Shown here: piece after piece, positions 1 to 64,000 of the stretch
Numbering within the stretch: position 1 is the first letter of the stretch
Layout: every line of letters starts with the position of its first letter
NCBI RefSeq assembly: GCF_001661675.2
Contig: NZ_CP019603.1
Span: 558,001 to 622,000 of the forward strand
Length of the DNA stretch: 64,000 nucleotides
Origin: Croceicoccus marinus
GTDB taxonomy: Bacteria > Pseudomonadota > Alphaproteobacteria > Sphingomonadales > Sphingomonadaceae
Direction of reading: 5' to 3'
Translations under genes and position numbers: made by a program
The notes under the pieces: generated by a model
Database searches by the model: none
Seen by the model: the letters and a program-made list of their open reading frames with translations, nothing else
Told to the model about the DNA's origin: nothing

Positions 1-229
1 CGCTGGCTATCACGATCGATCGCGCGTCGGCGCGTGACACGTCCTCCAGCCTGACGGTCGCGGTGCTGCCGGGGAGCAGGGCGATCCGTTCGCGATAGGT
101 CAGCTGGCCGGTCAGCGTGATGGTCTCGCTTGCTCGCGTCACGGCATCGCTGTCCTCGCCATAGGTCATGCAGGCCCCCAATGACGCACATGCCAGCAAG
201 GCGGGGAGGAAATATGTCGCGCGTTTCAT
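1..229 (-). CDS. YbaY-like lipoprotein, 3'-truncated by window edge
   Basis: The reading frame runs from ATG at 229 leftward off the window; 76 codons are visible and no stop is reached. The N-terminus is a lipoprotein signal: a short basic start, a hydrophobic run and a lipobox ending LGAC with the acceptor Cys at residue 20. After a short acidic linker comes a beta-rich stretch with ITLTGQLTYRERIALLPGS and VRLEDVSRAD, which resembles the YbaY/YscW-type lipoprotein domain. A GGAAC-N16-GGTT element lies 39-63 nt upstream. It is divergent from the dehydrogenase at 479. The family call rests on motif resemblance in a partial protein; the cellular role is unknown. Confidence 0.6.
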   Translation of the reverse strand, partial: MKRATYFLPALLACASLGACMTYGEDSDAVTRASETITLTGQLTYRERIALLPGSTATVRLEDVSRADARSIVIAS

Positions 230-267
230 GGGCCTGTTCCTGCTCGATCTTGTCTGAATGATCCCGT

Positions 268-292
268 AACCGGCCCCTGTCCTGCCGGTTCC
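268..292 (-). promoter_or_regulatory. Candidate EcfG-type promoter upstream of the YbaY-like gene
   Basis: On the minus strand GGAAC (292-288) is followed after 16 nt by GGTT (271-268). This resembles the general-stress sigma factor EcfG consensus of alphaproteobacteria (GGAAC, 16-17 nt, CGTT). A start about 10 nt downstream would give a leader of about 30 nt. The -10 matches three of four bases, so on its own it is weak. Confidence 0.35.
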
Positions 293-478
293 TTCGCGGA
301 ACGCGGTACAAGCCGGAATTCCGCGCTGCACGGGCCGCCCGACAAAGCGCGCAGGGCAGCGCAGGCAGGTCGCGGGAAGGATGCCGGGGGCAGGCCTTGT
401 CGGCGGCGGGATTGATAACGCGGCGTTACTGACCAAATCGGATGGGCACCCCGGCCAATCATTTCATCTGGAGCCATC

Positions 479-1921
479 ATGCCCTTTACCGACTTCCTGA
501 AGCAGCAATGTTACATCGACGGCGCATGGTGCGATGCCGATGACGGCGCGACTGCCGATGTGACCGATCCGGGCACGGGCAAGGCGCTGGGCACCGTGCC
601 GAAGATGGGCAAGGACGAAACGCGCCGCGCGATCGAGGCGGCGCATAGGGCCCTGCCCGGCTGGCGCGCGAAGACCGCGGGCGAGCGGTCGAAGCTGCTG
701 CGCCGCCTGTTCGAGCTGATGATGCAGCACCAGGACGACCTGGGCGAATTGCTCTCGCGTGAGCAGGGCAAGCCGCTGGCCGAGGGGCGGGGCGAGATCG
801 CCTATGGCGCGGGCTTCATCGAATGGTTCGCCGAGGAAGCGAAGCGCGCCTATGGCGATGTCATACCTCCGCATGCCGCCGACCGCCGGATCGTGGTGGT
901 GAAGCAGCCCGTGGGCGTCGTCGGCGCGATCACCCCTTGGAACTTCCCCAACGCCATGATCACGCGCAAGCTGGGTCCCGCGCTGGCGGCAGGCTGCACC
1001 ATCGTGATCAAGCCCGCATCGGCCACGCCTTTTTCCGCGCTGGCCATTGCCGCACTGTGCGAAGAGGCGGGCATTCCCGCGGGCGTCGTCAACGTGGTGA
1101 CGGGCAGCGCCAGCGCGATCGGCGGCGAGCTGACCGCCAATCCCGTCGTTCGCAAGATCACCTTTACCGGATCGACCGAGGTCGGGCGGCAATTGCTGGC
1201 CGCGTCCGCCGACACCGTGAAGAAGACCAGCATGGAATTGGGCGGAAACGCCCCTTTCCTGGTGTTCGACGATGCGGACATCGATGCCGCCGTCGATGGA
1301 GCGATGATCTCGAAATTCCGCAACGGGGGCCAGACCTGCGTGTGCACCAACCGCTTCTATGTGCAGGCGGGCGTCTATGACGAGTTTGCCAGCAAGCTGG
1401 CCGAGCGGGTGAAGGCGCTGAAGCTGGGCTATGGACTGGAGGACGGCACCGACATCGGCCCGCTGATCGACGATGCCGCGGTCGAGAAGGTCGAGGAGCA
1501 TCTGAAGGACGCGATGGATGGCGGCGCGAAGGTACTGGCGGGCGGCAGCCGCAGCGATCTGGGCGGCACCTATTTCGAACCGACCGTGCTGGGCGAGGTG
1601 AGCCATGACATGCTGCTGGCGCGCGAGGAAACCTTCGGGCCGGTCGCGGGTCTGATCCGCTTCGAGGAGGAAGACGAGGCGCTGCGCATGGCGAACGATA
1701 CCGAATTCGGCCTCGCCAGCTATTTCTATGCGCGCGACATGGCGCGTATCTGGCGCGTGGCCGAGGCGCTGGAGGCGGGCATGGTCGGCATCAATACCGG
1801 GCTGATCTCTACCGAGGTCGCGCCGTTCGGCGGGATCAAGCAATCAGGGCTGGGGCGCGAGGGGTCGCACTATGGCCTCGATGATTATGTCGAGATCAAA
1901 TATATGTGCATGGGGATCTGA
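479..1921 (+). CDS. gabD: NAD(P)-dependent succinate-semialdehyde dehydrogenase
   Basis: The 480-residue protein is full length for the aldehyde dehydrogenase superfamily and closest to the GabD group, which oxidises succinate semialdehyde to succinate in 4-aminobutyrate breakdown (cytosolic). Visible motifs are the substrate/cofactor segment ITPWNFPNAM (151-160), the general base in MELGGNAP (Glu253) and the catalytic cysteine in GQTCVCTNR (Cys287). The ATG at 479 has GGAG at 470-473. It is transcribed away from the lipoprotein gene, and no other GABA gene is adjacent. The substrate could be a related semialdehyde, because closely related enzymes share these motifs. Confidence 0.85.
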   Translation: MPFTDFLKQQCYIDGAWCDADDGATADVTDPGTGKALGTVPKMGKDETRRAIEAAHRALPGWRAKTAGERSKLLRRLFELMMQHQDDLGELLSREQGKPLAEGRGEIAYGAGFIEWFAEEAKRAYGDVIPPHAADRRIVVVKQPVGVVGAITPWNFPNAMITRKLGPALAAGCTIVIKPASATPFSALAIAALCEEAGIPAGVVNVVTGSASAIGGELTANPVVRKITFTGSTEVGRQLLAASADTVKKTSMELGGNAPFLVFDDADIDAAVDGAMISKFRNGGQTCVCTNRFYVQAGVYDEFASKLAERVKALKLGYGLEDGTDIGPLIDDAAVEKVEEHLKDAMDGGAKVLAGGSRSDLGGTYFEPTVLGEVSHDMLLAREETFGPVAGLIRFEEEDEALRMANDTEFGLASYFYARDMARIWRVAEALEAGMVGINTGLISTEVAPFGGIKQSGLGREGSHYGLDDYVEIKYMCMGI

Positions 1922-1965
1922 CCGGCGGGGGATATGACTGGCCGGGCGGGGGACGCGGCGCGTGC

Positions 1966-2005
1966 TTGAACGCGGTGGCGGTTTGGACTATATTCGAACC
2001 GAATA
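1966..2005 (+). promoter_or_regulatory. Toxin-antitoxin promoter with overlapping palindrome
   Basis: TTGAAC (1966-1971) and TATATT (1989-1994) are separated by 17 nt, a good sigma-70-type promoter. A perfect inverted repeat, TATTCG-AAC-CGAATA (1991-2005), overlaps the -10 and the start region. This is the arrangement expected for autorepression by a Phd-family antitoxin or its toxin complex. Confidence 0.6.
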
Positions 2006-2019
2006 AGGACCATGAACCC

Positions 2020-2286
2020 ATGAATATCCATGACCGCGTCAAGCCGATCAGCTTTCTGAAGGCGCATAGCGCCGATGTCATTCGCGAACTGGGCGAAGGG
2101 GCGGCGCCGCTGATCGTCACCCAGAACGGCGAGGCTAAGGCGGTGCTGCAGGATATCGGCAGCTATGAACAGACGCAGGAAGCGATGGCGCTGCTCAAGC
2201 TGATCGCGCTGGGCCGCGCCGACATGGCGGCGGACCGGACCGCGCCGGTCGCCGGGCTTGCGGACAGGATCCGCGAGCGGGGCTGA
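2020..2286 (+). CDS. Phd/YefM-family antitoxin
   Basis: An 88-residue protein starting MNIHDRVKPISFLKAHSADVIREL, the typical N-terminal DNA-binding and dimerisation fold of Phd/YefM antitoxins. The segment PLIVTQNGEAKAVLQDI follows the family pattern, and the C-terminal half would wrap the toxin. The frame stays open upstream to 1906, but the ATG at 2020 fits the family length, lies downstream of the promoter and has AAGGA at 2005-2009. It neutralises the toxin encoded 17 nt downstream and probably represses the pair through the palindrome at 1991-2005. Confidence 0.85.
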   Translation: MNIHDRVKPISFLKAHSADVIRELGEGAAPLIVTQNGEAKAVLQDIGSYEQTQEAMALLKLIALGRADMAADRTAPVAGLADRIRERG

Positions 2287-2303
2287 TCGCCGCGCCGGGC
2301 AGC

Positions 2304-2648
2304 ATGGCGAAACCGACCATCGACGTGCGCCTGTCCATCGGGGCGGAGCGCGACCTGTCCGGCATCTATCGCCGCCGCCTTGCGCAGCGCGGCGCGAGGG
2401 GCGAGGATGGGGCGGACGCGCTGCTGGACGATCTGGCTGCGGCGATCGAAAGCCTTGCCAGCCATCCAGCCCGAGGGCCCGTCGTGCCTGAGCTCGATGC
2501 GCTGGGCATTCACGAGTTCCGCCAGCTATCGCGCCCGCCGTTCCGTATCATCTATCTGCCCGAGGACGAGCGAGTGACCGTGCTGGTCGTCGCCGACGGC
2601 CGCCGCGATTTCCGCACCCTGCTGGGCGAGCGGCTGCTGGGAAGCTAG
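2304..2648 (+). CDS. RelE/ParE-family toxin
   Basis: A 114-residue basic protein with the ParE/RelE-fold pattern: an N-terminal strand ([16 protein letters not shown]), two helices rich in Arg and Leu ([16 protein letters not shown]), then the conserved sheet around [34 protein letters not shown]. In this family the target is either gyrase (ParE) or ribosome-bound mRNA (RelE). The FRIIY pattern and the weak endonuclease residues favour a ParE-like protein, but this is not decisive. It lies 17 nt after the antitoxin gene in the same transcript. Confidence 0.8.
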
Positions 2649-2746
2649 ACCGGCCAGCTGGACCGGGCCGCGCATCTTGCCGTGGCCATCATCGCCGGCC
2701 TATGGGTGCGGAAAGACCGTGCCCGTCTACTTCGAGGAAGCCCCAC

Positions 2747-3169
2747 ATGACCATCCGGCCCTTCCACCTTGCATTTCCGGTCCACGACCTGGACGCCGCG
2801 CGCGCGTTCTGGGGCGGGGTGATGGGCTGCCCCGAAGGACGCAGCAGCGACGAGTGGATCGATTTCGATTTCTTCGGCCACCAGATCGTCGCGCACAAGG
2901 TTGATGGTAGCAAGCCGGCGGACGCGGGCGGCAATCCGGTCGACGGCCATGACGTGCCCGTGCCCCATTTCGGCGTGGTGCTGCGGATGGAGGATTGGCA
3001 GGCGCTGGCCGACCGGCTGACTGCCGCGGACACGAAATTCGACATCGAGCCCTATGTCCGTTTCAGGGGGCAACCGGGCGAACAGGCGACGATGTTCTTC
3101 CGCGACCCCAGCGGCAATGCGATCGAGATGAAGGCGTTCGAGAACCTGGACCAGCTGTTCGCGCGCTGA
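2747..3169 (+). CDS. VOC-superfamily (glyoxalase-like) protein
   Basis: A 140-residue protein starting [27 protein letters not shown], the classic first beta-alpha-beta unit of the vicinal oxygen chelate fold. A second unit ends [14 protein letters not shown], with the metal-ligand-type Glu near the C-terminus. His-7 region, His in [12 protein letters not shown] and the final Glu are plausible metal ligands. Members include glyoxalases, dioxygenases and fosfomycin/bleomycin resistance proteins, so the substrate cannot be assigned. I chose the ATG at 2747 because the family N-terminus begins there. It converges on the BCCT gene with 19 nt between the stops. Confidence 0.75.
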
Positions 3170-3188
3170 TCCGCCCTGGACCGCGCCG

Positions 3189-5177
3189 CTATGCCATGCG
3201 CCGCGAATGGCGGAAGCGGGCATAGCGGTTGAGCAGGTCGGTGATCAGCTGGTCCTGCGAAAAGCCGGTCACGTCATGCGGCGTCTCGCCCTGCGAGGTG
3301 TGGGCCATCGCGCGGAAATGGCGCTGTTCGGCCTTGTGCGACTTCGACGTCTCGGCCCAGACGAAGCTGGGCATCAGGAACGGGCGGTTGCGGATCGTAT
3401 AGGTGAACGCCCCGCGCTCGCCATGCGGGACGGTGAGCGCGATGCAGTCCTCCCCCTCCGAAATTTCGGGCGCGAAGCCGCCCTCGCGCATTTGCTGCGC
3501 CACCAGGTCCAGCGCGGGGCGCGCGGTCTCCGCCATGAAGGCGGTGATGTCCCCCTTGCCAAAATGCCCCATGATCGAGGTTAGCCGCTGCTGCCAGCTC
3601 AGCTCTGGCGTGGCGGGCGCACTGTCGACCAGCATCAGGTCGGTCGATGTTCCGATGCTCTCAAGCCGCAAGGCGCGGTAGAGGCCGTAGCAGATGAAGA
3701 TCATGATCACCGCAAAGGGCAGCGCGCTGGCGATGGCGGCGGTCTGCAACGCCTCAAGCCCGCCCGCCACCAGCAGCACCGCCGCGATGGTCCCGGCGCA
3801 TATCGCCCAGAAGATGCGCTGCCACACGGGCGGGTTCTCTGCCGCGCCCGAGGTTATCATGTCGATCACCAGTGCGCCCGAATCGGCCGAGGTGATGAAG
3901 AAGGTGATGACCAGGAAGGTCGCGATCAGCGAAGTGATCGCGCCCAGGGGGAGCGCATTCAACGTCTCGAACAGGGCGACGGGCAGGTTGTTCGCTACCG
4001 TGTCGGCGATCGGCGCAGCGCCGGTCAGGTCCAGCGCGATGGCGGTATTGCCGAACACCGTCATCCACAGGAAGGTGAACAATACCGGCACCAGCAGCAC
4101 GCCGCCGACGAACTCGCGGATCGTCCTCCCGCGCGAGATGCGGGCGATGAACATGCCGACGAAGGGCGACCACGCGATCCACCAGCCCCAGTAGAACAGT
4201 GTCCAGTCCGCCAGCCAGGGGTTGGGTTCGTATGCGTACATGCGGAAGGTGCGCGGCACGACCGATCCCAGATAGGTGCCCACGTTCTGCACGAAGGCCT
4301 GCAGCAGGAACACGGTGGATCCCGAAAACAGCACGAAGCCCAGCAGCAGGATGGCAAGGATGATGTTGAGCTCGGAAAGGCGCTTGACCCCCTTGTCGAG
4401 GCCGAGGAACACCGACATCGTCGCCAGAGCGGTGATGACCGCGATCATCACCAGCTGCGTGCCCGTGCCGACCGGTACGCCGAACAGATAGGCGAAGCCC
4501 GCATTGACCTGCAGCACGCCAAAGCCGAGCGAGGTCGCCACGCCGAACATCGTGCCCAGCACCGCGAAGATGTCGACCGCATGGCCGATCGGCCCGTATA
4601 TCCGCCGCCCGATCAGCGGGAACAGCGCCGACCGGATCGTCAGCGGCAGGCCGCGCCGGAACGAGAAATAGGCGAGCGACAGCCCGACGACGATATAGAT
4701 CGCCCAGGCATGCAGCCCCCAGTGGAAGAAGGTCAGCGTCATCGCCTGCCGCGCCGCCTCCACCGTTTGCCCCTCTCCGATCGGGGGGGAGGCATAGTGC
4801 TGGATCGGCTCTGCCACGCCGAAGAAGACGAGGCCGATGCCCATGCCCGCGCTGAACAGCATCGCGAACCAGCTGAGATAGCTGTATTCGGGCTCGCTCT
4901 CGTCCGGGCCCAGCTTCACGTCGCCGTGGCGGCTGAGCATCAAATAGATCACGAACACCAGGAAGCCCGCGACGGCGGTGATGTACAGCCAGCCGAAATC
5001 GCGGACCACGAAATCCTGCACCTGCGAGAACACGCCTTCCGCGACGCGCGGCGCCAGCGCGCCGAACAGCGCGAAGGCCAGGATCAGCGCCGCCGAGATG
5101 AAGAACACCGGCGGATTGACCGCGATCCGCGCGCTTTCCTGGGCAGGCGCGGCTTCTTCCAGGACGGGGTCTTGCAT
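3189..5177 (-). CDS. BCCT-family betaine/choline/carnitine transporter
   Basis: A 662-residue inner-membrane protein with about twelve hydrophobic segments and the BCCT signatures GMGIGLVFFGVAEP near residues 110-125 and WTLFYWGWWIAWSPFVGMFIARISRGRTIREF near 325-355. A soluble C-terminal tail of about 150 residues follows the membrane domain, as in BetT-type choline transporters, where such tails sense osmotic state. It would import a quaternary ammonium compound by proton or sodium symport as an osmoprotectant or carbon source. No bet or car catabolic genes are adjacent, so the substrate is open. The ATG at 5177 starts a plausible acidic leader before the first segment. Confidence 0.88.
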   Translation of the reverse strand: MQDPVLEEAAPAQESARIAVNPPVFFISAALILAFALFGALAPRVAEGVFSQVQDFVVRDFGWLYITAVAGFLVFVIYLMLSRHGDVKLGPDESEPEYSYLSWFAMLFSAGMGIGLVFFGVAEPIQHYASPPIGEGQTVEAARQAMTLTFFHWGLHAWAIYIVVGLSLAYFSFRRGLPLTIRSALFPLIGRRIYGPIGHAVDIFAVLGTMFGVATSLGFGVLQVNAGFAYLFGVPVGTGTQLVMIAVITALATMSVFLGLDKGVKRLSELNIILAILLLGFVLFSGSTVFLLQAFVQNVGTYLGSVVPRTFRMYAYEPNPWLADWTLFYWGWWIAWSPFVGMFIARISRGRTIREFVGGVLLVPVLFTFLWMTVFGNTAIALDLTGAAPIADTVANNLPVALFETLNALPLGAITSLIATFLVITFFITSADSGALVIDMITSGAAENPPVWQRIFWAICAGTIAAVLLVAGGLEALQTAAIASALPFAVIMIFICYGLYRALRLESIGTSTDLMLVDSAPATPELSWQQRLTSIMGHFGKGDITAFMAETARPALDLVAQQMREGGFAPEISEGEDCIALTVPHGERGAFTYTIRNRPFLMPSFVWAETSKSHKAEQRHFRAMAHTSQGETPHDVTGFSQDQLITDLLNRYARFRHSRRMA

Positions 5178-5278
5178 GATGGAGCCTTGGATCGGGAAGG
5201 GATTCGGCCTCCTCTAGGGGAGGGGGGCCGGGTTCTTCAACCATCCAGGCGCGAAAGCGTGCCGCGGGGCGTGCGGCC

Positions 5279-5683
5279 CTAGCGGCCCATCAGATTGCGG
5301 ATATGCTCCGCCGCGGTGCGGGCATTGACGCTGACGAGATAGCGGACCTGCTCGAGCTCCTTGTAGAGCGGGTCGTCTTCGGACGAGGCGAGGAAGCCCA
5401 TGTGCCATTCGGCGAATTGCCGGGTCGGCACCGGGACCAGGTCGATCAGCTTGATCTCGCGGTGGCGGAAATCACAGCAGATGCTTTCGAACACGCGCTC
5501 GACCTCTGCCTGCGGGCCTTCCAGCACCTGGATGAAGCTGTCCTCGACATAGACGAGGCTGCCGGTGATGCCCGCCTTGGCGTTGCGGAGGGCGGACTGG
5601 CGCGCGATCTGCGCGATCTGGTCGGTGCGGCGCGGAGAGGTTTCGGCGCTCCGGCTGGTGTAGAGCAGCTTGCACAAAGGCAT
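5279..5683 (-). CDS. Stand-alone BLUF-domain blue-light photoreceptor
   Basis: A 134-residue protein consisting of a BLUF domain plus a short C-terminal helix. The flavin-site residues of characterised BLUF proteins are all present: Tyr8 (LLYTSRS), Asn34, Gln52 (FIQVLEG) and Trp93/Met95 (WHMGF). ITGSLVY and CDFRHREIKL match the family. It should bind FAD and respond to blue light by rewiring the Tyr-Gln-flavin hydrogen bonds. The upstream open frame to 5833 is shadow; ATG 5683 matches family N-termini. It lies 14 nt downstream of an MHYT-GGDEF-EAL gene, so the likely output is control of cyclic-di-GMP turnover in trans. Confidence 0.9.
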   Translation of the reverse strand: MPLCKLLYTSRSAETSPRRTDQIAQIARQSALRNAKAGITGSLVYVEDSFIQVLEGPQAEVERVFESICCDFRHREIKLIDLVPVPTRQFAEWHMGFLASSEDDPLYKELEQVRYLVSVNARTAAEHIRNLMGR

Positions 5684-5697
5684 GGCGAAGGAACCTT

Positions 5698-7833
5698 TCA
5701 GGCGGCGGCCGCGCCGGCAGACTTGCCGGGGCCTGATGCGGCCAGACCCGCGGTGAGGTCGACAGCGAGGTCGGCGGCATGGGAAGCGGCGTAAGTAGCA
5801 GCATCGGCAGAGGCGGTGCGCGCTTCCAGCCATTGCTTCAGCTCGGTGGCGGGGATCGGGTGGCTGATCAGGAAGCCCTGCACATGGTCGCAGCCATGGT
5901 CGGTGATGAAGGACAGCTGCTCCGCCGTTTCGATCCCCTCTGCCGTGATCTGCATGTCAAGGCTTTCGCCCAGCTGGGCGATGGCGCGCACGATCGACGC
6001 GCTGCTGGGATCGTGGGGCAATTGCCGCACGAAGGAACGGTCGATCTTGATGCGGCTGATCGGAAAGCGGTGCAGATAGCTGAGCGAGGAATAGCCCGTG
6101 CCGAAATCGTCGAGCGAGATGCGGATGCCCAGGTCGCGCAGCCGGTTCAGCGTCTTCAGGGCCGCCTCGTCATTGCCGAGCAGCGCGGTCTCGGTGATCT
6201 CGAGCTCGAGCCGGCTGGCAGGCAGGCCCGATTCGGTCAGCGCCTGGATCACCGTCTGCGGCAGGCGCGGGTCCAGAAGCTGGACCGGAGAGATATTGAC
6301 CGCGACGTCGATGTCGTCGGGCCAGGTCGCGGCATCGCGGCACGCCTGCATCAGCACGCCCGCCCCGATGCGCGAGACCAGGCCAAGCTCCTCGGCGATG
6401 GGGACGAATTCGGCCGGCGAGATTGGGCCGCGTTCCGGGCAGGTCCAGCGCAGCAGCGCCTCTGCCGATATCATGCGGCCGCTGCGCGGGTCGATGACGG
6501 GCTGGTAGGCGACCTCGAAATCCTCGCGCATGCAGGCGCGGCGCAGATCGGCTTCCAGGAAGCGGCGGCGTTTCAGATCCTCCATCAGCTCGGGCTCGAA
6601 CTGGCAGAACCGCTCGCGCCCCCCGCGCTTGGCGGTATAGAGCGCGACATCGGCATGCTGGGTCAGCGTTTCGGCATCGGTCCCGTCATGCGGTGCCATG
6701 CTGAAGCCGACGCTGCCGCCCAGTTCCACCACATTGCCGTTGACGACGAAGGGGCGGGACAGGATCTCGACCAGGCGGGCGGCAATGCGCGCGATCTCGA
6801 TCCGGCTGGTGCCGCCGCGCGCGATGACGGCAAATTCGTCGCCGCCGATGCGTGCGACCAGGTCGGTGCGCCGCGCCGCAAGCAGCAGCCGGGCCGCGAC
6901 CTTCTGCAGGATGATATCGCCCATCGGGTGGCCCAGCGTGTCGTTGACCGGCTTGAACCGGTCGAGGTCGATCAGCAGCAGGCCGAACCCGTAGTCGTTG
7001 TCGCCCAGCCGGGCGCATTCCTGTTCCAGCGCCTCGGCAAAGCTGTGGCGATTGGCCAGCTCGGTCAGCTTGTCGTGCATCGCGATATGCGCCAGCTCCG
7101 CCTGCGAGGCGAAGCGGGCGCGGTTCTCGACCAGATAGCTTGATATGGCGGCACCCACGATGATCGCGGCGACCATCGCGATGGCCGAGGCCATGGCGGC
7201 GAACGCCTCGGCATTCTGTTGGCCCGGCAGTCCCGAAAGAGGCGTGACCGAGAATGCGGCCATGCCGGTGAAATGCAGCGTCACGATGGCGGCGGCAAAC
7301 AGGCCCCAGGCCGCATCCGGGCGCGGTGCCGAAGACGCGCGCAGCCGGTTCACCATGGCGGCCGACAGCACCACCGACAGGACGACCGATCCGATCACAT
7401 GGGGCATGTCCCAATGCACGATCCCGTCGACCCGATAGGCGAACATGCCGACATAATGCATCGCCGCGATGGCCAGCCCGATCGTGCCGCCGCCCAGCAA
7501 GGTCGCGATCCAGCGCCGGGGCAGGGTGGCCAGCATCAGGCCCGATCCGATGCCCACGACCGCGATCACAGCCGACACCACCGTCAGCGGCCCGTCGAAC
7601 GACACCGGCGCCAGCGAGCGATAGCCCAGCATGGCGATGAAATGGGTAGCCCAGGTCACCGATCCGGCAGCCACCGCCGCCAGGAAGCACCAGTGATAGC
7701 GCGCCGCGCCGGTTTCCTCGATCGTGCGCTTGAACAGCATTACCGCGACGAAAGCGCCGATCAGGCAGATCACGGCGGCCAGCACCACCAGCCGCCAGTC
7801 GTGTTCCTGGGCCAGGCAGGCCAGTATGCGCAT
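5698..7833 (-). CDS. MHYT-GGDEF-EAL cyclic-di-GMP signalling protein
   Basis: A 711-residue membrane protein. Residues 15-235 form the seven-helix MHYT sensor, with motif copies THFIAM (63-68), MHYVGM (125-130) and LHFTGM (186-191), a domain proposed to bind copper and sense a diatomic gas. GGDEF is intact at 330-334, with an RxxD inhibitory site at 321-324. EAL is intact at 458-460, with DDFGTGYSS downstream. Both diguanylate cyclase and phosphodiesterase activities are therefore possible, and the net direction cannot be read. A BLUF gene follows in the same transcript, suggesting that light and gas/redox inputs meet on one enzyme. Confidence 0.92.
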   Translation of the reverse strand: MRILACLAQEHDWRLVVLAAVICLIGAFVAVMLFKRTIEETGAARYHWCFLAAVAAGSVTWATHFIAMLGYRSLAPVSFDGPLTVVSAVIAVVGIGSGLMLATLPRRWIATLLGGGTIGLAIAAMHYVGMFAYRVDGIVHWDMPHVIGSVVLSVVLSAAMVNRLRASSAPRPDAAWGLFAAAIVTLHFTGMAAFSVTPLSGLPGQQNAEAFAAMASAIAMVAAIIVGAAISSYLVENRARFASQAELAHIAMHDKLTELANRHSFAEALEQECARLGDNDYGFGLLLIDLDRFKPVNDTLGHPMGDIILQKVAARLLLAARRTDLVARIGGDEFAVIARGGTSRIEIARIAARLVEILSRPFVVNGNVVELGGSVGFSMAPHDGTDAETLTQHADVALYTAKRGGRERFCQFEPELMEDLKRRRFLEADLRRACMREDFEVAYQPVIDPRSGRMISAEALLRWTCPERGPISPAEFVPIAEELGLVSRIGAGVLMQACRDAATWPDDIDVAVNISPVQLLDPRLPQTVIQALTESGLPASRLELEITETALLGNDEAALKTLNRLRDLGIRISLDDFGTGYSSLSYLHRFPISRIKIDRSFVRQLPHDPSSASIVRAIAQLGESLDMQITAEGIETAEQLSFITDHGCDHVQGFLISHPIPATELKQWLEARTASADAATYAASHAADLAVDLTAGLAASGPGKSAGAAAA

Positions 7834-8059
7834 AGATACTCCGCAATCCGTCGACGCCGCTTCGCCGACAAGTCTCCGCAGTAGCCCGTAATTGCTTTAG
7901 ATTTCTTTGCGCCGTGTTCCCCGCGTCTACGTATTCCTGCGTGCCCGGTGAAAAAGAGATCGGATCGCATGCCCGGCTGGTCCGTTGATCGGGAAAGGGC
8001 GACGTTGGCGGCGATCATCCCGCCGCTGCGCCACGCGCTGATTGAAAGGGAAAACGCGG

Positions 8060-8242
8060 ATGAATGACACAGACCCGCAGCACAGCCGGACCGGGGGGCA
8101 CCAGCGCCCCACCATCAGCGCGCAGGACGCGCGCGGGGGCGAGATCATTCTGCGAACGCGCCGCAGGCGCACGATCTTCATTGCGGGGCTTGTCGGCTTC
8201 GTGTTGCTGGCGGTCGTGCTCGCGCTGGCGGGCCTGGTTTGA
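8060..8242 (+). CDS. Small single-pass membrane protein, function unknown
   Basis: A 60-residue protein with a polar N-terminal half, an RTRRRR basic stretch and one C-terminal transmembrane helix (about residues 42-60), consistent with an N-in tail-anchored or signal-anchor topology. ATG 8060 is preferred over an in-frame TTG at 8042. The stop is 14 nt before the DUF892 gene, so the two are probably co-transcribed. I do not recognise a characterised family. Confidence 0.6.
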   Translation: MNDTDPQHSRTGGHQRPTISAQDARGGEIILRTRRRRTIFIAGLVGFVLLAVVLALAGLV

Positions 8243-8256
8243 CGGGGAGCGGGGTA

Positions 8257-8760
8257 ATGTCCACGCAGCCCGCCCTGCCCGGTGACGAGACATCCAGCTT
8301 GCGCGAATTGCTGCGGCTTTGCCTGTGGGACCTCTATGCGGGGTGCCAGGCGGTCGAGCAGCGGCTCCCCGCTGTGGCACGCCACGCGGCGGATGCAAGC
8401 TGGCGCGCCGAGGTGCAGGATCTGCCCGCAGCTGCGCGCCTGCGTGCCCAGCGGATGCATGCCGCTGCGGCAGGCGGGTGCGACGATGGGCCGGACAATC
8501 TGTGGATGGACGGCATCATGGACGATGCAGAGCGCGACACGCGCACGATAGCGGCGGGCCCTCTGCTTGATATCGCAATGATCGGAGCGGTGCACAAGGC
8601 GATCGCAGCCGAGCGCGCGTCGATCCTGACCGCCAAGGCCATTTCCGCCCAGCTGGGCGAAAGCGCGGCGCTGCAGGCGCTGACCCTGAACGAGGGGGAG
8701 TTGCGCGGCCAGGAAGTCACGCTGGACCAGCGCCTGCAGGCCTTGACTTCGACTATCTAG
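8257..8760 (+). CDS. DUF892 (YciE/YciF-like) ferritin-like protein
   Basis: A 167-residue, almost entirely helical protein. The opening SSLRELLRLCLWDLYAGCQAVEQRLPAVARHA and the late Glu-rich helix (NEGELRGQEVTLDQRL) resemble the DUF892/YciE family, a ferritin-like four-helix group often linked to stress responses. The repeated ExxH-type metal ligands of typical ferritins are not obvious, so metal binding is uncertain. ATG 8257 has a purine-rich GGGAGCGGGG upstream. Its last 4 nt overlap the stop of the convergent small gene at 8757. Confidence 0.55.
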   Translation: MSTQPALPGDETSSLRELLRLCLWDLYAGCQAVEQRLPAVARHAADASWRAEVQDLPAAARLRAQRMHAAAAGGCDDGPDNLWMDGIMDDAERDTRTIAAGPLLDIAMIGAVHKAIAAERASILTAKAISAQLGESAALQALTLNEGELRGQEVTLDQRLQALTSTI

Positions 8761-8915
8761 CGCGCTGGCTTGCCGCTGACGGGACCGTCATGCTTCTTTT
8801 CCGCCGGCTTCTTGCGGGTCTCGCCTTCGCGTGGGCCGGTCTTGTCCGGTTCGATCGGCAGGTCGTCCTTTCGCAGCGTCACCTTGCGCGAGTCTTCGGG
8901 TTCATATTCGCCCAT
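8757..8915 (-). CDS. Small hydrophilic stress-type protein, function unknown
   Basis: A 52-residue, highly charged, Lys/Asp/Glu-rich protein starting MGEYEPEDSRKVTLRK, likely disordered. ATG 8915 is supported by AAGGA just upstream and by the close GGAAC-type promoter at 8951-8975. The upstream frame to 8993 would run across that promoter, so it was rejected. It converges on the DUF892 gene with a 4-nt overlap. No known domain was recognised. Context and promoter suggest general-stress expression. Confidence 0.6.
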   Translation of the reverse strand: MGEYEPEDSRKVTLRKDDLPIEPDKTGPREGETRKKPAEKKHDGPVSGKPAR

Positions 8916-8950
8916 GATCCATGTCCTTTCATTAAGCCATTCACCGAACC

Positions 8951-8975
8951 GACGCGCGGCGCGGCAAAGCGTTCC
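8951..8975 (-). promoter_or_regulatory. Candidate EcfG-type promoter for the 8757-8915 gene
   Basis: On the minus strand GGAAC (8975-8971) is followed after 16 nt by CGTC (8954-8951), against the EcfG consensus GGAAC, 16-17 nt, CGTT. The expected start is near 8941, which leaves a short leader with a ribosome-binding site before ATG 8915. It is well placed. Confidence 0.5.
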
Positions 8976-9155
8976 CCCGCCGAACTGTCGCATCAGCTGT
9001 CGAAGTCATTGGGCGCAGCTGCGGCTCGTTCGGTCGCAAACCGCCGCTGCCGGCGGCGGGCGGGCCCCGCCGGAACCTCCCGCTAACGCCTTGACAGCAA
9101 ACGCAAAGGCGAAAGGCCGGTTCGGCTGTCGGCCCGCCGCTTGATCGTGGTTAAC

Positions 9156-9180
9156 GGAACAGGCGAAAGCGGGCGGGGTT
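9156..9180 (+). promoter_or_regulatory. Candidate EcfG-type promoter for the hemerythrin gene
   Basis: GGAAC (9156-9160) is followed after 16 nt by GGTT (9177-9180). A start near 9188 would give a leader of about 120 nt to ATG 9308. The -10 differs from CGTT in one base. Confidence 0.4.
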
Positions 9181-9307
9181 CTGGAGTCGTACCGGAAGAT
9201 AAGAGGTCCGCTCGCTCCAAGTTGTCGAAGAAGACGCTTGATCTGCTTCAACGGCAGGACCGAGGGAGGGATCTAGCCGACATTTCACAAGCACAGGAGA
9301 CGACCCC

Positions 9308-9883
9308 ATGTCCTTTCTCGACAAACTGGCGGCGGCCATCGCGCCGGCTGCTTCCAAGGAAGACCGTGCCGAGGCACGCCGCAAGGCGGAAGCCCTGGCC
9401 GGGCGCGAGGAGTGGATCGGGCTGATCGTGCAGCAACACAAGCAGATCGAGACGCTGATTTCGGAAGCCGCCACGGCCCCCGGCGCGGATGCCCGGCGCA
9501 AGGCGGTCCGCGAATTCGAGCGCGTGCTCACCGGCCACGCCACGGCCGAGGAAGCGGTGCTCTATCCCGACATGGCAGAGTTCAGCGGCAAGACCCATGC
9601 CGGAATGGGTTATGAAGAACACGCGATGACCAAGATCCAGGTGGCGAAGCTTGAGAAGCTGGACCCGATGTCGGACGAGTGGCGCGAGAAGATCGACCAT
9701 ATCCGCAGCGCGCTGGAACAGCACATGTACCAGGAGGAAGGTAGCTGGATGCCCGACCTGGCTGAGAAGCTGCCGCAGATCGACAGGACCCGGCTGACCG
9801 AACGCTTCGTCGAGGAGTACGAGCGTTATTGTGGAGACGGTTCGGCGCGTCAGGGCGCGATGGCGGGCGCTGTCCAACGCTGA
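9308..9883 (+). CDS. Hemerythrin (HHE cation-binding) domain protein
   Basis: A 191-residue protein with a helical N-terminal segment, then a hemerythrin/HHE domain over about residues 33-145. Likely diiron ligands are His44 (QQHKQI), His77 and the following Glu residues (GHATAEEAVLYP), His105 (YEEHAMTK) and His139 with nearby Glu (EQHMYQEE). The family binds a non-haem diiron centre and acts in oxygen, NO or iron handling, often under stress control. ATG 9308 has a clear AGGAG upstream. A 9-bp hairpin lies 18 nt past the stop. Confidence 0.87.
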   Translation: MSFLDKLAAAIAPAASKEDRAEARRKAEALAGREEWIGLIVQQHKQIETLISEAATAPGADARRKAVREFERVLTGHATAEEAVLYPDMAEFSGKTHAGMGYEEHAMTKIQVAKLEKLDPMSDEWREKIDHIRSALEQHMYQEEGSWMPDLAEKLPQIDRTRLTERFVEEYERYCGDGSARQGAMAGAVQR

Positions 9884-9901
9884 CGCGGAAAACGCGCAGA
9901 T

Positions 9902-9926
9902 GGCACGGCCCGTCAGCGGCCGTGCC
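9902..9926 (+). terminator. Hairpin downstream of the hemerythrin gene
   Basis: GGCACGGCC (9902-9910) and GGCCGTGCC (9918-9926) form a perfect 9-bp stem with a 7-nt loop, 18 nt after the stop. There is no T-tract, so it is a transcript-end or stability hairpin rather than a textbook intrinsic terminator. Confidence 0.45.
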
Positions 9927-9977
9927 GACCAGCGGGTGTTTGCGCGCCTGCGGCATCGGGCTGGAAACGCGTGTGAA

Positions 9978-10100
9978 TTAGTCCTGCCCTCCCACAATCC
10001 GGCTATCCTTGACCGGTTCGTATAGGTTGTCCTTTGCCTCCTGCGAGGTCGGCTGGTCCGGGTTGGTCTGCGTCTGGCCGCCCAATGTTATCGCTGCGTC
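9978..10100 (-). pseudogene. Possible remnant of a short-chain dehydrogenase C-terminus
   Basis: The minus-strand frame ending at TAA 9980-9978 reads about 35 sensible codons, including QTQTNPDQP and DNLYEPVKDS. The DNL(Y/F)EPV segment resembles the C-terminal tail of a group of alphaproteobacterial SDR proteins. Upstream of 10100 the frame loses protein character and no Rossmann motif is seen, so if the resemblance is real this is a fragment. A start at TTG near 10085 would alternatively give a 35-residue peptide. The evidence is thin. Confidence 0.28.
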
Positions 10101-10282
10101 CGCGCAGCGCCTGGCAAATCGCCCGCACGGACCGCGGATAGCCATAGCCGAATGCGTCCCGTCCGGCGTACGGCGGGCGGTGCTCTCAGTTCGCGCCGGC
10201 GGGTCCTAACTCGGCGCGTGGGACGTATTGGTGAAGGACGCGCGTCGGGAACATCAATGGCGGTAGCTGCGTTTTGGAACTA

Positions 10283-10382
10283 CGCTTCGGTTCGAAGCGA
10301 GAGGGTTCATCCAATGTTTTCGCCGGATGAACCCTTGGGGAAGGCGACCCGCCTGACAGGGCCGCCTTCTTTGCGTCAGGCG
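10283..10382. repeat. Three adjacent inverted repeats (possible structured RNA or end-of-transcript region)
   Basis: Three perfect inverted repeats lie in tandem. CGCTTCG/CGAAGCG is at 10283-10299 (3-nt loop), GGGTTCATCC/GGATGAACCC at 10303-10334 (12-nt loop), and CGCCTGAC/GTCAGGCG at 10350-10382 (17-nt loop). They sit 8-107 nt beyond the stop of the minus-strand gene at 10390. None is followed by a T-run on either strand. Confidence 0.5.
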
Positions 10383-10389
10383 CCGAGCC

Positions 10390-10605
10390 TCAGGCTGTGG
10401 CGGCCATGATCTGCCAGATCGTCGTATCCGCGGTCGGGACCCGGCGTATCCGGCACAACATCTTGTCATTCTTCCAGAGTTCGGCAGACCTGCCGGAAGA
10501 CTCCTTGTGCGCATAAATCAGCGCGGCGGCAGCGTCGTTTGCATCGAATTCGACGGCCAGCTCGTCATTCTTGCCATTCTTGGGGAAAACCAACTTGTAG
10601 TGCAT
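10390..10605 (-). CDS. Small protein of unknown function (71 aa)
   Basis: A 71-residue protein starting MHYKLVFPKNGKNDELAVEFDANDAAAALIYAHKE and continuing with SSGRSAELWKNDKMLCRIRR. The alternation of strands and helices suggests a compact folded domain. ATG 10605 has GAGAGG upstream, and an in-frame TTG at 10611 is less likely. The upstream DNA (10660-10760) is strikingly AT-rich for this window and probably holds the promoter. I do not recognise the family. Confidence 0.65.
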   Translation of the reverse strand: MHYKLVFPKNGKNDELAVEFDANDAAAALIYAHKESSGRSAELWKNDKMLCRIRRVPTADTTIWQIMAATA

Positions 10606-10615
10606 GCGCAAACCT

Positions 10616-10655
10616 CTCTCATCCCCAACCCTACGGGTGGGGTCCCACCGAAAAG
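10616..10655 (-). promoter_or_regulatory. Leader hairpins upstream of the 10390-10605 gene
   Basis: An interrupted inverted repeat, CCCCAACCC-TAC-GGGTGGGG, is followed by the palindrome GTGGGGTCCCAC, just 5' of the gene on its own strand. They could fold in the leader RNA or act as an operator. No riboswitch class was recognised. Confidence 0.3.
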
Positions 10656-10770
10656 AATCGTTTTCGCTGAATAGATCCTTGTCCGAGACTTGCGCGTTTT
10701 CAACAAAATTTTAGCTATTATTTGTTAATTTAATGGTAGCGATAACATCGATTTACGCTCGATCTTCGCG

Positions 10771-10780
10771 ATTATTGTCC
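10771..10780. promoter_or_regulatory. Half-site resembling the operator at 18806
   Basis: ATTATTGTCC here is identical to ten bases of the operator 18806-18821, but the left arm and the downstream GAGAATTGTCAAA block are missing. It lies beyond the 3' end of the operon that the full operator controls. It may be chance. Confidence 0.2.
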
Positions 10781-10834
10781 GACATATGCTGGGGCCTGAA
10801 GGGCGGGGCGAAACGTGCTGCGATGCGCTGCCGA

Positions 10835-12553
10835 TCAGCGGCAGGCGCCGCCGTCGGGCCAGCCGGTCCAGCCCGGTCCGTGGACGAAACGCCCCGGCGC
10901 CGCGCCCGTATGCTCGCCTTTCGCAAGCACCTGTACACCGTTTACGAACACGTCGCGCACGCCAGTGGAATACTGGTGCGGCTCGGCATAGGTCGCCTTG
11001 TCGCCGATAGTCGCGGGATCGAAGATCACGACATCGGCGAACTTGCCCTCCGCCAGCAATCCACGGTCGCGGATGGACAGGTTTTCGGCGGGCAGCGCAG
11101 TCAGCTTGCGCACCGCTTCGGCCAGCGAAAGCGCCTGTTCCTCGCGCACATATTTGCCCAGCAGGCGGGCGAAATTGCCATAGGCACGCGGGTGGGTGTC
11201 GCTCTGCAGGAAGATGCCTTCCGCCGCGGGCGCCTCGGCGTCGGAGCCGAAGCTCATGTAGGGCAGGGCGGTCTGACGGCGCACGTTTTCCTCGGACATC
11301 AGGAAAAAGGCCGCGCTGATCCCGCTGCCGTCTTCCAGCAGCAGGTCGATCACCGCATCCTCGACGCTGACGCCGCGCATCTGCGCCACTTCGGCCAGGG
11401 TCTTGCCGGTCAGGCCTTTCATGTCGGGGTTCGAAAAGCCGACCAGCAAGACGTTTTCGCCGCCGCCGGCAAGGCGCAGCAGGTTCTCCCACCCGGTATC
11501 GGATCGGCGCATCTCGGCCACGATGCGGGCGCGGGTCGCCGGATCGCGCAGCCGCGCAAGCAGCGCGTCATAGCCGCCGTCCTGCGCCCAGGGCGGCGTC
11601 ACCGCGGCCAGGAAGGTGCCGCCCGCGGTATAGAGATACATGTCGGTGGTGATCTCCAGCCCCTCGGCCCGCGCGGCCTCGATCTGGGCGATCACTTCGG
11701 GCAGGCGGTCCCAGTTGTCCTTGCCCGCCAGCTTGAGGTGGTAGATCTCGGCCGGAACGTCGGCCTCGCGCGCGATGGTGACCAGCTCGTCGATGGCGGC
11801 GGCGATATTGTCGCCTTCCGATCGCATGTGGCTGATATACATCCCGCCGCATTGCCCGGCTTCCTGCAACAACGCGACCAGTTCGGGCGTCTCGGCGTAG
11901 TTTGCGGGCGCATAGATCAGCGAGGATCCGACCCCCAGCGCGCCTTCCTCCATCGCGGTGCGGACCAGCGCGCGCATGCGGGAAAGCTGCCGGGGCGTGG
12001 GATCGACATCGGCCTCGCCAAGCTCGTGCATGCGCACCGTGGTGGCGCCGACGAAGCTGGCGATGTTGGGCGACACGCCCTTGTCTTCCAGGAACTGCAG
12101 ATATTCGCCCAGCGTGGTCCAGGTGATCGGATACTTGATGTCGCCCTGACGCGCGGTCGCCTCGTCCTTCATCGCCTGGGTATAGGGGCCCATCGACCAG
12201 CCTTCGCCAAAGACTTCCAGCGTGATCCCCTGTTTCAGGTCGGACATGCCGCGTCCGTCGACGATCAGCGATTCGTTCGCCCAGCTCAGCATGTTGATTA
12301 AGCCGGGGGAGACCGCCATGCCGCTGGCGTCGATCTCGGTCCTGCCGCGGCCTTCGACCGTGCCGACATCGGCGATGCGGTCGCCGTCGATGGCGACATC
12401 GCCGACGAAGGGCGCGCCGCCCGATCCGTCATAGACCGTGCCGCCGCGAATGACCGTGTCGTGCATGGCCGCCTGCGGGACCGACGCGCAGCCCGCAAGC
12501 AGCGCGGCGGTGGCGGTCGCTAGGGCGGTGAAACGTCCGGCTGCTCGCGTCAT
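10835..12553 (-). CDS. D-aminoacylase-family lipoprotein amidohydrolase with altered metal site
   Basis: A 572-residue protein with a lipoprotein signal (LLAGC, Cys22), then an N-acyl-D-amino-acid deacylase-type fold: the beta domain DTVIRGGTVYDGSG, the TIM barrel and C-terminal GLLAEGKFADVVIFDP. Barrel residues matching known ligands are present: His in YISHMRSEG, His in EIYHLKLAGK and Asp in SFGSDAEA. The usual HxH after the first strand is replaced by NMLSWAN (87-93), and the usual Cys position by GEGWS. A single-metal or changed activity is likely. The ATG overlaps the serine hydrolase stop by 4 nt; it is last in the operon. Likely periplasmic release of D-amino acids from N-acyl forms, by inference. 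Confidence 0.8.
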   Translation of the reverse strand: MTRAAGRFTALATATAALLAGCASVPQAAMHDTVIRGGTVYDGSGGAPFVGDVAIDGDRIADVGTVEGRGRTEIDASGMAVSPGLINMLSWANESLIVDGRGMSDLKQGITLEVFGEGWSMGPYTQAMKDEATARQGDIKYPITWTTLGEYLQFLEDKGVSPNIASFVGATTVRMHELGEADVDPTPRQLSRMRALVRTAMEEGALGVGSSLIYAPANYAETPELVALLQEAGQCGGMYISHMRSEGDNIAAAIDELVTIAREADVPAEIYHLKLAGKDNWDRLPEVIAQIEAARAEGLEITTDMYLYTAGGTFLAAVTPPWAQDGGYDALLARLRDPATRARIVAEMRRSDTGWENLLRLAGGGENVLLVGFSNPDMKGLTGKTLAEVAQMRGVSVEDAVIDLLLEDGSGISAAFFLMSEENVRRQTALPYMSFGSDAEAPAAEGIFLQSDTHPRAYGNFARLLGKYVREEQALSLAEAVRKLTALPAENLSIRDRGLLAEGKFADVVIFDPATIGDKATYAEPHQYSTGVRDVFVNGVQVLAKGEHTGAAPGRFVHGPGWTGWPDGGACR

Positions 12554-14172
12554 GGTGCCTCTCCCTGTTGGGCGCTGTCGCTAGCGACCGGCGTGAACAG
12601 CAGGTCGCGGTAGTCCCAGCTGGAATCGGCGACGGGCGAAACCGCCTTCATCGTGATCCGGTCCACCGCGCCTTCGGCGTCGAGCTGGAAGGTGACATAG
12701 GCAGGCTCGAACCCTTCCTCGTCATAGCGGGTGACGAAAGTGTCGTATTGCCAGTGCTCCAGCGTGGCGGTGACGCCCTGCCAGTGCGGGTAATCGACTT
12801 TCAGCGCGCCATCCTGCTCGGTGATGGCGATCGTGCCGAACCATGGGTCCTTGTAGCGTCCCGCATAGGCGGACAGCGGGCGCGAGGGGCCGACATCGGC
12901 GGGCCTGCTTTCTGGCGCGGCAAGCGCCCGAGCAGCATCGCTGAAATAATCGTCGATGAACTTGCCGAATTCGGCGGGCCAGTCGTTGCCCTCGATCCCC
13001 AGGTAATGGTCGATCAGCTCGAATTGCAGGCCGGTCAGCAGGCCCGCTTCCTCGCTGTTGGTGGCAAGGAAGATGCCGACATCCTGTTCGGGCAGCAGGA
13101 TCAGCCGGGTGATCGATCCATAGACGCCGCCGCCATGCATGATCACGCGCGATCCCTGGTAATCGCGCACGTTCCAGCCCAGCGCATAGGTGTTGAACAG
13201 CGGCTCGGTTCGGTCGAGCGGGGCGGGGAAGCCGGGTTCGGGCATCAGCACGACGGGGGACCACATCTCGCGCGCCTGCTCCTCGCTGAACAGGCGGGCG
13301 TCCGCGGTGCCGGTGTCGGGAAGATCGCCAAGCGCAAGCTGCGCCTCGATCCAGCGGGCCATGTCGTTGGCGCTGGCGGCGATCCCGCCCGCGGGCGCGG
13401 CGACCTGCGATACGATCAATCTGTCGTCCAGCCGTTCCATCGTTCCCATGCCGCGGATCGGGCCGTCGATGCGCGCGTGCGGGTCAGCGATCAGCCTTTC
13501 GTCGCCGCGATCGTCGTTGCGGGTGGTGGCGCGGGCCATGCCGGCGGGGCGCAGGATGCGCTCGGTGGTGAACGCCTCCCAATCCTGCCCGCTGACCTTT
13601 TCGATCAGGCGGCCCGCGACCATGTAGAGGATGTTGTCATAGGCATAGCTGCCGCGAAAATCGTTCTCCAGCGGGATATGGCCCAGCCGTTCGACCACGT
13701 CGGCGCGGGTCAGGTCGCTGCGCGGCACGAACAGCAGGTCTCCCGCGCCCAGCCCCAGGCCGCTGCGATGGACCAGAAGGTCGCGCACCGTCATCTCGCG
13801 CGTGATCCAGGCGTCGGCCATGCGGAATTCGGGCATGTGGTCGATGACGGGATCGTCCCAGCCGATCTTCCCGTCGTCGACCAGTATGGCCAGCCCCGCG
13901 GCGGTGAAGGCCTTGGTCACCGAACCGATGGCGAAATTGGTGTCGGCGGTGACCGGCACGGGGTCCTCCAGGTCGGTGACGCCGAACCCGCGTGCGAAAG
14001 TGACTTCCCCGTCCTCCACGATGGCGACCGATGCGCCGGGCGCGCCGAAACTGTCGAGCAGCGCGTTCACCCGCGCCTCCAGATCGGCGGGCGGCGCGGC
14101 GGCGGCGGGCGCGGCGCACAGGCACAGGACAAGCGAGACGGGTGCCAGCAGGCGCGGCAATGTGCGGATCAT
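12550..14172 (-). CDS. Serine hydrolase, beta-lactamase / D-aminopeptidase family
   Basis: A 540-residue exported protein (signal peptide about 1-25). The penicillin-recognising fold shows SxxK as SVTK (Ser84, Lys87), a Tyr-x-Asn motif as YDN in GSYAYDNILYM, and HGG in VIMHGGGVYG. A C-terminal beta-rich domain of about 150 residues (DVGPSRPLSAYAGRYKDPWFG onward) resembles DUF3471-type tails of peptidase-like members. Relatives include D-aminopeptidases, D,D-peptidases and esterases. The longer open frame to 14490 is antisense shadow; ATG 14172 has GGAGG and overlaps the permease stop by 4 nt. Its neighbours favour cleavage of D-amino-acid-containing peptides. Confidence 0.85.
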   Translation of the reverse strand: MIRTLPRLLAPVSLVLCLCAAPAAAAPPADLEARVNALLDSFGAPGASVAIVEDGEVTFARGFGVTDLEDPVPVTADTNFAIGSVTKAFTAAGLAILVDDGKIGWDDPVIDHMPEFRMADAWITREMTVRDLLVHRSGLGLGAGDLLFVPRSDLTRADVVERLGHIPLENDFRGSYAYDNILYMVAGRLIEKVSGQDWEAFTTERILRPAGMARATTRNDDRGDERLIADPHARIDGPIRGMGTMERLDDRLIVSQVAAPAGGIAASANDMARWIEAQLALGDLPDTGTADARLFSEEQAREMWSPVVLMPEPGFPAPLDRTEPLFNTYALGWNVRDYQGSRVIMHGGGVYGSITRLILLPEQDVGIFLATNSEEAGLLTGLQFELIDHYLGIEGNDWPAEFGKFIDDYFSDAARALAAPESRPADVGPSRPLSAYAGRYKDPWFGTIAITEQDGALKVDYPHWQGVTATLEHWQYDTFVTRYDEEGFEPAYVTFQLDAEGAVDRITMKAVSPVADSSWDYRDLLFTPVASDSAQQGEAP

Positions 14173-15284
14173 GACGGTAAAGCCTCCGGAGCGCGTTTGA
14201 CGATGCGATAGGTGCCGATGACCAGCAGCGGCAGGACAAAGAGAAACAGCATGACATACCCGAACAGGCCGTAGCCCTGCGCGATCAGGTCGATCAGGCC
14301 AAGCCGCGCGGCCAGCACGCCCGATCCGATGACGACCAGCGCGCCGATGCCGATGCGGGCCAGCGGCGGCAGTTCGTGCCCGCGCCGCCGGGCGGCGGTG
14401 GCGGCGCGTTCTTCCAGCGCGTTCACCATGCCGACGCCGGTTTCCAGCAGCGCGATGAAGATCATCCCCTGGAACAGGAACGCAAACCAATCCGCGCCCA
14501 TCCGGTCCAGCAGGAAGTCGGATGGCAGGGCCGCATCGCCGATGGCGGGATAGAACGCGGTCATCGACAGGAACATGACCAGCGCGGGCAGCATGGCGAG
14601 CGGCCCGGCCAGCAGCCCCGCCACCACCGCGTCGCGCCGCGATGTCTGGTGCCGCAGGAAGGGCAGGATCAGCACCGCGCCAATGACGTTATAGCTGGCA
14701 TAGGTGACGCCGCCCCCGATCCAGCCGGTGCCGACGGGCGCATCGTTCCAGTTGCCGCCGATGGCGCCCCCGAACGCGATCAGCGCCAGCACCAGGAACA
14801 GCCCATAGACCGCATAGATGGCAAGCGAGGAGAAGCGAAACATCCGCTCTGCCGCCGCGGTGCCCATGCCGGCGACCGCGATGGTCAGCGCCAGCAGCAG
14901 CGCGGTGCCCGCCCATGTCGGCCAGGCAAGCAGTGCCGCGCCGATCTCTCCCGCGGCGGCGGCCATCACCGCGATCACCAGCACCATGAACAGCACATAG
15001 GCGATCTCGAACAGGATCCAGCCGGGGCCCAGCAGGTGCTGGAAGAACATGCGGTAGTCGCCCGCCTGCACCTGCCGCGCGAAGACGAATGTCAGCGCGC
15101 AGACCACGCTCCAGATACACATGGCGAGCAGCATGCCGAGGAAACCGCCCATCGGCCCGCTGCCCAGGAAGAACTCGGCAATCTCGCGCCCGGTGGCATA
15201 GCCGCCGCCGATCACCACCGCCTTGAAGGCGAAACCCGGCAGGACGAGGCGCCGGAACCAGTCGTCTGGAAGCCCCGCGCTCAC
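14169..15284 (-). CDS. YkvI-like membrane transporter
   Basis: A 371-residue protein with about ten transmembrane helices. It opens with the conserved FKAVVIGGGYATGREIAEFFLGSGPMGG segment typical of YkvI-type proteins, a distant branch of LeuT-fold amino-acid symporters. No YkvI substrate is firmly established; the gene partners point to an amino acid or N-acyl amino acid. The GTG start at 15284 overlaps the DgcN-like stop (GTGA), and its own stop overlaps the next ATG, so translation is coupled on both sides. The larger open frame upstream to 16253 is shadow of the DUF1611 gene. Confidence 0.78.
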   Translation of the reverse strand: MSAGLPDDWFRRLVLPGFAFKAVVIGGGYATGREIAEFFLGSGPMGGFLGMLLAMCIWSVVCALTFVFARQVQAGDYRMFFQHLLGPGWILFEIAYVLFMVLVIAVMAAAAGEIGAALLAWPTWAGTALLLALTIAVAGMGTAAAERMFRFSSLAIYAVYGLFLVLALIAFGGAIGGNWNDAPVGTGWIGGGVTYASYNVIGAVLILPFLRHQTSRRDAVVAGLLAGPLAMLPALVMFLSMTAFYPAIGDAALPSDFLLDRMGADWFAFLFQGMIFIALLETGVGMVNALEERAATAARRRGHELPPLARIGIGALVVIGSGVLAARLGLIDLIAQGYGLFGYVMLFLFVLPLLVIGTYRIVKRAPEALPS

Positions 15285-16321
15285 GATCCCAGGCAGCTGT
15301 CGAGCAGGCGGGCGAGCGGTGGTCCGCCGATCATCGGATCGGCCACCGGCAGGCCCAGCCGCGCCGCCTCGCGCTCCATCAGCGCATGCGCCTCGGCGCG
15401 GTCCATCCCGGCGGTGTTGAAGGCCGCGCCGCCGCAGCGGATCGCGGGATTGGTGCGCCTGCCCAGCATCGTGGTCAGCTCGATCACCTCCTCGATCGAA
15501 GGCAGCGCATAGGTTTCGTGGCCGAGAATATGCGTGCGCCCCGGCTGGTGGCAGACCACGAACACGTCGGGCTGGCTGCCGTGCAGCAGCGCAAGCGACA
15601 CGCCCGCATAGGCGGGGTGGAACAGCGATCCCTGCCCCTCGATCACGTCCCAGTGATCGGCAGCGGCATCGGGAGACAGCGCCTCTGCCGCGCCCGCCGC
15701 GAAATCGACGACCACGCTGTCGAGCGCGATGCCCCCGCCCGAAATCATGATCCCGGTCTGGCCCGAGGCGCGGAAATCGGCATCGATCCCGCGATCCGCC
15801 ATCGCCCGCTGCAGCGCGAGCGCGGTGTATTTCTTGCCCAGCGCGCAATCGGTGCCGACGGTCAGCAGACGCTTGCCAGCGCGCTTGCGGCCCGTGCCCA
15901 CCTGCAGGCCCGCGGGCGGCGTGCGGATGTCGACCAGCCGCGCGCCCGAACGCTGCGCCGCGGCGCGCAGTTCGGGAATGTCGGCCAGCCGCGCATGCAT
16001 CCCGCTGACGATGTCGAGCCCCGCGTCCAGCGCCTCTGCCAGCGAAGGGATCCACGCGGGCGCGATCTTGCCGCCCGAATTGGCGATGCCGATCACCAGC
16101 GAGCGCGCGCCCCTTGCCGCCGCCTCGCCCATCGTCAGCCGTTCCAGCCCCGCGCTGACGCTGGCCTGCGGCAGGGCGAATTCGCCGACGCACCGATCGC
16201 CCGCCCAGTCGCGCAGGCCGAAGGCGGTCTTGGCATAGCCAGGTTCGGTACAATCGCCCAGGAACAGCAGATAGGGCGGCGCGAAGCCGTGCCCGGCCGC
16301 TGCCGGTTCATCGGCGGACAT
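15281..16321 (-). CDS. dgcN: DUF1611 protein, DgcN-like D-glutamate N-acetyltransferase
   Basis: A 346-residue cytosolic protein of the DUF1611 family. The N-terminal Rossmann-like domain (PPYLLFLGDCTEPGYAKTAFGLRDW) is followed by a P-loop-like segment, GTDCALGKKYT (156-166), and the C-terminal ILGHETYALPSIEEVIELT. Members named DgcN acetylate D-glutamate in a marine D-Glu pathway, where DgcA then racemises the N-acetyl product. A DgcA-like gene is present at 20181, which supports the name. ATG 16321 is preferred (GGGAG 8 nt upstream) over an in-frame TTG at 16348. It follows the receptor gene by 23 nt and overlaps the permease by 4 nt. Confidence 0.75.
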   Translation of the reverse strand: MSADEPAAAGHGFAPPYLLFLGDCTEPGYAKTAFGLRDWAGDRCVGEFALPQASVSAGLERLTMGEAAARGARSLVIGIANSGGKIAPAWIPSLAEALDAGLDIVSGMHARLADIPELRAAAQRSGARLVDIRTPPAGLQVGTGRKRAGKRLLTVGTDCALGKKYTALALQRAMADRGIDADFRASGQTGIMISGGGIALDSVVVDFAAGAAEALSPDAAADHWDVIEGQGSLFHPAYAGVSLALLHGSQPDVFVVCHQPGRTHILGHETYALPSIEEVIELTTMLGRRTNPAIRCGGAAFNTAGMDRAEAHALMEREAARLGLPVADPMIGGPPLARLLDSCLGS

Positions 16322-16344
16322 CGCCCGCTCTCCCGCCTCCGCGA

Positions 16345-18723
16345 TCAAAAGCCTGCCGCCAGCGAGAGCCCGATGGTGCGCGGACGGATCGGCGAGGCGG
16401 AGACCAGCGTACCCGGACGGGTGCCGAATTCGCCCACGTTGGACAGCCCCAGCGAATTGGTCAGGTTGCGCGCATAGGCGGTGACGCTGAACGCGCCGAA
16501 ATCGACCCCGGCGCGCAGATCCACCTTTTCATAGCCGTCGAGGTCCAGCCGGCGGCCGAAGGTCGCGCGATAGGCCGGGTCGAACGCGGCGGACTGGTCG
16601 CTGATCAGCTGCACATCGCCGCCGACGAAGGCCAGCGCATCCCCGCCCAGCGCCCATTCGTAGTCGAGGCTGAGCGTGGTGCTGAGCTTGGGCGTATAGG
16701 GCAGTTCGTCCCCGTCGAGGCCGCCGGTGACCGGGGGCGTATCGTCGGTCAGCTTGGCATCGTTGTACGCGCCGTTGATCGCCAGCTGCAGGCCCGCGGT
16801 GGGGCGCAGCGTGGCGCTGACTTCCGCGCCATAGACGCGCGCGCCGCCGCCATTGTCGTTCGCACCGACCGGCCCGATGGCGCTGTCGAACGCGCCGAAA
16901 ATCAAGATGTCGTTCCAGTCGAGGTAATAGACCGCCCCGTCGAAGGCGAAGCTGCGGTCCGCCGTCTCGCCCCGCAGGCCGATTTCATAGCTGATCAGCG
17001 TATCGGCGTCGTACTGCACGGGGAAATCCGGACCCGCGCCGGGCGGGATGACATTGGGGCCGCCCGGACGATACCCCTTGGCCACTCGCGCATAGACCGA
17101 GCTGAGATCGCCGAGTTCGTAGCGGGTCGATGCCGACCAGGTGAACACGTTCTCGCTCGATTCGCCGTCGGTGATGTTGGGCGAGGGGAGGCCCTGCAGC
17201 GGCTGGAACGCGCCCTGTTCGATCTGGACGACGTTCTGCTCGTTATGGCTGTAGCGGATGCCGCCGCCGACTTCCCAGCGCGGTGTGATGTGCAGCTCCG
17301 CATTGGCGAAACCGGCGATCTCCTCGTAATCGGAATTGAGGTCGAGCGTCAGCAGGTCGGCAAAGCCCAGCAGCGTGGGATCGAACAGCTCGCCGGTGTC
17401 CTGCACGAAGGGGATCAGCTCCTGGTGCAGTTCGACCTTCTCGTCGGTGTAATAGCCGCCGACCTGCCATTCGAACACTTCGGAATCCTGCGAGGAGAGG
17501 CGCACTTCCTGCGTGAATTTCTCCTGCTCGAGCGGCGCGGCAAGGATCGCGCCGATGGTGTCGGTGCGCCCGCCCAACGCCTGGTAGACGAAGGTGACGG
17601 TGGGGCCAAAGCCGATGGTGTTGTCGGTCGTCTGGTCCTGCTCCAGCGTGCCATAGCTGGTGACCGAGGTCAGCGTCGCGAAGCCCAGGTCGAAGTCCAG
17701 CGTGCCGTTGTAGAGCCGGTAGTCGACATCATTGTCGTCGGGAAAGAACTCCACGCGGCTCAGGCCGCTCAGCGCCTCGCCGGTGAAGGGATCGGTGGTG
17801 ATGGGCTGCTTGGTGACGGGATCGGCTTCGTACGAGCTTGGCGATCCGGCGCGAATGTTCTGCGCGATCGCGGTCAGCCGCAGCGACAGCGCGTCGCTGG
17901 GCTGGAACAGCGCGGAGATACGGCCGCCATAGATGTCCGCCTCGTCCGCTTCCTTTTCGAAATCGCGGCCGATGATGTCGACGAAACCGGCCTGCCGGCG
18001 ATAGAAGCCGCTGGCGCGAATGGCGATAGTGTCGCCCACCGGCACGTTGACCAGCGCATTGCCCGACCAGCCGGTGCCGCCGCCATCGACGAATTCGACG
18101 CCCGCCTGCGCGCGCATTTCATATTCGCCCAGCGCGGGCCGGTTGGTGACGAAGCGGATCACCCCGCCCAGCGAGTTGGATCCATAGAGCGTACCCTGCG
18201 GCCCGCGCAGCACTTCCACCCGCTGAAGGTCGAAGGTGTCGAAATCGCCCGCCAGCACCGCGGCATTGCCCAGGCTGGAACTGGACCCGAAGGGGGTGTC
18301 GTCGACATAGATCGCGACAGTGGAGCCGACCGATCCGGTGTTGATGCCGCGCAGGATCACGCGCGTCTCGCCCGGATTGCTCTGCGTGATGCTAAGGCTG
18401 GGGACCAGCTCGGCATAGTCGGAGAAGCTGCGGGCCTGCTGGCGCTCCAGCGTATCCTCGCCCACCACGCTGATCGACTGGGGGATCTCGGCCAGAAGCT
18501 CGGTCCGCTTCTGCGCGGTGACGACGATGTCGGCGGGGTTCTGCACGCGTTCGACCCGGACGGGTTCGTTCTGCGCCGCCCCGTCCTGCGCCGCCGTTTC
18601 AGCGGCGTCGGCTGCGGCGGCGACGGCCGGCATCGCCAGCGCCATGACGGCCGCGCCCGCATGCATTCCGGCACGCCGCATCGCCCGGTTCATCACCTGC
18701 CCCGATGTCGTGATCTGCACCAT
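16345..18723 (-). CDS. TonB-dependent outer-membrane receptor (D-amino-acid/peptide module)
   Basis: A 792-residue receptor: signal peptide, a TonB-box-like IVVTAQKR, a plug with LRGINTGSVGSTVAIYVDDTPFG and VEVLRGPQGTLYGSNSLGGVIRFVTN, then a beta-barrel ending in the expected terminal aromatic (LSLAAGF). The start may be ATG 18723 or ATG 18693; the latter gives a more typical signal peptide, and the open frame beyond is rejected. It is first in the five-gene operon and driven by the operator-promoter at 18806-18839. The substrate is inferred to be a D-amino-acid-containing peptide or derivative from its neighbours. Confidence 0.9.
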   Translation of the reverse strand: MVQITTSGQVMNRAMRRAGMHAGAAVMALAMPAVAAAADAAETAAQDGAAQNEPVRVERVQNPADIVVTAQKRTELLAEIPQSISVVGEDTLERQQARSFSDYAELVPSLSITQSNPGETRVILRGINTGSVGSTVAIYVDDTPFGSSSSLGNAAVLAGDFDTFDLQRVEVLRGPQGTLYGSNSLGGVIRFVTNRPALGEYEMRAQAGVEFVDGGGTGWSGNALVNVPVGDTIAIRASGFYRRQAGFVDIIGRDFEKEADEADIYGGRISALFQPSDALSLRLTAIAQNIRAGSPSSYEADPVTKQPITTDPFTGEALSGLSRVEFFPDDNDVDYRLYNGTLDFDLGFATLTSVTSYGTLEQDQTTDNTIGFGPTVTFVYQALGGRTDTIGAILAAPLEQEKFTQEVRLSSQDSEVFEWQVGGYYTDEKVELHQELIPFVQDTGELFDPTLLGFADLLTLDLNSDYEEIAGFANAELHITPRWEVGGGIRYSHNEQNVVQIEQGAFQPLQGLPSPNITDGESSENVFTWSASTRYELGDLSSVYARVAKGYRPGGPNVIPPGAGPDFPVQYDADTLISYEIGLRGETADRSFAFDGAVYYLDWNDILIFGAFDSAIGPVGANDNGGGARVYGAEVSATLRPTAGLQLAINGAYNDAKLTDDTPPVTGGLDGDELPYTPKLSTTLSLDYEWALGGDALAFVGGDVQLISDQSAAFDPAYRATFGRRLDLDGYEKVDLRAGVDFGAFSVTAYARNLTNSLGLSNVGEFGTRPGTLVSASPIRPRTIGLSLAAGF

Positions 18724-18805
18724 GTCCCTAAGTCCCCTATGCCCGCGCGTCGGCCGTTTTCGCCCGGCGCGCGATATTGATCCCAGAACCAGCATATTTC
18801 CAATC

Positions 18806-18839
18806 AGGACATTATTGTCCTGCTATGAGAATTGTCAAA
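18806..18839 (-). promoter_or_regulatory. Promoter and palindromic operator of the receptor/dgcN operon
   Basis: On the minus strand TTGACA (18838-18833), 16 nt, then AATAAT (18816-18811) form a near-consensus promoter. A perfect inverted repeat, AGGACA-TTAT-TGTCCT (18806-18821), covers the -10. The -35 overlaps the stop codon of the transporter gene upstream. The same layout, including an identical 13-mer GAGAATTGTCAAA, occurs at 23259-23292. Confidence 0.75.
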
Positions 18840-20184
18840 CCCTGATCGCCTCGCTGTCATTCGTGGCCGCAGCGACCGCCGCTTCCTGTTCGTCCAGCGC
18901 CGCGCGGGCGGCGAAGACCGCGCGCGCAGGCGTGTCGAGCGCGCGCAGGAACAGCGCCGCCGCCGCCGCGATCACAGCCAGCAGCGCGAAATAGGCGGGC
19001 ACGGGCAGCACGCTCCACAAGCTGCCGACCAGCCCGCCCGCAAGGCTGCCGGTGAAGGTGGCGAAGAACCAGCTCGCCACCGTGCTCGCGCCCAGCCGCT
19101 GCGGGGCAAGCCGTGCGAAAATGCCTAGTCCGTTGGGCAGGATATAGAGCTCGCCCGTAGTCAGAACGACGAAGAAGGCGGCCAGCCACAGCCAGCTGGC
19201 GCGCGCACCGTCCTGCCAGCCCGCGACCACCGCCAGCAGGACATAGGCCCCGGCCACCACCAGCGCGCCGATCGCCATCTTGTGCAGCGGCGAATGTTCC
19301 GTGCCTGCCGCCGCCTGCCGCCGCCAGCGCGCCAGCAGGAAGGGGGTCATTAGGATCACCAGCAGCGGGTTCAATGACTGGAACCACGTCATCGGTATCT
19401 CGAACGATCCCGCGGCGCGGTCCACCCCGCTGTTGGCCCACAGCGCGACCGTATTGCCCACCTGCTCATAGGCGCTGCGGAACACGGTGACCGCCAGCAG
19501 CAGCCCGCCCAGCAGCATCAGTGTCGGGCGGTCGAAGCCGTCCCGGAAGCTGGCCTTGCCGCCTGCCAGGGTGACCGGTGTTCGGTCCTCCACCGGCAGA
19601 TATTTGCCGCCCCAGACATAGATCGCGAGGCCCGCCGCCATGCCGATGCCCGCCGCGCCGAAGCCATAATGCCAGCCATAGAACTCGCCCAGGGTCCCGC
19701 AGATCAGCGGCGCGAGGAAGCCGCCGATGTTCACGCCGACGTAATAGATATTATAGGCCCACGGCCGGCGCGGGTCGTTCGCGCCGTACAGATCGTTGAT
19801 CTGGCTGGGCAGGCTGGGAAGGAAGAACCCGTTGCCCAGCGCAATGGTGCCAAGCGCGATGTAGAACAATGGCTCGAATGTCATCATGAAATGGCCCAGC
19901 GCCATGATCGACCCGCCCAGGATCACCGCGCGGCGCTTGCCCAGCCAGCGGTCGGCGATGATGCCGCCGAAGATCGGCGTGAAATAGGCGAATGCGGTAT
20001 AGGTGCCGTAGATGACCGAGGACATGCCCTGCTCGATCAGCAGTTCCAGCGTCATGTAATAGACGAGCAGCGCGCGCATGCCGTAGTAGGAGAACGTCTC
20101 CCACATGTTTGTCAGGATCAGGATCGTCAGCCCGCGCGGCTGGCCGAACCAGTTCTGTCCGGACGCGGGGGCGGCGGCGCTCAT
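18835..20184 (-). CDS. POT/PTR-family proton-dependent oligopeptide transporter
   Basis: A 449-residue inner-membrane MFS protein with about twelve helices. The POT signature MWETFSYYGMRALLVYYMT lies at residues 26-45, and a second family segment is YNIYYVGVNIGGFLAPL near 145-160. These symporters import di- and tripeptides. ATG 20184 overlaps the DgcA-like stop by 4 nt, so it is translated with the racemase gene. It would bring in peptides that enter through the receptor or are trimmed by the serine hydrolases. It is a little shorter than typical POT proteins but shows no obvious gap. Confidence 0.88.
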   Translation of the reverse strand: MSAAAPASGQNWFGQPRGLTILILTNMWETFSYYGMRALLVYYMTLELLIEQGMSSVIYGTYTAFAYFTPIFGGIIADRWLGKRRAVILGGSIMALGHFMMTFEPLFYIALGTIALGNGFFLPSLPSQINDLYGANDPRRPWAYNIYYVGVNIGGFLAPLICGTLGEFYGWHYGFGAAGIGMAAGLAIYVWGGKYLPVEDRTPVTLAGGKASFRDGFDRPTLMLLGGLLLAVTVFRSAYEQVGNTVALWANSGVDRAAGSFEIPMTWFQSLNPLLVILMTPFLLARWRRQAAAGTEHSPLHKMAIGALVVAGAYVLLAVVAGWQDGARASWLWLAAFFVVLTTGELYILPNGLGIFARLAPQRLGASTVASWFFATFTGSLAGGLVGSLWSVLPVPAYFALLAVIAAAAALFLRALDTPARAVFAARAALDEQEAAVAAATNDSEAIRV

Positions 20185-21182
20185 GCCGGGTCGGGCCCGC
20201 CCCAGACGTCGCCGCCTGCCCAGATCGTGCCGTGACTATAGGTGACCGACGGCTCGCGGTCCTGCGCGAGGAAGGTCGGCCCGTCGAGGTCGACGAAATC
20301 GCACAGCTGCGCCAGCACGAAGGCGGGGGCCATCGCAAGGCTGGTGCCGACCATGTTGCCGACCATCACCTGCAGGCCCGCCTCGCGGCTGGCATTCGCG
20401 ATCTTCAGCGCCTCGGTCAGGCCGCCGCATTTGTCGAGCTTGATGTTGTTGACGGTAAAGCGCCCGGCCAGGCCCGGCACGTCGGCGCTGGTCAGCGCGC
20501 TTTCGTCCGCCGCGACCGGCATCGGGCTGGCGAAACCGTCCAGATCCGCCTCTCGCCCTCGCGCCAGGGGCTGTTCCAGCAGCAAGACGCGGCAGGCATC
20601 GAGCGCGGCGGCCAGATCGCCCAGCTCGCCAAGCGTGAAGCCCTGGTTGGCGTCGACCCCCAGCCACACATCGGGCCGCGCGGCGCGGATGGCCTGCACG
20701 CGCGCAATGTCGAGGTCGAGTTCGCCGGTCAGCTTGACCTTGATCGCGCGCGCATCGGCATAGGCGCTGGCGCCTGCCGCCATCTTTTCGGGACTGTCGG
20801 CACCCAGCGTGAAGGTCGTGACCACCGGCCTGGGTTCGGGCACGCCGGCCAGCTGCCAGACGGGCATGCCTTTCTGCTTAGCCTCAAGATCCCACAGCGC
20901 GCAATCGACCGCGTTGCGGCCCCCGCCCGCGGGCATCAGCGCCTGCAGCGCCGTGCGGTCGATACCGGCCTCGATCCGGCTGCGCGCGGCCTCTATGTCG
21001 GCCATCATGGTTTCGGCGTCGTCGTGCAGATAATAGACGCCGCCGCCTTCGCCGCGCCCGCGATGCGTGCCGTCCGACAGGGTGACGACCACCACCTCGG
21101 TCTCCTCGAACACATGGCCCGAGATGCGGAAGGGCGCGGCAAGGCGCAATGTCTCGCGCCTTGCGTCCAGTGTCAGCGCCAT
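20181..21182 (-). CDS. dgcA: Enolase-superfamily racemase/epimerase, DgcA-like
   Basis: A 333-residue cytosolic enzyme of the muconate-lactonising / dipeptide epimerase group. Acid-base and metal residues are visible: KVK (Lys148, Lys150), Asp177 (GVDANQG), Glu203 (LLEQPL), Asp226 (AADES) and Lys248/251 (IKLDKCGG). Two readings are possible: N-acetyl-D-glutamate racemase (DgcA), favoured by the DgcN-like gene nearby, or L-Ala-D/L-Glu epimerase of muropeptide recycling, favoured by the peptide transporter. ATG 21182 shares one base with the upstream stop (TGATG). The longer open frame to 21779 is shadow. Confidence 0.82.
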   Translation of the reverse strand: MALTLDARRETLRLAAPFRISGHVFEETEVVVVTLSDGTHRGRGEGGGVYYLHDDAETMMADIEAARSRIEAGIDRTALQALMPAGGGRNAVDCALWDLEAKQKGMPVWQLAGVPEPRPVVTTFTLGADSPEKMAAGASAYADARAIKVKLTGELDLDIARVQAIRAARPDVWLGVDANQGFTLGELGDLAAALDACRVLLLEQPLARGREADLDGFASPMPVAADESALTSADVPGLAGRFTVNNIKLDKCGGLTEALKIANASREAGLQVMVGNMVGTSLAMAPAFVLAQLCDFVDLDGPTFLAQDREPSVTYSHGTIWAGGDVWGGPDPA

Positions 21183-23182
21183 CAGTAGTTCGTCCCGATG
21201 CCGAACAGGTGGAAGGCCGCGGCCAGCCACACCATCACGATGCCTGCCAGCAGCAGCAGCACGCTCCAGACCTTGGCGGTCCAGCGGCGGCCCCCGGTCC
21301 AGACCTGCCACAGATACCAGGCGAATACCGCCAGCCCGCCGATGAAGATCACCAGAGTCAGCACCTGAAGCACGATGGTGATGGCATCGAACGCCCCGCC
21401 CAGATTGGTAAGGTCGTCGAACATCAGCGTGATGAGGACACCCCAGCCGACCAGCACCAGCACCATCAGCAGCGCGGCAAGGCGCGACAGGCGGTAGCCG
21501 AGCCGCCGGCGGCCTTCCAGTGGCAGCGGCGCGCCGTAATGGCGGCGCACCAGTGCGCGCACCGGCCACAGCAGCGCGGTCAGCAGCAGCACGACCAGCG
21601 CCGCATAGATCAGCGGCATCAGCAGCGCGGCATTCTTGTACCAGGGCGCGCGTTCGAACACGGTGAAGGCGGACATGATCGACAGGCTGAATCGCGTGAC
21701 CTCGCCGTCCTCGACCCGCGCGGCAAGGCGGGTGTGGCTGTTGAGGTCCTGCCACACGAAGGGCTCGACCTCGACCCATTTGGCGGGGCGGCCGGTCAGG
21801 CCCATGCCGGGCGGCAGGATCAGCTCGCCGTCGGGGCCGACCGAGACGCTGGCCTGCCCGATCAGCTGGGTGATGTTGAGAAAGGTCGAATCCGCCCGGC
21901 GCGAAGCGATCCAGTTGCCCGCCAGCATCTGCGCGTGTCGTGCCGATTCCTCGGGCGGGACGCGGCTGGTGATCGGATCGCCGGGGAAGTACCGGTCGGC
22001 GAATTCGGTGAACAGGTTGATGCGCACGCCGTTCACCGCGCCTTCCTCGCCCCCGCTGTTGAACGAGGCGTAGAGGCCAACGTCCTGATCCATGAACAGA
22101 TGGAGCGAGGTGTGGAAACCGCCCAGGTCGCCGAGATGCGCGATCACGCGCTCGCCGTTGATGTTGGTCTCGAAGAAACCCATCATCATGCGGTCCAGCG
22201 GCGGCAGCAGCGTGGTGGCGGTGGTGTGCATGTAGCGCGCGGTCTCGGGCTTCAGGATGCGATTGCCGTCAAGTTCGCCATTGTTCAGATGCGCGATCAT
22301 GAAGCGCGCCATGTCCTCGCCGGTGGAGGACAGCGAACCGGCGGGCGCGGGGCCGACGATCTCGAAGGGCACGACCTCGCCCGACATCTTGTCATAGCCG
22401 GTCGCCATGTTCGGCTGCAGCCTTGCGGGCAGCGGCTGGCGGAAGCTGGAATCGTCCATGCCCAGCGGCTGGAAGATATGCCGCTCGACATAGTCGTCGA
22501 ACGGCTCGCCCGACACGCGCTCGACGATATAGCCGGCCAGCGAGGTGCCATAGTTCGAATAGGCGGGCGTGGTGCCGGGGGCGAAGATGCGCTGCGGCAC
22601 CCAGCGCTTCAGCAGCTCGTCATAGGGGGGGATGGCGTCGGGATCATCGCCGATCAGGTCCTTGACCTGCTCCTCGAACCCGGCGGTATGCGTCATCAGC
22701 TGGCGCATGGTCACCGGCTGCCCCTCGTAATCGGGGATGGTGAAATCGAGGTACTGGTTGATGTCGGCGTCGAGGTCGATCCTGCCCTGTTCGACTTGCT
22801 GCATCACCGCGGTCCAGGTGATCAGCTTGGACACCGAACCGGGACGGAACAGGGTCTTTTCGGGGTCGACCGGCGTGCGGCTCTCGACATCGGCATAGCC
22901 ATAGCCGCGCTGGGTCAGAATCTCGCCGTCCTTGACAACCACCACCACGGCGCCGGCGATGTCGCCGTCGCCGATTGCATAGGGCAGATAACCGTCGAGC
23001 CAGGCGTCGAGATCGCTCTTGGTCAGCGCCTCGCCGCGATTGCCCGAATTGTCGGCAGGGGGCTGCGCCGCGGCTTCGCGCGGTTCGGGCGCGGCCTGCT
23101 GGGCGGTCAGCATCGTGCCTGTCGATGCCAGCAGCATGCAGATGGCGAACAGCATTGCGGCGGGTAATCTGGTTATGCGCAT
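21182..23182 (-). CDS. Serine hydrolase with C-terminal membrane domain
   Basis: A 666-residue protein with a signal peptide (1-28) and a beta-lactamase/D-aminopeptidase domain: SxxK as SVSK (Ser116, Lys119), YSN in PAYSNYGTSLAGY, and the HLGDLGGFHTSLH region at the third motif position. The last 150 residues contain four predicted transmembrane helices, so the catalytic domain should face the periplasm while anchored in the inner membrane. It is first gene of the minus-strand operon with dgcA and the POT transporter, transcribed from 23259-23292. Probable role: trimming peptides beside the transporter (inference). Confidence 0.82.
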   Translation of the reverse strand: MRITRLPAAMLFAICMLLASTGTMLTAQQAAPEPREAAAQPPADNSGNRGEALTKSDLDAWLDGYLPYAIGDGDIAGAVVVVVKDGEILTQRGYGYADVESRTPVDPEKTLFRPGSVSKLITWTAVMQQVEQGRIDLDADINQYLDFTIPDYEGQPVTMRQLMTHTAGFEEQVKDLIGDDPDAIPPYDELLKRWVPQRIFAPGTTPAYSNYGTSLAGYIVERVSGEPFDDYVERHIFQPLGMDDSSFRQPLPARLQPNMATGYDKMSGEVVPFEIVGPAPAGSLSSTGEDMARFMIAHLNNGELDGNRILKPETARYMHTTATTLLPPLDRMMMGFFETNINGERVIAHLGDLGGFHTSLHLFMDQDVGLYASFNSGGEEGAVNGVRINLFTEFADRYFPGDPITSRVPPEESARHAQMLAGNWIASRRADSTFLNITQLIGQASVSVGPDGELILPPGMGLTGRPAKWVEVEPFVWQDLNSHTRLAARVEDGEVTRFSLSIMSAFTVFERAPWYKNAALLMPLIYAALVVLLLTALLWPVRALVRRHYGAPLPLEGRRRLGYRLSRLAALLMVLVLVGWGVLITLMFDDLTNLGGAFDAITIVLQVLTLVIFIGGLAVFAWYLWQVWTGGRRWTAKVWSVLLLLAGIVMVWLAAAFHLFGIGTNY

Positions 23183-23258
23183 GGGACCCCCATTTCGACC
23201 CTTGTTGCCTCGGCCAGTTTTCGCGGCTAACCTTGAACGGATAGCTTTTGACCTAACC

Positions 23259-23292
23259 GGGACATAATGATCCTAATCAGAGAATTGTCAAA
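23259..23292. promoter_or_regulatory. Divergent promoter-operator between serine hydrolase operon and regulator
   Basis: On the minus strand TTGACA (23291-23286), 16 nt, CATTAT (23269-23264) should drive the 23182 operon. On the plus strand TTGACC (23248-23253), 18 nt, CCTAAT (23272-23277) could drive the regulator. The imperfect palindrome GGGACATAATGATCCT (23259-23274) overlaps the minus -10. It is followed at the same 21-nt offset by the 13-mer GAGAATTGTCAAA shared with 18827-18839. This suggests autoregulation plus control of both operons. Confidence 0.7.
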
Positions 23293-23948
23293 TGGGGAAA
23301 TCTGAACCCATATCCGCCGCACCGCAGCATCCCACGCTGGGCAGCCTGCTAAAGGGGCTGCGCGGGCGAAACGGCTGGACGCTCAAGGAGATGAGCGCCG
23401 AGACCGGCATCCCCGTCTCGACCCTGTCCAAGGTCGAGCATGACCGGCTGACGCTGACCTATGACAAGCTGATGCAATTGAGCCAGCGGCTGGGCATCCG
23501 CCTGTCCGAACTGTTCGCCGAACCGGAGGAGCGCGAGGAAGAGCGCAGCTTCACCGGACGGCGCAGCATCGGCAAGCCCGAGCGCGCGGTGCGGGTGACG
23601 ACGCCCAATTACGATTATCACTACATGTGCCCCGAACTGCGGCAGAAGATGATGATCCCGATCGTCACCACGATCCGCGCCAGGACGGCGGAGGAATTCG
23701 GCAAGCTGGTACGCCATCCGGGCGAGGAATATATCCACGTGCTGGAAGGCAGCATCGTCGTGCTCACCGAATTCTACGACCCGGTGACGCTGCACAAGGG
23801 CGAGGGGATCTATATCGATTCCGACATGGGCCACGCCTATGTCGTCGCCGACGGCTGCGACGAGGCGCAGGTGCTGGGCGTCTGTTCCAGCCGCGAGCAG
23901 GATTTCGCGGATTCGCTGATGACCATCTACGGGCCGAAACGGGGCTGA
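23292..23948 (+). CDS. XRE-family transcriptional regulator with C-terminal cupin
   Basis: A 218-residue regulator. An XRE helix-turn-helix spans about residues 15-75 (LGSLLKGLRGRNGWTLKEM, PVSTLSKVE). A cupin sensor domain follows in about 110-195 (HPGEEYIHVLEGSIVV, LHKGEGIYIDSDMGH). Cupin-XRE regulators commonly respond to amino acids, amines or sugars. The ATG at 23292 directly adjoins the shared operator, so the leader would be very short. It is divergent from the serine hydrolase/dgcA/POT operon and is the likely regulator of both operons. Confidence 0.88.
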   Translation: MGKSEPISAAPQHPTLGSLLKGLRGRNGWTLKEMSAETGIPVSTLSKVEHDRLTLTYDKLMQLSQRLGIRLSELFAEPEEREEERSFTGRRSIGKPERAVRVTTPNYDYHYMCPELRQKMMIPIVTTIRARTAEEFGKLVRHPGEEYIHVLEGSIVVLTEFYDPVTLHKGEGIYIDSDMGHAYVVADGCDEAQVLGVCSSREQDFADSLMTIYGPKRG

Positions 23949-23960
23949 TTTCGGGTTGGG

Positions 23961-24215
23961 TTAGGCGGGGGCGGGGACGCTCCCGGTTTCGCTGACAGAG
24001 ACGACGCCGATGCAGCCGCGCATCTTCTCGGCCGCGATGCGCGCCGACTGGGGCGACAGGCCGCGTAGCACCATCTCCACCCGCATTTCCGTGCCCCGCG
24101 TCGTGACCTTCAGGTCGGGCGCGGCAAGGTCGTGCTGCGCCAGCAGACCGATCAGGCGGCATAGCAGGCCCGCGCTGGACTGCGCGGTCAGGGTCAGGCG
24201 GACGGGCGGGGTCAT
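23961..24215 (-). CDS. Small ACT-like protein coupled to the amino-acid dehydrogenase
   Basis: An 84-residue protein starting MTPPVRLTLTAQSSAGLLCRLIGLLAQHDLAAPDLKV. The beta-alpha-beta-beta-alpha-beta pattern and the early hydrophobic/turn region resemble an ACT domain like those in acetolactate synthase small subunits, which bind amino acids. Its ATG overlaps the dehydrogenase stop by 4 nt, so the pair is translated together. A regulatory subunit or amino-acid sensor for the dehydrogenase is a reasonable inference. It converges on the XRE-cupin gene with 12 nt between. Confidence 0.55.
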   Translation of the reverse strand: MTPPVRLTLTAQSSAGLLCRLIGLLAQHDLAAPDLKVTTRGTEMRVEMVLRGLSPQSARIAAEKMRGCIGVVSVSETGSVPAPA

Positions 24216-25270
24216 GCCGCCGCACGCTTTCGCTCGCGCCCGGCGCGGGCGATGCGCTGGCGGGCCAGTCGATCGGCGGCCCGGTGAGGGGGCAGCGCAT
24301 TGGCATCGGCAAGGTCCAGCACGGCGGCCAGGCGGCGGGGCGTGTCCTCCACCCGGCGCGCTGCTTCGGCGGCGGTCCAGCCCAGATGCTCTGCCGCGAC
24401 ATTGATGATGCCGCCTGCGTTCACGACATAGTCCGGCGCATAGAGCACGCCGCGCCGCGCCAGCAGATCGCCGTCATCGGGCGCGGCAAGGACATTGTTC
24501 GCCGCTCCGCAGACCAGTTTTGCGCGCAGCAGCGGCACGCTGCGACTGTCCAACACGCCGCCCAGCGCGCAAGGCGCGAAGATGTCAGCCTCTGCCGCGA
24601 CGATGTCGCCGGGCTGGACGATGCGTGCACCGAACTCGCGAGCAGCCGCCTCGGCGCGGTCCGCATCGACGTCGGCCACGACCAGTTTCGCGCCCGCTTC
24701 GTGCAGATCGCGGCACAGATGCGCGCCGACATGGCCCAGCCCCTGCACCGCGACCGTCAGCCCGGCCAGATCGCTGCCCAGCCGCCGCGCGGCGAGCTGC
24801 ATCGCCAGGAACACGCCCCGCGCGGTCCATGGCGAGGGATCGCCGCCGGGTTTTCCCTCCGCCGCGTCCAGCCCCGCGACATGGCGCGTCTCGCCCCGCA
24901 CGATGGTCATGTCCGCGACCGATGTGCCGACGTCCTCCGCGGTCAGATAATCGCCGCCCAGCGCTTCGACGGCGCGGCCGAAGGCGCGCATCAGCGCGTC
25001 CCGGTTGAACGGGCCGGCGGGCATGGCGATCACCGACTTGCCGCCGCCGAGCGGCAGTTCCGCCAGCGCGTTCTTGTAGGCCATCCCCTCGGCCAGCCGC
25101 ACCGCGTCTGCCATCATCGCCGCGTCGCTGTCATAGCGCCAGAACCGGCACCCGCCCGCCGCTGGGCCCAGGCGCGTCGAATGCAGCACGATCACGCCGC
25201 GCAGCCCGCTGGCGGGATCGGCGATGGGGATCACCGTCTCGGGCGGATGGGCGGGGGATGGATCGTTCAT
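24212..25270 (-). CDS. Glu/Leu/Phe/Val dehydrogenase family protein
   Basis: A 352-residue cytosolic enzyme of the leucine/phenylalanine dehydrogenase branch. It has the catalytic-lysine region AEGMAYKNALAELPLGGGKSVI, the NAD-binding Rossmann motif GLGHVGAHL and Asn-rich CGAANNVL. It deaminates a branched-chain or aromatic L-amino acid to the 2-oxo acid with NAD reduction, or the reverse; the substrate cannot be set by eye. ATG 25270 is preferred because AGGAGA lies just upstream, while the in-frame ATG at 25297 lacks one. It is divergent from an Lrp/AsnC gene, its probable regulator. Confidence 0.82.
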   Translation of the reverse strand: MNDPSPAHPPETVIPIADPASGLRGVIVLHSTRLGPAAGGCRFWRYDSDAAMMADAVRLAEGMAYKNALAELPLGGGKSVIAMPAGPFNRDALMRAFGRAVEALGGDYLTAEDVGTSVADMTIVRGETRHVAGLDAAEGKPGGDPSPWTARGVFLAMQLAARRLGSDLAGLTVAVQGLGHVGAHLCRDLHEAGAKLVVADVDADRAEAAAREFGARIVQPGDIVAAEADIFAPCALGGVLDSRSVPLLRAKLVCGAANNVLAAPDDGDLLARRGVLYAPDYVVNAGGIINVAAEHLGWTAAEAARRVEDTPRRLAAVLDLADANALPPHRAADRLARQRIARAGRERKRAAA

Positions 25271-25362
25271 TTTTGCGTCTCCTGTCTGATGGGGCATGAT
25301 CGCCCATGCGGCGGGGAAAGTCCGACCTCATTTGCGGCGAAGGGCGGATATACGGGTGGATT

Positions 25363-25380
25363 TCACCGACCCTGCGGTGA
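25363..25380. promoter_or_regulatory. Palindrome upstream of the Lrp/AsnC gene
   Basis: TCACCG-ACCCTG-CGGTGA is a perfect 6-bp inverted repeat with a 6-nt spacer, 12 nt before the Lrp/AsnC start and in the region divergent from the dehydrogenase. It is a candidate operator for the Lrp-type regulator. Confidence 0.4.
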
Positions 25381-25392
25381 TAAGCGAAATGG

Positions 25393-25857
25393 ATGACCGA
25401 CATGCTCGATCCCTTCGAACGAAAGATCCTGGCCGAATTGCAGCGCGATGCCAGTCTGACCACGGCAGAGCTGGCCAAGCGCGTGGGCCTGTCCGCCTCG
25501 CCCTGCTGGCGGCGGGTGGAGCGGCTGGAGAAGGAGGGCATCATCGCCCGCCGCGTGGCATTGGTCGACCGGCGCAAGATCGGCCTCAACACCCAGGTCT
25601 TTGCCCAGGTGAAGCTGAGCGCGCACGGCCACGCGCATCTGGACGAGTTCACCCGCGCCATCGCCGAGCTGCCCGAAGTGCTGGAAGCCTATGTGCTGAT
25701 CGGCGTGTTCGATTTCATGCTGCGTATCGTGACCAGGGACATCGACGCCTATGAACGGCTGTTCTTCGACAGGCTATCGAAGATCCCCGGCGTGCAGGAA
25801 ATCAACTCGACCGTGGCGCTGTCCGAGATCAAGTCGACCACCGCGCTGCCGGTTTAA
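25393..25857 (+). CDS. Lrp/AsnC-family transcriptional regulator
   Basis: A 154-residue regulator with an N-terminal AsnC-type helix-turn-helix (LDPFERKILAELQRDASLTTAELAKRVGLSASPCWRRV in successive blocks, about 4-45) and a C-terminal RAM/ACT-like amino-acid-binding domain (VLEAYVLIGVFDFMLRIV, PGVQEINSTVALSEIK). It is divergent from the dehydrogenase gene and probably controls it in response to an amino acid. The ATG at 25393 matches family length; a second ATG at 25402 is possible. Confidence 0.88.
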   Translation: MTDMLDPFERKILAELQRDASLTTAELAKRVGLSASPCWRRVERLEKEGIIARRVALVDRRKIGLNTQVFAQVKLSAHGHAHLDEFTRAIAELPEVLEAYVLIGVFDFMLRIVTRDIDAYERLFFDRLSKIPGVQEINSTVALSEIKSTTALPV

Positions 25858-25874
25858 TGCACTGAGGGGGCGGG

Positions 25875-27500
25875 CTAGATCAGTCCGCGCCCGTCGAGCC
25901 GCACGACCGGGATCATGTCGCCATCACGCGCGGGCGGTATCGTCAGTTCCAGCGCATCCCCGCTGCGCCGGAACCGCACGTCGCGCCCGTCGTTCAGCCG
26001 CGCGCGTTCGATCCGCGCCGATGGTAGCTGCCCCTCGCCCAGAGCGGTAATGCGGACCGGGCTATCGGGCCATTCCAGCACCGCGACATGCAGCGCGCCG
26101 TCCTTCACCGTAAAGCGCACGTCCTGCGGCGTGAAGAAGGTGTCGCCCTCGGTATGCATGCCCGCCTGCACCTGCGTCGGGCCGTCGCCATAGATGCGCC
26201 ACGGGCGCGAACCGTGGATCGACGCCTCTCCGTTCAGCGCCATCCATGCGGTGATGCCGTCGAGGATCTTCTCCTCCTCGGCATCGATGGTGCCGTCGCC
26301 GCGCATCGGGATGGACAGCAGCAGGTTGCCGTTCTTGGCCACCACGTCGCACAGGCGCTGGATCACCTGTTTCGCCGGAACATAGCTTTTGTTCAGGAAC
26401 CGGCTGCGGTTGTAGTGCCAGTCGCCGATGCAGGTGCAGGTCTGCCAGGGCTGGTCGCGCAGCCGGTCGCTCCAGCCGCGCTCGACATCCTCGACCAGGG
26501 CCTCGCGCTGGAAGGCGGAGAGGACCTTGGCGGTCAGCACCACGTCGATGTCGCCCCCGCGTTCCAGCGCGCGCGAGTAGTAATGCGCCAGCGCCTCGAC
26601 CCCGACGGGTCCGAAGGGCAGGCCGTAATCGTCCATGTAGATGATGTCGGGCCGGTATCTGTCGACGATCTCGTTCGAGCGCAGCAGCCATTTGGCTACG
26701 AAGGCAAGATTGCCGGGCGGTGCGAATTCCATCCAGCGGCCGCTATGCGTGTCGTGCCATGCGTTCATCGCCTCTATCGAGGTGATACCCGGCGGCGGGG
26801 CCATGGTCGCACCGGTGTAGAGTTCCTGCGGATCCAGCCCCTCCCACCAGGTGCCGCGCCCGTCTTCCTTGCGGAGCCGCCACGCATCGTAGCGAACGCC
26901 CGCCAGCGGCCCTTCGGGATCATAGCCATAGGCGGTCTGCCACCAGTGCCACGCATGGCTGATATGGTTGCTGACGCCAAAGCGCAGCCCTTCGCCCCGC
27001 ACGATCCTTTCCCAGGTGCCGACGATGTCGCGTTTCGGCCCGACGCGCAGCGTGTTCCATGCATGATGCGAGCTGTCGAAGCAGTCGAGATTGTCGTGAT
27101 GCGCGCCAAGGCTCATGAAATATCTGGCGCCCGCGGCCTTGTAGCGGCGGACCAGATATTCCGGGTCCCACGCCTCGGCCTTCCAGCGGTTCTCGATCTC
27201 CATGAAGCCGGTTTCGGACGGGTGCCCATAGGTCTTCACATGATGTTCGTACATCGGATGGCCCTGAAGATACATCAGCCGTCCGTACCAGTCGCCCTGT
27301 TCGGGCACGCATTGCGCGGACCAGTGCGCCCAGATGCCGAACTTGGCGTCGCGGAACCAGTCGGGCACGCGATAGGCCCCGGCCAGCGCCGACCAGTTGG
27401 AGGGGATCGCGCCGGCGCGGGCGACGCCGGGCAGGGTCGCGGCGGGAATGGCGGCCATTCCGGCCAGCGCCGAGCGGCGGGAGATCGGGAAGCCGCGCAT
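25875..27500 (-). CDS. GH29 alpha-L-fucosidase
   Basis: A 541-residue exported enzyme with an N-terminal signal containing SRRSALAG, compatible with Tat export. The GH29 barrel is visible from PDWFRDAKFGIWAHWSAQCVPEQGDWYGR through the histidines of MSLGAHHDNLDCFDS. The likely nucleophile is Asp290/291 in DIIYMDDYG. LSIPMRGDGTIDAEE matches the family end of the catalytic domain. It removes terminal alpha-L-fucose from side chains such as xyloglucan. ATG 27500 shares one base with the halogenase stop (TGATG), so the two are co-translated. Confidence 0.88.
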   Translation of the reverse strand: MRGFPISRRSALAGMAAIPAATLPGVARAGAIPSNWSALAGAYRVPDWFRDAKFGIWAHWSAQCVPEQGDWYGRLMYLQGHPMYEHHVKTYGHPSETGFMEIENRWKAEAWDPEYLVRRYKAAGARYFMSLGAHHDNLDCFDSSHHAWNTLRVGPKRDIVGTWERIVRGEGLRFGVSNHISHAWHWWQTAYGYDPEGPLAGVRYDAWRLRKEDGRGTWWEGLDPQELYTGATMAPPPGITSIEAMNAWHDTHSGRWMEFAPPGNLAFVAKWLLRSNEIVDRYRPDIIYMDDYGLPFGPVGVEALAHYYSRALERGGDIDVVLTAKVLSAFQREALVEDVERGWSDRLRDQPWQTCTCIGDWHYNRSRFLNKSYVPAKQVIQRLCDVVAKNGNLLLSIPMRGDGTIDAEEEKILDGITAWMALNGEASIHGSRPWRIYGDGPTQVQAGMHTEGDTFFTPQDVRFTVKDGALHVAVLEWPDSPVRITALGEGQLPSARIERARLNDGRDVRFRRSGDALELTIPPARDGDMIPVVRLDGRGLI

Positions 27501-28996
27501 CACGCCGCCTCTGCCGCGCAATGGGCGGCGATGAACTGGTCATGCGTGGGCATGGCTTCCACTCCGTTCTGCACCAGCTGCCGCATTCGGGTCAGTTGCG
27601 GCGCGATCTCTCCCTTCGGCATGGCGGCGGCGACCGGATCGGCGTTGCGCGGGCGCAGGCCCTGTCCCAGCATCACGGTCACCCAGCTGGTTTCGGTGAA
27701 CAGCTCGTCCGGCTTGATGAAGACGCGTCCGTGGCTGGCGAACAGGTCCATGCGCCGGCGCAGGCTGCCGGGCACCTCCATCGTGCGCATGTCGTTCCAG
27801 AAGTCGGAATCGTCCCGGCGCGTCTGGTGGTAGTGCAGGATGATGAAGTCGCGCACCTTTTCGAACTCGTCCGCCATGGTGCGGTTGTATTCGTCGATGT
27901 CGGCCTGCGCGAAGCCGCGGTCGGGGAACAGCGACATCAACGTGACGACACCCTGCTGGATCAGATGGATGCTGGTCGATTCCAGCGGCTCCAGAAAGCC
28001 GGAGGCGAGGCCCAGCGCCACCACGTTGCGGTCCCACATCTTCTGCCGCCTGCCGGTGGTGAAGCGCAGCGGCCGGGGATCGCCCGATGCCGGGCTGTCC
28101 AGCCCGTCCAGCAATTGCGCCGCCGCCTCGTCGTCCGAGAGATGCGCGCTGCAATAGACGTGGCCGTTGCCGGTGCGGTGCTGCAGCGGGATGCGCCAGC
28201 GCCAGCCAGCCTTGCCCGCGGTCGAGCGGGTATAGGGCGTGCGCGGCGTGACCGCTTGCGACGGAACGGCCAGCGCGCGGTCCATCGGCAGCCAGCGTGA
28301 CCAGTCGTCATATGCCGTGCCCAGCGCCTCGCCGATCAGCAGGCCGCGAAAGCCGGTGCAGTCGATGAAGAGATCGCCCTCGATCCGCCGATCCTGATCC
28401 AGCGCCAGCGCGGCGACATGGCCGCGATCGTCCAGTTCGACATGTTCGATGCGGCCCTGCACATGGCGCACGCCGCGCGCCGCCGCCTGTTCGCGCAGAA
28501 ATTCGGCATAGAGCGCCGCGTCGAAATGGAGGGCGTAGCTGAGGCGCGAGTGAATATGCTTGGGATCGGCCGAGGGGCGGGTGAAGCGCCCCTCGCGCGC
28601 GGCCGCCACCGTCATCGAATAATCGCCCAGCGGGGCATCGCCATGCAGCAGCCAGTGCTGGTGGAAAGAGACGCCGCGCAGGTTGGCGCCATAATGGCCG
28701 AACGGGTGGATATATCGTTCGCCCAGACCGCCCCAGTCGCGAAACTCGATCCCCAGCTTGAAGGTCGCGCCGGTGCGGCGGACCAGCTCATCCTCGTCCA
28801 GGCCGAGCAGGCGGTTGAGCGTCAGGATGGGGGGAATCGTCGCTTCGCCCACGCCGACCGTGCCGATCGAGGGCGATTCGACCAGCGTGATCGAAAGGTC
28901 CTGTGCGCCAAATGTCTTCGACATCACCGCCGCCGCCATCCAGCCCGCGGTGCCCCCGCCCGCGATCACCACCCGGCGGATCCCTTGCGATTCCAT
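27500..28996 (-). CDS. Tryptophan-halogenase-family flavoprotein
   Basis: A 498-residue protein with the FAD-binding motif GGGTAGW (13-19), the WxWxIP halogenase motif (GWRWRIPLQ), a Lys in the FKLGIEF segment (Lys80, position of the catalytic Lys79 of PrnA/RebH) and the GFLEPLESTSIHL helix carrying the conserved Glu. It should bind reduced FAD and could halogenate an aromatic substrate. Homologues beside TonB receptors in sugar-utilisation loci are common and mostly uncharacterised, so activity here is unproven. ATG 28996 has AGGAG upstream; it is divergent from the receptor and followed by the fucosidase. Confidence 0.85.
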   Translation of the reverse strand: MESQGIRRVVIAGGGTAGWMAAAVMSKTFGAQDLSITLVESPSIGTVGVGEATIPPILTLNRLLGLDEDELVRRTGATFKLGIEFRDWGGLGERYIHPFGHYGANLRGVSFHQHWLLHGDAPLGDYSMTVAAAREGRFTRPSADPKHIHSRLSYALHFDAALYAEFLREQAAARGVRHVQGRIEHVELDDRGHVAALALDQDRRIEGDLFIDCTGFRGLLIGEALGTAYDDWSRWLPMDRALAVPSQAVTPRTPYTRSTAGKAGWRWRIPLQHRTGNGHVYCSAHLSDDEAAAQLLDGLDSPASGDPRPLRFTTGRRQKMWDRNVVALGLASGFLEPLESTSIHLIQQGVVTLMSLFPDRGFAQADIDEYNRTMADEFEKVRDFIILHYHQTRRDDSDFWNDMRTMEVPGSLRRRMDLFASHGRVFIKPDELFTETSWVTVMLGQGLRPRNADPVAAAMPKGEIAPQLTRMRQLVQNGVEAMPTHDQFIAAHCAAEAA

Positions 28997-29047
28997 GCTC
29001 AGCCTCTCCTGTCTTTCGCGTGTCGATACACGGATGAAACACGCTTG

Positions 29048-29083
29048 TCTTGTGCATATATGAAAGCTATGATCACCTGTGCA
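29048..29083. promoter_or_regulatory. Paired operator sites between halogenase/fucosidase and receptor
   Basis: Two copies of the locus motif face each other: TGCATATATGAAA (29053-29065) and, on the minus strand, TGCACAGGTGATC (29083-29071), 5 nt apart. The first matches 12 of 13 bases of the site at 35227-35239. They lie between the divergent halogenase and receptor genes and probably control both. Confidence 0.55.
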
Positions 29084-29146
29084 TAATACGATCAATCGGA
29101 CCGTTGGCAGTCAGGCCAGGGAAACGGTTCCGGAGAGGAGACTGTA

Positions 29147-32038
29147 ATGAGGGGTACCGAGGGGGCGCTGTGCGGCGCGTCGAAGCTGGCCATCGTGCTG
29201 GCGGCCATGACGATGCCGGGCTTGGCCATTGCGCAGACGCAGCAGCCCGAAGCGGGGGACGATGCGGATTCGCCCGAAGAGGTCGCGAACCAGGATCTGA
29301 TCGTCGTCACCGGGCTGCGCCAGTCGCTCGAGACCTCGCAGGAGATCAAGCGCAATTCCGACCAGTTCGTCGATTCGATCACCGCGCAGGACATCGGCCG
29401 TCTGCCTGACGTGAACGTGGCGGAAGCGCTGCAGCGCGTATCGGGCGTGCAAATCACCCGCAACCGGGGCGAAGGCAACGCCATCGCCGTGCGCGGCCTC
29501 ACGCAGGTCCGGACCGAGTTGAACGGCCGCGACATTTTTCAGGCCAGCGGCGGACGCGGCCTGTCGTGGGACGAGGTCGGTTCCGAATTGCTGGCGGGCG
29601 TCGACGTCTACAAGAACCCCGCAGCCAACATGATCGAGGGCGGGCTTGCGGGCACCGTCAACCTGCGCACCCGCATGCCGTTCGATTCGCGCGACGAGAT
29701 CATCGCCGCCACCGGCGCGGTCACCTATTACGACCTGATCGGCGAAAGCGGGCAGCAGGCATCGGGTCTCTACAGCAATCGCTGGGACACGGGCATCGGC
29801 GAGATCGGCTTTCTTGCCAATATCGGCTATCAGACCACCAGCTTCCGCGAGGACAACGTGGTGGTGGAGCCGTTCTACCAGCACGGCCCGGCGGCGCCCG
29901 GCGTCCAGGGGCCTGTTCCCGGCTATGAGGACCAGACCGTGCTGCTGCCGCATGGCGGCGGGTTCTCGGTGGCCTATGGCGACCGCGAGCGCATCAGCGG
30001 GCTTGTCGCGCTGCAGTGGCGTCCGACCGACACCATCGAGTTCTATGGCCAGTATTTCCAGGCCGACTACGAATTCAACGAAGCGGGCGTGTCGTTCTTC
30101 TCGTACGGCTCCGACGTCGGCCCTTCGCCCGACCGCGAATTCACGGTGGACGAGGACGGGATCGTCCGCACCGGCTATCTCGATAATCCGAACTCGGATT
30201 CGGCGACGCTGGGCACCAATCGCGATACCAGCACGTCCGAGATTTCGGGCGGGATGATCTGGGATCTGGCCCCGAACCTCAAGCTGCAGATCGATTACCA
30301 GCACATCGATTCGACGGTCGAGGCAAGGACGCTGAACCTGACGGCCAGCGCGATCAATCCGCGCACCGGGCTTGCCGGCATCGGCCAGGACTACGACTTC
30401 TTCTTCGACATCAACGGCGACGTGCCGGTCTTCCAGTCGACGACGCCCGGCTATTACGCCGATCTGTCGAATTATGCCGTGACCGCGATCCTGCCCTATG
30501 CCGAGGAAAACGACGCCAATGCCGATGCATTGCGCGCGGACCTGACGTGGGATTTCGATGAGGGCGGCTTCCTCGACGAGCTGCAGGTCGGCACCCGCTA
30601 TACCGACAAGAGCGCGATCAACCGCAACACGACCTATGGCACATGGACCGGCGTGGGTTCCTGCGCCAACTGGTCGTCGCCGGAAAATTGCTATCGCCTG
30701 TCGGACTTCCCGCAATATGCCGAGCGCAACCGGTACCAGTCGGACCTGCTGCGCGGCGATGCGGCCGACACGGTGTTCGGGCCGGTGTGGCAATTCTCGG
30801 ACGCGCTGTCGGCCAATCCGCAAGCCGCCTTCGATGCGTTCGAGGAGATCAGCGGGACCAGGTTCTCGTTCCGCCCCTATGATTCGCCCGACGCCTTTCT
30901 GGGCACCATCGACGAGAAGACCTACGCGGCCTATGCGCGGCTGGGCTTTGGGGGAGAGCTGGCGGCGCTGCCGTTCGACGGCAACGTCGGGCTGCGCTTC
31001 GTGCGGACCGAAACCGGGGCGCAGGGGCGGCGCGTGCTGACCTTCCGCGATCCGACCGATCCGACCACTTCGCTTACCCTGGACGAGGATTTCGGCGGCG
31101 GCCAGGACTACGACAAGTGGCTGCCCAGCGCGAACATGCGCGTCTATCTTACCGACGAGCTGATCCTGCGGGCGGCATTCTCGAAGAACTTCTCGCGCCC
31201 ATCGTTCGACCAGCTGAATCCGCAGTTCAACCTGGGCGTCAGCTATGCCGACGGCAATTCGTCGATCCCGCAGCTGGTCGATCCCAACCAGCCCTATGAT
31301 CCCGACACCAATCCCTATGTCGGCACGGGCACCGCGCGCGGCGATCCGAACCTGCTGCCAGAGGATTCGACCAGCTACGACCTCGCGCTCGAATGGTATT
31401 TCGATTCCTCGGGCTATGTCTATCTCACCGGCTTCAACAAGGACATCAAGAACCTGCTGGTGCTGCGTCCCTCGGCCCCGTTCCGCGAGGACGTGCCGGA
31501 CGTGGGCGTGGTGCAGTTCAATGCCGAGCGGTGGATCAACGAGGCCAGCGGCTATGTGCGCGGCTTCGAGGTGGGCGGACAGGCGTTCGCCAGCTTCCTG
31601 CCGGCCCCTTTCGACGGGCTGGGCCTGCAGGCGAACTACACGTTTGCGGACAGCGACGCGGGCCAGACCGCTGCGGGCGACATCAACAGCGTCACGCAGA
31701 TCTCGGTTCCGCTGAACAATCTGTCGAAGCACAGCTACAACCTTGTCGGCCTGTTCGACAAGGGACCGGTGGAAATCCGCGTCGCCTATAACTGGCGGGG
31801 CGAATATCTGCAGGGCACGGCGAACACCGGCACGCAGAACCTGCCGATCTTCGGCGACAGCTTCGGCATCCTGGATGCGTCCTTCACCCTCGACGTGACC
31901 GAGCGGTTCGCGATCACCGTGGATGCGCAGAACATCCTCGATACCGCGATCACGACCCATCAGGTCTTCGACGAGAGACCGCGCGACTACAAGATCAACG
32001 ACCGGCGCTTCTCGATCAGGACGCGCGTTCTTTTCTAA
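29147..32038 (+). CDS. TonB-dependent receptor of the glycan locus
   Basis: A 963-residue receptor of the Xanthomonas/Caulobacter type. It has a signal peptide (to AIAQ, about residue 29), IVVTGLRQSLETSQEIKR (TonB-box and start of plug), a plug with DVNVAEALQRVSGVQITRNRGEGNAIAVRGL and an ELNGRDIF segment, then a long barrel ending FSIRTRVLF with terminal Phe. Such receptors import oligosaccharides. The divergent fucosidase and nearby GH74/GH31/GH35/GH3 genes suggest xyloglucan oligosaccharides. ATG 29147 has GGAGAGGAG upstream, and an intrinsic terminator follows at 32053. Confidence 0.92.
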   Translation: MRGTEGALCGASKLAIVLAAMTMPGLAIAQTQQPEAGDDADSPEEVANQDLIVVTGLRQSLETSQEIKRNSDQFVDSITAQDIGRLPDVNVAEALQRVSGVQITRNRGEGNAIAVRGLTQVRTELNGRDIFQASGGRGLSWDEVGSELLAGVDVYKNPAANMIEGGLAGTVNLRTRMPFDSRDEIIAATGAVTYYDLIGESGQQASGLYSNRWDTGIGEIGFLANIGYQTTSFREDNVVVEPFYQHGPAAPGVQGPVPGYEDQTVLLPHGGGFSVAYGDRERISGLVALQWRPTDTIEFYGQYFQADYEFNEAGVSFFSYGSDVGPSPDREFTVDEDGIVRTGYLDNPNSDSATLGTNRDTSTSEISGGMIWDLAPNLKLQIDYQHIDSTVEARTLNLTASAINPRTGLAGIGQDYDFFFDINGDVPVFQSTTPGYYADLSNYAVTAILPYAEENDANADALRADLTWDFDEGGFLDELQVGTRYTDKSAINRNTTYGTWTGVGSCANWSSPENCYRLSDFPQYAERNRYQSDLLRGDAADTVFGPVWQFSDALSANPQAAFDAFEEISGTRFSFRPYDSPDAFLGTIDEKTYAAYARLGFGGELAALPFDGNVGLRFVRTETGAQGRRVLTFRDPTDPTTSLTLDEDFGGGQDYDKWLPSANMRVYLTDELILRAAFSKNFSRPSFDQLNPQFNLGVSYADGNSSIPQLVDPNQPYDPDTNPYVGTGTARGDPNLLPEDSTSYDLALEWYFDSSGYVYLTGFNKDIKNLLVLRPSAPFREDVPDVGVVQFNAERWINEASGYVRGFEVGGQAFASFLPAPFDGLGLQANYTFADSDAGQTAAGDINSVTQISVPLNNLSKHSYNLVGLFDKGPVEIRVAYNWRGEYLQGTANTGTQNLPIFGDSFGILDASFTLDVTERFAITVDAQNILDTAITTHQVFDERPRDYKINDRRFSIRTRVLF

Positions 32039-32052
32039 AGGCTCTCCCCTGG

Positions 32053-32089
32053 CCGGGCCGCCCCTTGGGGCTGGCCCGGTCTTCTTTTT
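32053..32089 (+). terminator. Rho-independent terminator after the receptor gene
   Basis: CCGGGCC-GCCCC, a TT turn and GGGGC-T-GGCCCGG form a stem of 12 pairs with a single bulge, followed by TCTTCTTTTT. It starts 15 nt after the stop. It is the clearest intrinsic terminator in the window and separates the receptor from the IclR gene. Confidence 0.9.
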
Positions 32090-32163
32090 CGGCATAGTCA
32101 ATGGAACGGCGCGCGTCTGCCGATCGGCTGACTGCGCGGTCGCCGCGTTGACAGGAGGGGAAC

Positions 32164-32952
32164 TTGGGCCAGGACCAGACCGAGGACGAACAGGAGCGGC
32201 GCTACAAGGCGCCGGCGCTGGAGAAGGGGCTCGACATCCTCGAACTGCTGTCGAATACCGCCGAACCGTTGAGCCTGAGCGCCATCGTGGCGCGGCTGGG
32301 CCGCAGCCATGGCGAATTGTTCCGCATGGTTCAGGTGCTGCAATTCCGCGGCTATCTTCAACTGGACGAGGCGAACGAGGGCTATCGCCTGACCGACCGG
32401 CTGTTTTCGCTGGGCATGCAGCAACCGCGCACGCGGAACCTGGTCGAGACCGCGCTGCCGGTGATGCGCCGGCTGTCGCAGGAAGTCGGCCAGTCCTGCC
32501 ACCTTGCATTGCATTCGCAGGGTGAGATCGTGGTCGTGGCGCGCATGGAATCGAGCGAGCAACTGGGCTTCACCGTGCGGGTCGGTTATCGCAAGCCGCT
32601 CCACCGGGCGGCGTCGGGCGCAGTGCTCTATGCCTTCCAGCCTGACGAGATACGCAGGAACTGGGATGTGCAGATGGACCCGGAGCTGACCGGCGATGAG
32701 CGGCGGGCCTTTCTGGACAGGGTCGCGAGCGTGCGCGAGCGCGGAATGGAAATCGTTGCCAGCAGCTATGTCGATGGGGTCACCGACCTGTCCGCGCCGC
32801 TGCTGCGGGGCGGTGTCGCGGCAGGGGCGCTGACAATGCCGTTCCTCAACAAGCGGGATCCGGCGGTCACGCAGGAAGACGCGGCGGTGAAAGTGGTCGA
32901 GGCGGCAGAGGAAATCTCGCACCAGCTGGTCGAGAACGACAGCAAGTCCTGA
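32164..32952 (+). CDS. IclR-family transcriptional regulator
   Basis: A 262-residue regulator with an N-terminal winged helix (about 15-75; ALEKGLDILELLSNTAEPLSLSAIVARLGRS in successive segments) and an IclR effector domain (LVETALPVMRRLSQEVGQSCHLAL, HRAASGAVLYAF). The start is TTG at 32164, fixed by AGGAGGGG immediately upstream. It lies between the receptor and the fucose genes. The palindrome found before all three divergent glycan operons is its likely target, with a sugar acid or sugar as effector (inference). Confidence 0.87.
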   Translation: MGQDQTEDEQERRYKAPALEKGLDILELLSNTAEPLSLSAIVARLGRSHGELFRMVQVLQFRGYLQLDEANEGYRLTDRLFSLGMQQPRTRNLVETALPVMRRLSQEVGQSCHLALHSQGEIVVVARMESSEQLGFTVRVGYRKPLHRAASGAVLYAFQPDEIRRNWDVQMDPELTGDERRAFLDRVASVRERGMEIVASSYVDGVTDLSAPLLRGGVAAGALTMPFLNKRDPAVTQEDAAVKVVEAAEEISHQLVENDSKS

Positions 32953-32963
32953 ACCTCCGCGCG

Positions 32964-33785
32964 CTAGACGCCATAGATGCGGCGCGCGTTCGCACCCAGA
33001 ACGGCGCTGCGTTCCGCTTGGGAAAGGCCTGACAGCGCATCGCGCGTCAGGGTCAGCCATCCAGCGTAATCGCCAGCCAGCGTCAGCACCGGCCAGTCGC
33101 TGCCCCAAAGCAGCCGGTGCGGGCCCCAGATGCCGATCAGCCGCCGGATCGTATCGTGCACCGCCGTGTCGCGGCCCTGTGCCGGCGCTTCGGTCAGCAG
33201 GCCGGAAAGCTTGCAGCTTACGTTCTGGTAACGGCTGAGGGCCAGCAGCGCCTGTTCCCAGCCGCGCATCGCATCGGGCTGGCCGATCGGCGGCTTGCCG
33301 CCATGGTCGAGCACGATGGCAAGACCGGGATGGCGCTCGGCAAGGCGGGCGATGGCCCCCAGACCTTCGGAGCGGACCAGCGCATCGAAGACCAGCCCCT
33401 CGGCCGCCAGCGCCTACAGTCCGGCATGGCGCGCGGGGGCGAGGATCCAGTCGGTATCGGCAATATCCTGCAGCATCGGACGAATACCGATAAGCCCGCG
33501 CGGCCGCCGTTGCCGCAGGCGTCCCGCCACGTCGGGCGCATCCAGGTCCAGCCAGCCGACGACCCCCAGCACGCCGGGGTCTTGTTCTGCCAGGTCCAGC
33601 AGCCAGTCGGTCTCGGCCATGGTGGGTGCGGCCTGCACCAGAATGGTCGCTTGGACGCCGGCGTCCGCCATCAGGGGGCGCAGGTCGTCCGGCGTCCAGC
33701 GGCGGTGCAGCGGGGATGTCCGCGCCAGCCAGCCGTAATCGCCGCGCGCGGGGTCCCAGTAATGGTGATGCGCGTCGACGATCAT
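32964..33785 (-). pseudogene. L-fuconolactonase-like amidohydrolase with in-frame amber codon
   Basis: ATG 33785 to 32964 encodes 273 codons of an amidohydrolase of the fucono/galactono-lactonase type: MIVDAHHHYWDPARGDYGWL at the start, LDHGGKPPIGQP and LLWGSDWPV late. A single TAG at 33416-33414 interrupts it after HAGL; reading resumes in the same frame with ALAAEGLVFDALV. A CAG-to-TAG change (one base) would explain it. The product would otherwise hydrolyse L-fuconolactone to L-fuconate. The ATG overlaps the aldo/keto reductase stop by 4 nt. It is a pseudogene, a sequencing error or, less likely, suppressed. Confidence 0.8.
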
Positions 33786-34780
33786 GCCGGAAGCGGGGCG
33801 TCTGCCGATACCAAGCCGTTATCCGCAAGATCGTGCCAGAGCGCGCTGGGGATCGCGACGTCCAGAAAGCCGATATTGGCCCGCACTTCGTCCGCGCTGC
33901 GCGCGCCGGGGACGGTGGTGGCAACCTGCGGATGGGCAAGGATGAATTGCAGCGCCGCCGCGGGGAGCGGCACGCCGTGATGGGTGCAGATCGCGTCCAG
34001 CCGCTTTGCCTTGTCGCGAATGGCCGCGGGCGGCGGGGCGTAATCGAAGCGCGGCGTACCCGCAAGCAGCCCCGAATTGAACGGACCGCCCACGATTATC
34101 GGAACCGACCGCGCCGCGGCTGCCGGAAACAGTCGTTCCAGCGCCTCCTGGTCCAGCAGGCTGTAGCGCCCCGCCAACAGGATCGCGTCGGGCCGGGCAT
34201 GGTTCAGGATTTCAAGGCAGACCGCGATCTCGTTCACCCCAAGGCCCCATCCGGCGATGATGCCCTGCCGTTTCAGCATCGCCAGCGCGTCCAGCCCGCC
34301 GCCTTCGGTCAGTTCCGCCATTCGCCGCGCTGCCTCCGCGCCTTGGGTCGATGATCCGATGTCGTGGATCAGCAACAGGTCGATGCGGCCAAGGCCCAGC
34401 CGCTGCAGGCTGTCCTCGTGCGAGCGCAGGATGCCTTCTCGGGTATAATCGAAGCGCGGCTCGAAGGGCAGGGTCGTGACGAAACCGTGGCGTTCCACCA
34501 TGCCAGGGGCCGACGAGAGAGGGTCGAGCAGGCGCCCCACCTTGGTCGAGATCACCGTCTCGCGCATTCGCAGCGCATCGCCGACACGGCGTTCGGCAAG
34601 GCCCATGCCGTAGAAGGGCGCGACATCGACGAAGTTCACGCCGCCCTCCAGCGCGGCCGCGACGGTCAGCCGCGCATCCTCGTCTTCCACGGGCGCATAG
34701 AGATTGCCGAGCGCGGCCCCGCCCAGCCCCAGTTCCGAAACCTCAAGCCCGGTATCGCCAAGCGCCCGCCTTGCGATCAA
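33782..34780 (-). CDS. Aldo/keto reductase, probable L-fucose 1-dehydrogenase
   Basis: A 332-residue TIM-barrel oxidoreductase of the D-threo-aldose / L-fucose dehydrogenase group. It shows LGDTGLEVSELGLGGAALGN, the catalytic Asp/Tyr/Lys region FVDVAPFYGMGLAERRVGDAL and VISTKVGR, and a barrel His in LLLIHDI. It would oxidise L-fucose to L-fuconolactone with NAD(P). The start is TTG 34780, overlapping the mutarotase stop (TTGA) with GGGGGAG upstream; the open frame beyond overlaps the mutarotase coding region. Its own stop overlaps the lactonase ATG, so three fucose genes are coupled. Confidence 0.8.
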   Translation of the reverse strand: MIARRALGDTGLEVSELGLGGAALGNLYAPVEDEDARLTVAAALEGGVNFVDVAPFYGMGLAERRVGDALRMRETVISTKVGRLLDPLSSAPGMVERHGFVTTLPFEPRFDYTREGILRSHEDSLQRLGLGRIDLLLIHDIGSSTQGAEAARRMAELTEGGGLDALAMLKRQGIIAGWGLGVNEIAVCLEILNHARPDAILLAGRYSLLDQEALERLFPAAAARSVPIIVGGPFNSGLLAGTPRFDYAPPPAAIRDKAKRLDAICTHHGVPLPAAALQFILAHPQVATTVPGARSADEVRANIGFLDVAIPSALWHDLADNGLVSADAPLPA

Positions 34781-35112
34781 GATGGCTCCCCCCGCCAGTC
34801 GAAGATGCAATCCATCGGAACCCATTTCTGGCCATCCGCGGCATGGGGCAGGGGACGCTGAAAACGGGACATCTCCTCTTCCCATTGCAGCGTTCGCGGC
34901 GGCGGGGCGACCGGGCGGGGGTAGTCGTCGGAGACTTCGGCGATCATCACCAGCCTGTCGCCGGTGCGCCAGATCTGCATGTCGTGAAAGCCCTGTGCCT
35001 TCAGATGCGCGAGCACTTCGGTCCAGACGTTGCCGGGCGCATGACGCCGTTCATATTCCGCGATCAACCGCGGATCATCCTTCAGGTCGAGCGCGAAGCA
35101 GGCGCGTGGCAT
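34777..35112 (-). CDS. L-rhamnose/L-fucose mutarotase family protein
   Basis: A 111-residue protein of the RhaM/DUF718 mutarotase family. The characteristic YERRHAPGNVWTEVLAHLKAQGFHDMQIW segments (His and Trp in the active pocket) and the LQWEEEMSRFQRPLP end match family length and order. It interconverts sugar anomers; beside fucose dehydrogenase, lactonase and fuconate dehydratase, L-fucose is the likely substrate. ATG 35112 has GGAGG 5 nt upstream; the longer frame to 35256 crosses the operator. First gene of a three-gene minus operon. Confidence 0.83.
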   Translation of the reverse strand: MPRACFALDLKDDPRLIAEYERRHAPGNVWTEVLAHLKAQGFHDMQIWRTGDRLVMIAEVSDDYPRPVAPPPRTLQWEEEMSRFQRPLPHAADGQKWVPMDCIFDWRGEPS

Positions 35113-35224
35113 CGTTCCTCCCCTGCCGGACTGCCCGGCCAGCGTTCCGCAGCGCCCCATGCCCAATTCGCCTGGCAACAGCAAGCTCGGCCCCCAGGCA
35201 AGGGATTGCTTGTGTCGCGGATCG

Positions 35225-35240
35225 TTTGCACATATGAAAA
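35225..35240. promoter_or_regulatory. Operator between mutarotase operon and fuconate dehydratase
   Basis: GTTTGCACATATGAAAAC (35224-35241) is an imperfect 18-bp palindrome, 14 of 18 positions symmetric (GTTTnCAnATnTGnAAAC). Close relatives occur at 38803-38818 and 29053-29065. It sits between divergent fucose genes and is the best match to the proposed IclR site. Confidence 0.6.
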
Positions 35241-35286
35241 CGCTTCGCGCCAGCAAATAAGAATGACGGAACGGCTTCCCGCGTCG

Positions 35287-36579
35287 ATGACAAGAATATT
35301 ACGCCTGGAAGTAATGGATGTCCGGTTTCCGACTTCGGACACGCTCGACGGATCCGACGCGATGAATGCCGACCCCGACTATTCGGCGGCCTATTGCATC
35401 CTGCACACTGCCAACCCCGGCCTGATGGGCCACGGGCTGACTTTCACCATCGGTCGCGGCAACGATCTGTGCTGCGCGGCGATCCGCGCCCTGGCCCCGC
35501 TGGTGGAAGGTCTGGATCTGGACTGGATCGAGGAGGATGGCGGCCGGTTCTGGCGGCATGTGACCGGCGACAGCCAGCTGCGCTGGCTGGGTCCGGACAA
35601 GGGCGTGATGCATCTGGCGACGGCGGCGGTGGTGAATGCCGTGTGGGATTGCCTGGCGCGGCGTGCGGGCAAGCCGCTGTGGCGCTATGTCGCCGACATG
35701 AGCCCGGCGCAGATCGTGCGCGCGATCGATTTTCGCTACATGACCGACGCGATCACGCCCGACGGTGCGCTGGACCTGCTGACCGCCCGCGCACAGGGCA
35801 AGGCGGATCGGATCGCGCATGTCATGGCGCATGGCTATCCCTGCTATACCACTTCGGCTGGCTGGCTGGGCTATGACGATGCCAAGCTGCAGGCGCTCTG
35901 CCGCGAGGCGGTGGCGCAGGGTTTCGACCATATCAAGCTGAAGGTCGGCCGATCGCTGGAAAGCGACATCCGCCGGCTGGCTCTGGCGCGCGAAACGGTG
36001 GGGCCGGACGTGAAGCTGCTGATCGACGCGAACCAGATGTGGGAAGTCGGGCAGGCGATCGATTGGCTGAAACAGCTTGCCTTTGCAGACCCGTGGCTGA
36101 TCGAGGAGCCGACCTCGCCCGACGATATCGAGGGGCACCGCGCGATCCGCCGCGCCGTCGCGCCCATCGGCGTCGCAACAGGCGAGATGTGCCAGAACCG
36201 CATCATGTTCAAGCAGTTCCTTGCCCGCCAGGCGCTGGACGTGGTGCAGCTCGACGCCTGCCGCCTGGGCGGCGTGAACGAGGTGCTGGCCGTCCTGCTG
36301 CTGGCGGCGCTGCATGACGTGGCAGTCTGTCCGCACGCGGGCGGGGTAGGGCTGTGCGAACAGGTGCAGCACCTCTCGATCATCGATTATCTGTGCTTTT
36401 CGGGCACGATGGAGGGGCGCGTGGCCGAGTTCGTCGACCATCTGCACGAACATTTCGTCGATCCCTGCAGGGTCGGGAACGGTGTCTATAGCGCGCCCCT
36501 GAACCCCGGCTATTCGGTCGAGATGCACCGCTCCTCGCTGGAGCGCTATTCCTTTCCGTGGAAGACCGGATCGCCATAG
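35287..36579 (+). CDS. fucD: L-fuconate dehydratase
   Basis: A 430-residue enolase-superfamily enzyme. It converts L-fuconate to 2-keto-3-deoxy-L-fuconate. The N-terminus (DVRFPTSDTLDGSDAMN, PDYSAAY, FTIGRGND) follows the characterised Xanthomonas FucD closely, as recalled. The KLK catalytic pair is Lys217/Lys219, with LIDANQMWEVG, WLIEEPTSPDD, TGEMCQNR and CPHAGGVGLCE following. I chose ATG 35287 over 35263 because the family N-terminus and lysine numbering then agree. The later enzymes of the pathway are not in this window. It converges on GH74 with a 34-nt overlap. Confidence 0.9.
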   Translation: MTRILRLEVMDVRFPTSDTLDGSDAMNADPDYSAAYCILHTANPGLMGHGLTFTIGRGNDLCCAAIRALAPLVEGLDLDWIEEDGGRFWRHVTGDSQLRWLGPDKGVMHLATAAVVNAVWDCLARRAGKPLWRYVADMSPAQIVRAIDFRYMTDAITPDGALDLLTARAQGKADRIAHVMAHGYPCYTTSAGWLGYDDAKLQALCREAVAQGFDHIKLKVGRSLESDIRRLALARETVGPDVKLLIDANQMWEVGQAIDWLKQLAFADPWLIEEPTSPDDIEGHRAIRRAVAPIGVATGEMCQNRIMFKQFLARQALDVVQLDACRLGGVNEVLAVLLLAALHDVAVCPHAGGVGLCEQVQHLSIIDYLCFSGTMEGRVAEFVDHLHEHFVDPCRVGNGVYSAPLNPGYSVEMHRSSLERYSFPWKTGSP

Positions 36580-38780
36580 AGGATCCCGCGCCCGTTGGTG
36601 CCGACATACAGCCTGCCAAAGACCTTCGGATCACCCTCGATCACGCGATATTCATGACCCCACCGATGCGCGTCGTCGTCGATCCGCAGCCAGCCGCGAT
36701 CGCCGTCGGCCTGCCGGAACAACCCGCGCTGGCCCTGGAATTCGCCCGCCACGAACAGGGTCGGTTCCTGCGATCCGGAAGCGGGTCTTCCCAGCGCGAA
36801 CAGTTCGGCGCGGATGGCAGCGCCGATACGCGTCCAGCTGTCGCCCGCGTCGGTGCTGCGATAAAGGCGCTCACCCAGCTTGAGCCAGAGCGCGCCGCGC
36901 GCGCCGTGCCATGCGATCAGCGGATAGGGCGTTTCGCGGCTGCGCGGACGCGCGGCTGACAGATCGGCGGGCAGGCCGCGCGCGGTGGTGGGCGCGAAGC
37001 TGCGGCCGTGATCTTCGGACCGCAGGAACAGCCCGCGTTCGAAATCGAGTGCGTAGAACAGTCGCGGATCCTGCTTGTCCGCCACGGGCCGCCCGCGTTC
37101 GGGCAATCCCGCGATCGCCTGCCAGCTTTCGCCCCGGTCGCGGGAAAGGAGCGGGACCGGGGTACTGACCGCAAAGGTCCGACCGTCCGCCCCCGCCACG
37201 ACATGCGCCTGTCCGTCGCGGTCCTGCTCCTCATGCGCCGGCAGCTTCGCCCGAAGCGGATTCCAGATCCGCCCCCCGTCTTCGGACCATGCCAGCGCTG
37301 CCGTGGGAACCTGGTCGCCGTGCCGGTTGCCCGACCGTACCAGCACATCCGGATGCAGCCCCGCATAGTCCAGATTGTTCGTATTGGTGAGATGCGGGTT
37401 CAGATGCATGCGCGGGGGCGACACCTGCAGGTCATCGTGCACGAAACCCGCGATATCGCCAAAGCCGGATACCAGCGGCGCCCCGCCGGGCGGGGAAAGC
37501 AGCGAGATGATCGCGGTCTGTTCGATCCCCGCCACCCAAGGCCGCCACCGGATATCGCCCTTCGCATCCAGTTCGTCGGTCCGATAGACGGTCGCACCGG
37601 TCGTATAGGCGGCCCTGCTGCCGTCGAAGGGATCGATCGCCAGCCCCGCCAGCCAGTGGCCCAGCTCGGCATGATCCTCGTCCTGCATCAGGAAGGGAGA
37701 GATGCCGACGTCGCGGGTGGAACGCGGGCCCAGATCCTCCCAGCTGTCGCCGCCGTCGCGCGTGTGCCAGATGGTATCGCCGGGACGCCAGCGGTCGATC
37801 GTGGTGACAAGCACGCGCCCCGGACGCGAGCGGTCAGCCGCGACGCCCATGTAGCCGCCCGCCGGCGCATCGGCGCGCTTGTCCGGCGTGATGTCGCTCC
37901 ATCCGCCATCGGGGCGCAGCCGCCAGACCGCGCCGCGGGTGATGCCGCTTGGTCCAGCCTTGTCCGAACAGGTGACGTATAGCGTGCCTTGCCCGTCGAT
38001 GGCGGCCTTGACCGGGATCAGGTCGGCGGGCGGCCCGCCTGCCAGGGCCGTCCAGCTCTCGCCGCCGTCGGCGGACATCGCGATGCGCGGCGCGCCGGTA
38101 TCGGCAATGCCCGCGAATACGCGGCGCGATCCCGGCGCCGGATCGAAGATCACGAAGCTGATGCCGATGGCGACATCCTCGCCCCGCCGATCCGCCTGGC
38201 CGACACCGGACCATGGAAAGGCTTGGCAGCGTTGCCAGCTGGCGCCGTAATCGATGCTGCGCTGCAGCCCTTCCTCACGCGATCCGAACAGGAGATGGCC
38301 GCGCCGCTGCGGATCGACCGCCAGCCTTTCGCCTACGCTGCGGCCATAGGCGTTGCCCCCCATGCGGAAGGAGACGGGAAAGATTTCCCAGCTATCGCCC
38401 CTGTCCCGCGACCGCATCATGGCGGCCGGGCGGCCCAGATAGGTGCCCGCCGCCATGTAGAGGATGTCGGCAGCGACCGGATCGGGGGCAATGCTCTCGA
38501 TCCCGAAAAGATTGCGCTGCGCCAGCTGGTCCTGCAAGGGAACCCACGTACCCGCATCCGCCTGCCAGCGGTAGGCACCGCCCATGTCGGTACGCAGATA
38601 GGCAAGCCCCGCCGCTGCCGTGCTGAACACGATGCCCGGCGCAAATCCGCCCGCGCCGACCACCGCATTGCGCCAGCGATAGGGCACGGAGCGAACGGGC
38701 GCGGCAACGGCCTGCCGGGCGAGACCGCCGATAGCTGCGGCGACGAGGGGTGATGTCAGGACGGTTCGGCGTCTGGGCAA
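36546..38780 (-). CDS. GH74 xyloglucanase
   Basis: A 744-residue exported enzyme with an RRR-containing signal peptide. The first propeller repeat, YRWRNAVVGAGGFAPGIVFS, AYLRTDMGGAYRW and NLFGIESIAPDP, is typical GH74. The likely general base is the Asp of RTDMGG and the general acid the Asp of SGFGDIAGF. It cleaves the glucan backbone of xyloglucan or its oligosaccharides. The start is TTG 38780 with GGGAG 8 nt upstream. The in-frame ATG at 38822 would place the operator at 38803-38818 inside the gene, so it was rejected. Confidence 0.87.
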   Translation of the reverse strand: MPRRRTVLTSPLVAAAIGGLARQAVAAPVRSVPYRWRNAVVGAGGFAPGIVFSTAAAGLAYLRTDMGGAYRWQADAGTWVPLQDQLAQRNLFGIESIAPDPVAADILYMAAGTYLGRPAAMMRSRDRGDSWEIFPVSFRMGGNAYGRSVGERLAVDPQRRGHLLFGSREEGLQRSIDYGASWQRCQAFPWSGVGQADRRGEDVAIGISFVIFDPAPGSRRVFAGIADTGAPRIAMSADGGESWTALAGGPPADLIPVKAAIDGQGTLYVTCSDKAGPSGITRGAVWRLRPDGGWSDITPDKRADAPAGGYMGVAADRSRPGRVLVTTIDRWRPGDTIWHTRDGGDSWEDLGPRSTRDVGISPFLMQDEDHAELGHWLAGLAIDPFDGSRAAYTTGATVYRTDELDAKGDIRWRPWVAGIEQTAIISLLSPPGGAPLVSGFGDIAGFVHDDLQVSPPRMHLNPHLTNTNNLDYAGLHPDVLVRSGNRHGDQVPTAALAWSEDGGRIWNPLRAKLPAHEEQDRDGQAHVVAGADGRTFAVSTPVPLLSRDRGESWQAIAGLPERGRPVADKQDPRLFYALDFERGLFLRSEDHGRSFAPTTARGLPADLSAARPRSRETPYPLIAWHGARGALWLKLGERLYRSTDAGDSWTRIGAAIRAELFALGRPASGSQEPTLFVAGEFQGQRGLFRQADGDRGWLRIDDDAHRWGHEYRVIEGDPKVFGRLYVGTNGRGILYGDPVFHGKE

Positions 38781-38802
38781 GGCGATCTCTCCCGCGATGT
38801 GG

Positions 38803-38818
38803 TTTGCACCTGTGAAAA
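38803..38818. promoter_or_regulatory. Operator between GH74 and the GH35-GH31-GH3 operon
   Basis: TTTGCACCTGTGAAAA here differs from the 35225-35240 site at two positions. It lies upstream of both divergent glycoside hydrolase units. Confidence 0.55.
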
Positions 38819-38908
38819 TCATATTCACTGGAAAAAAGGCGCTTGCGCAATGCCCTTGTTGGCGGCACTGTTCGGCCAGAGCCGGAAACGGTCAACGAAG
38901 AGGGGACG

Positions 38909-40537
38909 ATGAAGGCGATTTTCTTGTGTGGCGCGCTGGCCGGATCCATTGCCCTGACGCCGCTGGCGGCCTTCGCGCAGCAACCTCTTCCCCGGATCGA
39001 GAGTGCGAATGGCAAGCACCTGCTGATGGTGGATGGCGAGCCGTTCCTGATGCTGGGCGCGCAGGCCAATAATTCCAGCAACTACCCCGCCGTGCTGCCG
39101 CAGGTGTGGCCGATGATGGAACGGCTGCACGCCAATACGCTGGAAATCCCCATCGCCTGGGAACAGTTCGAGCCCGAGGAAGGGCGTTTCGACTATAGCT
39201 ATCTCGAGGCGCTGGTCGAAGGCGCGCGCGAACGGAACAAGCGGCTGGTGCTGCTGTGGTTCGCGACGTGGAAGAACACCGGGCCGTCCTATGCGCCCCT
39301 GTGGGTGAAGACCGATATCGAACGCTTCCCGCGCATGCGCACGGCAGAAGGCAACGCGCATTATGCCCTGTCGCCGCACGCGCGCTCCACGCTTGAGGCG
39401 GACAAGCGCGCCTTTGTCGAATTGATGCGCTGGCTGCGCGACAATGACCCCCAGCGCACCGTCATCATGGTGCAGCCAGAGAACGAAGTCGGCGTCTATG
39501 GCCAGAAACGCGATCATTCGGCCGAAGCGGAAAAGCTGTTCGCAGGCCCGATTCCCGCCGGACTGGCGCGCCATACCGGCAAGTCGGGAAGCTGGCGCGA
39601 GGCGTTCGGACCGCTGGCCGACAGCGCGTTCAATTCCTGGTACACCGCGCGCTATATCGACGAGATTGCCGCCGCGGGGCAGGAGGTGCTTGACCTGCCG
39701 ATGTATGCCAATGCGGCTTTGAGCGATCCGTTTTCGCCACCGGGCGAGGGCGGGGGCGCAAGCGGCGGGCCGGACATGCCGGTCATCGACATCTGGAAGG
39801 CGGCGGCCCCCCATATCGATTTCGTCGCTCCCGACATCTACATGCGCGACCAGCAGCAGGTGGCGGAGGTCATGCGCCTCTATGCCCGGCCCGACAATGC
39901 GCTGATGATTCCGGAAATCGGCAATGCTGCGGATTATGCGCGCTTCTGGTGGACCGCGCTGGGGCATGGCGCGATCGGCTTTGCGCCCTTCGGCATGGAC
40001 GATACCGGCTATTCCAACTATCCGCTGGGCGCCAAGGAACTGGACGAGGACACGGTGGAGGCTTTCGCCGCCAAATATCGCCTGTTCGCGCCGATGGCGG
40101 GGGCCTGGGCGCGCGTTGCCGCGCGCAGCCCGACATGGGGCGCGGCCAAGCCATCCGACGGTTCCAGCCAGAGCCAGCGGATGGGCCGCTGGACCGCGCA
40201 TGTCGAATATGGCGAATGGCAGTTCGGCGACCGCGATTCCCCGTGGCTCAAATCCGATCCGCACCCGACCGAGGGGCAGCCAGTGGGCGGCGCCGTGTTT
40301 GTCCAGACAGGGCCGGACGAATTTCTTGTCGCCGGTTCGAATGCCCGCGTCCATCTGGGCCTTGCCGAAGCCGCACCTGGCCAGAGCAGCGCGATGCTGC
40401 GGGTCGAGGAAGGCACACTCGCCGAGGACGGCAGCTTTGTCATGCGCCGCGTTTGGAACGGCGACCAGACCGATCACGGATTAAATTTCACCAGCCAGCC
40501 GGTGCTCCTGAAGGTCACCATGGGCAGCTATCAGTAA
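38909..40537 (+). CDS. GH35 beta-galactosidase with DUF5597 C-terminal domain
   Basis: A 542-residue exported protein (signal peptide 1-22, ending AFAQ). The GH35 barrel shows LGAQANNSSNYP, NTLEIPIAWEQFEPEEGRFDY, the acid/base in PENEVG (Glu193) and the nucleophile in MIPEIGN (Glu336). The tail after about residue 380 fits the DUF5597 domain found on this GH35 subgroup. It would remove terminal beta-galactose from xyloglucan side chains. ATG 38909 has AGGGGA upstream. First of four plus-strand genes, 13 nt before GH31. Confidence 0.86.
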   Translation: MKAIFLCGALAGSIALTPLAAFAQQPLPRIESANGKHLLMVDGEPFLMLGAQANNSSNYPAVLPQVWPMMERLHANTLEIPIAWEQFEPEEGRFDYSYLEALVEGARERNKRLVLLWFATWKNTGPSYAPLWVKTDIERFPRMRTAEGNAHYALSPHARSTLEADKRAFVELMRWLRDNDPQRTVIMVQPENEVGVYGQKRDHSAEAEKLFAGPIPAGLARHTGKSGSWREAFGPLADSAFNSWYTARYIDEIAAAGQEVLDLPMYANAALSDPFSPPGEGGGASGGPDMPVIDIWKAAAPHIDFVAPDIYMRDQQQVAEVMRLYARPDNALMIPEIGNAADYARFWWTALGHGAIGFAPFGMDDTGYSNYPLGAKELDEDTVEAFAAKYRLFAPMAGAWARVAARSPTWGAAKPSDGSSQSQRMGRWTAHVEYGEWQFGDRDSPWLKSDPHPTEGQPVGGAVFVQTGPDEFLVAGSNARVHLGLAEAAPGQSSAMLRVEEGTLAEDGSFVMRRVWNGDQTDHGLNFTSQPVLLKVTMGSYQ

Positions 40538-40550
40538 AAAGGCACGGCCA

Positions 40551-43427
40551 ATGAAGACCCGTATTTCCGCGCTTGCCGCGCTTGCATTGTCGGCCAGCGC
40601 CCTTCCCGCCATCGCCGCGGAGGTGGAGCGGCTGGACCATGGCGTGATCGTCACGCCCGACAGCGGCCCTGCCGAGCAGCTGCGCGTGCTGGTCTATGGC
40701 GATGGCCGCTTCCGCGTCAGCGCGGTGCCGGACGAGGGCTTCGACCTGCCCGAGAGCCTGATGGTGACCGAACAGCCAGACGGCGATTTCACCCTGACCG
40801 AAAGCGGCGGGATGGTCACCATCGCGACCCCCACCGCCACCGCCGAAGTGCGGCTGGCCGATGGGCATGTGCGGTTCCTTGACTCTGCCGGCACGGTGCT
40901 GCTGGACGAGGCGGGGCGCGGCGCGTTCCGGCCCGTCACCATCGAGGGCGAGGATTTCGTCGCCATCAGCCAGCAGTTCAACCGCGGCACGGACGAGGGC
41001 ATCTATGGCCTTGGCCAGCACCAGAACGGGCAGATGAACTATAATGGCGAGGACGTCGAACTCGCCCAGCACAACATGGACATCGCGGTGCCCTTCCTCG
41101 TCTCGACGCGGGGATACGGGCTGCTGTGGGACAACGAATCCATTACCCGCTTCGGCGATCCGCGTGCGCCGCAGCTTGTCGGCGCCGGATCGAAGGACGC
41201 AGGCCTGACCGTCACCACCGATGGCAAGCCCGGCTGGCAGGCGGAATATTACCTCGGCGACGATCTGGCGGTGCGGCAGGTCGAGCCCGCGATCAACTAC
41301 CAGTTCATTCGCGACCAGGCGAAATGGCCCGAGGCGGCGAAGGCGGGTACCATCGCCACGCCCGAAAGCGGGCAGAATACCGCAGGTATCTCGGCGCAGA
41401 AGCAGAAGGTGGTCTGGACTGGCACCGTCCGGCCCGACGTGACCGGCACGCACAAGTTCCGGCTCTATTCGTCGAGCTATGTCAAGGTCTTCGCCAATGG
41501 CGAGGAGGTGCTGGATCGCTGGCGGCAGAACTGGAACCCCTGGTTCCACAATTTCGAACTGCCGATGACGGCGGGCCAGCCGGTCGAGCTGAAGATCGAG
41601 TGGGAACCGAACCAGGGCTATATCGCGCTATACGGCAGTGATCCCTTGCCCGAGGCGGATCGCCATTCGGTCTGGCTCTCGTCCGAAGTGGGCAAGGGCA
41701 TCGATTATTACTTCGTCGCGGGCGTTGGCAGCATCGATGGGGCCATCGCGGGCTATCGCGCGCTGACCGGCAAGGCGGTCATGCTGCCCAAATGGGCCTA
41801 TGGCTTCTGGCAGAGCCGCCAGCGCTACGACACGCAGGACCAGCTGCTGGACGTGCTGCGCACCTATCGCGAGCGGCGGATCCCGATCGACAATATCGTG
41901 CTCGACTGGCGTTACTGGGAAGATCCCAAGTGGGGCAGCCACGAATTCGACGCCTCGCGCTTTGCCGACCCCGACCGCATGGTGGACGAGGTGCACGCGC
42001 TGGACGGCAACATCATGATCTCGGTCTGGCCCAAGTTCTATCCCGACACGGAATACGGGAAGCAGCTGGACGAGCAGGGCTTCCTCTATCGCCGGCCGCT
42101 TGAGGCTGGGCAGAAGGACTGGGTCGGGCCGGGCTATGCCAACACGTTCTACAACCCCTATACCAAGGACGCGCGCGACCTGTATTTCAAGCAGATCGAC
42201 GAGTCCCTGGTGTCGAAGGGTTTCGACGCATGGTGGCTGGATGCGGTGGAGCCGGACTGGCATTCCAACCTTTCGATCGAGGAGCGCAAGTACCAGATGG
42301 GCCCGACCGCGCGCGGCCCGGGCGCGGCAGTGTTCAATTCCTATCCGCTGATCCACGCGCTGGGCTTTGCCGAGAACCTGCGCGAGGCGCAGCCGGACAA
42401 GCGGCCTTTCATCCTCACCCGATCCGGCTTCGGCGGAATCCAGCGGGCGAGTTCGGCATTGTGGTCGGGCGATGTCGCGGCGCGCTGGGACGATCTGCGC
42501 GACCAGATCTCGGCGGGCGTGAACCTGTCGATGTCGGGCATTCCCAACTGGACGCATGACATCGGCGGCTTCTCGGTCGAGGATCGCTATACGCAGCAGG
42601 ACCCGGCGCACCAGGACGAATGGCGCGAGCTGAACCTGCGCTGGTTCCAGTTCGGCCAGTGGACGCCGCTGTTCCGCAGCCACGGCGAATTCCCGTTCCG
42701 CGAGGTCTATGAACTCGCGCAGGACGACCGGCCGATGTACGACGCGATGATCGGCGCGCTCGAGGAGCGTTACCGGCTGATGCCCTACATCTACTCGGTC
42801 GCGGCGGACACATATTGGCGCGACGGGTCGATCATGCGCGGGCTGGCGATGGATTTTGCCGGTGACCGCCGCGTTTGGGACATCGACGACCAGTATCTGT
42901 TCGGCAAGGCGTTCCTGGTCGCTCCTGTCACCGAGTTCGAGGCGCGCGAGCGCGAGGTCTATCTGCCTGCGGGCGCCGACTGGTACGACTGGCGCAGCGG
43001 CGCATTTCATCGCGGCGGGCAGGCGATCACCGCCGCCGCCGCGCGGGAGAGCATACCGGTATTCGTGCGCGCAGGCTCCATCGTGCCGACCGGCCCTGCG
43101 ATCCAGCACACCGGCGAACAGCCCGGCGGTCCCGTCGTCCTGCATGTCTTCACCGGCGCCGACGGCGCATTCAACTGGCACGAGGACGAGGGCACGACCC
43201 GCAGTTACGAGCAGGGCAAGCGGTCGGAAATCCCGCTGCAATGGGACGAGGCGAGCGGCACGCTGACCATCGGCGCGCGGCAGGGCGAATTCGATGGCAT
43301 GGCCGCGAAACGCGCGGTATCGGTCCGCTTCCATGGACCGGGCCGGGCTGTCACGCCCGATTTCGGCGAGAACGACGAATACAGCCTTGTCTATGACGGA
43401 TCGCCGCTGACAGTGCGGCGCAAGTGA
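40551..43427 (+). CDS. GH31 alpha-xylosidase with PA14 insert
   Basis: A 958-residue exported enzyme (signal peptide to AIAA, about 23). An N-terminal beta domain is interrupted by a PA14-like module at about 230-380 (TGTHKFRLYSSSYVKVFANGEEV across blocks), as in xyloglucan-active alpha-xylosidases. The barrel has PKWAYGFWQSRQRY, the nucleophile Asp564 in WWLDAVEPD, and the acid/base Asp641 in WSGDVAARWDDL. It should release alpha-xylose from non-reducing ends of xyloglucan oligosaccharides. It starts 13 nt after GH35 and ends 27 nt before the GH3 start. Confidence 0.89.
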   Translation: MKTRISALAALALSASALPAIAAEVERLDHGVIVTPDSGPAEQLRVLVYGDGRFRVSAVPDEGFDLPESLMVTEQPDGDFTLTESGGMVTIATPTATAEVRLADGHVRFLDSAGTVLLDEAGRGAFRPVTIEGEDFVAISQQFNRGTDEGIYGLGQHQNGQMNYNGEDVELAQHNMDIAVPFLVSTRGYGLLWDNESITRFGDPRAPQLVGAGSKDAGLTVTTDGKPGWQAEYYLGDDLAVRQVEPAINYQFIRDQAKWPEAAKAGTIATPESGQNTAGISAQKQKVVWTGTVRPDVTGTHKFRLYSSSYVKVFANGEEVLDRWRQNWNPWFHNFELPMTAGQPVELKIEWEPNQGYIALYGSDPLPEADRHSVWLSSEVGKGIDYYFVAGVGSIDGAIAGYRALTGKAVMLPKWAYGFWQSRQRYDTQDQLLDVLRTYRERRIPIDNIVLDWRYWEDPKWGSHEFDASRFADPDRMVDEVHALDGNIMISVWPKFYPDTEYGKQLDEQGFLYRRPLEAGQKDWVGPGYANTFYNPYTKDARDLYFKQIDESLVSKGFDAWWLDAVEPDWHSNLSIEERKYQMGPTARGPGAAVFNSYPLIHALGFAENLREAQPDKRPFILTRSGFGGIQRASSALWSGDVAARWDDLRDQISAGVNLSMSGIPNWTHDIGGFSVEDRYTQQDPAHQDEWRELNLRWFQFGQWTPLFRSHGEFPFREVYELAQDDRPMYDAMIGALEERYRLMPYIYSVAADTYWRDGSIMRGLAMDFAGDRRVWDIDDQYLFGKAFLVAPVTEFEAREREVYLPAGADWYDWRSGAFHRGGQAITAAAARESIPVFVRAGSIVPTGPAIQHTGEQPGGPVVLHVFTGADGAFNWHEDEGTTRSYEQGKRSEIPLQWDEASGTLTIGARQGEFDGMAAKRAVSVRFHGPGRAVTPDFGENDEYSLVYDGSPLTVRRK

Positions 43428-43453
43428 CGGCTGCGAAAAGGGATGCGGGGGTA

Positions 43454-45901
43454 ATGGCACGACGGAAATTGACGGGCGCACGCAAGTTCGCGTTGCTGGC
43501 GGCGGCGATGACGCTGGCCGCGTGGCAGCCCGCGCAGGCGCAGGAAGCCGAACCGGCGAACTGGCCGCAGATCGCCAGCCCGGACGCGCTGACCGATGCC
43601 GAGACCGAGGCGATGATTACCCGCCTGATCGCGCGCATGAGCCTTGAAGAAAAGATCGGACAGATGATCCAGGCCGACATCGCCTCGATCGTGCCCGAGG
43701 ATCTGCGCCGCTATCCGCTGGGTTCGGTGCTGGCTGGCGGCAGTTCGGCGCCGCTGGGCAAGCCCGACCGTTCGCCCGGCAGGGACTGGGCCGACACCGC
43801 GATGGCGTTCGAGCGGGTGGCGATGGAGCAGCGGCAAGGCCATGTCGCGATCCCGCTGCTGTTCGGCGTGGACGCGGTGCACGGCAACAACAATATCGTG
43901 GGCGCGACGCTGTTTCCGCATAACATCGGGCTGGGCGCGGCGCGCGACCCGGACCTGATCCGCCGCATCGGCCTTGCCACCGCGCGCGAGGCGGCGGCCG
44001 CGGGCGTCAACTGGACCTTCGCGCCCACCGTCGCGGTACCGCAGGACGACCGCTGGGGCCGCACCTATGAAGGCTATTCCGAGGATCCGGCCATCGTGCG
44101 CGCCTATGCGGGCGAGATGACGCGCGGCCTTCAGGGCGAGCCCGGCGAGGGCACGATCCAGGACGGCTATATCGCGGGCAGCGCCAAGCATTTCCTGGGC
44201 GACGGCGGAACCACCGGCGGCATCGACCAAGGCGACAATGCCGCGACCGAGCAGGAGCTGGTCGACATTCACGCCGCGGGCTATCCCCCCGCGATCGAGG
44301 CGGGGATCATGTCGATCATGGCCTCGTTCAATTCGTGGCGTGGCCGCAAGATGCACGGTAATGAATCGCTGCTGACCGATGTGCTGAAGGAGCGGATGGG
44401 CTTCGACGGTTTCGTCGTCGGCGACTGGAACGGCCATGCGCAGATCGAAGGCTGCACCGCCACCGATTGCCCCCAGACCTTTATCGCCGGGCTGGATATG
44501 GCGATGGCGCCGGACAGCTGGAAGGGGCTTTTCGACACCAACCTGGCCCATGCGCGCGCAGGCACGATCCCGATGGAGCGGGTGGACGACGCGGTCCGCC
44601 GCATCCTGCGCGTCAAGGCCGGGCTGGGCCTGTTCGACGCGGCCCGCCCGTGGACCAATCGCGATGGGGTAATCGGTTCGGCCGAGCACCGCGCGATTGC
44701 CCGCGAGGCGGTGCGCAAGTCGCTGGTGCTGCTGAAGAACGATGGCGTGCTGCCGCTGAAAGCCGATGCGAACCTGCTGGTCGCAGGGCCTGCGGCGGAC
44801 GATATCGGTCTGCAATCGGGCGGCTGGACGCTGAGCTGGCAGGGCGATGGCAACACCAATGCCGATTTCCCCAATGGACAGTCGATCTTCTCGGGCATCC
44901 AGGAAGCTGTCAGCGCCGCGGGCGGCAGCGCCACGCTGAGCACCGACGGCAGCTTCACCCGGCGCCCCGACGCGGCCATCGTGGTATTCGGCGAGGAACC
45001 CTATGCCGAGATGCGCGGCGACGTTCGCACGCTGGAATTCCAGGCGGGCGACAAGCAGGCGCTGGCACTGCTGCAGACGCTGAAGGCGCAGGGAATTCCC
45101 ACCGTCTCGGTCTTCCTGTCGGGCCGCCCGCTGTGGGTGAACCCCGAGCTTAACCGGTCCGACGCGTTTGTCGCGGCCTGGCTGCCGGGATCGGAAGGCG
45201 GCGGCATCGCCGATGTGCTGATCGCCGATGCGGAGGGCGCGCCGCGCCATGATTTCACCGGCCGCCTGTCGTTCAGCTGGCCGAAAACCGCGGGCCAGTT
45301 CACGCTGAACGCCGGGGACGCGGATTACGACCCGCTGTTCCCGCTGGGCTACGGCCTGTCCTATGCCAGCCCCGGCAGCGTGCCGCAGCTCGCCGAGGTT
45401 GCAGGCGTGGATGCCAGCCTTGCCAATACCAGCCTGTTCTTCGCGCGGGGCCGCGTGCCCGCGCCCTTCGCATGGGAGGAAGGCAGCGCCGCCGCGCGCA
45501 GCCCGGTTGACGGGCCGCAGACCCAGGAAGGCGCGGTGCGGCTGAGCTGGCCCGCAGGAACCGAAGCGACCGCGCGGATCGCCGGGCCGGACCTCGACCT
45601 GACGCGCGAGACCAATGCCAAGGTGCTGCTGCAGATCGAATATCGCGTCGCGCAGCCCGCCAGCGGTCCGGTCACCATGTCGCTGGGATCGGGTACCATC
45701 GATGCGAGCGCCCTGTTCGGTGCCGCCGGCGAATGGCGCACCGTGCGGGTGCCGCTGGAATGCTTCGCCGCCGCCGGGACCGATGTCGCCAGTGTCTCCA
45801 GCCCCTTTGCGCTGACCGCCAGCGGTCCGCTGATTGTCGACATTGCCGATTTGCGGCTCGCCACCGACCCTGAGGGCGCGTTCTGCCCGTTGGAGCCGTG
45901 A
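43454..45901 (+). CDS. GH3 beta-glucosidase / exo-glucanase
   Basis: An 815-residue exported enzyme (signal peptide ending AQAQ). The GH3 N-domain reads VDAVHGNNNIVGATLFPHNIGLGAARD across blocks, with the nucleophile Asp324 in VGDWNG. The second GH3 domain and a C-terminal galactose-binding-like tail of about 140 residues resemble ExoP-type enzymes. It would hydrolyse the beta-glucosyl backbone left after xylose and galactose removal. ATG 43454 (GGGGG upstream) is preferred over GTG 43424, which overlaps GH31 and lacks a ribosome-binding site. Confidence 0.87.
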   Translation: MARRKLTGARKFALLAAAMTLAAWQPAQAQEAEPANWPQIASPDALTDAETEAMITRLIARMSLEEKIGQMIQADIASIVPEDLRRYPLGSVLAGGSSAPLGKPDRSPGRDWADTAMAFERVAMEQRQGHVAIPLLFGVDAVHGNNNIVGATLFPHNIGLGAARDPDLIRRIGLATAREAAAAGVNWTFAPTVAVPQDDRWGRTYEGYSEDPAIVRAYAGEMTRGLQGEPGEGTIQDGYIAGSAKHFLGDGGTTGGIDQGDNAATEQELVDIHAAGYPPAIEAGIMSIMASFNSWRGRKMHGNESLLTDVLKERMGFDGFVVGDWNGHAQIEGCTATDCPQTFIAGLDMAMAPDSWKGLFDTNLAHARAGTIPMERVDDAVRRILRVKAGLGLFDAARPWTNRDGVIGSAEHRAIAREAVRKSLVLLKNDGVLPLKADANLLVAGPAADDIGLQSGGWTLSWQGDGNTNADFPNGQSIFSGIQEAVSAAGGSATLSTDGSFTRRPDAAIVVFGEEPYAEMRGDVRTLEFQAGDKQALALLQTLKAQGIPTVSVFLSGRPLWVNPELNRSDAFVAAWLPGSEGGGIADVLIADAEGAPRHDFTGRLSFSWPKTAGQFTLNAGDADYDPLFPLGYGLSYASPGSVPQLAEVAGVDASLANTSLFFARGRVPAPFAWEEGSAAARSPVDGPQTQEGAVRLSWPAGTEATARIAGPDLDLTRETNAKVLLQIEYRVAQPASGPVTMSLGSGTIDASALFGAAGEWRTVRVPLECFAAAGTDVASVSSPFALTASGPLIVDIADLRLATDPEGAFCPLEP

Positions 45902-45903
45902 TC

Positions 45904-47224
45904 ATGACCCGTTCGATCATTCTTTCGCTGCTGGCCGCCACCACGCTTGCCGGTCCCGCTATTGCCCAGCCGGCCCCCGCCCAGCCAGTCATCGCCCAGC
46001 CAACCATCGCCCAATCCGGCGCCGCCGTGCAGGAAGCGCCGCACCAGCTCTCGCCGGAGAAGCTGGAGCGGATAACCGCTCTGCTGCAGGATTATGCGCG
46101 GCAGGGCCGCATCGCCGGGGCCGTGGGTCAAGATCCGGCAGGACGGGCGCGACGTCTATTCGCAGGCCGTCGGCTGGCGTGACCGCGAAGCGCGCGCCCC
46201 CATGCGCGAGGACACGATCTTCCGCATCGCATCGCAGAGCAAGGCGCTGACCAGCGTCGCTGTGATGATGCTGATGGAAGAGGGCAGGCTGCTGCTGAAC
46301 GATCCGGTCGGCAAGTTCCTGCCCGAATGGCAGCAGACCAGTGTCGCGGTCCCCCGCGATGGCGGCGGCTATGACATCGTACCCGCCGACCGGGCGATCA
46401 CGATCCGCGACCTGCTGACGCATACGGCGGGCATATCCTATGGCTATGGCCCGGCCGCCGATGCCTGGCGCGAGGCGGGGATCACCGACTGGTATTTCGC
46501 CGACCGTGACGAGCCGGTGTCCGCCGTGGTCGCCCGCATGGCGGCGCTGCCGATGGACCGCCAGCCGGGCGAGGCCTTCGTCTATGGCTATAACACCGAC
46601 ATCCTTGGCGTGGTGGTCGAAAAGATCAGCGGGCAGACGCTGGACGCGTTCCTGCGCGAACGGCTGATCGATCCGCTGGGGATGACCGACACCTCGTTCT
46701 ATCTGCCGGACGACAAGGCGGACCGGCTGGCGGTTGTCTATGCGGATGAGGACGAGGGCATCAGCCGCGCTCCCGATGCGGGCGATGCGAGTGGGCGGCC
46801 CTATGGACAGGGGCACTATCTGAACGGCCCGCGCGCGGCCTTTTCGGGCGGGGCGGGGCTGCTGTCCACGGCGGCCGATTACAGCCGTTTCCTGGAAATG
46901 ATGCGCCGCGGGGGCGAGCTTGACGGAAAGCGCTATCTAGGCCCCAAGACGGTGGAGCTGATGACGGTCAACCATCTTGCCGATGCGGTCGACTATACGC
47001 CGGGCATGGGCTTTGGCCTGGGCTTCGCGATCCGCGAGGACCTGGGCCTGGCTGGCGAGCCGGGATCGGAAGGCGAATTTGCCTGGGGCGGCGCCTACCA
47101 CAGCACCTATTGGGTCGACCCGAAGGAGCGGATGACCGTGTCATACATGGTCCAGCTGATCCCCTCGGGCGACAATGACCTGCAGGGCAAGCTGCGCACA
47201 CTGATCTATCAGGCGATGGAATAG
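45904..47224 (+). pseudogene. Frameshifted serine hydrolase (beta-lactamase family)
   Basis: ATG 45904 gives a signal peptide, an AQP-rich repeat linker and LSPEKLERITALLQDYARQGRIAGAV. At GTGGGTC (46123-46129) one extra G shifts the frame. The +1 frame then continues VKIRQDGRDVYSQAVGWRDRE, SxxK as SQSK, TAGISYGYGP and GGAYHSTYWVDP to 47224. Removing one G from 46125-46127 restores one continuous protein of about 440 residues. The N-terminal part alone ends at 46182. It is last in the GH35-GH31-GH3 operon and, if intact, would be an exported esterase- or peptidase-like enzyme. Confidence 0.8.
45961..46018 (+). repeat. Short tandem repeat coding for an AQP-rich linker
   Basis: About four copies of a unit close to ATCGCCCAGCCA (12-18 nt spacing) encode successive (I/P)AQP blocks just after the signal peptide of the frameshifted serine hydrolase. 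Such repeats are prone to slippage, but the frameshift lies about 110 nt further on. Confidence 0.55.
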
Positions 47225-47244
47225 GCGCGCAGCCTGCGGACCCT

Positions 47245-48036
47245 TCAGGCGTCGTGGGGCTCGGCCATGCGGCGATGCATCTGGGCCAGCACGGTATCGG
47301 GGATGATCCCCGCGAACGTGTCCTGCACCTTGTTCATGAAGCCGGCGACCGTGTGGTCGTCACCGGTCAGGATCGCCTTGTATCCTGCGCGCGCGACCAT
47401 CGCCGGATCGTCCTTGTCGCTTTCGCCGACATTGGTGTTCTCCATGCCGGCGCGCTCGAAGAAATCGGTGTCGGTCGGGCCGGGCATCAGGCAGCTGATT
47501 ACCACATCGGTCTCCTTCAGCTCGTTACGCAGGCCGAAGCAGAAATAGTCGATGTAGCTCTTGGTGCTGTTGTAGACGAGCTGGAACGCCCCCGGGATAT
47601 GCCCCGCGACCGATCCGGTGACCAGGATGCGCCCCTTGTTCGCGGCACGCATCTTGCGCCCCACGTTATGCAGCAGCCATGTGGTGCCCGTCACATTGGT
47701 GTGGATGACATGCGCGATGTCGCTCCATTCCTGGTCCAGAAACGCGTCGCCAAGACCGTGGCCGGCATTGGCCATCAGCACGTCGGGCGTGCGGTCGCCG
47801 ATGGCGGCGACCAGCGCCTGCAGTCCCTCGCGCCCCGCAAGGTCGGCCTCGACCGTCTTGACCGACGATGCGCCGCCTTCCCTGGCCGCCGCTTCGGCCG
47901 CCGCAAGATCGCGGTCGGCCGCCAGGATCAGTTCGCAGCCGTCGCGTGCCGCAAGCTTGACCAGTTCCAGGCCGATGCCTGCGGACGCTCCGGTGATGAC
48001 GCACAAGCCCGATAGTTTGTCGATATGCTTGCTCAT
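47245..48036 (-). CDS. Short-chain dehydrogenase/reductase
   Basis: A 263-residue SDR. It has the cofactor motif TGASAGIGLEL (Gly-rich), NAGHG, a catalytic Ser in VTGSVAGH and YNSTK for the Tyr-Lys pair. Acidic/basic residues after the second strand (ADRD) suggest NAD preference. The substrate is unknown. ATG 48036 overlaps the alcohol dehydrogenase stop by 4 nt; the open frame up to 48078 is rejected. Last gene of a three-gene minus operon. Confidence 0.85.
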   Translation of the reverse strand: MSKHIDKLSGLCVITGASAGIGLELVKLAARDGCELILAADRDLAAAEAAAREGGASSVKTVEADLAGREGLQALVAAIGDRTPDVLMANAGHGLGDAFLDQEWSDIAHVIHTNVTGTTWLLHNVGRKMRAANKGRILVTGSVAGHIPGAFQLVYNSTKSYIDYFCFGLRNELKETDVVISCLMPGPTDTDFFERAGMENTNVGESDKDDPAMVARAGYKAILTGDDHTVAGFMNKVQDTFAGIIPDTVLAQMHRRMAEPHDA

Positions 48037-49223
48037 GTTCCGCTCTCCATTCCGGGCTTGAGGACGACTTTCGTCCACTCGTTCTGCTGTTCCTTGAAGT
48101 TCTTGTAGCCTTCCGACGCTTGTTCCAGCGGCAGGCGGTGACTGATCAGGAAGGTGGTATCGAGCGTCCCGTCCTCAATCTTGGCCAGCAGGTCCTTGGT
48201 GTATTTCTGGACGTGGGTCTGGCCGCCGCGCAGCTGCAGACCCTTTTCCATCATCGCGCCCAGCGGCCATTTGTCGGTCATCCCGCCATAGACGCCGGGG
48301 ATAGACACCTTGCCGCCGAAGCGCACCGCCATGATCGCCTGCTTCAGCGCGCTGGCGCGGTCGGCGCCGATGCCGACTTTCTGCTTCACGATGTCGATCA
48401 TGTTGTCGACCGCGAAGCCGTGCGATTCCATGCCGACCGCGTCGATCACGGCGTCGACCCCGATGCCGCCCGACATTTCCATCAACGCCTCGCGCACGTC
48501 GGTTTCGCGGAAGTCGATGATCTCGGCCCCCAGCTTCTTGGCCAGGGCAAGGCGGTTGGGATAATGATCGATGGCGATCACCTTCGATGCGCCCATCACG
48601 ATGGCCGACTGGATCGCGAACAGGCCCACCGGACCGCAACCCCAGACCGCGACCGTGTCGTCGGGCTGGATGTCGGCGTTTTCCGCGCCCATCCAGCCGG
48701 TCGGCAGGATGTCGGACAGGAACAATACCTTGTCGTCGTCAAGATGGTCCGGCACCACGATCGGGCCGAAATCGGAATAGGGCACGCGGACATATTCCGC
48801 CTGCCCGCCCGAATAGCCGCCGGTCAGGTGGGAATAGCCGAACAGGCCCGCCATCGGCTGGCCATAGAGCGTGGCCGACATGTCCTGCTTTTCGGCGGGG
48901 TTGGAATTGTCGCAGGCGGAATATTGCTGTTGCTTGCAGTGAAAGCAGCCGCCGCAGCTGATGGTGAAGGGCACCACAACCCGCTGGCCTTTCTTCAGCG
49001 TGCTCTTGGCGCCGGTCTCGACCACTTCGCCCATGAATTCATGGCCGAGCACGTCGCCCGGCTTCACCGCTGGGATCACGCCGTCGTACAAATGCAGGTC
49101 CGACCCACAGATCGCGGTGCTGGTGACCTTGATGATCGCGTCGCGCGGATTGACGATCTCGGGATCGCTGACCGTGTCGACGCGGACGTCTTTCGCTCCA
49201 TGCCAGGTAAGGGCGCGCATCAT
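48033..49223 (-). CDS. Zinc-dependent alcohol dehydrogenase (formaldehyde-dehydrogenase-like)
   Basis: A 396-residue MDR enzyme. It shows the catalytic-zinc region STAICGSDLHLYDG and GHEFMGEVVETG, four structural-zinc cysteines in CGGCFHCKQQQYSAC and the NAD motif WGCGPVGLFAIQSA. Its length and the YSACDN segment match the glutathione-independent formaldehyde dehydrogenase-like branch often named threonine-dehydrogenase-like. The true substrate is unknown. It begins ATGATG, overlapping the SRPBCC stop, and overlaps the SDR start. Confidence 0.85.
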   Translation of the reverse strand: MMRALTWHGAKDVRVDTVSDPEIVNPRDAIIKVTSTAICGSDLHLYDGVIPAVKPGDVLGHEFMGEVVETGAKSTLKKGQRVVVPFTISCGGCFHCKQQQYSACDNSNPAEKQDMSATLYGQPMAGLFGYSHLTGGYSGGQAEYVRVPYSDFGPIVVPDHLDDDKVLFLSDILPTGWMGAENADIQPDDTVAVWGCGPVGLFAIQSAIVMGASKVIAIDHYPNRLALAKKLGAEIIDFRETDVREALMEMSGGIGVDAVIDAVGMESHGFAVDNMIDIVKQKVGIGADRASALKQAIMAVRFGGKVSIPGVYGGMTDKWPLGAMMEKGLQLRGGQTHVQKYTKDLLAKIEDGTLDTTFLISHRLPLEQASEGYKNFKEQQNEWTKVVLKPGMESGT

Positions 49224-49864
49224 TCGTTCTCCTGCTTGGCGCGGCGGGTTTCCGCGCGCGTGCGGGCCGATGTCGAGATCTCGCCGGTCTCCATCAGCAT
49301 CTTCAATCGCTTGAGGTCATGGCGGGCCTGGATATTGGGCTCGCGCAGGTACAGCTTGGCGATGGCCTGACCTACCGCGCCTGCGGGCGGGCTATAGGCC
49401 ATCGTCAGGCTGACCCGCGTGCCGCGGTCGCCCGGCGCATCGGTGAAGCGCACTTCGCCATGCGTCTCGATGTCCGAACCGTCGACCGATCGCCAGGCGA
49501 TATGCTCGTCCTGCTTCTCGCTGGCGATCTCGGTCTTGACGTCGACCGTGCGGCCGGCGGGGGCCCTGATGGTCCACACCAAAGTGCCGTCACCGGCCTT
49601 CGTCACCGAATCCAGGTTTTCCATGAAAGCGGAAAGGTTCGAAAAGTCGCGCCAATAGGCGAACAGCTCTGATCGCGGTTTGCGGATCGTGACCGTCCGG
49701 CCCACCTGGGCGAGATCGCCCTTGGGCTTCCTGCGGGCATAATCGGGCGCGTCGTCGTCGCCCCTGCGCTTGTGACGGTGCGAAAGATAGCTGCCGAACG
49801 CGATCGCGCCCACTGTTACAGCCAGTCCGGCTACGCCGCCGGCTAGTTCGTTTCTCCGATTCAC
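49220..49864 (-). CDS. SRPBCC-domain protein with N-terminal membrane anchor
   Basis: A 214-residue protein with an N-terminal transmembrane helix (8-26), a polar linker and a START/SRPBCC-like domain over about 50-190 (TVTIRKPRSELFAYWRDFSNLSAFMENL, VDGSDIETHGEVRFTDAP). The family binds hydrophobic ligands or acts as a cyclase/dehydratase; no ligand can be assigned. The GTG start at 49864 has GGAG 7 nt upstream. First gene of the operon with the zinc alcohol dehydrogenase and SDR; a weak GGAAC-type promoter lies upstream. Confidence 0.78.
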   Translation of the reverse strand: MNRRNELAGGVAGLAVTVGAIAFGSYLSHRHKRRGDDDAPDYARRKPKGDLAQVGRTVTIRKPRSELFAYWRDFSNLSAFMENLDSVTKAGDGTLVWTIRAPAGRTVDVKTEIASEKQDEHIAWRSVDGSDIETHGEVRFTDAPGDRGTRVSLTMAYSPPAGAVGQAIAKLYLREPNIQARHDLKRLKMLMETGEISTSARTRAETRRAKQENE

Positions 49865-49892
49865 TGGGTTTCTCCGTTGCCTCGACTATCGA

Positions 49893-49917
49893 AGCGAACG
49901 GAGCACCATAGTGTTCC
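49893..49917 (-). promoter_or_regulatory. Candidate EcfG-type promoter for the SRPBCC operon
   Basis: On the minus strand GGAAC (49917-49913), 16 nt, then CGCT (49896-49893). The -10 matches three of four consensus bases. The spacing to the GTG start at 49864 is reasonable. Confidence 0.35.
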
Positions 49918-49960
49918 GATTTAATCCGCTAATCCCCGCCCCAATGCGATAAACTGCATG

Positions 49961-52264
49961 TTAGCTCCGTTCGATCCGCACGGGGATGCCCTTGCTGGCG
50001 GGGGTGTGCGACAATTTGTCGTGATACCACAGCGGGACCAGCGGATTCAGTTCGGGGAAATAGCCCGCCACCGTGCCGGTAGGCAGGTCATAGGGCACCA
50101 CTTTAAGCCCGGCCACGCGGCGCTGCGCCTCGGCCCGGCCGTCGGGCGCATCGCCCGCGTCGGTGACCAGCGCCACGAGGTCGCCTTCGGCCAAGGCTTG
50201 GGCGCGCATGTCCTCGGGCTTCATCAGCACGATCATCCGGCTGCCCGACAGGCCGCGCAGGCGGTCGTCATGGCCATAGATGGTGGTGTTGAACTGGTCG
50301 TTCGATCGCAGCGTGACAAGGTGGAAGCGCCCTTCGGCATCGCCGATGCCGCAGGCGTTCAGCGTGGTGGGGTCGGTGAACTCGGCCTTGCCGCTGTCGG
50401 TTTTCCACTGGCGTTCGCGCGCCGCATTGCCGCGATAGAAGCCGCCCGGCTTGTTCATGCGGGCGTTCATGTCGTGGAACTCGTCCGGATAGGTCGCGGC
50501 GATGCAGTCGCGGATGCGGGAATAATCGTCCTGCCAGTCGTCCCATGTCAGCTTCGGGTGATTGTCCTGCAGCGTTGCCCTCGCAAGGCCGCATACGATG
50601 GCGGTCTCGCTCTTCAGATGGGGGCTGGCGGGGGTGCGCGACGATCGGCTGCCATAGATGTGGCTGAAGCTGTCCTCCATGCTTACCCACTGGCTGCCGC
50701 CGGCCTGGATGTCCTCCTCCGCGCGGACCAGGCAGGGCAGGATCCAGCTGGACTTGCCCGGCATGCAGTGCGTGGTGTTGAGCTTGGTCGCGACATGCAC
50801 GGTCAGCTCCATCTCGCGCCATGCCTCATGCACCCGCTCGTGATCGGGCACCGCCTTCGCCAGATTGCCGCCCAGCCCGATATAGCCCTTGTTCGATCCG
50901 TCCAGCAGCGCTTCCAGGAAGGTAACGGTGGTGTGTCCGTCTTCCTCCGGCGTTTCCAGGTCGAACAATTCGCGATATTTGTCGACCGGTGCCAGCTTGG
51001 TCTTTTCGGTGATGCCCACGGTGCGCTGGCCCTGCACGTTGGAATGGCCGCGAATGGGCGAGCAGCCCGCGCCCTTGCGACCGATATTGCCGCGCAGCAG
51101 CAGCAGATTGACCAGCATGCCGATCGATTGCGATCCGTGGACATGCTGGGTCAGTCCCATGCCATAGATGCCCATCACATTACCCGCATTGGCATACAGG
51201 TCGCCCGCCGCTTCCATCTCGGCGCGGGTCAGGCCGCTGGCGCGTTCGATCTCGTCCCAATCGGTGGCGTGGACCTTGGCGATGAAGGCGTCGAAGCCGG
51301 CGGTGTGCTCGGCGATGAAGTCGCGGTCCAGCACGCCGGGGCCGCCATGCTCGCGCGCCTCGCCGTCCAGGTCGATGATGCGCTTGCACACGCCCATCAG
51401 CGCGGCAATGTCGCCGCCGGGGCGGACCTGGCAATACATGTGGTCGATCTTGGTCGGCTTGCCGATGGTCATCTGCACCGGGTTCTGCGGATTTACGAAT
51501 TCGCGCAGGCCCTTTTCCTTCAGCGGGTTGAAAACGATGATCTTGCAGCCCCGCTGAACCGCCTTTTGCAAGGTGTGCAGGATGCGCGGGGAATTGGTCC
51601 CGGGGTTCTGGCCCATGTAGAAGATGACGTCGACATGGTCGAAATCGTCCATCTGGCAGGTGCCGACCGGCGATCCGATGACCTTCTTCAGACCGACCGA
51701 GGTCGTTTCGTGGCACATGTTGGAACTGTCGGGCAGGTTGTTGTGCCCATAGGCGCGGGCGAAGATCGCATAGAGATAGGACGGCTCGAGAGCGGCCTTG
51801 CCGCTGGCATAGAAGGTGACTGCCTTGGGATCGAGCTCGCGAAGTTTCGCGCCGATCTCGTCGAAGGCGGTGCGCCATGCCACGCGTTCATAGCGGTCGG
51901 TCGCGGGGTTGTATCGCATCGGCTCGGTCAGCCGGCCCAGCTTCTCCAGCCGGTAGTCGCCCATTTCGCGCAGCTGGGTGACGGTATGGCGGCCGATCGT
52001 CTCGGGCGTGCAGCGATCGGTGGTCAGGTCCCACAAGGTCGCCTTGGCCCCGTTCTCGCAGAATTCGAAGGCGTGCGGATCTTCGGGCTTGGTCCATGCG
52101 CAGGACGAGCACATGTAGCCGCCGGGCTTATTCTGGTCCTTCAGCGTCAGCAGCGCGCCGGGCGCGGCCTTCGCGCTCAGCTCGATCTTGGACATGCCCC
52201 TGACGGAACCCCAGCCGCCGGTCGCATAATCGTACTGCTTCGGCTGCGGGAGATCATCGGCCAT
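49961..52264 (-). CDS. FdhF/YdeP-family molybdopterin oxidoreductase
   Basis: A 767-residue cytosolic enzyme of the formate-dehydrogenase-like YdeP/CbbBc branch. The N-terminus has a CSSCAWTKPE motif that could hold part of an Fe-S site. The molybdopterin domains show CHETTSVGLKKVIGSPVGT, GQNPGTNSPR, CSPIRGHSNVQGQRT and THCMPGKSSW, with a C-terminal dinucleotide-binding barrel. E. coli YdeP is linked to acid resistance, but its reaction is not established. No electron-transfer subunit is adjacent. ATG 52264 has AGGA upstream; fdhD lies 35 nt upstream in the same direction. Confidence 0.85.
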   Translation of the reverse strand: MADDLPQPKQYDYATGGWGSVRGMSKIELSAKAAPGALLTLKDQNKPGGYMCSSCAWTKPEDPHAFEFCENGAKATLWDLTTDRCTPETIGRHTVTQLREMGDYRLEKLGRLTEPMRYNPATDRYERVAWRTAFDEIGAKLRELDPKAVTFYASGKAALEPSYLYAIFARAYGHNNLPDSSNMCHETTSVGLKKVIGSPVGTCQMDDFDHVDVIFYMGQNPGTNSPRILHTLQKAVQRGCKIIVFNPLKEKGLREFVNPQNPVQMTIGKPTKIDHMYCQVRPGGDIAALMGVCKRIIDLDGEAREHGGPGVLDRDFIAEHTAGFDAFIAKVHATDWDEIERASGLTRAEMEAAGDLYANAGNVMGIYGMGLTQHVHGSQSIGMLVNLLLLRGNIGRKGAGCSPIRGHSNVQGQRTVGITEKTKLAPVDKYRELFDLETPEEDGHTTVTFLEALLDGSNKGYIGLGGNLAKAVPDHERVHEAWREMELTVHVATKLNTTHCMPGKSSWILPCLVRAEEDIQAGGSQWVSMEDSFSHIYGSRSSRTPASPHLKSETAIVCGLARATLQDNHPKLTWDDWQDDYSRIRDCIAATYPDEFHDMNARMNKPGGFYRGNAARERQWKTDSGKAEFTDPTTLNACGIGDAEGRFHLVTLRSNDQFNTTIYGHDDRLRGLSGSRMIVLMKPEDMRAQALAEGDLVALVTDAGDAPDGRAEAQRRVAGLKVVPYDLPTGTVAGYFPELNPLVPLWYHDKLSHTPASKGIPVRIERS

Positions 52265-52299
52265 GGGGAGGTATCCTTTTTCGTGCATGTGCAATGGCC

Positions 52300-53151
52300 C
52301 TAACGCCGGTGCCCCGGCGCAGGTCCCGCAGGATCGCTGCCGTGCAGCACATCATGCGGATCGTTCATCACCAGCGCTCCGTCGCCGCGCGCCAGCGAGA
52401 CGAGGGTCAGCCCCGCCTCGCCAGCGCGGCGGACGGCAAGGTCGCTGGCGGCGGATATGGTGACAAGCGCGGGAATACCGGCGCGCACGGTCTTCTCCAC
52501 CAGCTCGTAGGAACAGCGCGCGGACAGCAGGACGAAACCGCCATCCGGCTGTGCCCCCTCGCGCATCATCCGGCCGACCAGCTTGTCGAGCGCATTGTGG
52601 CGGCCCACGTCCTCGCGCGCGAACAGGATGCGCCCCGCCGGATCGCAGAAGGCGGCGGCATGCATCGCGCCGGTCGCGCGGCCAATCGGCTGGTGGGTGC
52701 GAAATTCCGCCAGCGCGGCGGCGATGGCCCGAATGCCGAAGCGTGGCCGAGCAGTCAGCGGGGGGAGGGGGCGCAGCACCTCCTCTATGCTGTCCAGCCC
52801 GCACAAGCCGCAGCTACCCTCGACCAGTCGCAGCCGCAGACGTTCGCGCAGCGGATCGGCGCGCTCTTCGGGAAGGGTGATGCGGATGATCGTGCCCCTG
52901 TCGACCGGCGCGATCTGGATGGAGCCGATCTCGCCGGCGTTTTGCGCCAGCCCTTCGGACAGGGTGAAGCCGACCGCGAAATCCCCAAGGTCCGATGGCG
53001 TGCCCAGCATCACCGCATAGCCAAGACCGTTGTATTCGAAAGCGATCGGCTGCTCTTGCGCCAGTTCCGCCGGGGCCGCGCGCTGCGGCCCGCCGGTAAA
53101 GGCGATGCGGCGCACGGGCGTCTGGTCGGCGGTGCAAGTCATGCCCGCCAT
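52300..53151 (-). CDS. fdhD: Formate dehydrogenase accessory sulfurtransferase FdhD
   Basis: A 283-residue protein with the FdhD signatures: CxxC in GSCGLCGLDSIEEV, the FAREDVGRHNALDKLVG segment and LSARCSYELVEKT. It transfers sulfur to the molybdenum cofactor before insertion into FdhF-type enzymes, matching the molybdopterin oxidoreductase encoded 35 nt downstream. The start is ATG 53151 or ATG 53142; neither has a strong ribosome-binding site. It follows the HdeD gene by 25 nt and may be co-transcribed. Confidence 0.9.
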   Translation of the reverse strand: MAGMTCTADQTPVRRIAFTGGPQRAAPAELAQEQPIAFEYNGLGYAVMLGTPSDLGDFAVGFTLSEGLAQNAGEIGSIQIAPVDRGTIIRITLPEERADPLRERLRLRLVEGSCGLCGLDSIEEVLRPLPPLTARPRFGIRAIAAALAEFRTHQPIGRATGAMHAAAFCDPAGRILFAREDVGRHNALDKLVGRMMREGAQPDGGFVLLSARCSYELVEKTVRAGIPALVTISAASDLAVRRAGEAGLTLVSLARGDGALVMNDPHDVLHGSDPAGPAPGHRR

Positions 53152-53176
53152 GCCTAGCAGCGCAGTGGGCAGCAGC

Positions 53177-53785
53177 CTAGCCTTCCGCGATCCGGCCGGA
53201 CATTCCGCGGACCCGGAACGCGACGATGGCCAGCAGCACGCCGCGGAAGATGAAGGCCAGCCCGACGAACCATGCCAGCGCCAGGATCTGCGATCCGATC
53301 GGCATCAGGAACGCCAGATAGATGCCCAGCAGCAGGTCGATCGCGCCCAGTGCCAGCAGCATCGCGCGATGGTCGTGGGTCTTGAAACCGTGATAGAGTT
53401 CGAACAATCCGTTCACGATGAAGAAGATGCCCGCCGCCCATACCAGGCTTGTGGCGCTGAGCACCGGCATCGCGATGAACACGAACGCACCGATCAGCGC
53501 GAACAGGCCGAACAGGAAATCGACCAGCTTGCTCTGCCAGCCGAAATCGCGGAACCCCGCGACGAAGGACGCGATGCCGACGATCAGCAGCAGGATGCCG
53601 AACAGCACGCCGATGGCGAAATTGGTGGGTATGGGATTGAACATCGCGACCGCCCCGATGGCGATCAGAAGCAGCCCATGCGCCAGGATCCAGCCCCACG
53701 ACCTTCGCATCACGCGCGGTGCGCCGCCCGGAAGGGCGCGGTCCATCAGCGTGTCGTCCGTGGACGCCTGGCGGGGTTCGTTCAT
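53177..53785 (-). CDS. HdeD-family (DUF308) membrane protein
   Basis: A 202-residue protein with six transmembrane helices in three DUF308 pairs, after a polar N-terminus of about 28 residues. GWILAHGLLLIAIGAVAMFNP and later AFIFRGVLLAIVAFRVRG are typical. HdeD relatives are linked to acid or general stress in enterobacteria; their molecular role is unclear. It precedes fdhD and the YdeP-like gene, and YdeP is also acid-stress linked, so the trio may be a stress unit. A GGAAC-type promoter is upstream. Confidence 0.83.
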   Translation of the reverse strand: MNEPRQASTDDTLMDRALPGGAPRVMRRSWGWILAHGLLLIAIGAVAMFNPIPTNFAIGVLFGILLLIVGIASFVAGFRDFGWQSKLVDFLFGLFALIGAFVFIAMPVLSATSLVWAAGIFFIVNGLFELYHGFKTHDHRAMLLALGAIDLLLGIYLAFLMPIGSQILALAWFVGLAFIFRGVLLAIVAFRVRGMSGRIAEG

Positions 53786-53826
53786 GGCGCATGTCTCCGA
53801 TCACTAGAGCGGGTCCCTGTACCCCA

Positions 53827-53851
53827 AGCGCCCGGCGGAGCGGTCGGTTCC
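53827..53851 (-). promoter_or_regulatory. Candidate EcfG-type promoter for the HdeD gene
   Basis: On the minus strand GGAAC (53851-53847), 16 nt, then CGCT (53830-53827), three of four -10 consensus bases. The start would be near 53820, 35 nt before ATG 53785. Confidence 0.38.
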
Positions 53852-54011
53852 GAATGGCTGCACCGGCGGCGCGTCGGTAGTGCCGCCTGGGGAGTTCTTG
53901 CTGGCGGCGATGCGGCCCACTAAGGGTCGGGGCAGCCATGACCATGTCCCCCCGCATCGCCCGATCCCGTCAAGCGCCTTGCGGCGGCGTTTGCAACGCG
54001 GGGATGCAGTG

Positions 54012-55628
54012 ATGAGGGCGGCGGCGTCCTGGGTGCTGCGGCATTTCGCGCTGTTCCTGCTGCTCGCGGCGGCGATTGCGCTGTTCCAGTCGGGCATGCT
54101 GTCGGGTTCGTGCAGGGATTGCACGGTCGGCGACTGGGCCAGCGCGTCGGAAGTGCGCGAACAGATCGAGAGGGCGGCACGAGAGGGGCGCGCGGAACTG
54201 GACGCCAATCTGGCGGAGTTCGAGGACTGGGGCGAGGAAAGACGCCGCGAGGAGATCGCGCGGCGGCGCGAAAGGCTGGCCGAATTGCGCGCCGCGCTGG
54301 CCGATGGCGGCGGGCTGTTCGACCGCTATCGCCCCGGCAAGATCGTCGAGCGCTATCGCATGCGGCTGGAACAGGCGGTGCTGGAGCGCGAGATCGCGGT
54401 GCTGGAAGCGCGGATCGACCTGGGCACGCTGGAGCAGGCGGGTGCGATCATGGTGCCGACCCCGCAAGCCATCGCCGCCGCGCGGCGGCGATGCGCGCAG
54501 GCCAACCGTGCGGTGCGCGAATTCAACGCGCAGGCCCGGGCGGAAAAGTGGATCCGCAACCGCATCGCCGACGAGGCGGAGCGCCTGACCCAAAACGCCC
54601 GCACCCGCTGCGAAAGGGCCGGCGAACTGGCCCGGCAACGCGAAGCCGGCCGGCAGCAGGCCAGCGAACGCGCCGCCCGGCTGCGCGAGGCGCGCGAGCG
54701 GGTCGATGCGGAAGCCACCTCCGCGCGGCAGGCGCTGGCGCGGGTCGACACGCCCGAGGCGCGCAACATGCTGGCCGATATCGCCGTCAAGGCCGCGCTG
54801 GCGCTGCTGGCGATCATCGCGCTGCCCTATCTGATCCGGTGTTTCCTCTATTTCGTGCTGGCCCCGCTGGCGCAGAGGCGCGGCGCGATCCGCATCCCGC
54901 TGCTGGCAGGCACGGCCAGCCGCATCGCGCTGCCCGGCCCGTCCAGCGTTTCGCTGTCCGTCCGGCTGGAGGAAGGCGAGGAACTGCTGGTGCGGCAGGG
55001 CTATCTGCAGACATCCTCCGCCGGCGGCGACAAGGCGACGCGCTGGCTGCTGGACCCGCGGCATTTCCTATCCAGCATCGCCTCGGGCCTTGTATTCCTG
55101 ACGCGCATGCGCGGGGCGGGGGAAGCGACCACGATCTCGGCCACGCGCGACGGGTTTGCCGAGCTGACCGAGATCGCGCTGCCCCCGGGCGGGGCCTGCA
55201 TCCTGCATCCGCGCGCTCTGGTGGCGGTGGTGCAGCCGCAGGGCCGCCCGATCCCGATCCGCAGTCACTGGCGGCTGTTCTCGCTTAACGCGTGGCTGAC
55301 GCTGCAATTGCGCTTCTTCTCGTTCCACGGGCCGGGGCGGCTGATCGTGAAGGGCGGGCGCGGCGTGCGGGTCGAGCGTGCCGAACAGGGCCGCATCTTC
55401 GCGCAGGACCAGCTGGTCGGCTTCAGCGCGGACCTTGCCTATTCGGTGACGCGGACCGAGACCTTCGCCCCCTATTTCTTCGGGCAAGAACCGCTGCTGA
55501 AGGACAAGGTCGAGGCGGGCCGCGGGATCCTGGTGATCGAGGAAGCGCCGCTGTCGATGCGGTCGGGAAAGGTGCGCGGCGGGCTGGAAGGGATGATCGA
55601 CGCGGGGCTGAAGGCGTTCGGGCTATAG
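54012..55628 (+). CDS. Large coiled-coil membrane protein with possible AIM24-like C-terminus
   Basis: A 538-residue protein. An N-terminal transmembrane helix (9-28) is followed by a periplasm-sized segment of about 230 residues, very rich in Arg/Glu/Ala/Gln and predicted coiled coil, then a second hydrophobic stretch (about 260-290). A C-terminal beta-rich domain of about 240 residues carries ALPPGGACILHPRALVAVVQ and FAQDQLVGFSADL. That domain resembles the AIM24/TIGR00266 fold, though I am not certain. ATG 54012 was chosen because the helix begins there. Cysteines in SCRDCTVGD lie just outside helix 1. Function unknown. Confidence 0.55.
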   Translation: MRAAASWVLRHFALFLLLAAAIALFQSGMLSGSCRDCTVGDWASASEVREQIERAAREGRAELDANLAEFEDWGEERRREEIARRRERLAELRAALADGGGLFDRYRPGKIVERYRMRLEQAVLEREIAVLEARIDLGTLEQAGAIMVPTPQAIAAARRRCAQANRAVREFNAQARAEKWIRNRIADEAERLTQNARTRCERAGELARQREAGRQQASERAARLREARERVDAEATSARQALARVDTPEARNMLADIAVKAALALLAIIALPYLIRCFLYFVLAPLAQRRGAIRIPLLAGTASRIALPGPSSVSLSVRLEEGEELLVRQGYLQTSSAGGDKATRWLLDPRHFLSSIASGLVFLTRMRGAGEATTISATRDGFAELTEIALPPGGACILHPRALVAVVQPQGRPIPIRSHWRLFSLNAWLTLQLRFFSFHGPGRLIVKGGRGVRVERAEQGRIFAQDQLVGFSADLAYSVTRTETFAPYFFGQEPLLKDKVEAGRGILVIEEAPLSMRSGKVRGGLEGMIDAGLKAFGL

Positions 55629-55742
55629 GCGCCCGGCGGTCATTCTGGCGATCGGTACGATGAACATTTCCGTTCCCGGCCAGCGGCCGGACCGGGTCGA
55701 CGGCCGGGTTGCCGCGCGCGGTTATGGCAAATCAGCGAATAT

Positions 55743-55859
55743 GTGCGCGAACTGATCCGCCAGAACCGCGAGCGGGAGCGTTGCGCGCGCTGCCGCTGGC
55801 TGGTCTTCTACATGACCCATGACGACCGCATCGACATGTGGTGCGCGCGTCATCGGTAG
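55743..55859 (+). CDS. Possible small Cys-rich protein or fragment
   Basis: In the same frame as the preceding gene, past its stop, a GTG at 55743 opens 38 codons containing CARCRWLVFYMTHDDRIDMWCARH. The CxxC and CxxH pairs resemble a zinc-ribbon knuckle, and the coding pattern upstream (WQISEYVRELIRQ) looks protein-like for another 10 codons without a start codon. There is no ribosome-binding site. It may be a real small protein, the remnant of a longer one, or chance. Confidence 0.3.
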   Translation: MRELIRQNRERERCARCRWLVFYMTHDDRIDMWCARHR

Positions 55860-56216
55860 CGCAATGGAACCGCTGGGTCGCAAGGCGCTGTGAGACTGTG
55901 AATGGCGACCTATTGGCACCACCAGACCGTCATTTGTCCGACATGGTAGAGTGATGCACCGACCATCCGATAGAATGGATCAGTCTGCGCAAAAGGGGCT
56001 TGGCACGATTTCGTCCATGATATAGTCGGAGTAATGAAACCGGCACCAAGACGGGGGTGGGACAGGAACATGAGCCAGCAAGCATGCCAGGCGTGCGCCG
56101 CAAGCGATTTTGCCAGAAGCCCCGCCAATGCCGCCCCGCCTGCCAAGCGCTTCATGCCCGGCCCACGCTTCGATCGCTGATCGAGGCCCGGCGTGCCCCC
56201 TTAACGGAGAACAGAC
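55860..56216. other. 357-nt intergenic region before the GH43 gene
   Basis: It holds no convincing gene. A 36-codon frame from ATG 56070 (with AGGA upstream) is low-complexity and unsupported. An inverted repeat, ATGGT-N14-ACCAT, near 55945-55970 could be an operator for the GH43 gene. GGAG at 56204-56210 is its ribosome-binding site. Confidence 0.4.
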
Positions 56217-57233
56217 TTGCCCCATCATCCCTCCGCCCTTCTTCTTGCCGGTTGCGCGCTGGCGCTTGCCGGTTGCACGGGCCCGCAAGGCACGACCATG
56301 GCCGCGACTGCGCAGGCGGAGGCAGCAACCGGCTGCAACCCGTTGTTCCGCAACCGCTTTACTGCCGATCCGGCGCCGCTGGCGGTGGGCGACCGGCTGT
56401 ATCTCTATGCCGGACATGACGAGGGCGACGAGGGGTTCCGCATCGACGAATGGGTCGCCTATTCCACCACCGACATGAAGGAATGGACCGACCACGGCGC
56501 CTTCATGAAGCCCACCGAATTCGCCTGGGCCGGGGGCGAGGCATGGGCCGCCGAAATGGTGGAGAAGGACGGCAAGTTCTATTTCTATGTCACCGTCGAA
56601 CATGACGACACCCATCCCGGCAAGGCGATCGGCGTGGCGGTGGGGGACAGCCCGACCGGACCGTTCACCGATGCGCGCGGATCGGCGCTTGTGCTCGACA
56701 ACAAGGATACTTGGCGCGCGTGGAGCGACATCGATCCCACCGTCATCGTCGACGACGAGGGCACGGCGTGGATGATGTGGGGGAATTCAAACCTTTACCT
56801 AGCCAGGCTCAAGCCGAACATGATCGAGCTAGACGGCGAGCCGCGCGAGTTGCAGCTGACGAATTACCTGGAAGGTCCGTGGCTGCACAAGCGCGGCGAC
56901 CTCTATTACCTCACCTACGCCTCGATCAAGGAGCCCGAGCAGACGGCGGAGCGCATTTCCTATGCCACCGCTCCGTCGGTCGAGGGTCCGTGGACCTATC
57001 GCGGGGAGTTGACCGGCTCGGCGGAGAACAGCTTCACGATCCATGCGGGGATCGAGGAATTCAAGGGCAACTGGTACTTCTTCTATCACAACGGCGTGCA
57101 GGCTATCGGGGGACGGGAAGGTTCGGAATATCGCCGCTCGGTCGCGGTGGAGCCCCTGCATTACGACGCGGCCGGGCTGATCAAGCCGATCGTCCAGACC
57201 AGGCAGGGGGCCGGTAGCGCGCCCTGCCGATAA
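56217..57233 (+). CDS. GH43-family glycosidase lipoprotein
   Basis: A 338-residue protein with a lipoprotein signal (ALAGC, Cys20) and a five-bladed propeller of the GH43 type. The three expected acidic residues are visible: Asp51 in FTADPAP, Asp173 in WSDIDPTV and Glu219 in YLEGPWLHKR. The family hydrolyses alpha-arabinosyl or beta-xylosyl linkages, so the exact substrate is open. The start is TTG 56217 with GGAG 7 nt upstream. It lies about 9 kb from the xyloglucan locus and has no glycan neighbours. Confidence 0.82.
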   Translation: MPHHPSALLLAGCALALAGCTGPQGTTMAATAQAEAATGCNPLFRNRFTADPAPLAVGDRLYLYAGHDEGDEGFRIDEWVAYSTTDMKEWTDHGAFMKPTEFAWAGGEAWAAEMVEKDGKFYFYVTVEHDDTHPGKAIGVAVGDSPTGPFTDARGSALVLDNKDTWRAWSDIDPTVIVDDEGTAWMMWGNSNLYLARLKPNMIELDGEPRELQLTNYLEGPWLHKRGDLYYLTYASIKEPEQTAERISYATAPSVEGPWTYRGELTGSAENSFTIHAGIEEFKGNWYFFYHNGVQAIGGREGSEYRRSVAVEPLHYDAAGLIKPIVQTRQGAGSAPCR

Positions 57234-57337
57234 GGGACGTTCCGGCGCGACCGAATCCTCGATCCGCCTTTCGGGGAGCTTTGCGCGCATTGGCGCATTG
57301 GTTCCCGTGAATCCGTTCACAGCAACAGGAGCCATCC

Positions 57338-57664
57338 ATGGATCAGAATATCGAGAACCGCATCCGCGAACGCGCATACGAGATCTGGGAGGAAGAAGGC
57401 CGCCCCGAAGGGCGCGAGGCGCAGCACTGGCAGCAGGCCGCCGGCGACATCGCCGATGCCCAGAGCGAAAACCGCGCCGCTTCGGCGAAGTCCGCTTCGA
57501 AGACTGGCGCCAAGGCAGACGGCACCGCCCGCAAGAAAGCCTCCGGCGACAAGCCCGCAACCGCCAAGGCCGCATCCACTAAGAACGCATCGGGCAGCGA
57601 CAAGCCCGGGAAGACTGCGACCGGCATCCGCAAGCCGCGCGCGAAAAAGACGCCTTCGTCCTGA
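57338..57664 (+). CDS. DUF2934-domain protein with Lys/Ala-rich tail
   Basis: A 108-residue protein. The N-terminal 35 residues (NRIRERAYEIWEEEGRPEGREAQHWQQA) form the short DUF2934 helix motif. The rest is a repetitive Ala-Lys-Ser-Thr tail, histone-H1-like and probably disordered, which may bind nucleic acid. Such proteins are frequent in sphingomonads and rhizobia near stress genes. ATG 57338 has AGGAG upstream. Function unknown. Confidence 0.72.
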   Translation: MDQNIENRIRERAYEIWEEEGRPEGREAQHWQQAAGDIADAQSENRAASAKSASKTGAKADGTARKKASGDKPATAKAASTKNASGSDKPGKTATGIRKPRAKKTPSS

Positions 57665-57703
57665 CCGGGTAGGACAAATCGCCCCGGCCCGGCGCGTGAA
57701 GTC

Positions 57704-57728
57704 GGAACGATGGCGCGGCGGCGGCATT
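57704..57728 (+). promoter_or_regulatory. Candidate EcfG-type promoter for the glgE-treS operon
   Basis: GGAAC (57704-57708), 16 nt, then CATT (57725-57728), three of four -10 consensus bases. The start would be near 57736, 30 nt before TTG 57766. Trehalose/glucan metabolism is a common general-stress target. Confidence 0.4.
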
Positions 57729-57765
57729 AGGAAATGGAGTCCCCAATTCTGGCCGGAGCCTGACC

Positions 57766-60700
57766 TTGCCCCATCCCCTTTGCCTTCTTTCGACCGAACC
57801 CCAGCACTTCAGCGGGGCTCGATCTGAAGGAAGTAGCGAATTGCTGGCGCAGGCGAGCGCAAGCGGTGCATCGGCCCTGGTGTGGCGCAGCGATGCCGGG
57901 CTGCTGGACAGCGGCTCGCCGGTGCCTGCCGAGGTGGTGGAGCAGTGCCGCGCCCATGGCCTGCGCGTAGTGCTGCGGGCGAATTTGCGCCGCCTGCCGG
58001 TCGATCACCCGCTGGTTCGCGCGCATCCCGAAAAGTTCCACGTCCGCCGCTCTTTGCAAGAGCGCGGCACGGTCGATCCCCGCCAGCCGCTGACCCCCAG
58101 CGGAGAGGCCATGGCCCGGTTGGGCGACGGCGCGAGCGAGGAAGTCGTGCAGGCGCTGTGCGACCGCTTGTCTTCGCTGGCCAAGGCGGGTGTCGACGGG
58201 TTGTGGATCGAGGAAGCCGAGCGCATCGCGCCAGCCCTGCTGAAGCGCCTGATCGCCGCCGCCAAGGGCAAGGGCGATTTCCTAGTGGTCACGGGACCGG
58301 CTGGCGGCGGAGAGGCTGCCGCCGATTACCTTATCTGCAATGCCGCCCAGCGCGTGAACGACCCCGCCGCCCTTGCCGCCGAGGTCGAGGATATGCGTCA
58401 GTCAGGCCCCGTGCTGTGCGATGCCAGCGGGCTGTCGCGCAGCGATCCAAGGCTTGCGGATGGCCTTCCGCTCATGGCGGCGCTGGGCTGCGGGATCGTG
58501 GCTCCGCTGGATTTGCTGGCCACCCCGCGGGGGGCCGAGGCGCTCGAGGATGCGGTCCGAAATGCCGAAATGGCAGCGGATTACGGCGGCGAGTTGCGCG
58601 GCCTGTCCTCGTCCTCCGCCCCGGTGGCGGTGATGGCGCGCTCTGCGGGGGCTGATCTGCGGTTTTCCGACAAGACGCTGATCGTCGTCTCGAACCAGAG
58701 CGCCGACATGCAGCCCCTGCCGTCGGGTAAGGCGCTGTCCGCTTCTGCCGCGGGGTTCGGCGCGTGGAATGCCGGGCCCGAACTGCAGCCGGGCGAAGTC
58801 AGGCTGATGGAACAGCGCCGCGCCTCGCCCGCCTTGTCGCTGCAGCAATCCGCGGGGCAGCCATCGCGCGATGCGGCGCGTCTGGTGGTGGAGCATGTCG
58901 AGCCGTCGGTCGATGGCGGCCGGTTCCCGGTAAAGCGCGTGGTCGGCGACGTGGTGCAAGCCTCGGCGGTGATCTTCGCCGACGGGCACGAACAGCTTGC
59001 CGCCGAACTGCGCTGGCGCGCCATCGACGAGGATGCGTGGTTCGCCGCCCGCATGACCCAGGGCGAGAACGACCGCTGGGAAGGCGAATTCGCGCTGGCC
59101 CGCATGGGGCGGCACGAATTCGTGGTGCAGGCATGGCTAGACCGCTTTGGCGGTTTTCAGCGCGATTTCGGCAAGAAGGTCGATGCCGGCGTCGACCAGC
59201 CGGTCGACCGTGCCGAGGGCATGGAAATGGTCCGCAAGGCCGCCGCGCGCAGCAAGGGCGATTTGGGCAAGCAGCTGAAGAACCAGCTTGCCGCGATGGA
59301 GTCAGCCGATGCCGATGCGGCGACCGAATGGTTGCGGTCGGACGGGCTGCGCCGCCTGATGGACGAGGCCGACGACCGGTCCCACGCGCTGACCTCTGCC
59401 CCGCAGCCGGTGGATGCCGAGCGGGTCGAGGCGGGCTTTTCCAGCTGGTACGAGATCTTCCCCCGCTCGATGACTCCGAATCCTGAGCGCCACGGCACTT
59501 TCGCCGATGTGGTCGATCATCTGCCGCGCATCCGGGCGATGGGTTTCGACACGCTGTATTTCCCGCCAATTCATCCCATCGGCACCGCCAACCGCAAGGG
59601 CCCCAACAACACTCTGACGCCCGAAGAGGGCGATCCCGGCAGCCCCTATGCCATCGGCAGCCCCGAGGGCGGGCACGATGCGATCCATCCCGAACTGGGC
59701 ACGTTCGAGGATTTCGACCGGCTGGTGAAGGCCGCGGCCGATCATGGCCTCGAAATCGCGCTCGACTTCGCGATCCAGGCATCGCCCGACCATCCTTGGC
59801 TGAAGGAGCATCCCGGCTGGTTCGCATGGCTGCCCGACGGCAGCATGAAATATGCAGAGAACCCGCCCAAGAAATACCAGGACATCGTCAATGTCGATTT
59901 CTATGGCCCCGACGCCGTGCCGGGCCTGTGGGAAGCGCTGCGCGACGTGATCCTGCTGTGGGTCGAGCATGGGGTGAAGACCTTCCGCGTCGACAATCCG
60001 CACACCAAGCCGCTGCCGTTCTGGGAATGGATGATCGGCGACGTTCGCGCCCGGCACCCGGAGGTAATCTTCCTGTCGGAAGCGTTCACCCGTCCCACGA
60101 TGATGTATCAGCTGGCCAAGGTGGGTTTCAGCCAGAGCTATACCTATTTCACCTGGCGCGACCGCAAGCAGGAGCTGATCGACTATATCACCGAGCTTAC
60201 GAGCGAGGCGCCCAAAGATTTCTACCGCCCCCATTTCTTCGTCAATACGCCCGACATCAATCCGTTCTTCCTGCAGACCGGCGGCCGCCCGGCGCACCGC
60301 ATCCGCGCGGTGCTGGCGGCGACCTTGTCGGGCCTGTGGGGCGTCTATTCGGGGTTCGAGCTGTGCGACGCGACCCCGCTAGGCGCTGGCAAGGAGGAAT
60401 ATCTCGACAGCGAGAAATACGAGATCCGGGTCCGCGACTGGAACGCGCCGGGCAATATCATCGATGACGTGACCCGACTCAACCGCCTGCGCCGCGCCAA
60501 TCCGGCGCTGCAGACGCATTTGAACACCCGCTTCTATGTCGCGCATGACGACAATGTGATCTGGTACGGCAAGCCCGCACCATCGGCGGACGGAACCCTG
60601 CGCGAAATGATCATGGTCATGGTCAACATGGACCCGCACGGCGCCCACGCCTGCGACTATGAAGTTCCGCTGTGGGAATTCGGCCTGCACGACCAGGCCG

Positions 60701-60828
60701 CCATCGATGTCGAGGATCTGGTCCACGGGCACCGGTTCCAGTGGCACGGCAAGATCCAGCACATCCACCTTGCGCCCGATGAACCGTACCGGATCTGGCG
60801 ACTGACGCGTGGAGGAGAGGGCGCATGA
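57766..60828 (+). CDS. glgE: Alpha-1,4-glucan:maltose-1-phosphate maltosyltransferase
   Basis: A 1020-residue GH13 enzyme. A long N-terminal extension of about 370 residues precedes the immunoglobulin-like and helical domains (FPVKRVVGDVVQASAVIFADGHEQLAAELRWR across blocks) and the GlgE barrel (SSWYEIFPRSMTPNPERHGTF). The nucleophile Asp lies in KTFRVDNPHTKPLPFWEW and the acid Glu in LSEAFTRPTMMYQL. It extends alpha-glucan using maltose-1-phosphate. Typical GlgE is about 650-700 residues, so the N-terminal half-domain is extra. The start is TTG 57766 with GGAG. Its TGA overlaps the next ATG by 4 nt. Confidence 0.9.
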   Translation: MPHPLCLLSTEPQHFSGARSEGSSELLAQASASGASALVWRSDAGLLDSGSPVPAEVVEQCRAHGLRVVLRANLRRLPVDHPLVRAHPEKFHVRRSLQERGTVDPRQPLTPSGEAMARLGDGASEEVVQALCDRLSSLAKAGVDGLWIEEAERIAPALLKRLIAAAKGKGDFLVVTGPAGGGEAAADYLICNAAQRVNDPAALAAEVEDMRQSGPVLCDASGLSRSDPRLADGLPLMAALGCGIVAPLDLLATPRGAEALEDAVRNAEMAADYGGELRGLSSSSAPVAVMARSAGADLRFSDKTLIVVSNQSADMQPLPSGKALSASAAGFGAWNAGPELQPGEVRLMEQRRASPALSLQQSAGQPSRDAARLVVEHVEPSVDGGRFPVKRVVGDVVQASAVIFADGHEQLAAELRWRAIDEDAWFAARMTQGENDRWEGEFALARMGRHEFVVQAWLDRFGGFQRDFGKKVDAGVDQPVDRAEGMEMVRKAAARSKGDLGKQLKNQLAAMESADADAATEWLRSDGLRRLMDEADDRSHALTSAPQPVDAERVEAGFSSWYEIFPRSMTPNPERHGTFADVVDHLPRIRAMGFDTLYFPPIHPIGTANRKGPNNTLTPEEGDPGSPYAIGSPEGGHDAIHPELGTFEDFDRLVKAAADHGLEIALDFAIQASPDHPWLKEHPGWFAWLPDGSMKYAENPPKKYQDIVNVDFYGPDAVPGLWEALRDVILLWVEHGVKTFRVDNPHTKPLPFWEWMIGDVRARHPEVIFLSEAFTRPTMMYQLAKVGFSQSYTYFTWRDRKQELIDYITELTSEAPKDFYRPHFFVNTPDINPFFLQTGGRPAHRIRAVLAATLSGLWGVYSGFELCDATPLGAGKEEYLDSEKYEIRVRDWNAPGNIIDDVTRLNRLRRANPALQTHLNTRFYVAHDDNVIWYGKPAPSADGTLREMIMVMVNMDPHGAHACDYEVPLWEFGLHDQAAIDVEDLVHGHRFQWHGKIQHIHLAPDEPYRIWRLTRGGEGA

Positions 60829-63800
60829 ACGAACTGGCTCACCCGGACCAGAACCCGGCCGACCAGGACACGACCGAAGCGGTGATCACCACGGCGGAGG
60901 ACCCGCTGTGGTACAAGGACGCGGTCATCTATCAGCTGCATGTGAAATCGTTCTTCGATTCCAACAATGACGGGATCGGCGATTTCGCCGGGTTGATGGC
61001 CAAGCTCGACTATATCGCCGACCTTGGCGTCACCGCGATCTGGCTGCTGCCCTTCTATCCCTCGCCCCGGCGGGACGATGGATACGACATTGCCGAATAC
61101 CGCGACGTAAGCTCCGATTACGGCACGATGGAGGAAGTGCGCGCGTTCATCGATGCGGCGCACGAACGCGGGCTGCGCGTGATTACCGAGCTGGTCATCA
61201 ACCACACCAGCGACCAGCACTCCTGGTTCCAGGCTGCGCGCAAGGCACCGCCTGGCAGCCCGGAGCGCGATTTCTACGTCTGGTCCGACGACGACAAGCT
61301 GTATTCGGGAACCCGGATCATCTTCCTCGATACCGAAAAGTCGAACTGGACCTGGGACGAGGAAGCAGGCGCCTATTTCTGGCACCGGTTCTATTCGCAC
61401 CAGCCCGACCTGAACTTCGACAATCCCGAAGTGCTGAAGGAAGTGCTGTCGGTGATGCATTTCTGGCTGGATGCCGGGATCGACGGACTGCGGCTGGATG
61501 CGATCCCCTATCTGATCGAGCGCGACGGCACCTCGAACGAGAACCTGCCCGAGACGCATGTGATCCTGAAGAAGATCCGCGAGAACCTGGACCAGCATTA
61601 CGAAGGCAAGATGCTGCTGGCCGAGGCGAACATGTGGCCCGAGGATACGCAGCAATATTTCGGCCATAACGAGGAGCGGACCGAGGAATGCCACATGGCG
61701 TTCCACTTCCCGCTGATGCCGCGCATGTACATGGCGGTGGCGCAGGAAGACCGCTTTCCGATCACCGACATCATGCGCCAGACGCCCGAAATTCCGCCTG
61801 ACGCGCAATGGGCGATCTTCCTGCGCAACCATGACGAGCTGACGCTGGAAATGGTCACGGATTCCGAGCGCGACTATCTGTGGAACACCTATGCCGCCGA
61901 CCGGCGCGCGCGCATCAACCTGGGCATCCGCCGCCGCCTCGCCCCGCTGATGGAGCGGGACCGCAGGCGTATCGAGCTGATGAACGCGCTGCTGCTGACC
62001 ATGCCGGGCACGCCGGTCCTGTATTACGGGGACGAGCTGGGGATGGGCGACAACATCCATCTGGGCGACCGCGACGGGGTGCGCACGCCGATGCAATGGT
62101 CGCCCGACCGCAATGGCGGTTTCAGCCGCGCCGACCCGCCGCAGCTGGCGCTGCCGCCGATCCAGGACCCGCTCTATGGGTACGAGGCGATCAATGTCGA
62201 GGCGCAGGAGCGCGACCGCCATTCGCTGCTGAACTGGATCAAGCGCATGCTGGCGGTGCGCGGCGAGCATCGCGCGTTCGGGCGCGGCACGCAGACTTTC
62301 CTGCGCCCCGCCAATCGCAGCATACTGGCCTATCTGCGCCAGCATTCTGACGGCGAAGCGGCAGAGACGATCCTGTGCGTTGCCAACCTCAGCCGCACGG
62401 CGCAGGCGGTGGAGCTGGACCTGCACGAATTCGAAGGGGCGATCCCGGTCGAGCTGTCGGGCGGGGCGGCGTTCCCCAAGGTCGGGCATCTGCCCTATCT
62501 GCTGACGCTGCCGCCATACGGCTTTTTGTGGTTCGACCTGCGCGCCGATGCCGAGGCGCCCGAATGGTCGAGCAGCGCTCCGGGAGCGGAGGTCGAGCGG
62601 CATACGTTCGTGCTTCGGCCGCATCTGGGCGATATCGCCAAGGGCGGCAATCGCCCGGTGCTGGAGCAGGACGTGCTGCCCGATTACGTCCGCCAGCGCC
62701 GCTGGTTCGGCGCCAAGGACGAGTTGATCGAGACGATCGAGATCGCCCGCGTCACCGAAATGCCCAAGGCGAACGACCTGCTGCTGGCCGAAATCCGCGT
62801 GAAGACCTCGGGCAGCGAGGCGCTTTATACGCTGCCGCTGGGCATTGCGTGGGAGGGTGAGCAGCATGGACCGTTCGCGTCCAACCTCGCCATCGCGCGC
62901 GTCCGGCGCGAGCGTTACGTCGGCCTTCTGACCGACGGCTTCGCGCTGCGCGAATTCGCCTGGTCGGTCAGCCGCGCGATGCTGGATAATGCCCGCGTGC
63001 CGACTGAAGGCGGCGAACTGGTGTTCGAGGCGCTGGAGCCCGACATGCTGGTCCCCAATGGCGATCCCGAATGGATCGCGGCGGAACAATCCAACAGCAC
63101 GATGATCCTGGGCCAGCAGGTTGTGCTGAAACTGCTGCGCAAGCTGGCCAGCGGCGTGCATCCCGATGCCGAGATGGTGCGCTATCTAGCCAAGGGCGGG
63201 TTCGAGGCCGTGCCCCCGATCCTGGGCACGGTGAAACGCGTAGACGATGATGGCGAGACGCTGCTGATGATGGCGCAGGCCTTCGTCTATAACCAGGGCG
63301 ATGGCTGGCAGTGGACTTTGGGTGCGCTGGAACGGCTGGCGACCGACACCGACTGGAGCTTCGACAATTACGCCAATTTCGCCGAAAACCTCGGCCGGCG
63401 TCTGCGCGAGATGCACGAGATCCTGGCCCGTCCCAGCGACGACCCCGCCTTCGCGCCCGATCCGATGGACCAGGCCGCGACGCGCGAGTTGTCCAGCCGC
63501 GTCATGGCGGAATTCGACAAGGCGCTGGGGCGTCTTGGCGATGCCGATCTGGGGGGCGAGGCGGCGCAGGATGCAGCGTTCCTGAAGGAGCGTCGGGACG
63601 ACCTGGCAGACCGCATCGCGGCGCTTGCCGCGCAGGCGGAAGGGCGAGAGCGCACCCGCATCCACGGCGATCTTCACCTGGGACAGGTGCTGGTCACCGG
63701 TCACGACGTGATGATCATCGACTTCGAGGGCGAGCCCGCCCGCCCGCTGGCCGAGCGGCGCGCCAAGGGCCTGCCCGCGCGCGATGTCGCGGGGATCATG

Positions 63801-64000
63801 CGCAGCTTCGACTATGCCGCCGCCGTGGCGGAACGCAATCGCCCCGCCGGTGCCGACACCTGGGAAACCCGCGCCGAGGAGGGCACCGCCCAGCTTCGCG
63901 CCGCCGCGATCGAGGCGTTCCTGAAGGGGTACAGCGACGGCGGCGAACCCGATCCGCTGCTGCCGATCTTCCTGATCGAGAAGGCGGCCTACGAAATATC
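60825..64000 (+). CDS. treS: Trehalose synthase-maltokinase fusion, 3' end outside window
   Basis: 1058 codons are visible from ATG 60825. The TreS GH13 domain (about 25-570) begins WYKDAVIYQLHVKSFFDSNNDGIGDF and shows DGLRLDAIPY (nucleophile), LAEANMWPED (acid) and LRNHDELT. It interconverts trehalose and maltose. The second part, from about residue 620, is the maltokinase: YVRQRRWFGAKDEL, a long kinase-like fold and the catalytic IHGDLHLGQVL / MIIDFEGEPARPL. The fusion phosphorylates maltose to maltose-1-phosphate for GlgE. Coupled to glgE by a 4-nt overlap. Confidence 0.92.
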   Translation, partial: MNELAHPDQNPADQDTTEAVITTAEDPLWYKDAVIYQLHVKSFFDSNNDGIGDFAGLMAKLDYIADLGVTAIWLLPFYPSPRRDDGYDIAEYRDVSSDYGTMEEVRAFIDAAHERGLRVITELVINHTSDQHSWFQAARKAPPGSPERDFYVWSDDDKLYSGTRIIFLDTEKSNWTWDEEAGAYFWHRFYSHQPDLNFDNPEVLKEVLSVMHFWLDAGIDGLRLDAIPYLIERDGTSNENLPETHVILKKIRENLDQHYEGKMLLAEANMWPEDTQQYFGHNEERTEECHMAFHFPLMPRMYMAVAQEDRFPITDIMRQTPEIPPDAQWAIFLRNHDELTLEMVTDSERDYLWNTYAADRRARINLGIRRRLAPLMERDRRRIELMNALLLTMPGTPVLYYGDELGMGDNIHLGDRDGVRTPMQWSPDRNGGFSRADPPQLALPPIQDPLYGYEAINVEAQERDRHSLLNWIKRMLAVRGEHRAFGRGTQTFLRPANRSILAYLRQHSDGEAAETILCVANLSRTAQAVELDLHEFEGAIPVELSGGAAFPKVGHLPYLLTLPPYGFLWFDLRADAEAPEWSSSAPGAEVERHTFVLRPHLGDIAKGGNRPVLEQDVLPDYVRQRRWFGAKDELIETIEIARVTEMPKANDLLLAEIRVKTSGSEALYTLPLGIAWEGEQHGPFASNLAIARVRRERYVGLLTDGFALREFAWSVSRAMLDNARVPTEGGELVFEALEPDMLVPNGDPEWIAAEQSNSTMILGQQVVLKLLRKLASGVHPDAEMVRYLAKGGFEAVPPILGTVKRVDDDGETLLMMAQAFVYNQGDGWQWTLGALERLATDTDWSFDNYANFAENLGRRLREMHEILARPSDDPAFAPDPMDQAATRELSSRVMAEFDKALGRLGDADLGGEAAQDAAFLKERRDDLADRIAALAAQAEGRERTRIHGDLHLGQVLVTGHDVMIIDFEGEPARPLAERRAKGLPARDVAGIMRSFDYAAAVAERNRPAGADTWETRAEEGTAQLRAAAIEAFLKGYSDGGEPDPLLPIFLIEKAAYEI

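Follow-up and report, generated by a model that had tools for sequence, protein, structure and literature searches.

The closest described counterparts of the locus considered here are DgcN and DgcA, the enzymes of a D-glutamate pathway that is given EC 2.3.1.312 and 5.1.1.25 in PMC11747546 and that is also mentioned in PMC10845958. Among dipeptide epimerases, the T. maritima enzyme (2zad) is reported in PMC13338154 to accept dipeptides with hydrophobic C-terminal residues, and in the mlr microcystin route MlrB is periplasmic and MlrD an inner-membrane protein, as given in PMC12474180. Within the open literature searched, no paper joined DUF1611 to an epimerase, DUF1611 itself being met in papers on Dickeya, and none combined a dipeptide epimerase with Sphingomonas and peptidoglycan or with a TonB/serine hydrolase context.

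The window, meaning the whole 64,000-nucleotide stretch of Croceicoccus marinus DNA that was analysed, holds a locus that resembles the DgcN/DgcA system in combining a DUF1611 protein with an enolase-superfamily racemase, which are approximately 45-53 and 37-51 percent identical, respectively, to sampled true pairs. Unlike that system, it is not a two-gene pair, and it has extra transporters, putatively exported hydrolases and another promoter. The reading we favour, at odds slightly better than even (roughly 0.53), is that the locus serves the regulated scavenging and conversion of peptides containing D-residues through a sister type of DgcN/DgcA, the D-residue probably being neutral or hydrophobic and not D-glutamate.

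Two operons and a shared promoter element

An earlier note had described nine genes between 10835 and 23948 as a scavenging module for D-glutamate and D-peptides, and all nine were found at approximately those coordinates by open reading frames, Pfam and NCBIfam. Operon 1, on the minus strand, comprises three genes whose ends overlap in the ORF coordinates: SerH1 (21182..23182), an S12 serine hydrolase (PF00144) with, by eye, a signal-like N-terminus and hydrophobic C-terminal segments; the enolase-superfamily epimerase (20181..21182), with N- and C-terminal MR_MLE domains (Pfam) and the variant loop PFRISGHVF; and a POT/PTR2 peptide:H+ symporter (18835..20184; PTR2/POT in Pfam), which is over the TIGR00924 cut-off (261 bits vs 130). 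Operon 2, a tight run on the same strand, consists of a TonB-dependent outer-membrane receptor (TBDR; 16345..18723; plug and barrel domains in Pfam), the DgcN-like DUF1611 protein (15281..16321; DUF1611 N and C domains in Pfam), a YkvI-family permease (14169..15284), SerH2 (12550..14172; S12 serine hydrolase, PF00144 and DUF3471, signal-like N-terminus by eye) and a D-aminoacylase-like amidohydrolase (10835..12553; Amidohydro_3, lipoprotein-type N-terminus by eye). The DUF1611 ATG lies about 20 nt past the receptor stop (DUF1611 residues are numbered here from an upstream TTG at 16348), and the permease, which starts with GTG, SerH2 and the last gene each overlap the preceding stop. The XRE-cupin regulator (23292..23948, plus strand; HTH_3/HTH_19 and Cupin_2 in Pfam), which putatively controls both operons, is divergent and lies upstream of SerH1.

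Both serine hydrolases retain intact S12 motifs (SVSK/YSN/HLG and SVTK/YDN/HGG). The epimerase has its MR_MLE domains, the conserved Lys, Asp and Glu positions, which we take to be catalytic, and the DLD motif, as is typical of the dipeptide epimerase/N-acylamino acid racemase type. Because no Pfam or NCBIfam model matches the permease (NCBIfam was run with a shortened start), its label is taken from relatives, several of which NCBI names "YkvI family membrane protein". The D-aminoacylase-like protein is without the HxH and Cys of the mlr-side amidohydrolase, presumably the metal motif of D-aminoacylase, and has MLSW and GEG there instead; it may possibly have another metal site or an altered activity. 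Most of the related proteins from these loci likewise have MLSW or MMDQ in place of HxH and Glu in place of Cys.

Upstream of each operon stands TTGACA-N16-AATAAT or CATTAT, with an operator-like GGA..AT.ATGTCC lying over the -10 box. Both elements are on the minus strand and were found by pattern and matrix: element 1, TTTGACAATTCTCTGATTAGGATCATTATGTCC (23260..23292), abuts the regulator start codon, and element 2, TTTGACAATTCTCATAGCAGGACAATAATGTCC (18807..18839), overlaps the POT stop codon. They are the top promoter-like sites of 10400-24300, with 11/12 and 10/12 (4 found vs 1.9 expected), and share TTGACAATTCT, which occurs exactly twice (2 found vs 0.26 expected with at most one mismatch). 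A pattern built on the two sites matches the genome at these places only, with no third match in 4.1 Mb at up to three mismatches and none in the reversed control, so that the common promoter element proposed for the two operons is borne out by both the exact repeat and the joint pattern. The bare 14-base operator is less exclusive, with six genome matches at up to one mismatch, four of them outside the locus, against two in the control; these four one-mismatch matches are our loci L087, L088, L089 and L090. A half-like operator, GGACAATAAT, occurs at 10771-10780, past the end of operon 2.

Among relatives, a 33-nt matrix trained on 34 of their sites gave 92 matches in 59 of 76 loci and none in the reversed control, 32 of the matches being training sites and 60 not; at least two matches occur in 31 relative loci. 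The operator retains at least 11 of its 14 letters in 31 of the 37 loci with the divergent regulator-SerH1 arrangement. For ten further cluster loci, the element is missing from L201 and weak in L208, and it was found in none of 45 loci around DgcN/DgcA genes, 30 of which are about 4 kb or shorter. A scan for the palindrome GGACA-N4-TGTCC was weak, with shuffles matching equally in many loci, and the 33-nt matrix was used in its place. The locus is apparently co-regulated, the XRE-cupin protein being predicted to bind the element, and self-control of the regulator is plausible because element 1 abuts its start.

Comparison with DgcN and DgcA

Both window proteins score below the curated cut-offs: the DUF1611 protein reaches 446 bits against 480 for DgcN (NF041892) and the epimerase 379 bits against 400 for DgcA (NF042940). 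Among 387 alphaproteobacterial genomes, DgcN is over its cut-off in 104 and DgcA in 145, and dgcN and dgcA stand side by side in 58 of the 60 loci around the best 30 of each, the genomes of the two sets overlapping; the window genes form no adjacent pair, POT and TBDR intervening. In subsample trees, 23 epimerases of the window-type cluster make up a clade of their own (SH-aLRT 100) apart from 15 DgcA proteins, and 23 cluster DUF1611 proteins do likewise (97) apart from 15 DgcN. Both proteins therefore fall outside the DgcN and DgcA groups, the placement that the earlier note had itself named as refuting. One over-cut-off DgcA, L169, fell with the E. coli L-Ala-D/L-Glu epimerase (AEE; 1jpd), outside DgcA, in one tree.

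The arginines that are invariant in the sampled D-glutamate enzymes are absent from the window pair. R22 and R51, which we take to bind the Glu side chain in DgcA, occur in 29 of 29 sampled DgcA proteins and in none of 65 cluster epimerases; there residue 22 is Gly in all 65, residue 51 is Tyr in 64 and Phe in one, and residue 25 is Phe in 64 and Ile in one, the window protein having G22 and Y51. Likewise, R275 is found in 30 of 30 DgcN proteins, and the 82 cluster DUF1611 rows have Leu (76), Met (3), Ile (2) or Val (1), with Leu in the window. A changed amino-acid target is probable, since both key enzymes are without the residues that mark the known D-glutamate enzymes. R19 (63/65) and R43 (64/65) of the cluster epimerases could act as carboxylate holders, which would speak against a non-acidic reading. 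What stands of the original proposal is a two-operon locus that fits D-amino-acid peptide uptake and processing by gene content; equating the pair with DgcN/DgcA acting on D-Glu does not hold against the scores, the separate clades and the lost arginines, and the D-Glu reading at face value was set aside on these grounds.

A broader sample, made up of the loci of a DgcA profile search, 49 stretches and the window, provided 67 pairs readable within one stretch. R51/R275 are both present in 41 of these (two places being counted twice) and both absent in 25, including 11 of the window-type cluster, and one pair is mixed (L195, H51/R275), so that the two states agree in 66 of 67. Nine additional pairs comprise eight R/R and one with neither, and the 64 cluster pairs from the relative loci (the best 80 of 573) are all without both arginines. 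Outside the R/R group, residue 275 is L, M, V, A, F, G, S, D or E, the alignment being uncertain for L182 and L215. In a joined-pair tree of 58 rows, from which two repeats and seven cluster rows were left out, the 39 R/R rows and one H/R row form one clade (97), with all other pairs outside; the tree shows several kinds of pair, of which DgcN/DgcA with its arginines makes up one branch. The states change two times and one time on the joined-pair tree, and three and two times on the epimerase tree. With one to three branch changes only, the R51/R275 agreement mostly reflects shared ancestry and is no independent proof; an independent-pairs test found 2 pairs, too few to reach 0.05. The DgcN score alone does not define the type, because the DUF1611 genes at L217, L218 and L226 (G983) are over the cut-off without R275, each accompanied within its stretch by an epimerase that lacks R51. 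The DgcN name at these three loci may be wrong.

We read ten genomes of the window's order sample for which both scores were listed and in which the variant cluster is accompanied by a DgcN match over the cut-off at another place. Nine of them (G556, G800, G1022, G907, G952, G1060, G1004, G871 and G1077) have, beside the cluster or, in G1022 and G1004, a rearranged form of it, a true pair of neighbouring genes that carries all of R22, R51 and R275; this coexistence argues for separate substrates. In the tenth genome, G983, the other copy is Y51/D275 and, at 480.4 bits, barely over the DgcN cut-off. In the window genome the variant stands alone, with neither a second DUF1611 gene nor a canonical DgcN. 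In eight of nine stretches (L220-L226 and L228), the other dgcN-type pair has a D-aminoacylase-like gene no more than a few kb away.

Conservation among relatives

Relative loci were taken as the best 80 of 573 confirmed in a reference-genome scan with the DUF1611 protein, a set biased to close relatives. Within this set, loci of Sphingomonadales, Lysobacter, Steroidobacter, Povalibacter and Rudaea show the same genes and gene order again, though with variations. Gene counts use the 64 of the best 80 of 573 that are longer than 20 kb, picked by DUF1611 similarity; there, an S12 hydrolase occurs in 62, the epimerase and the XRE-cupin regulator in 55 each, YkvI in 52, a SerH2-like protein in 38, the receptor (at least 25 percent identity) in 37, and POT and the D-aminoacylase-like gene in 21 each. 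The anticipated co-occurrence in related genomes was thus recovered, as seen in the recurring order and in the epimerase and YkvI counts. An XRE-cupin homologue of at least 35 percent identity is present in 64 of the 80 loci (again the best 80 of 573).

A further component seen in relatives is an M19 dipeptidase, presumably of the family that cleaves D-residue dipeptides, which occurs in 25 of the 64 long loci (one representative, at least 35 percent; from the best 80 of 573), the family it represents being found by single-linkage clustering in 49 of 76 loci from the same set. A search of the window's own genome for M19 gave no match. Five loci (L010, L014, L027, L033 and L067) have DUF1611, M19 and two S12 genes without the cluster epimerase, possibly a paralogous locus.

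A proposed route and its alternatives

The direction of transport, the enzyme activities, the substrate and the mode of regulation are predictions from sequence. According to our favoured reading, the receptor would carry peptides over the outer membrane, and the two S12 hydrolases and the D-aminoacylase-like protein, with their export-type N-termini by eye, would trim them to products that enter the cell through POT and the YkvI permease. Inside, the freed D-amino acid would be N-acetylated by the DUF1611 protein and the epimerase would invert the alpha carbon to give the N-acetyl-L form or, alternatively, act on an imported dipeptide. The DUF1611/epimerase pair would be related to DgcN/DgcA as a sister type whose side-chain specificity has changed. 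The XRE-cupin protein would most likely repress both operons and itself through the operator over the -10 boxes, releasing the DNA once a D-amino acid or derivative occupies its cupin domain.

A non-acidic substrate is likely and D-glutamate is a possible one. That the locus scavenges D-Glu or muropeptides, with a pair that has diverged from DgcN/DgcA yet kept its function, seems quite improbable to us: the top named matches are indeed DgcN and DgcA, each at most 10 percent under its cut-off, the window genome has no second DUF1611 gene, and the catalytic-type residues and DLD are retained, but the sample-invariant arginines are gone from both proteins, the clades are separate, nine genomes keep the true pair beside the cluster, and gene context and promoter differ from those of true dgcN-dgcA. 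The missing arginine does not in itself exclude Glu, because NCBIfam calls the T. maritima-type model an L-Ala-D/L-Glu epimerase. We hold it unlikely that there is no serial pathway, with imported dipeptides as the direct substrate of the epimerase (L-X-D-Y to L-X-L-Y) and the DUF1611 protein acetylating a D-amino acid apart. Consistent with that arrangement, the epimerase gene overlaps SerH1 and POT and not DUF1611, and in nine of the 64 long loci (best 80 of 573) DUF1611 is present but no epimerase reaches 50 percent identity. The window epimerase also has the fold family and the conserved Lys/Asp/Glu positions in common with the E. coli and T. maritima enzymes, and the cluster loop, PFRISG[HYF]VF, is unlike that of E. 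coli, having no RGSR, and resembles the T. maritima PFHITGSVS; given the hydrophobic dipeptides reported for the latter enzyme, this likeness also counts for the favoured reading. The DLD motif, which would also fit, does not discriminate, since E. coli AEE and 4gfi have it too. Against separate action, true pairs and several sister variants have the two genes side by side, and the R51/R275 states are concordant in all but one of the 67 pairs.

It is very improbable that the locus handles non-ribosomal or cyanobacterial D-peptides as kin of the mlr route. In Sphingosinicella microcystinivorans, we presumed the POT near an MlrC-family gene to be MlrD and the neighbouring S12 gene to be MlrB. 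Between the presumed MlrD and the window POT, identity is 43-46 percent, and a tree places this MlrD with 25 cluster POTs against other POTs of two genomes (support 92, long branches). The presumed MlrB shares 29 percent identity with SerH1 and has an Amidohydro_3 gene on its far side, so that the mlr cluster, too, has an S12 hydrolase, a POT transporter and an amidohydrolase nearby. However, 10 kb of mlr, read for ORFs of 150 aa or more, showed no DUF1611, YkvI or epimerase homologue, the MlrC family (PF07171) was not found in the window genome, hydrolase similarity is low, and many genomes with the cluster are not known to belong to microcystin degraders. The POT sample is small, and the L034-side POT (28 percent) was placed outside the group. 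Kinship of the window POT with the microcystin-route transporter is thus possible and weakly supported, a lead only.

Returning to the favoured sister-type reading, it is tempting to suggest a broader version, which we hold as tentative: DgcN/DgcA may be one branch of a wider family of D-amino-acid N-acetyltransferase/epimerase pairs, in which DUF1611 residue 275 and epimerase residue 51 would track the side chain (Arg/Arg for D-Glu, an acidic 275 for basic side chains, and Leu/Met with Tyr for neutral or hydrophobic ones), the window pair being a neutral/hydrophobic member that comes with a receptor, hydrolases, transporters and a regulator of its own. Dead bacteria leave behind D-amino-acid peptides, a large store of nitrogen that is broken down slowly. 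If the reading is correct, the acetylate-and-flip route would extend beyond D-Glu, the names DgcN/DgcA or L-Ala-D/L-Glu epimerase would mislabel the group in Sphingomonadales, Lysobacter and Steroidobacter relatives, and the compact operator would provide a ready test of the inducer.

Finally, the region next to the locus, at 24212-25857, holds a Leu/Phe/Val/Trp-type dehydrogenase (ScyB-like, 305 of 600 bits) with a divergent Lrp-like gene. The suggestion that this amino-acid dehydrogenase may connect with the pathway proved weak, a homologue occurring in 10 of the 80 relative loci (best 80 of 573). Beyond it, at 25875-27521, lies an alpha-L-fucosidase-like protein with, by eye, a twin-arginine-type leader.
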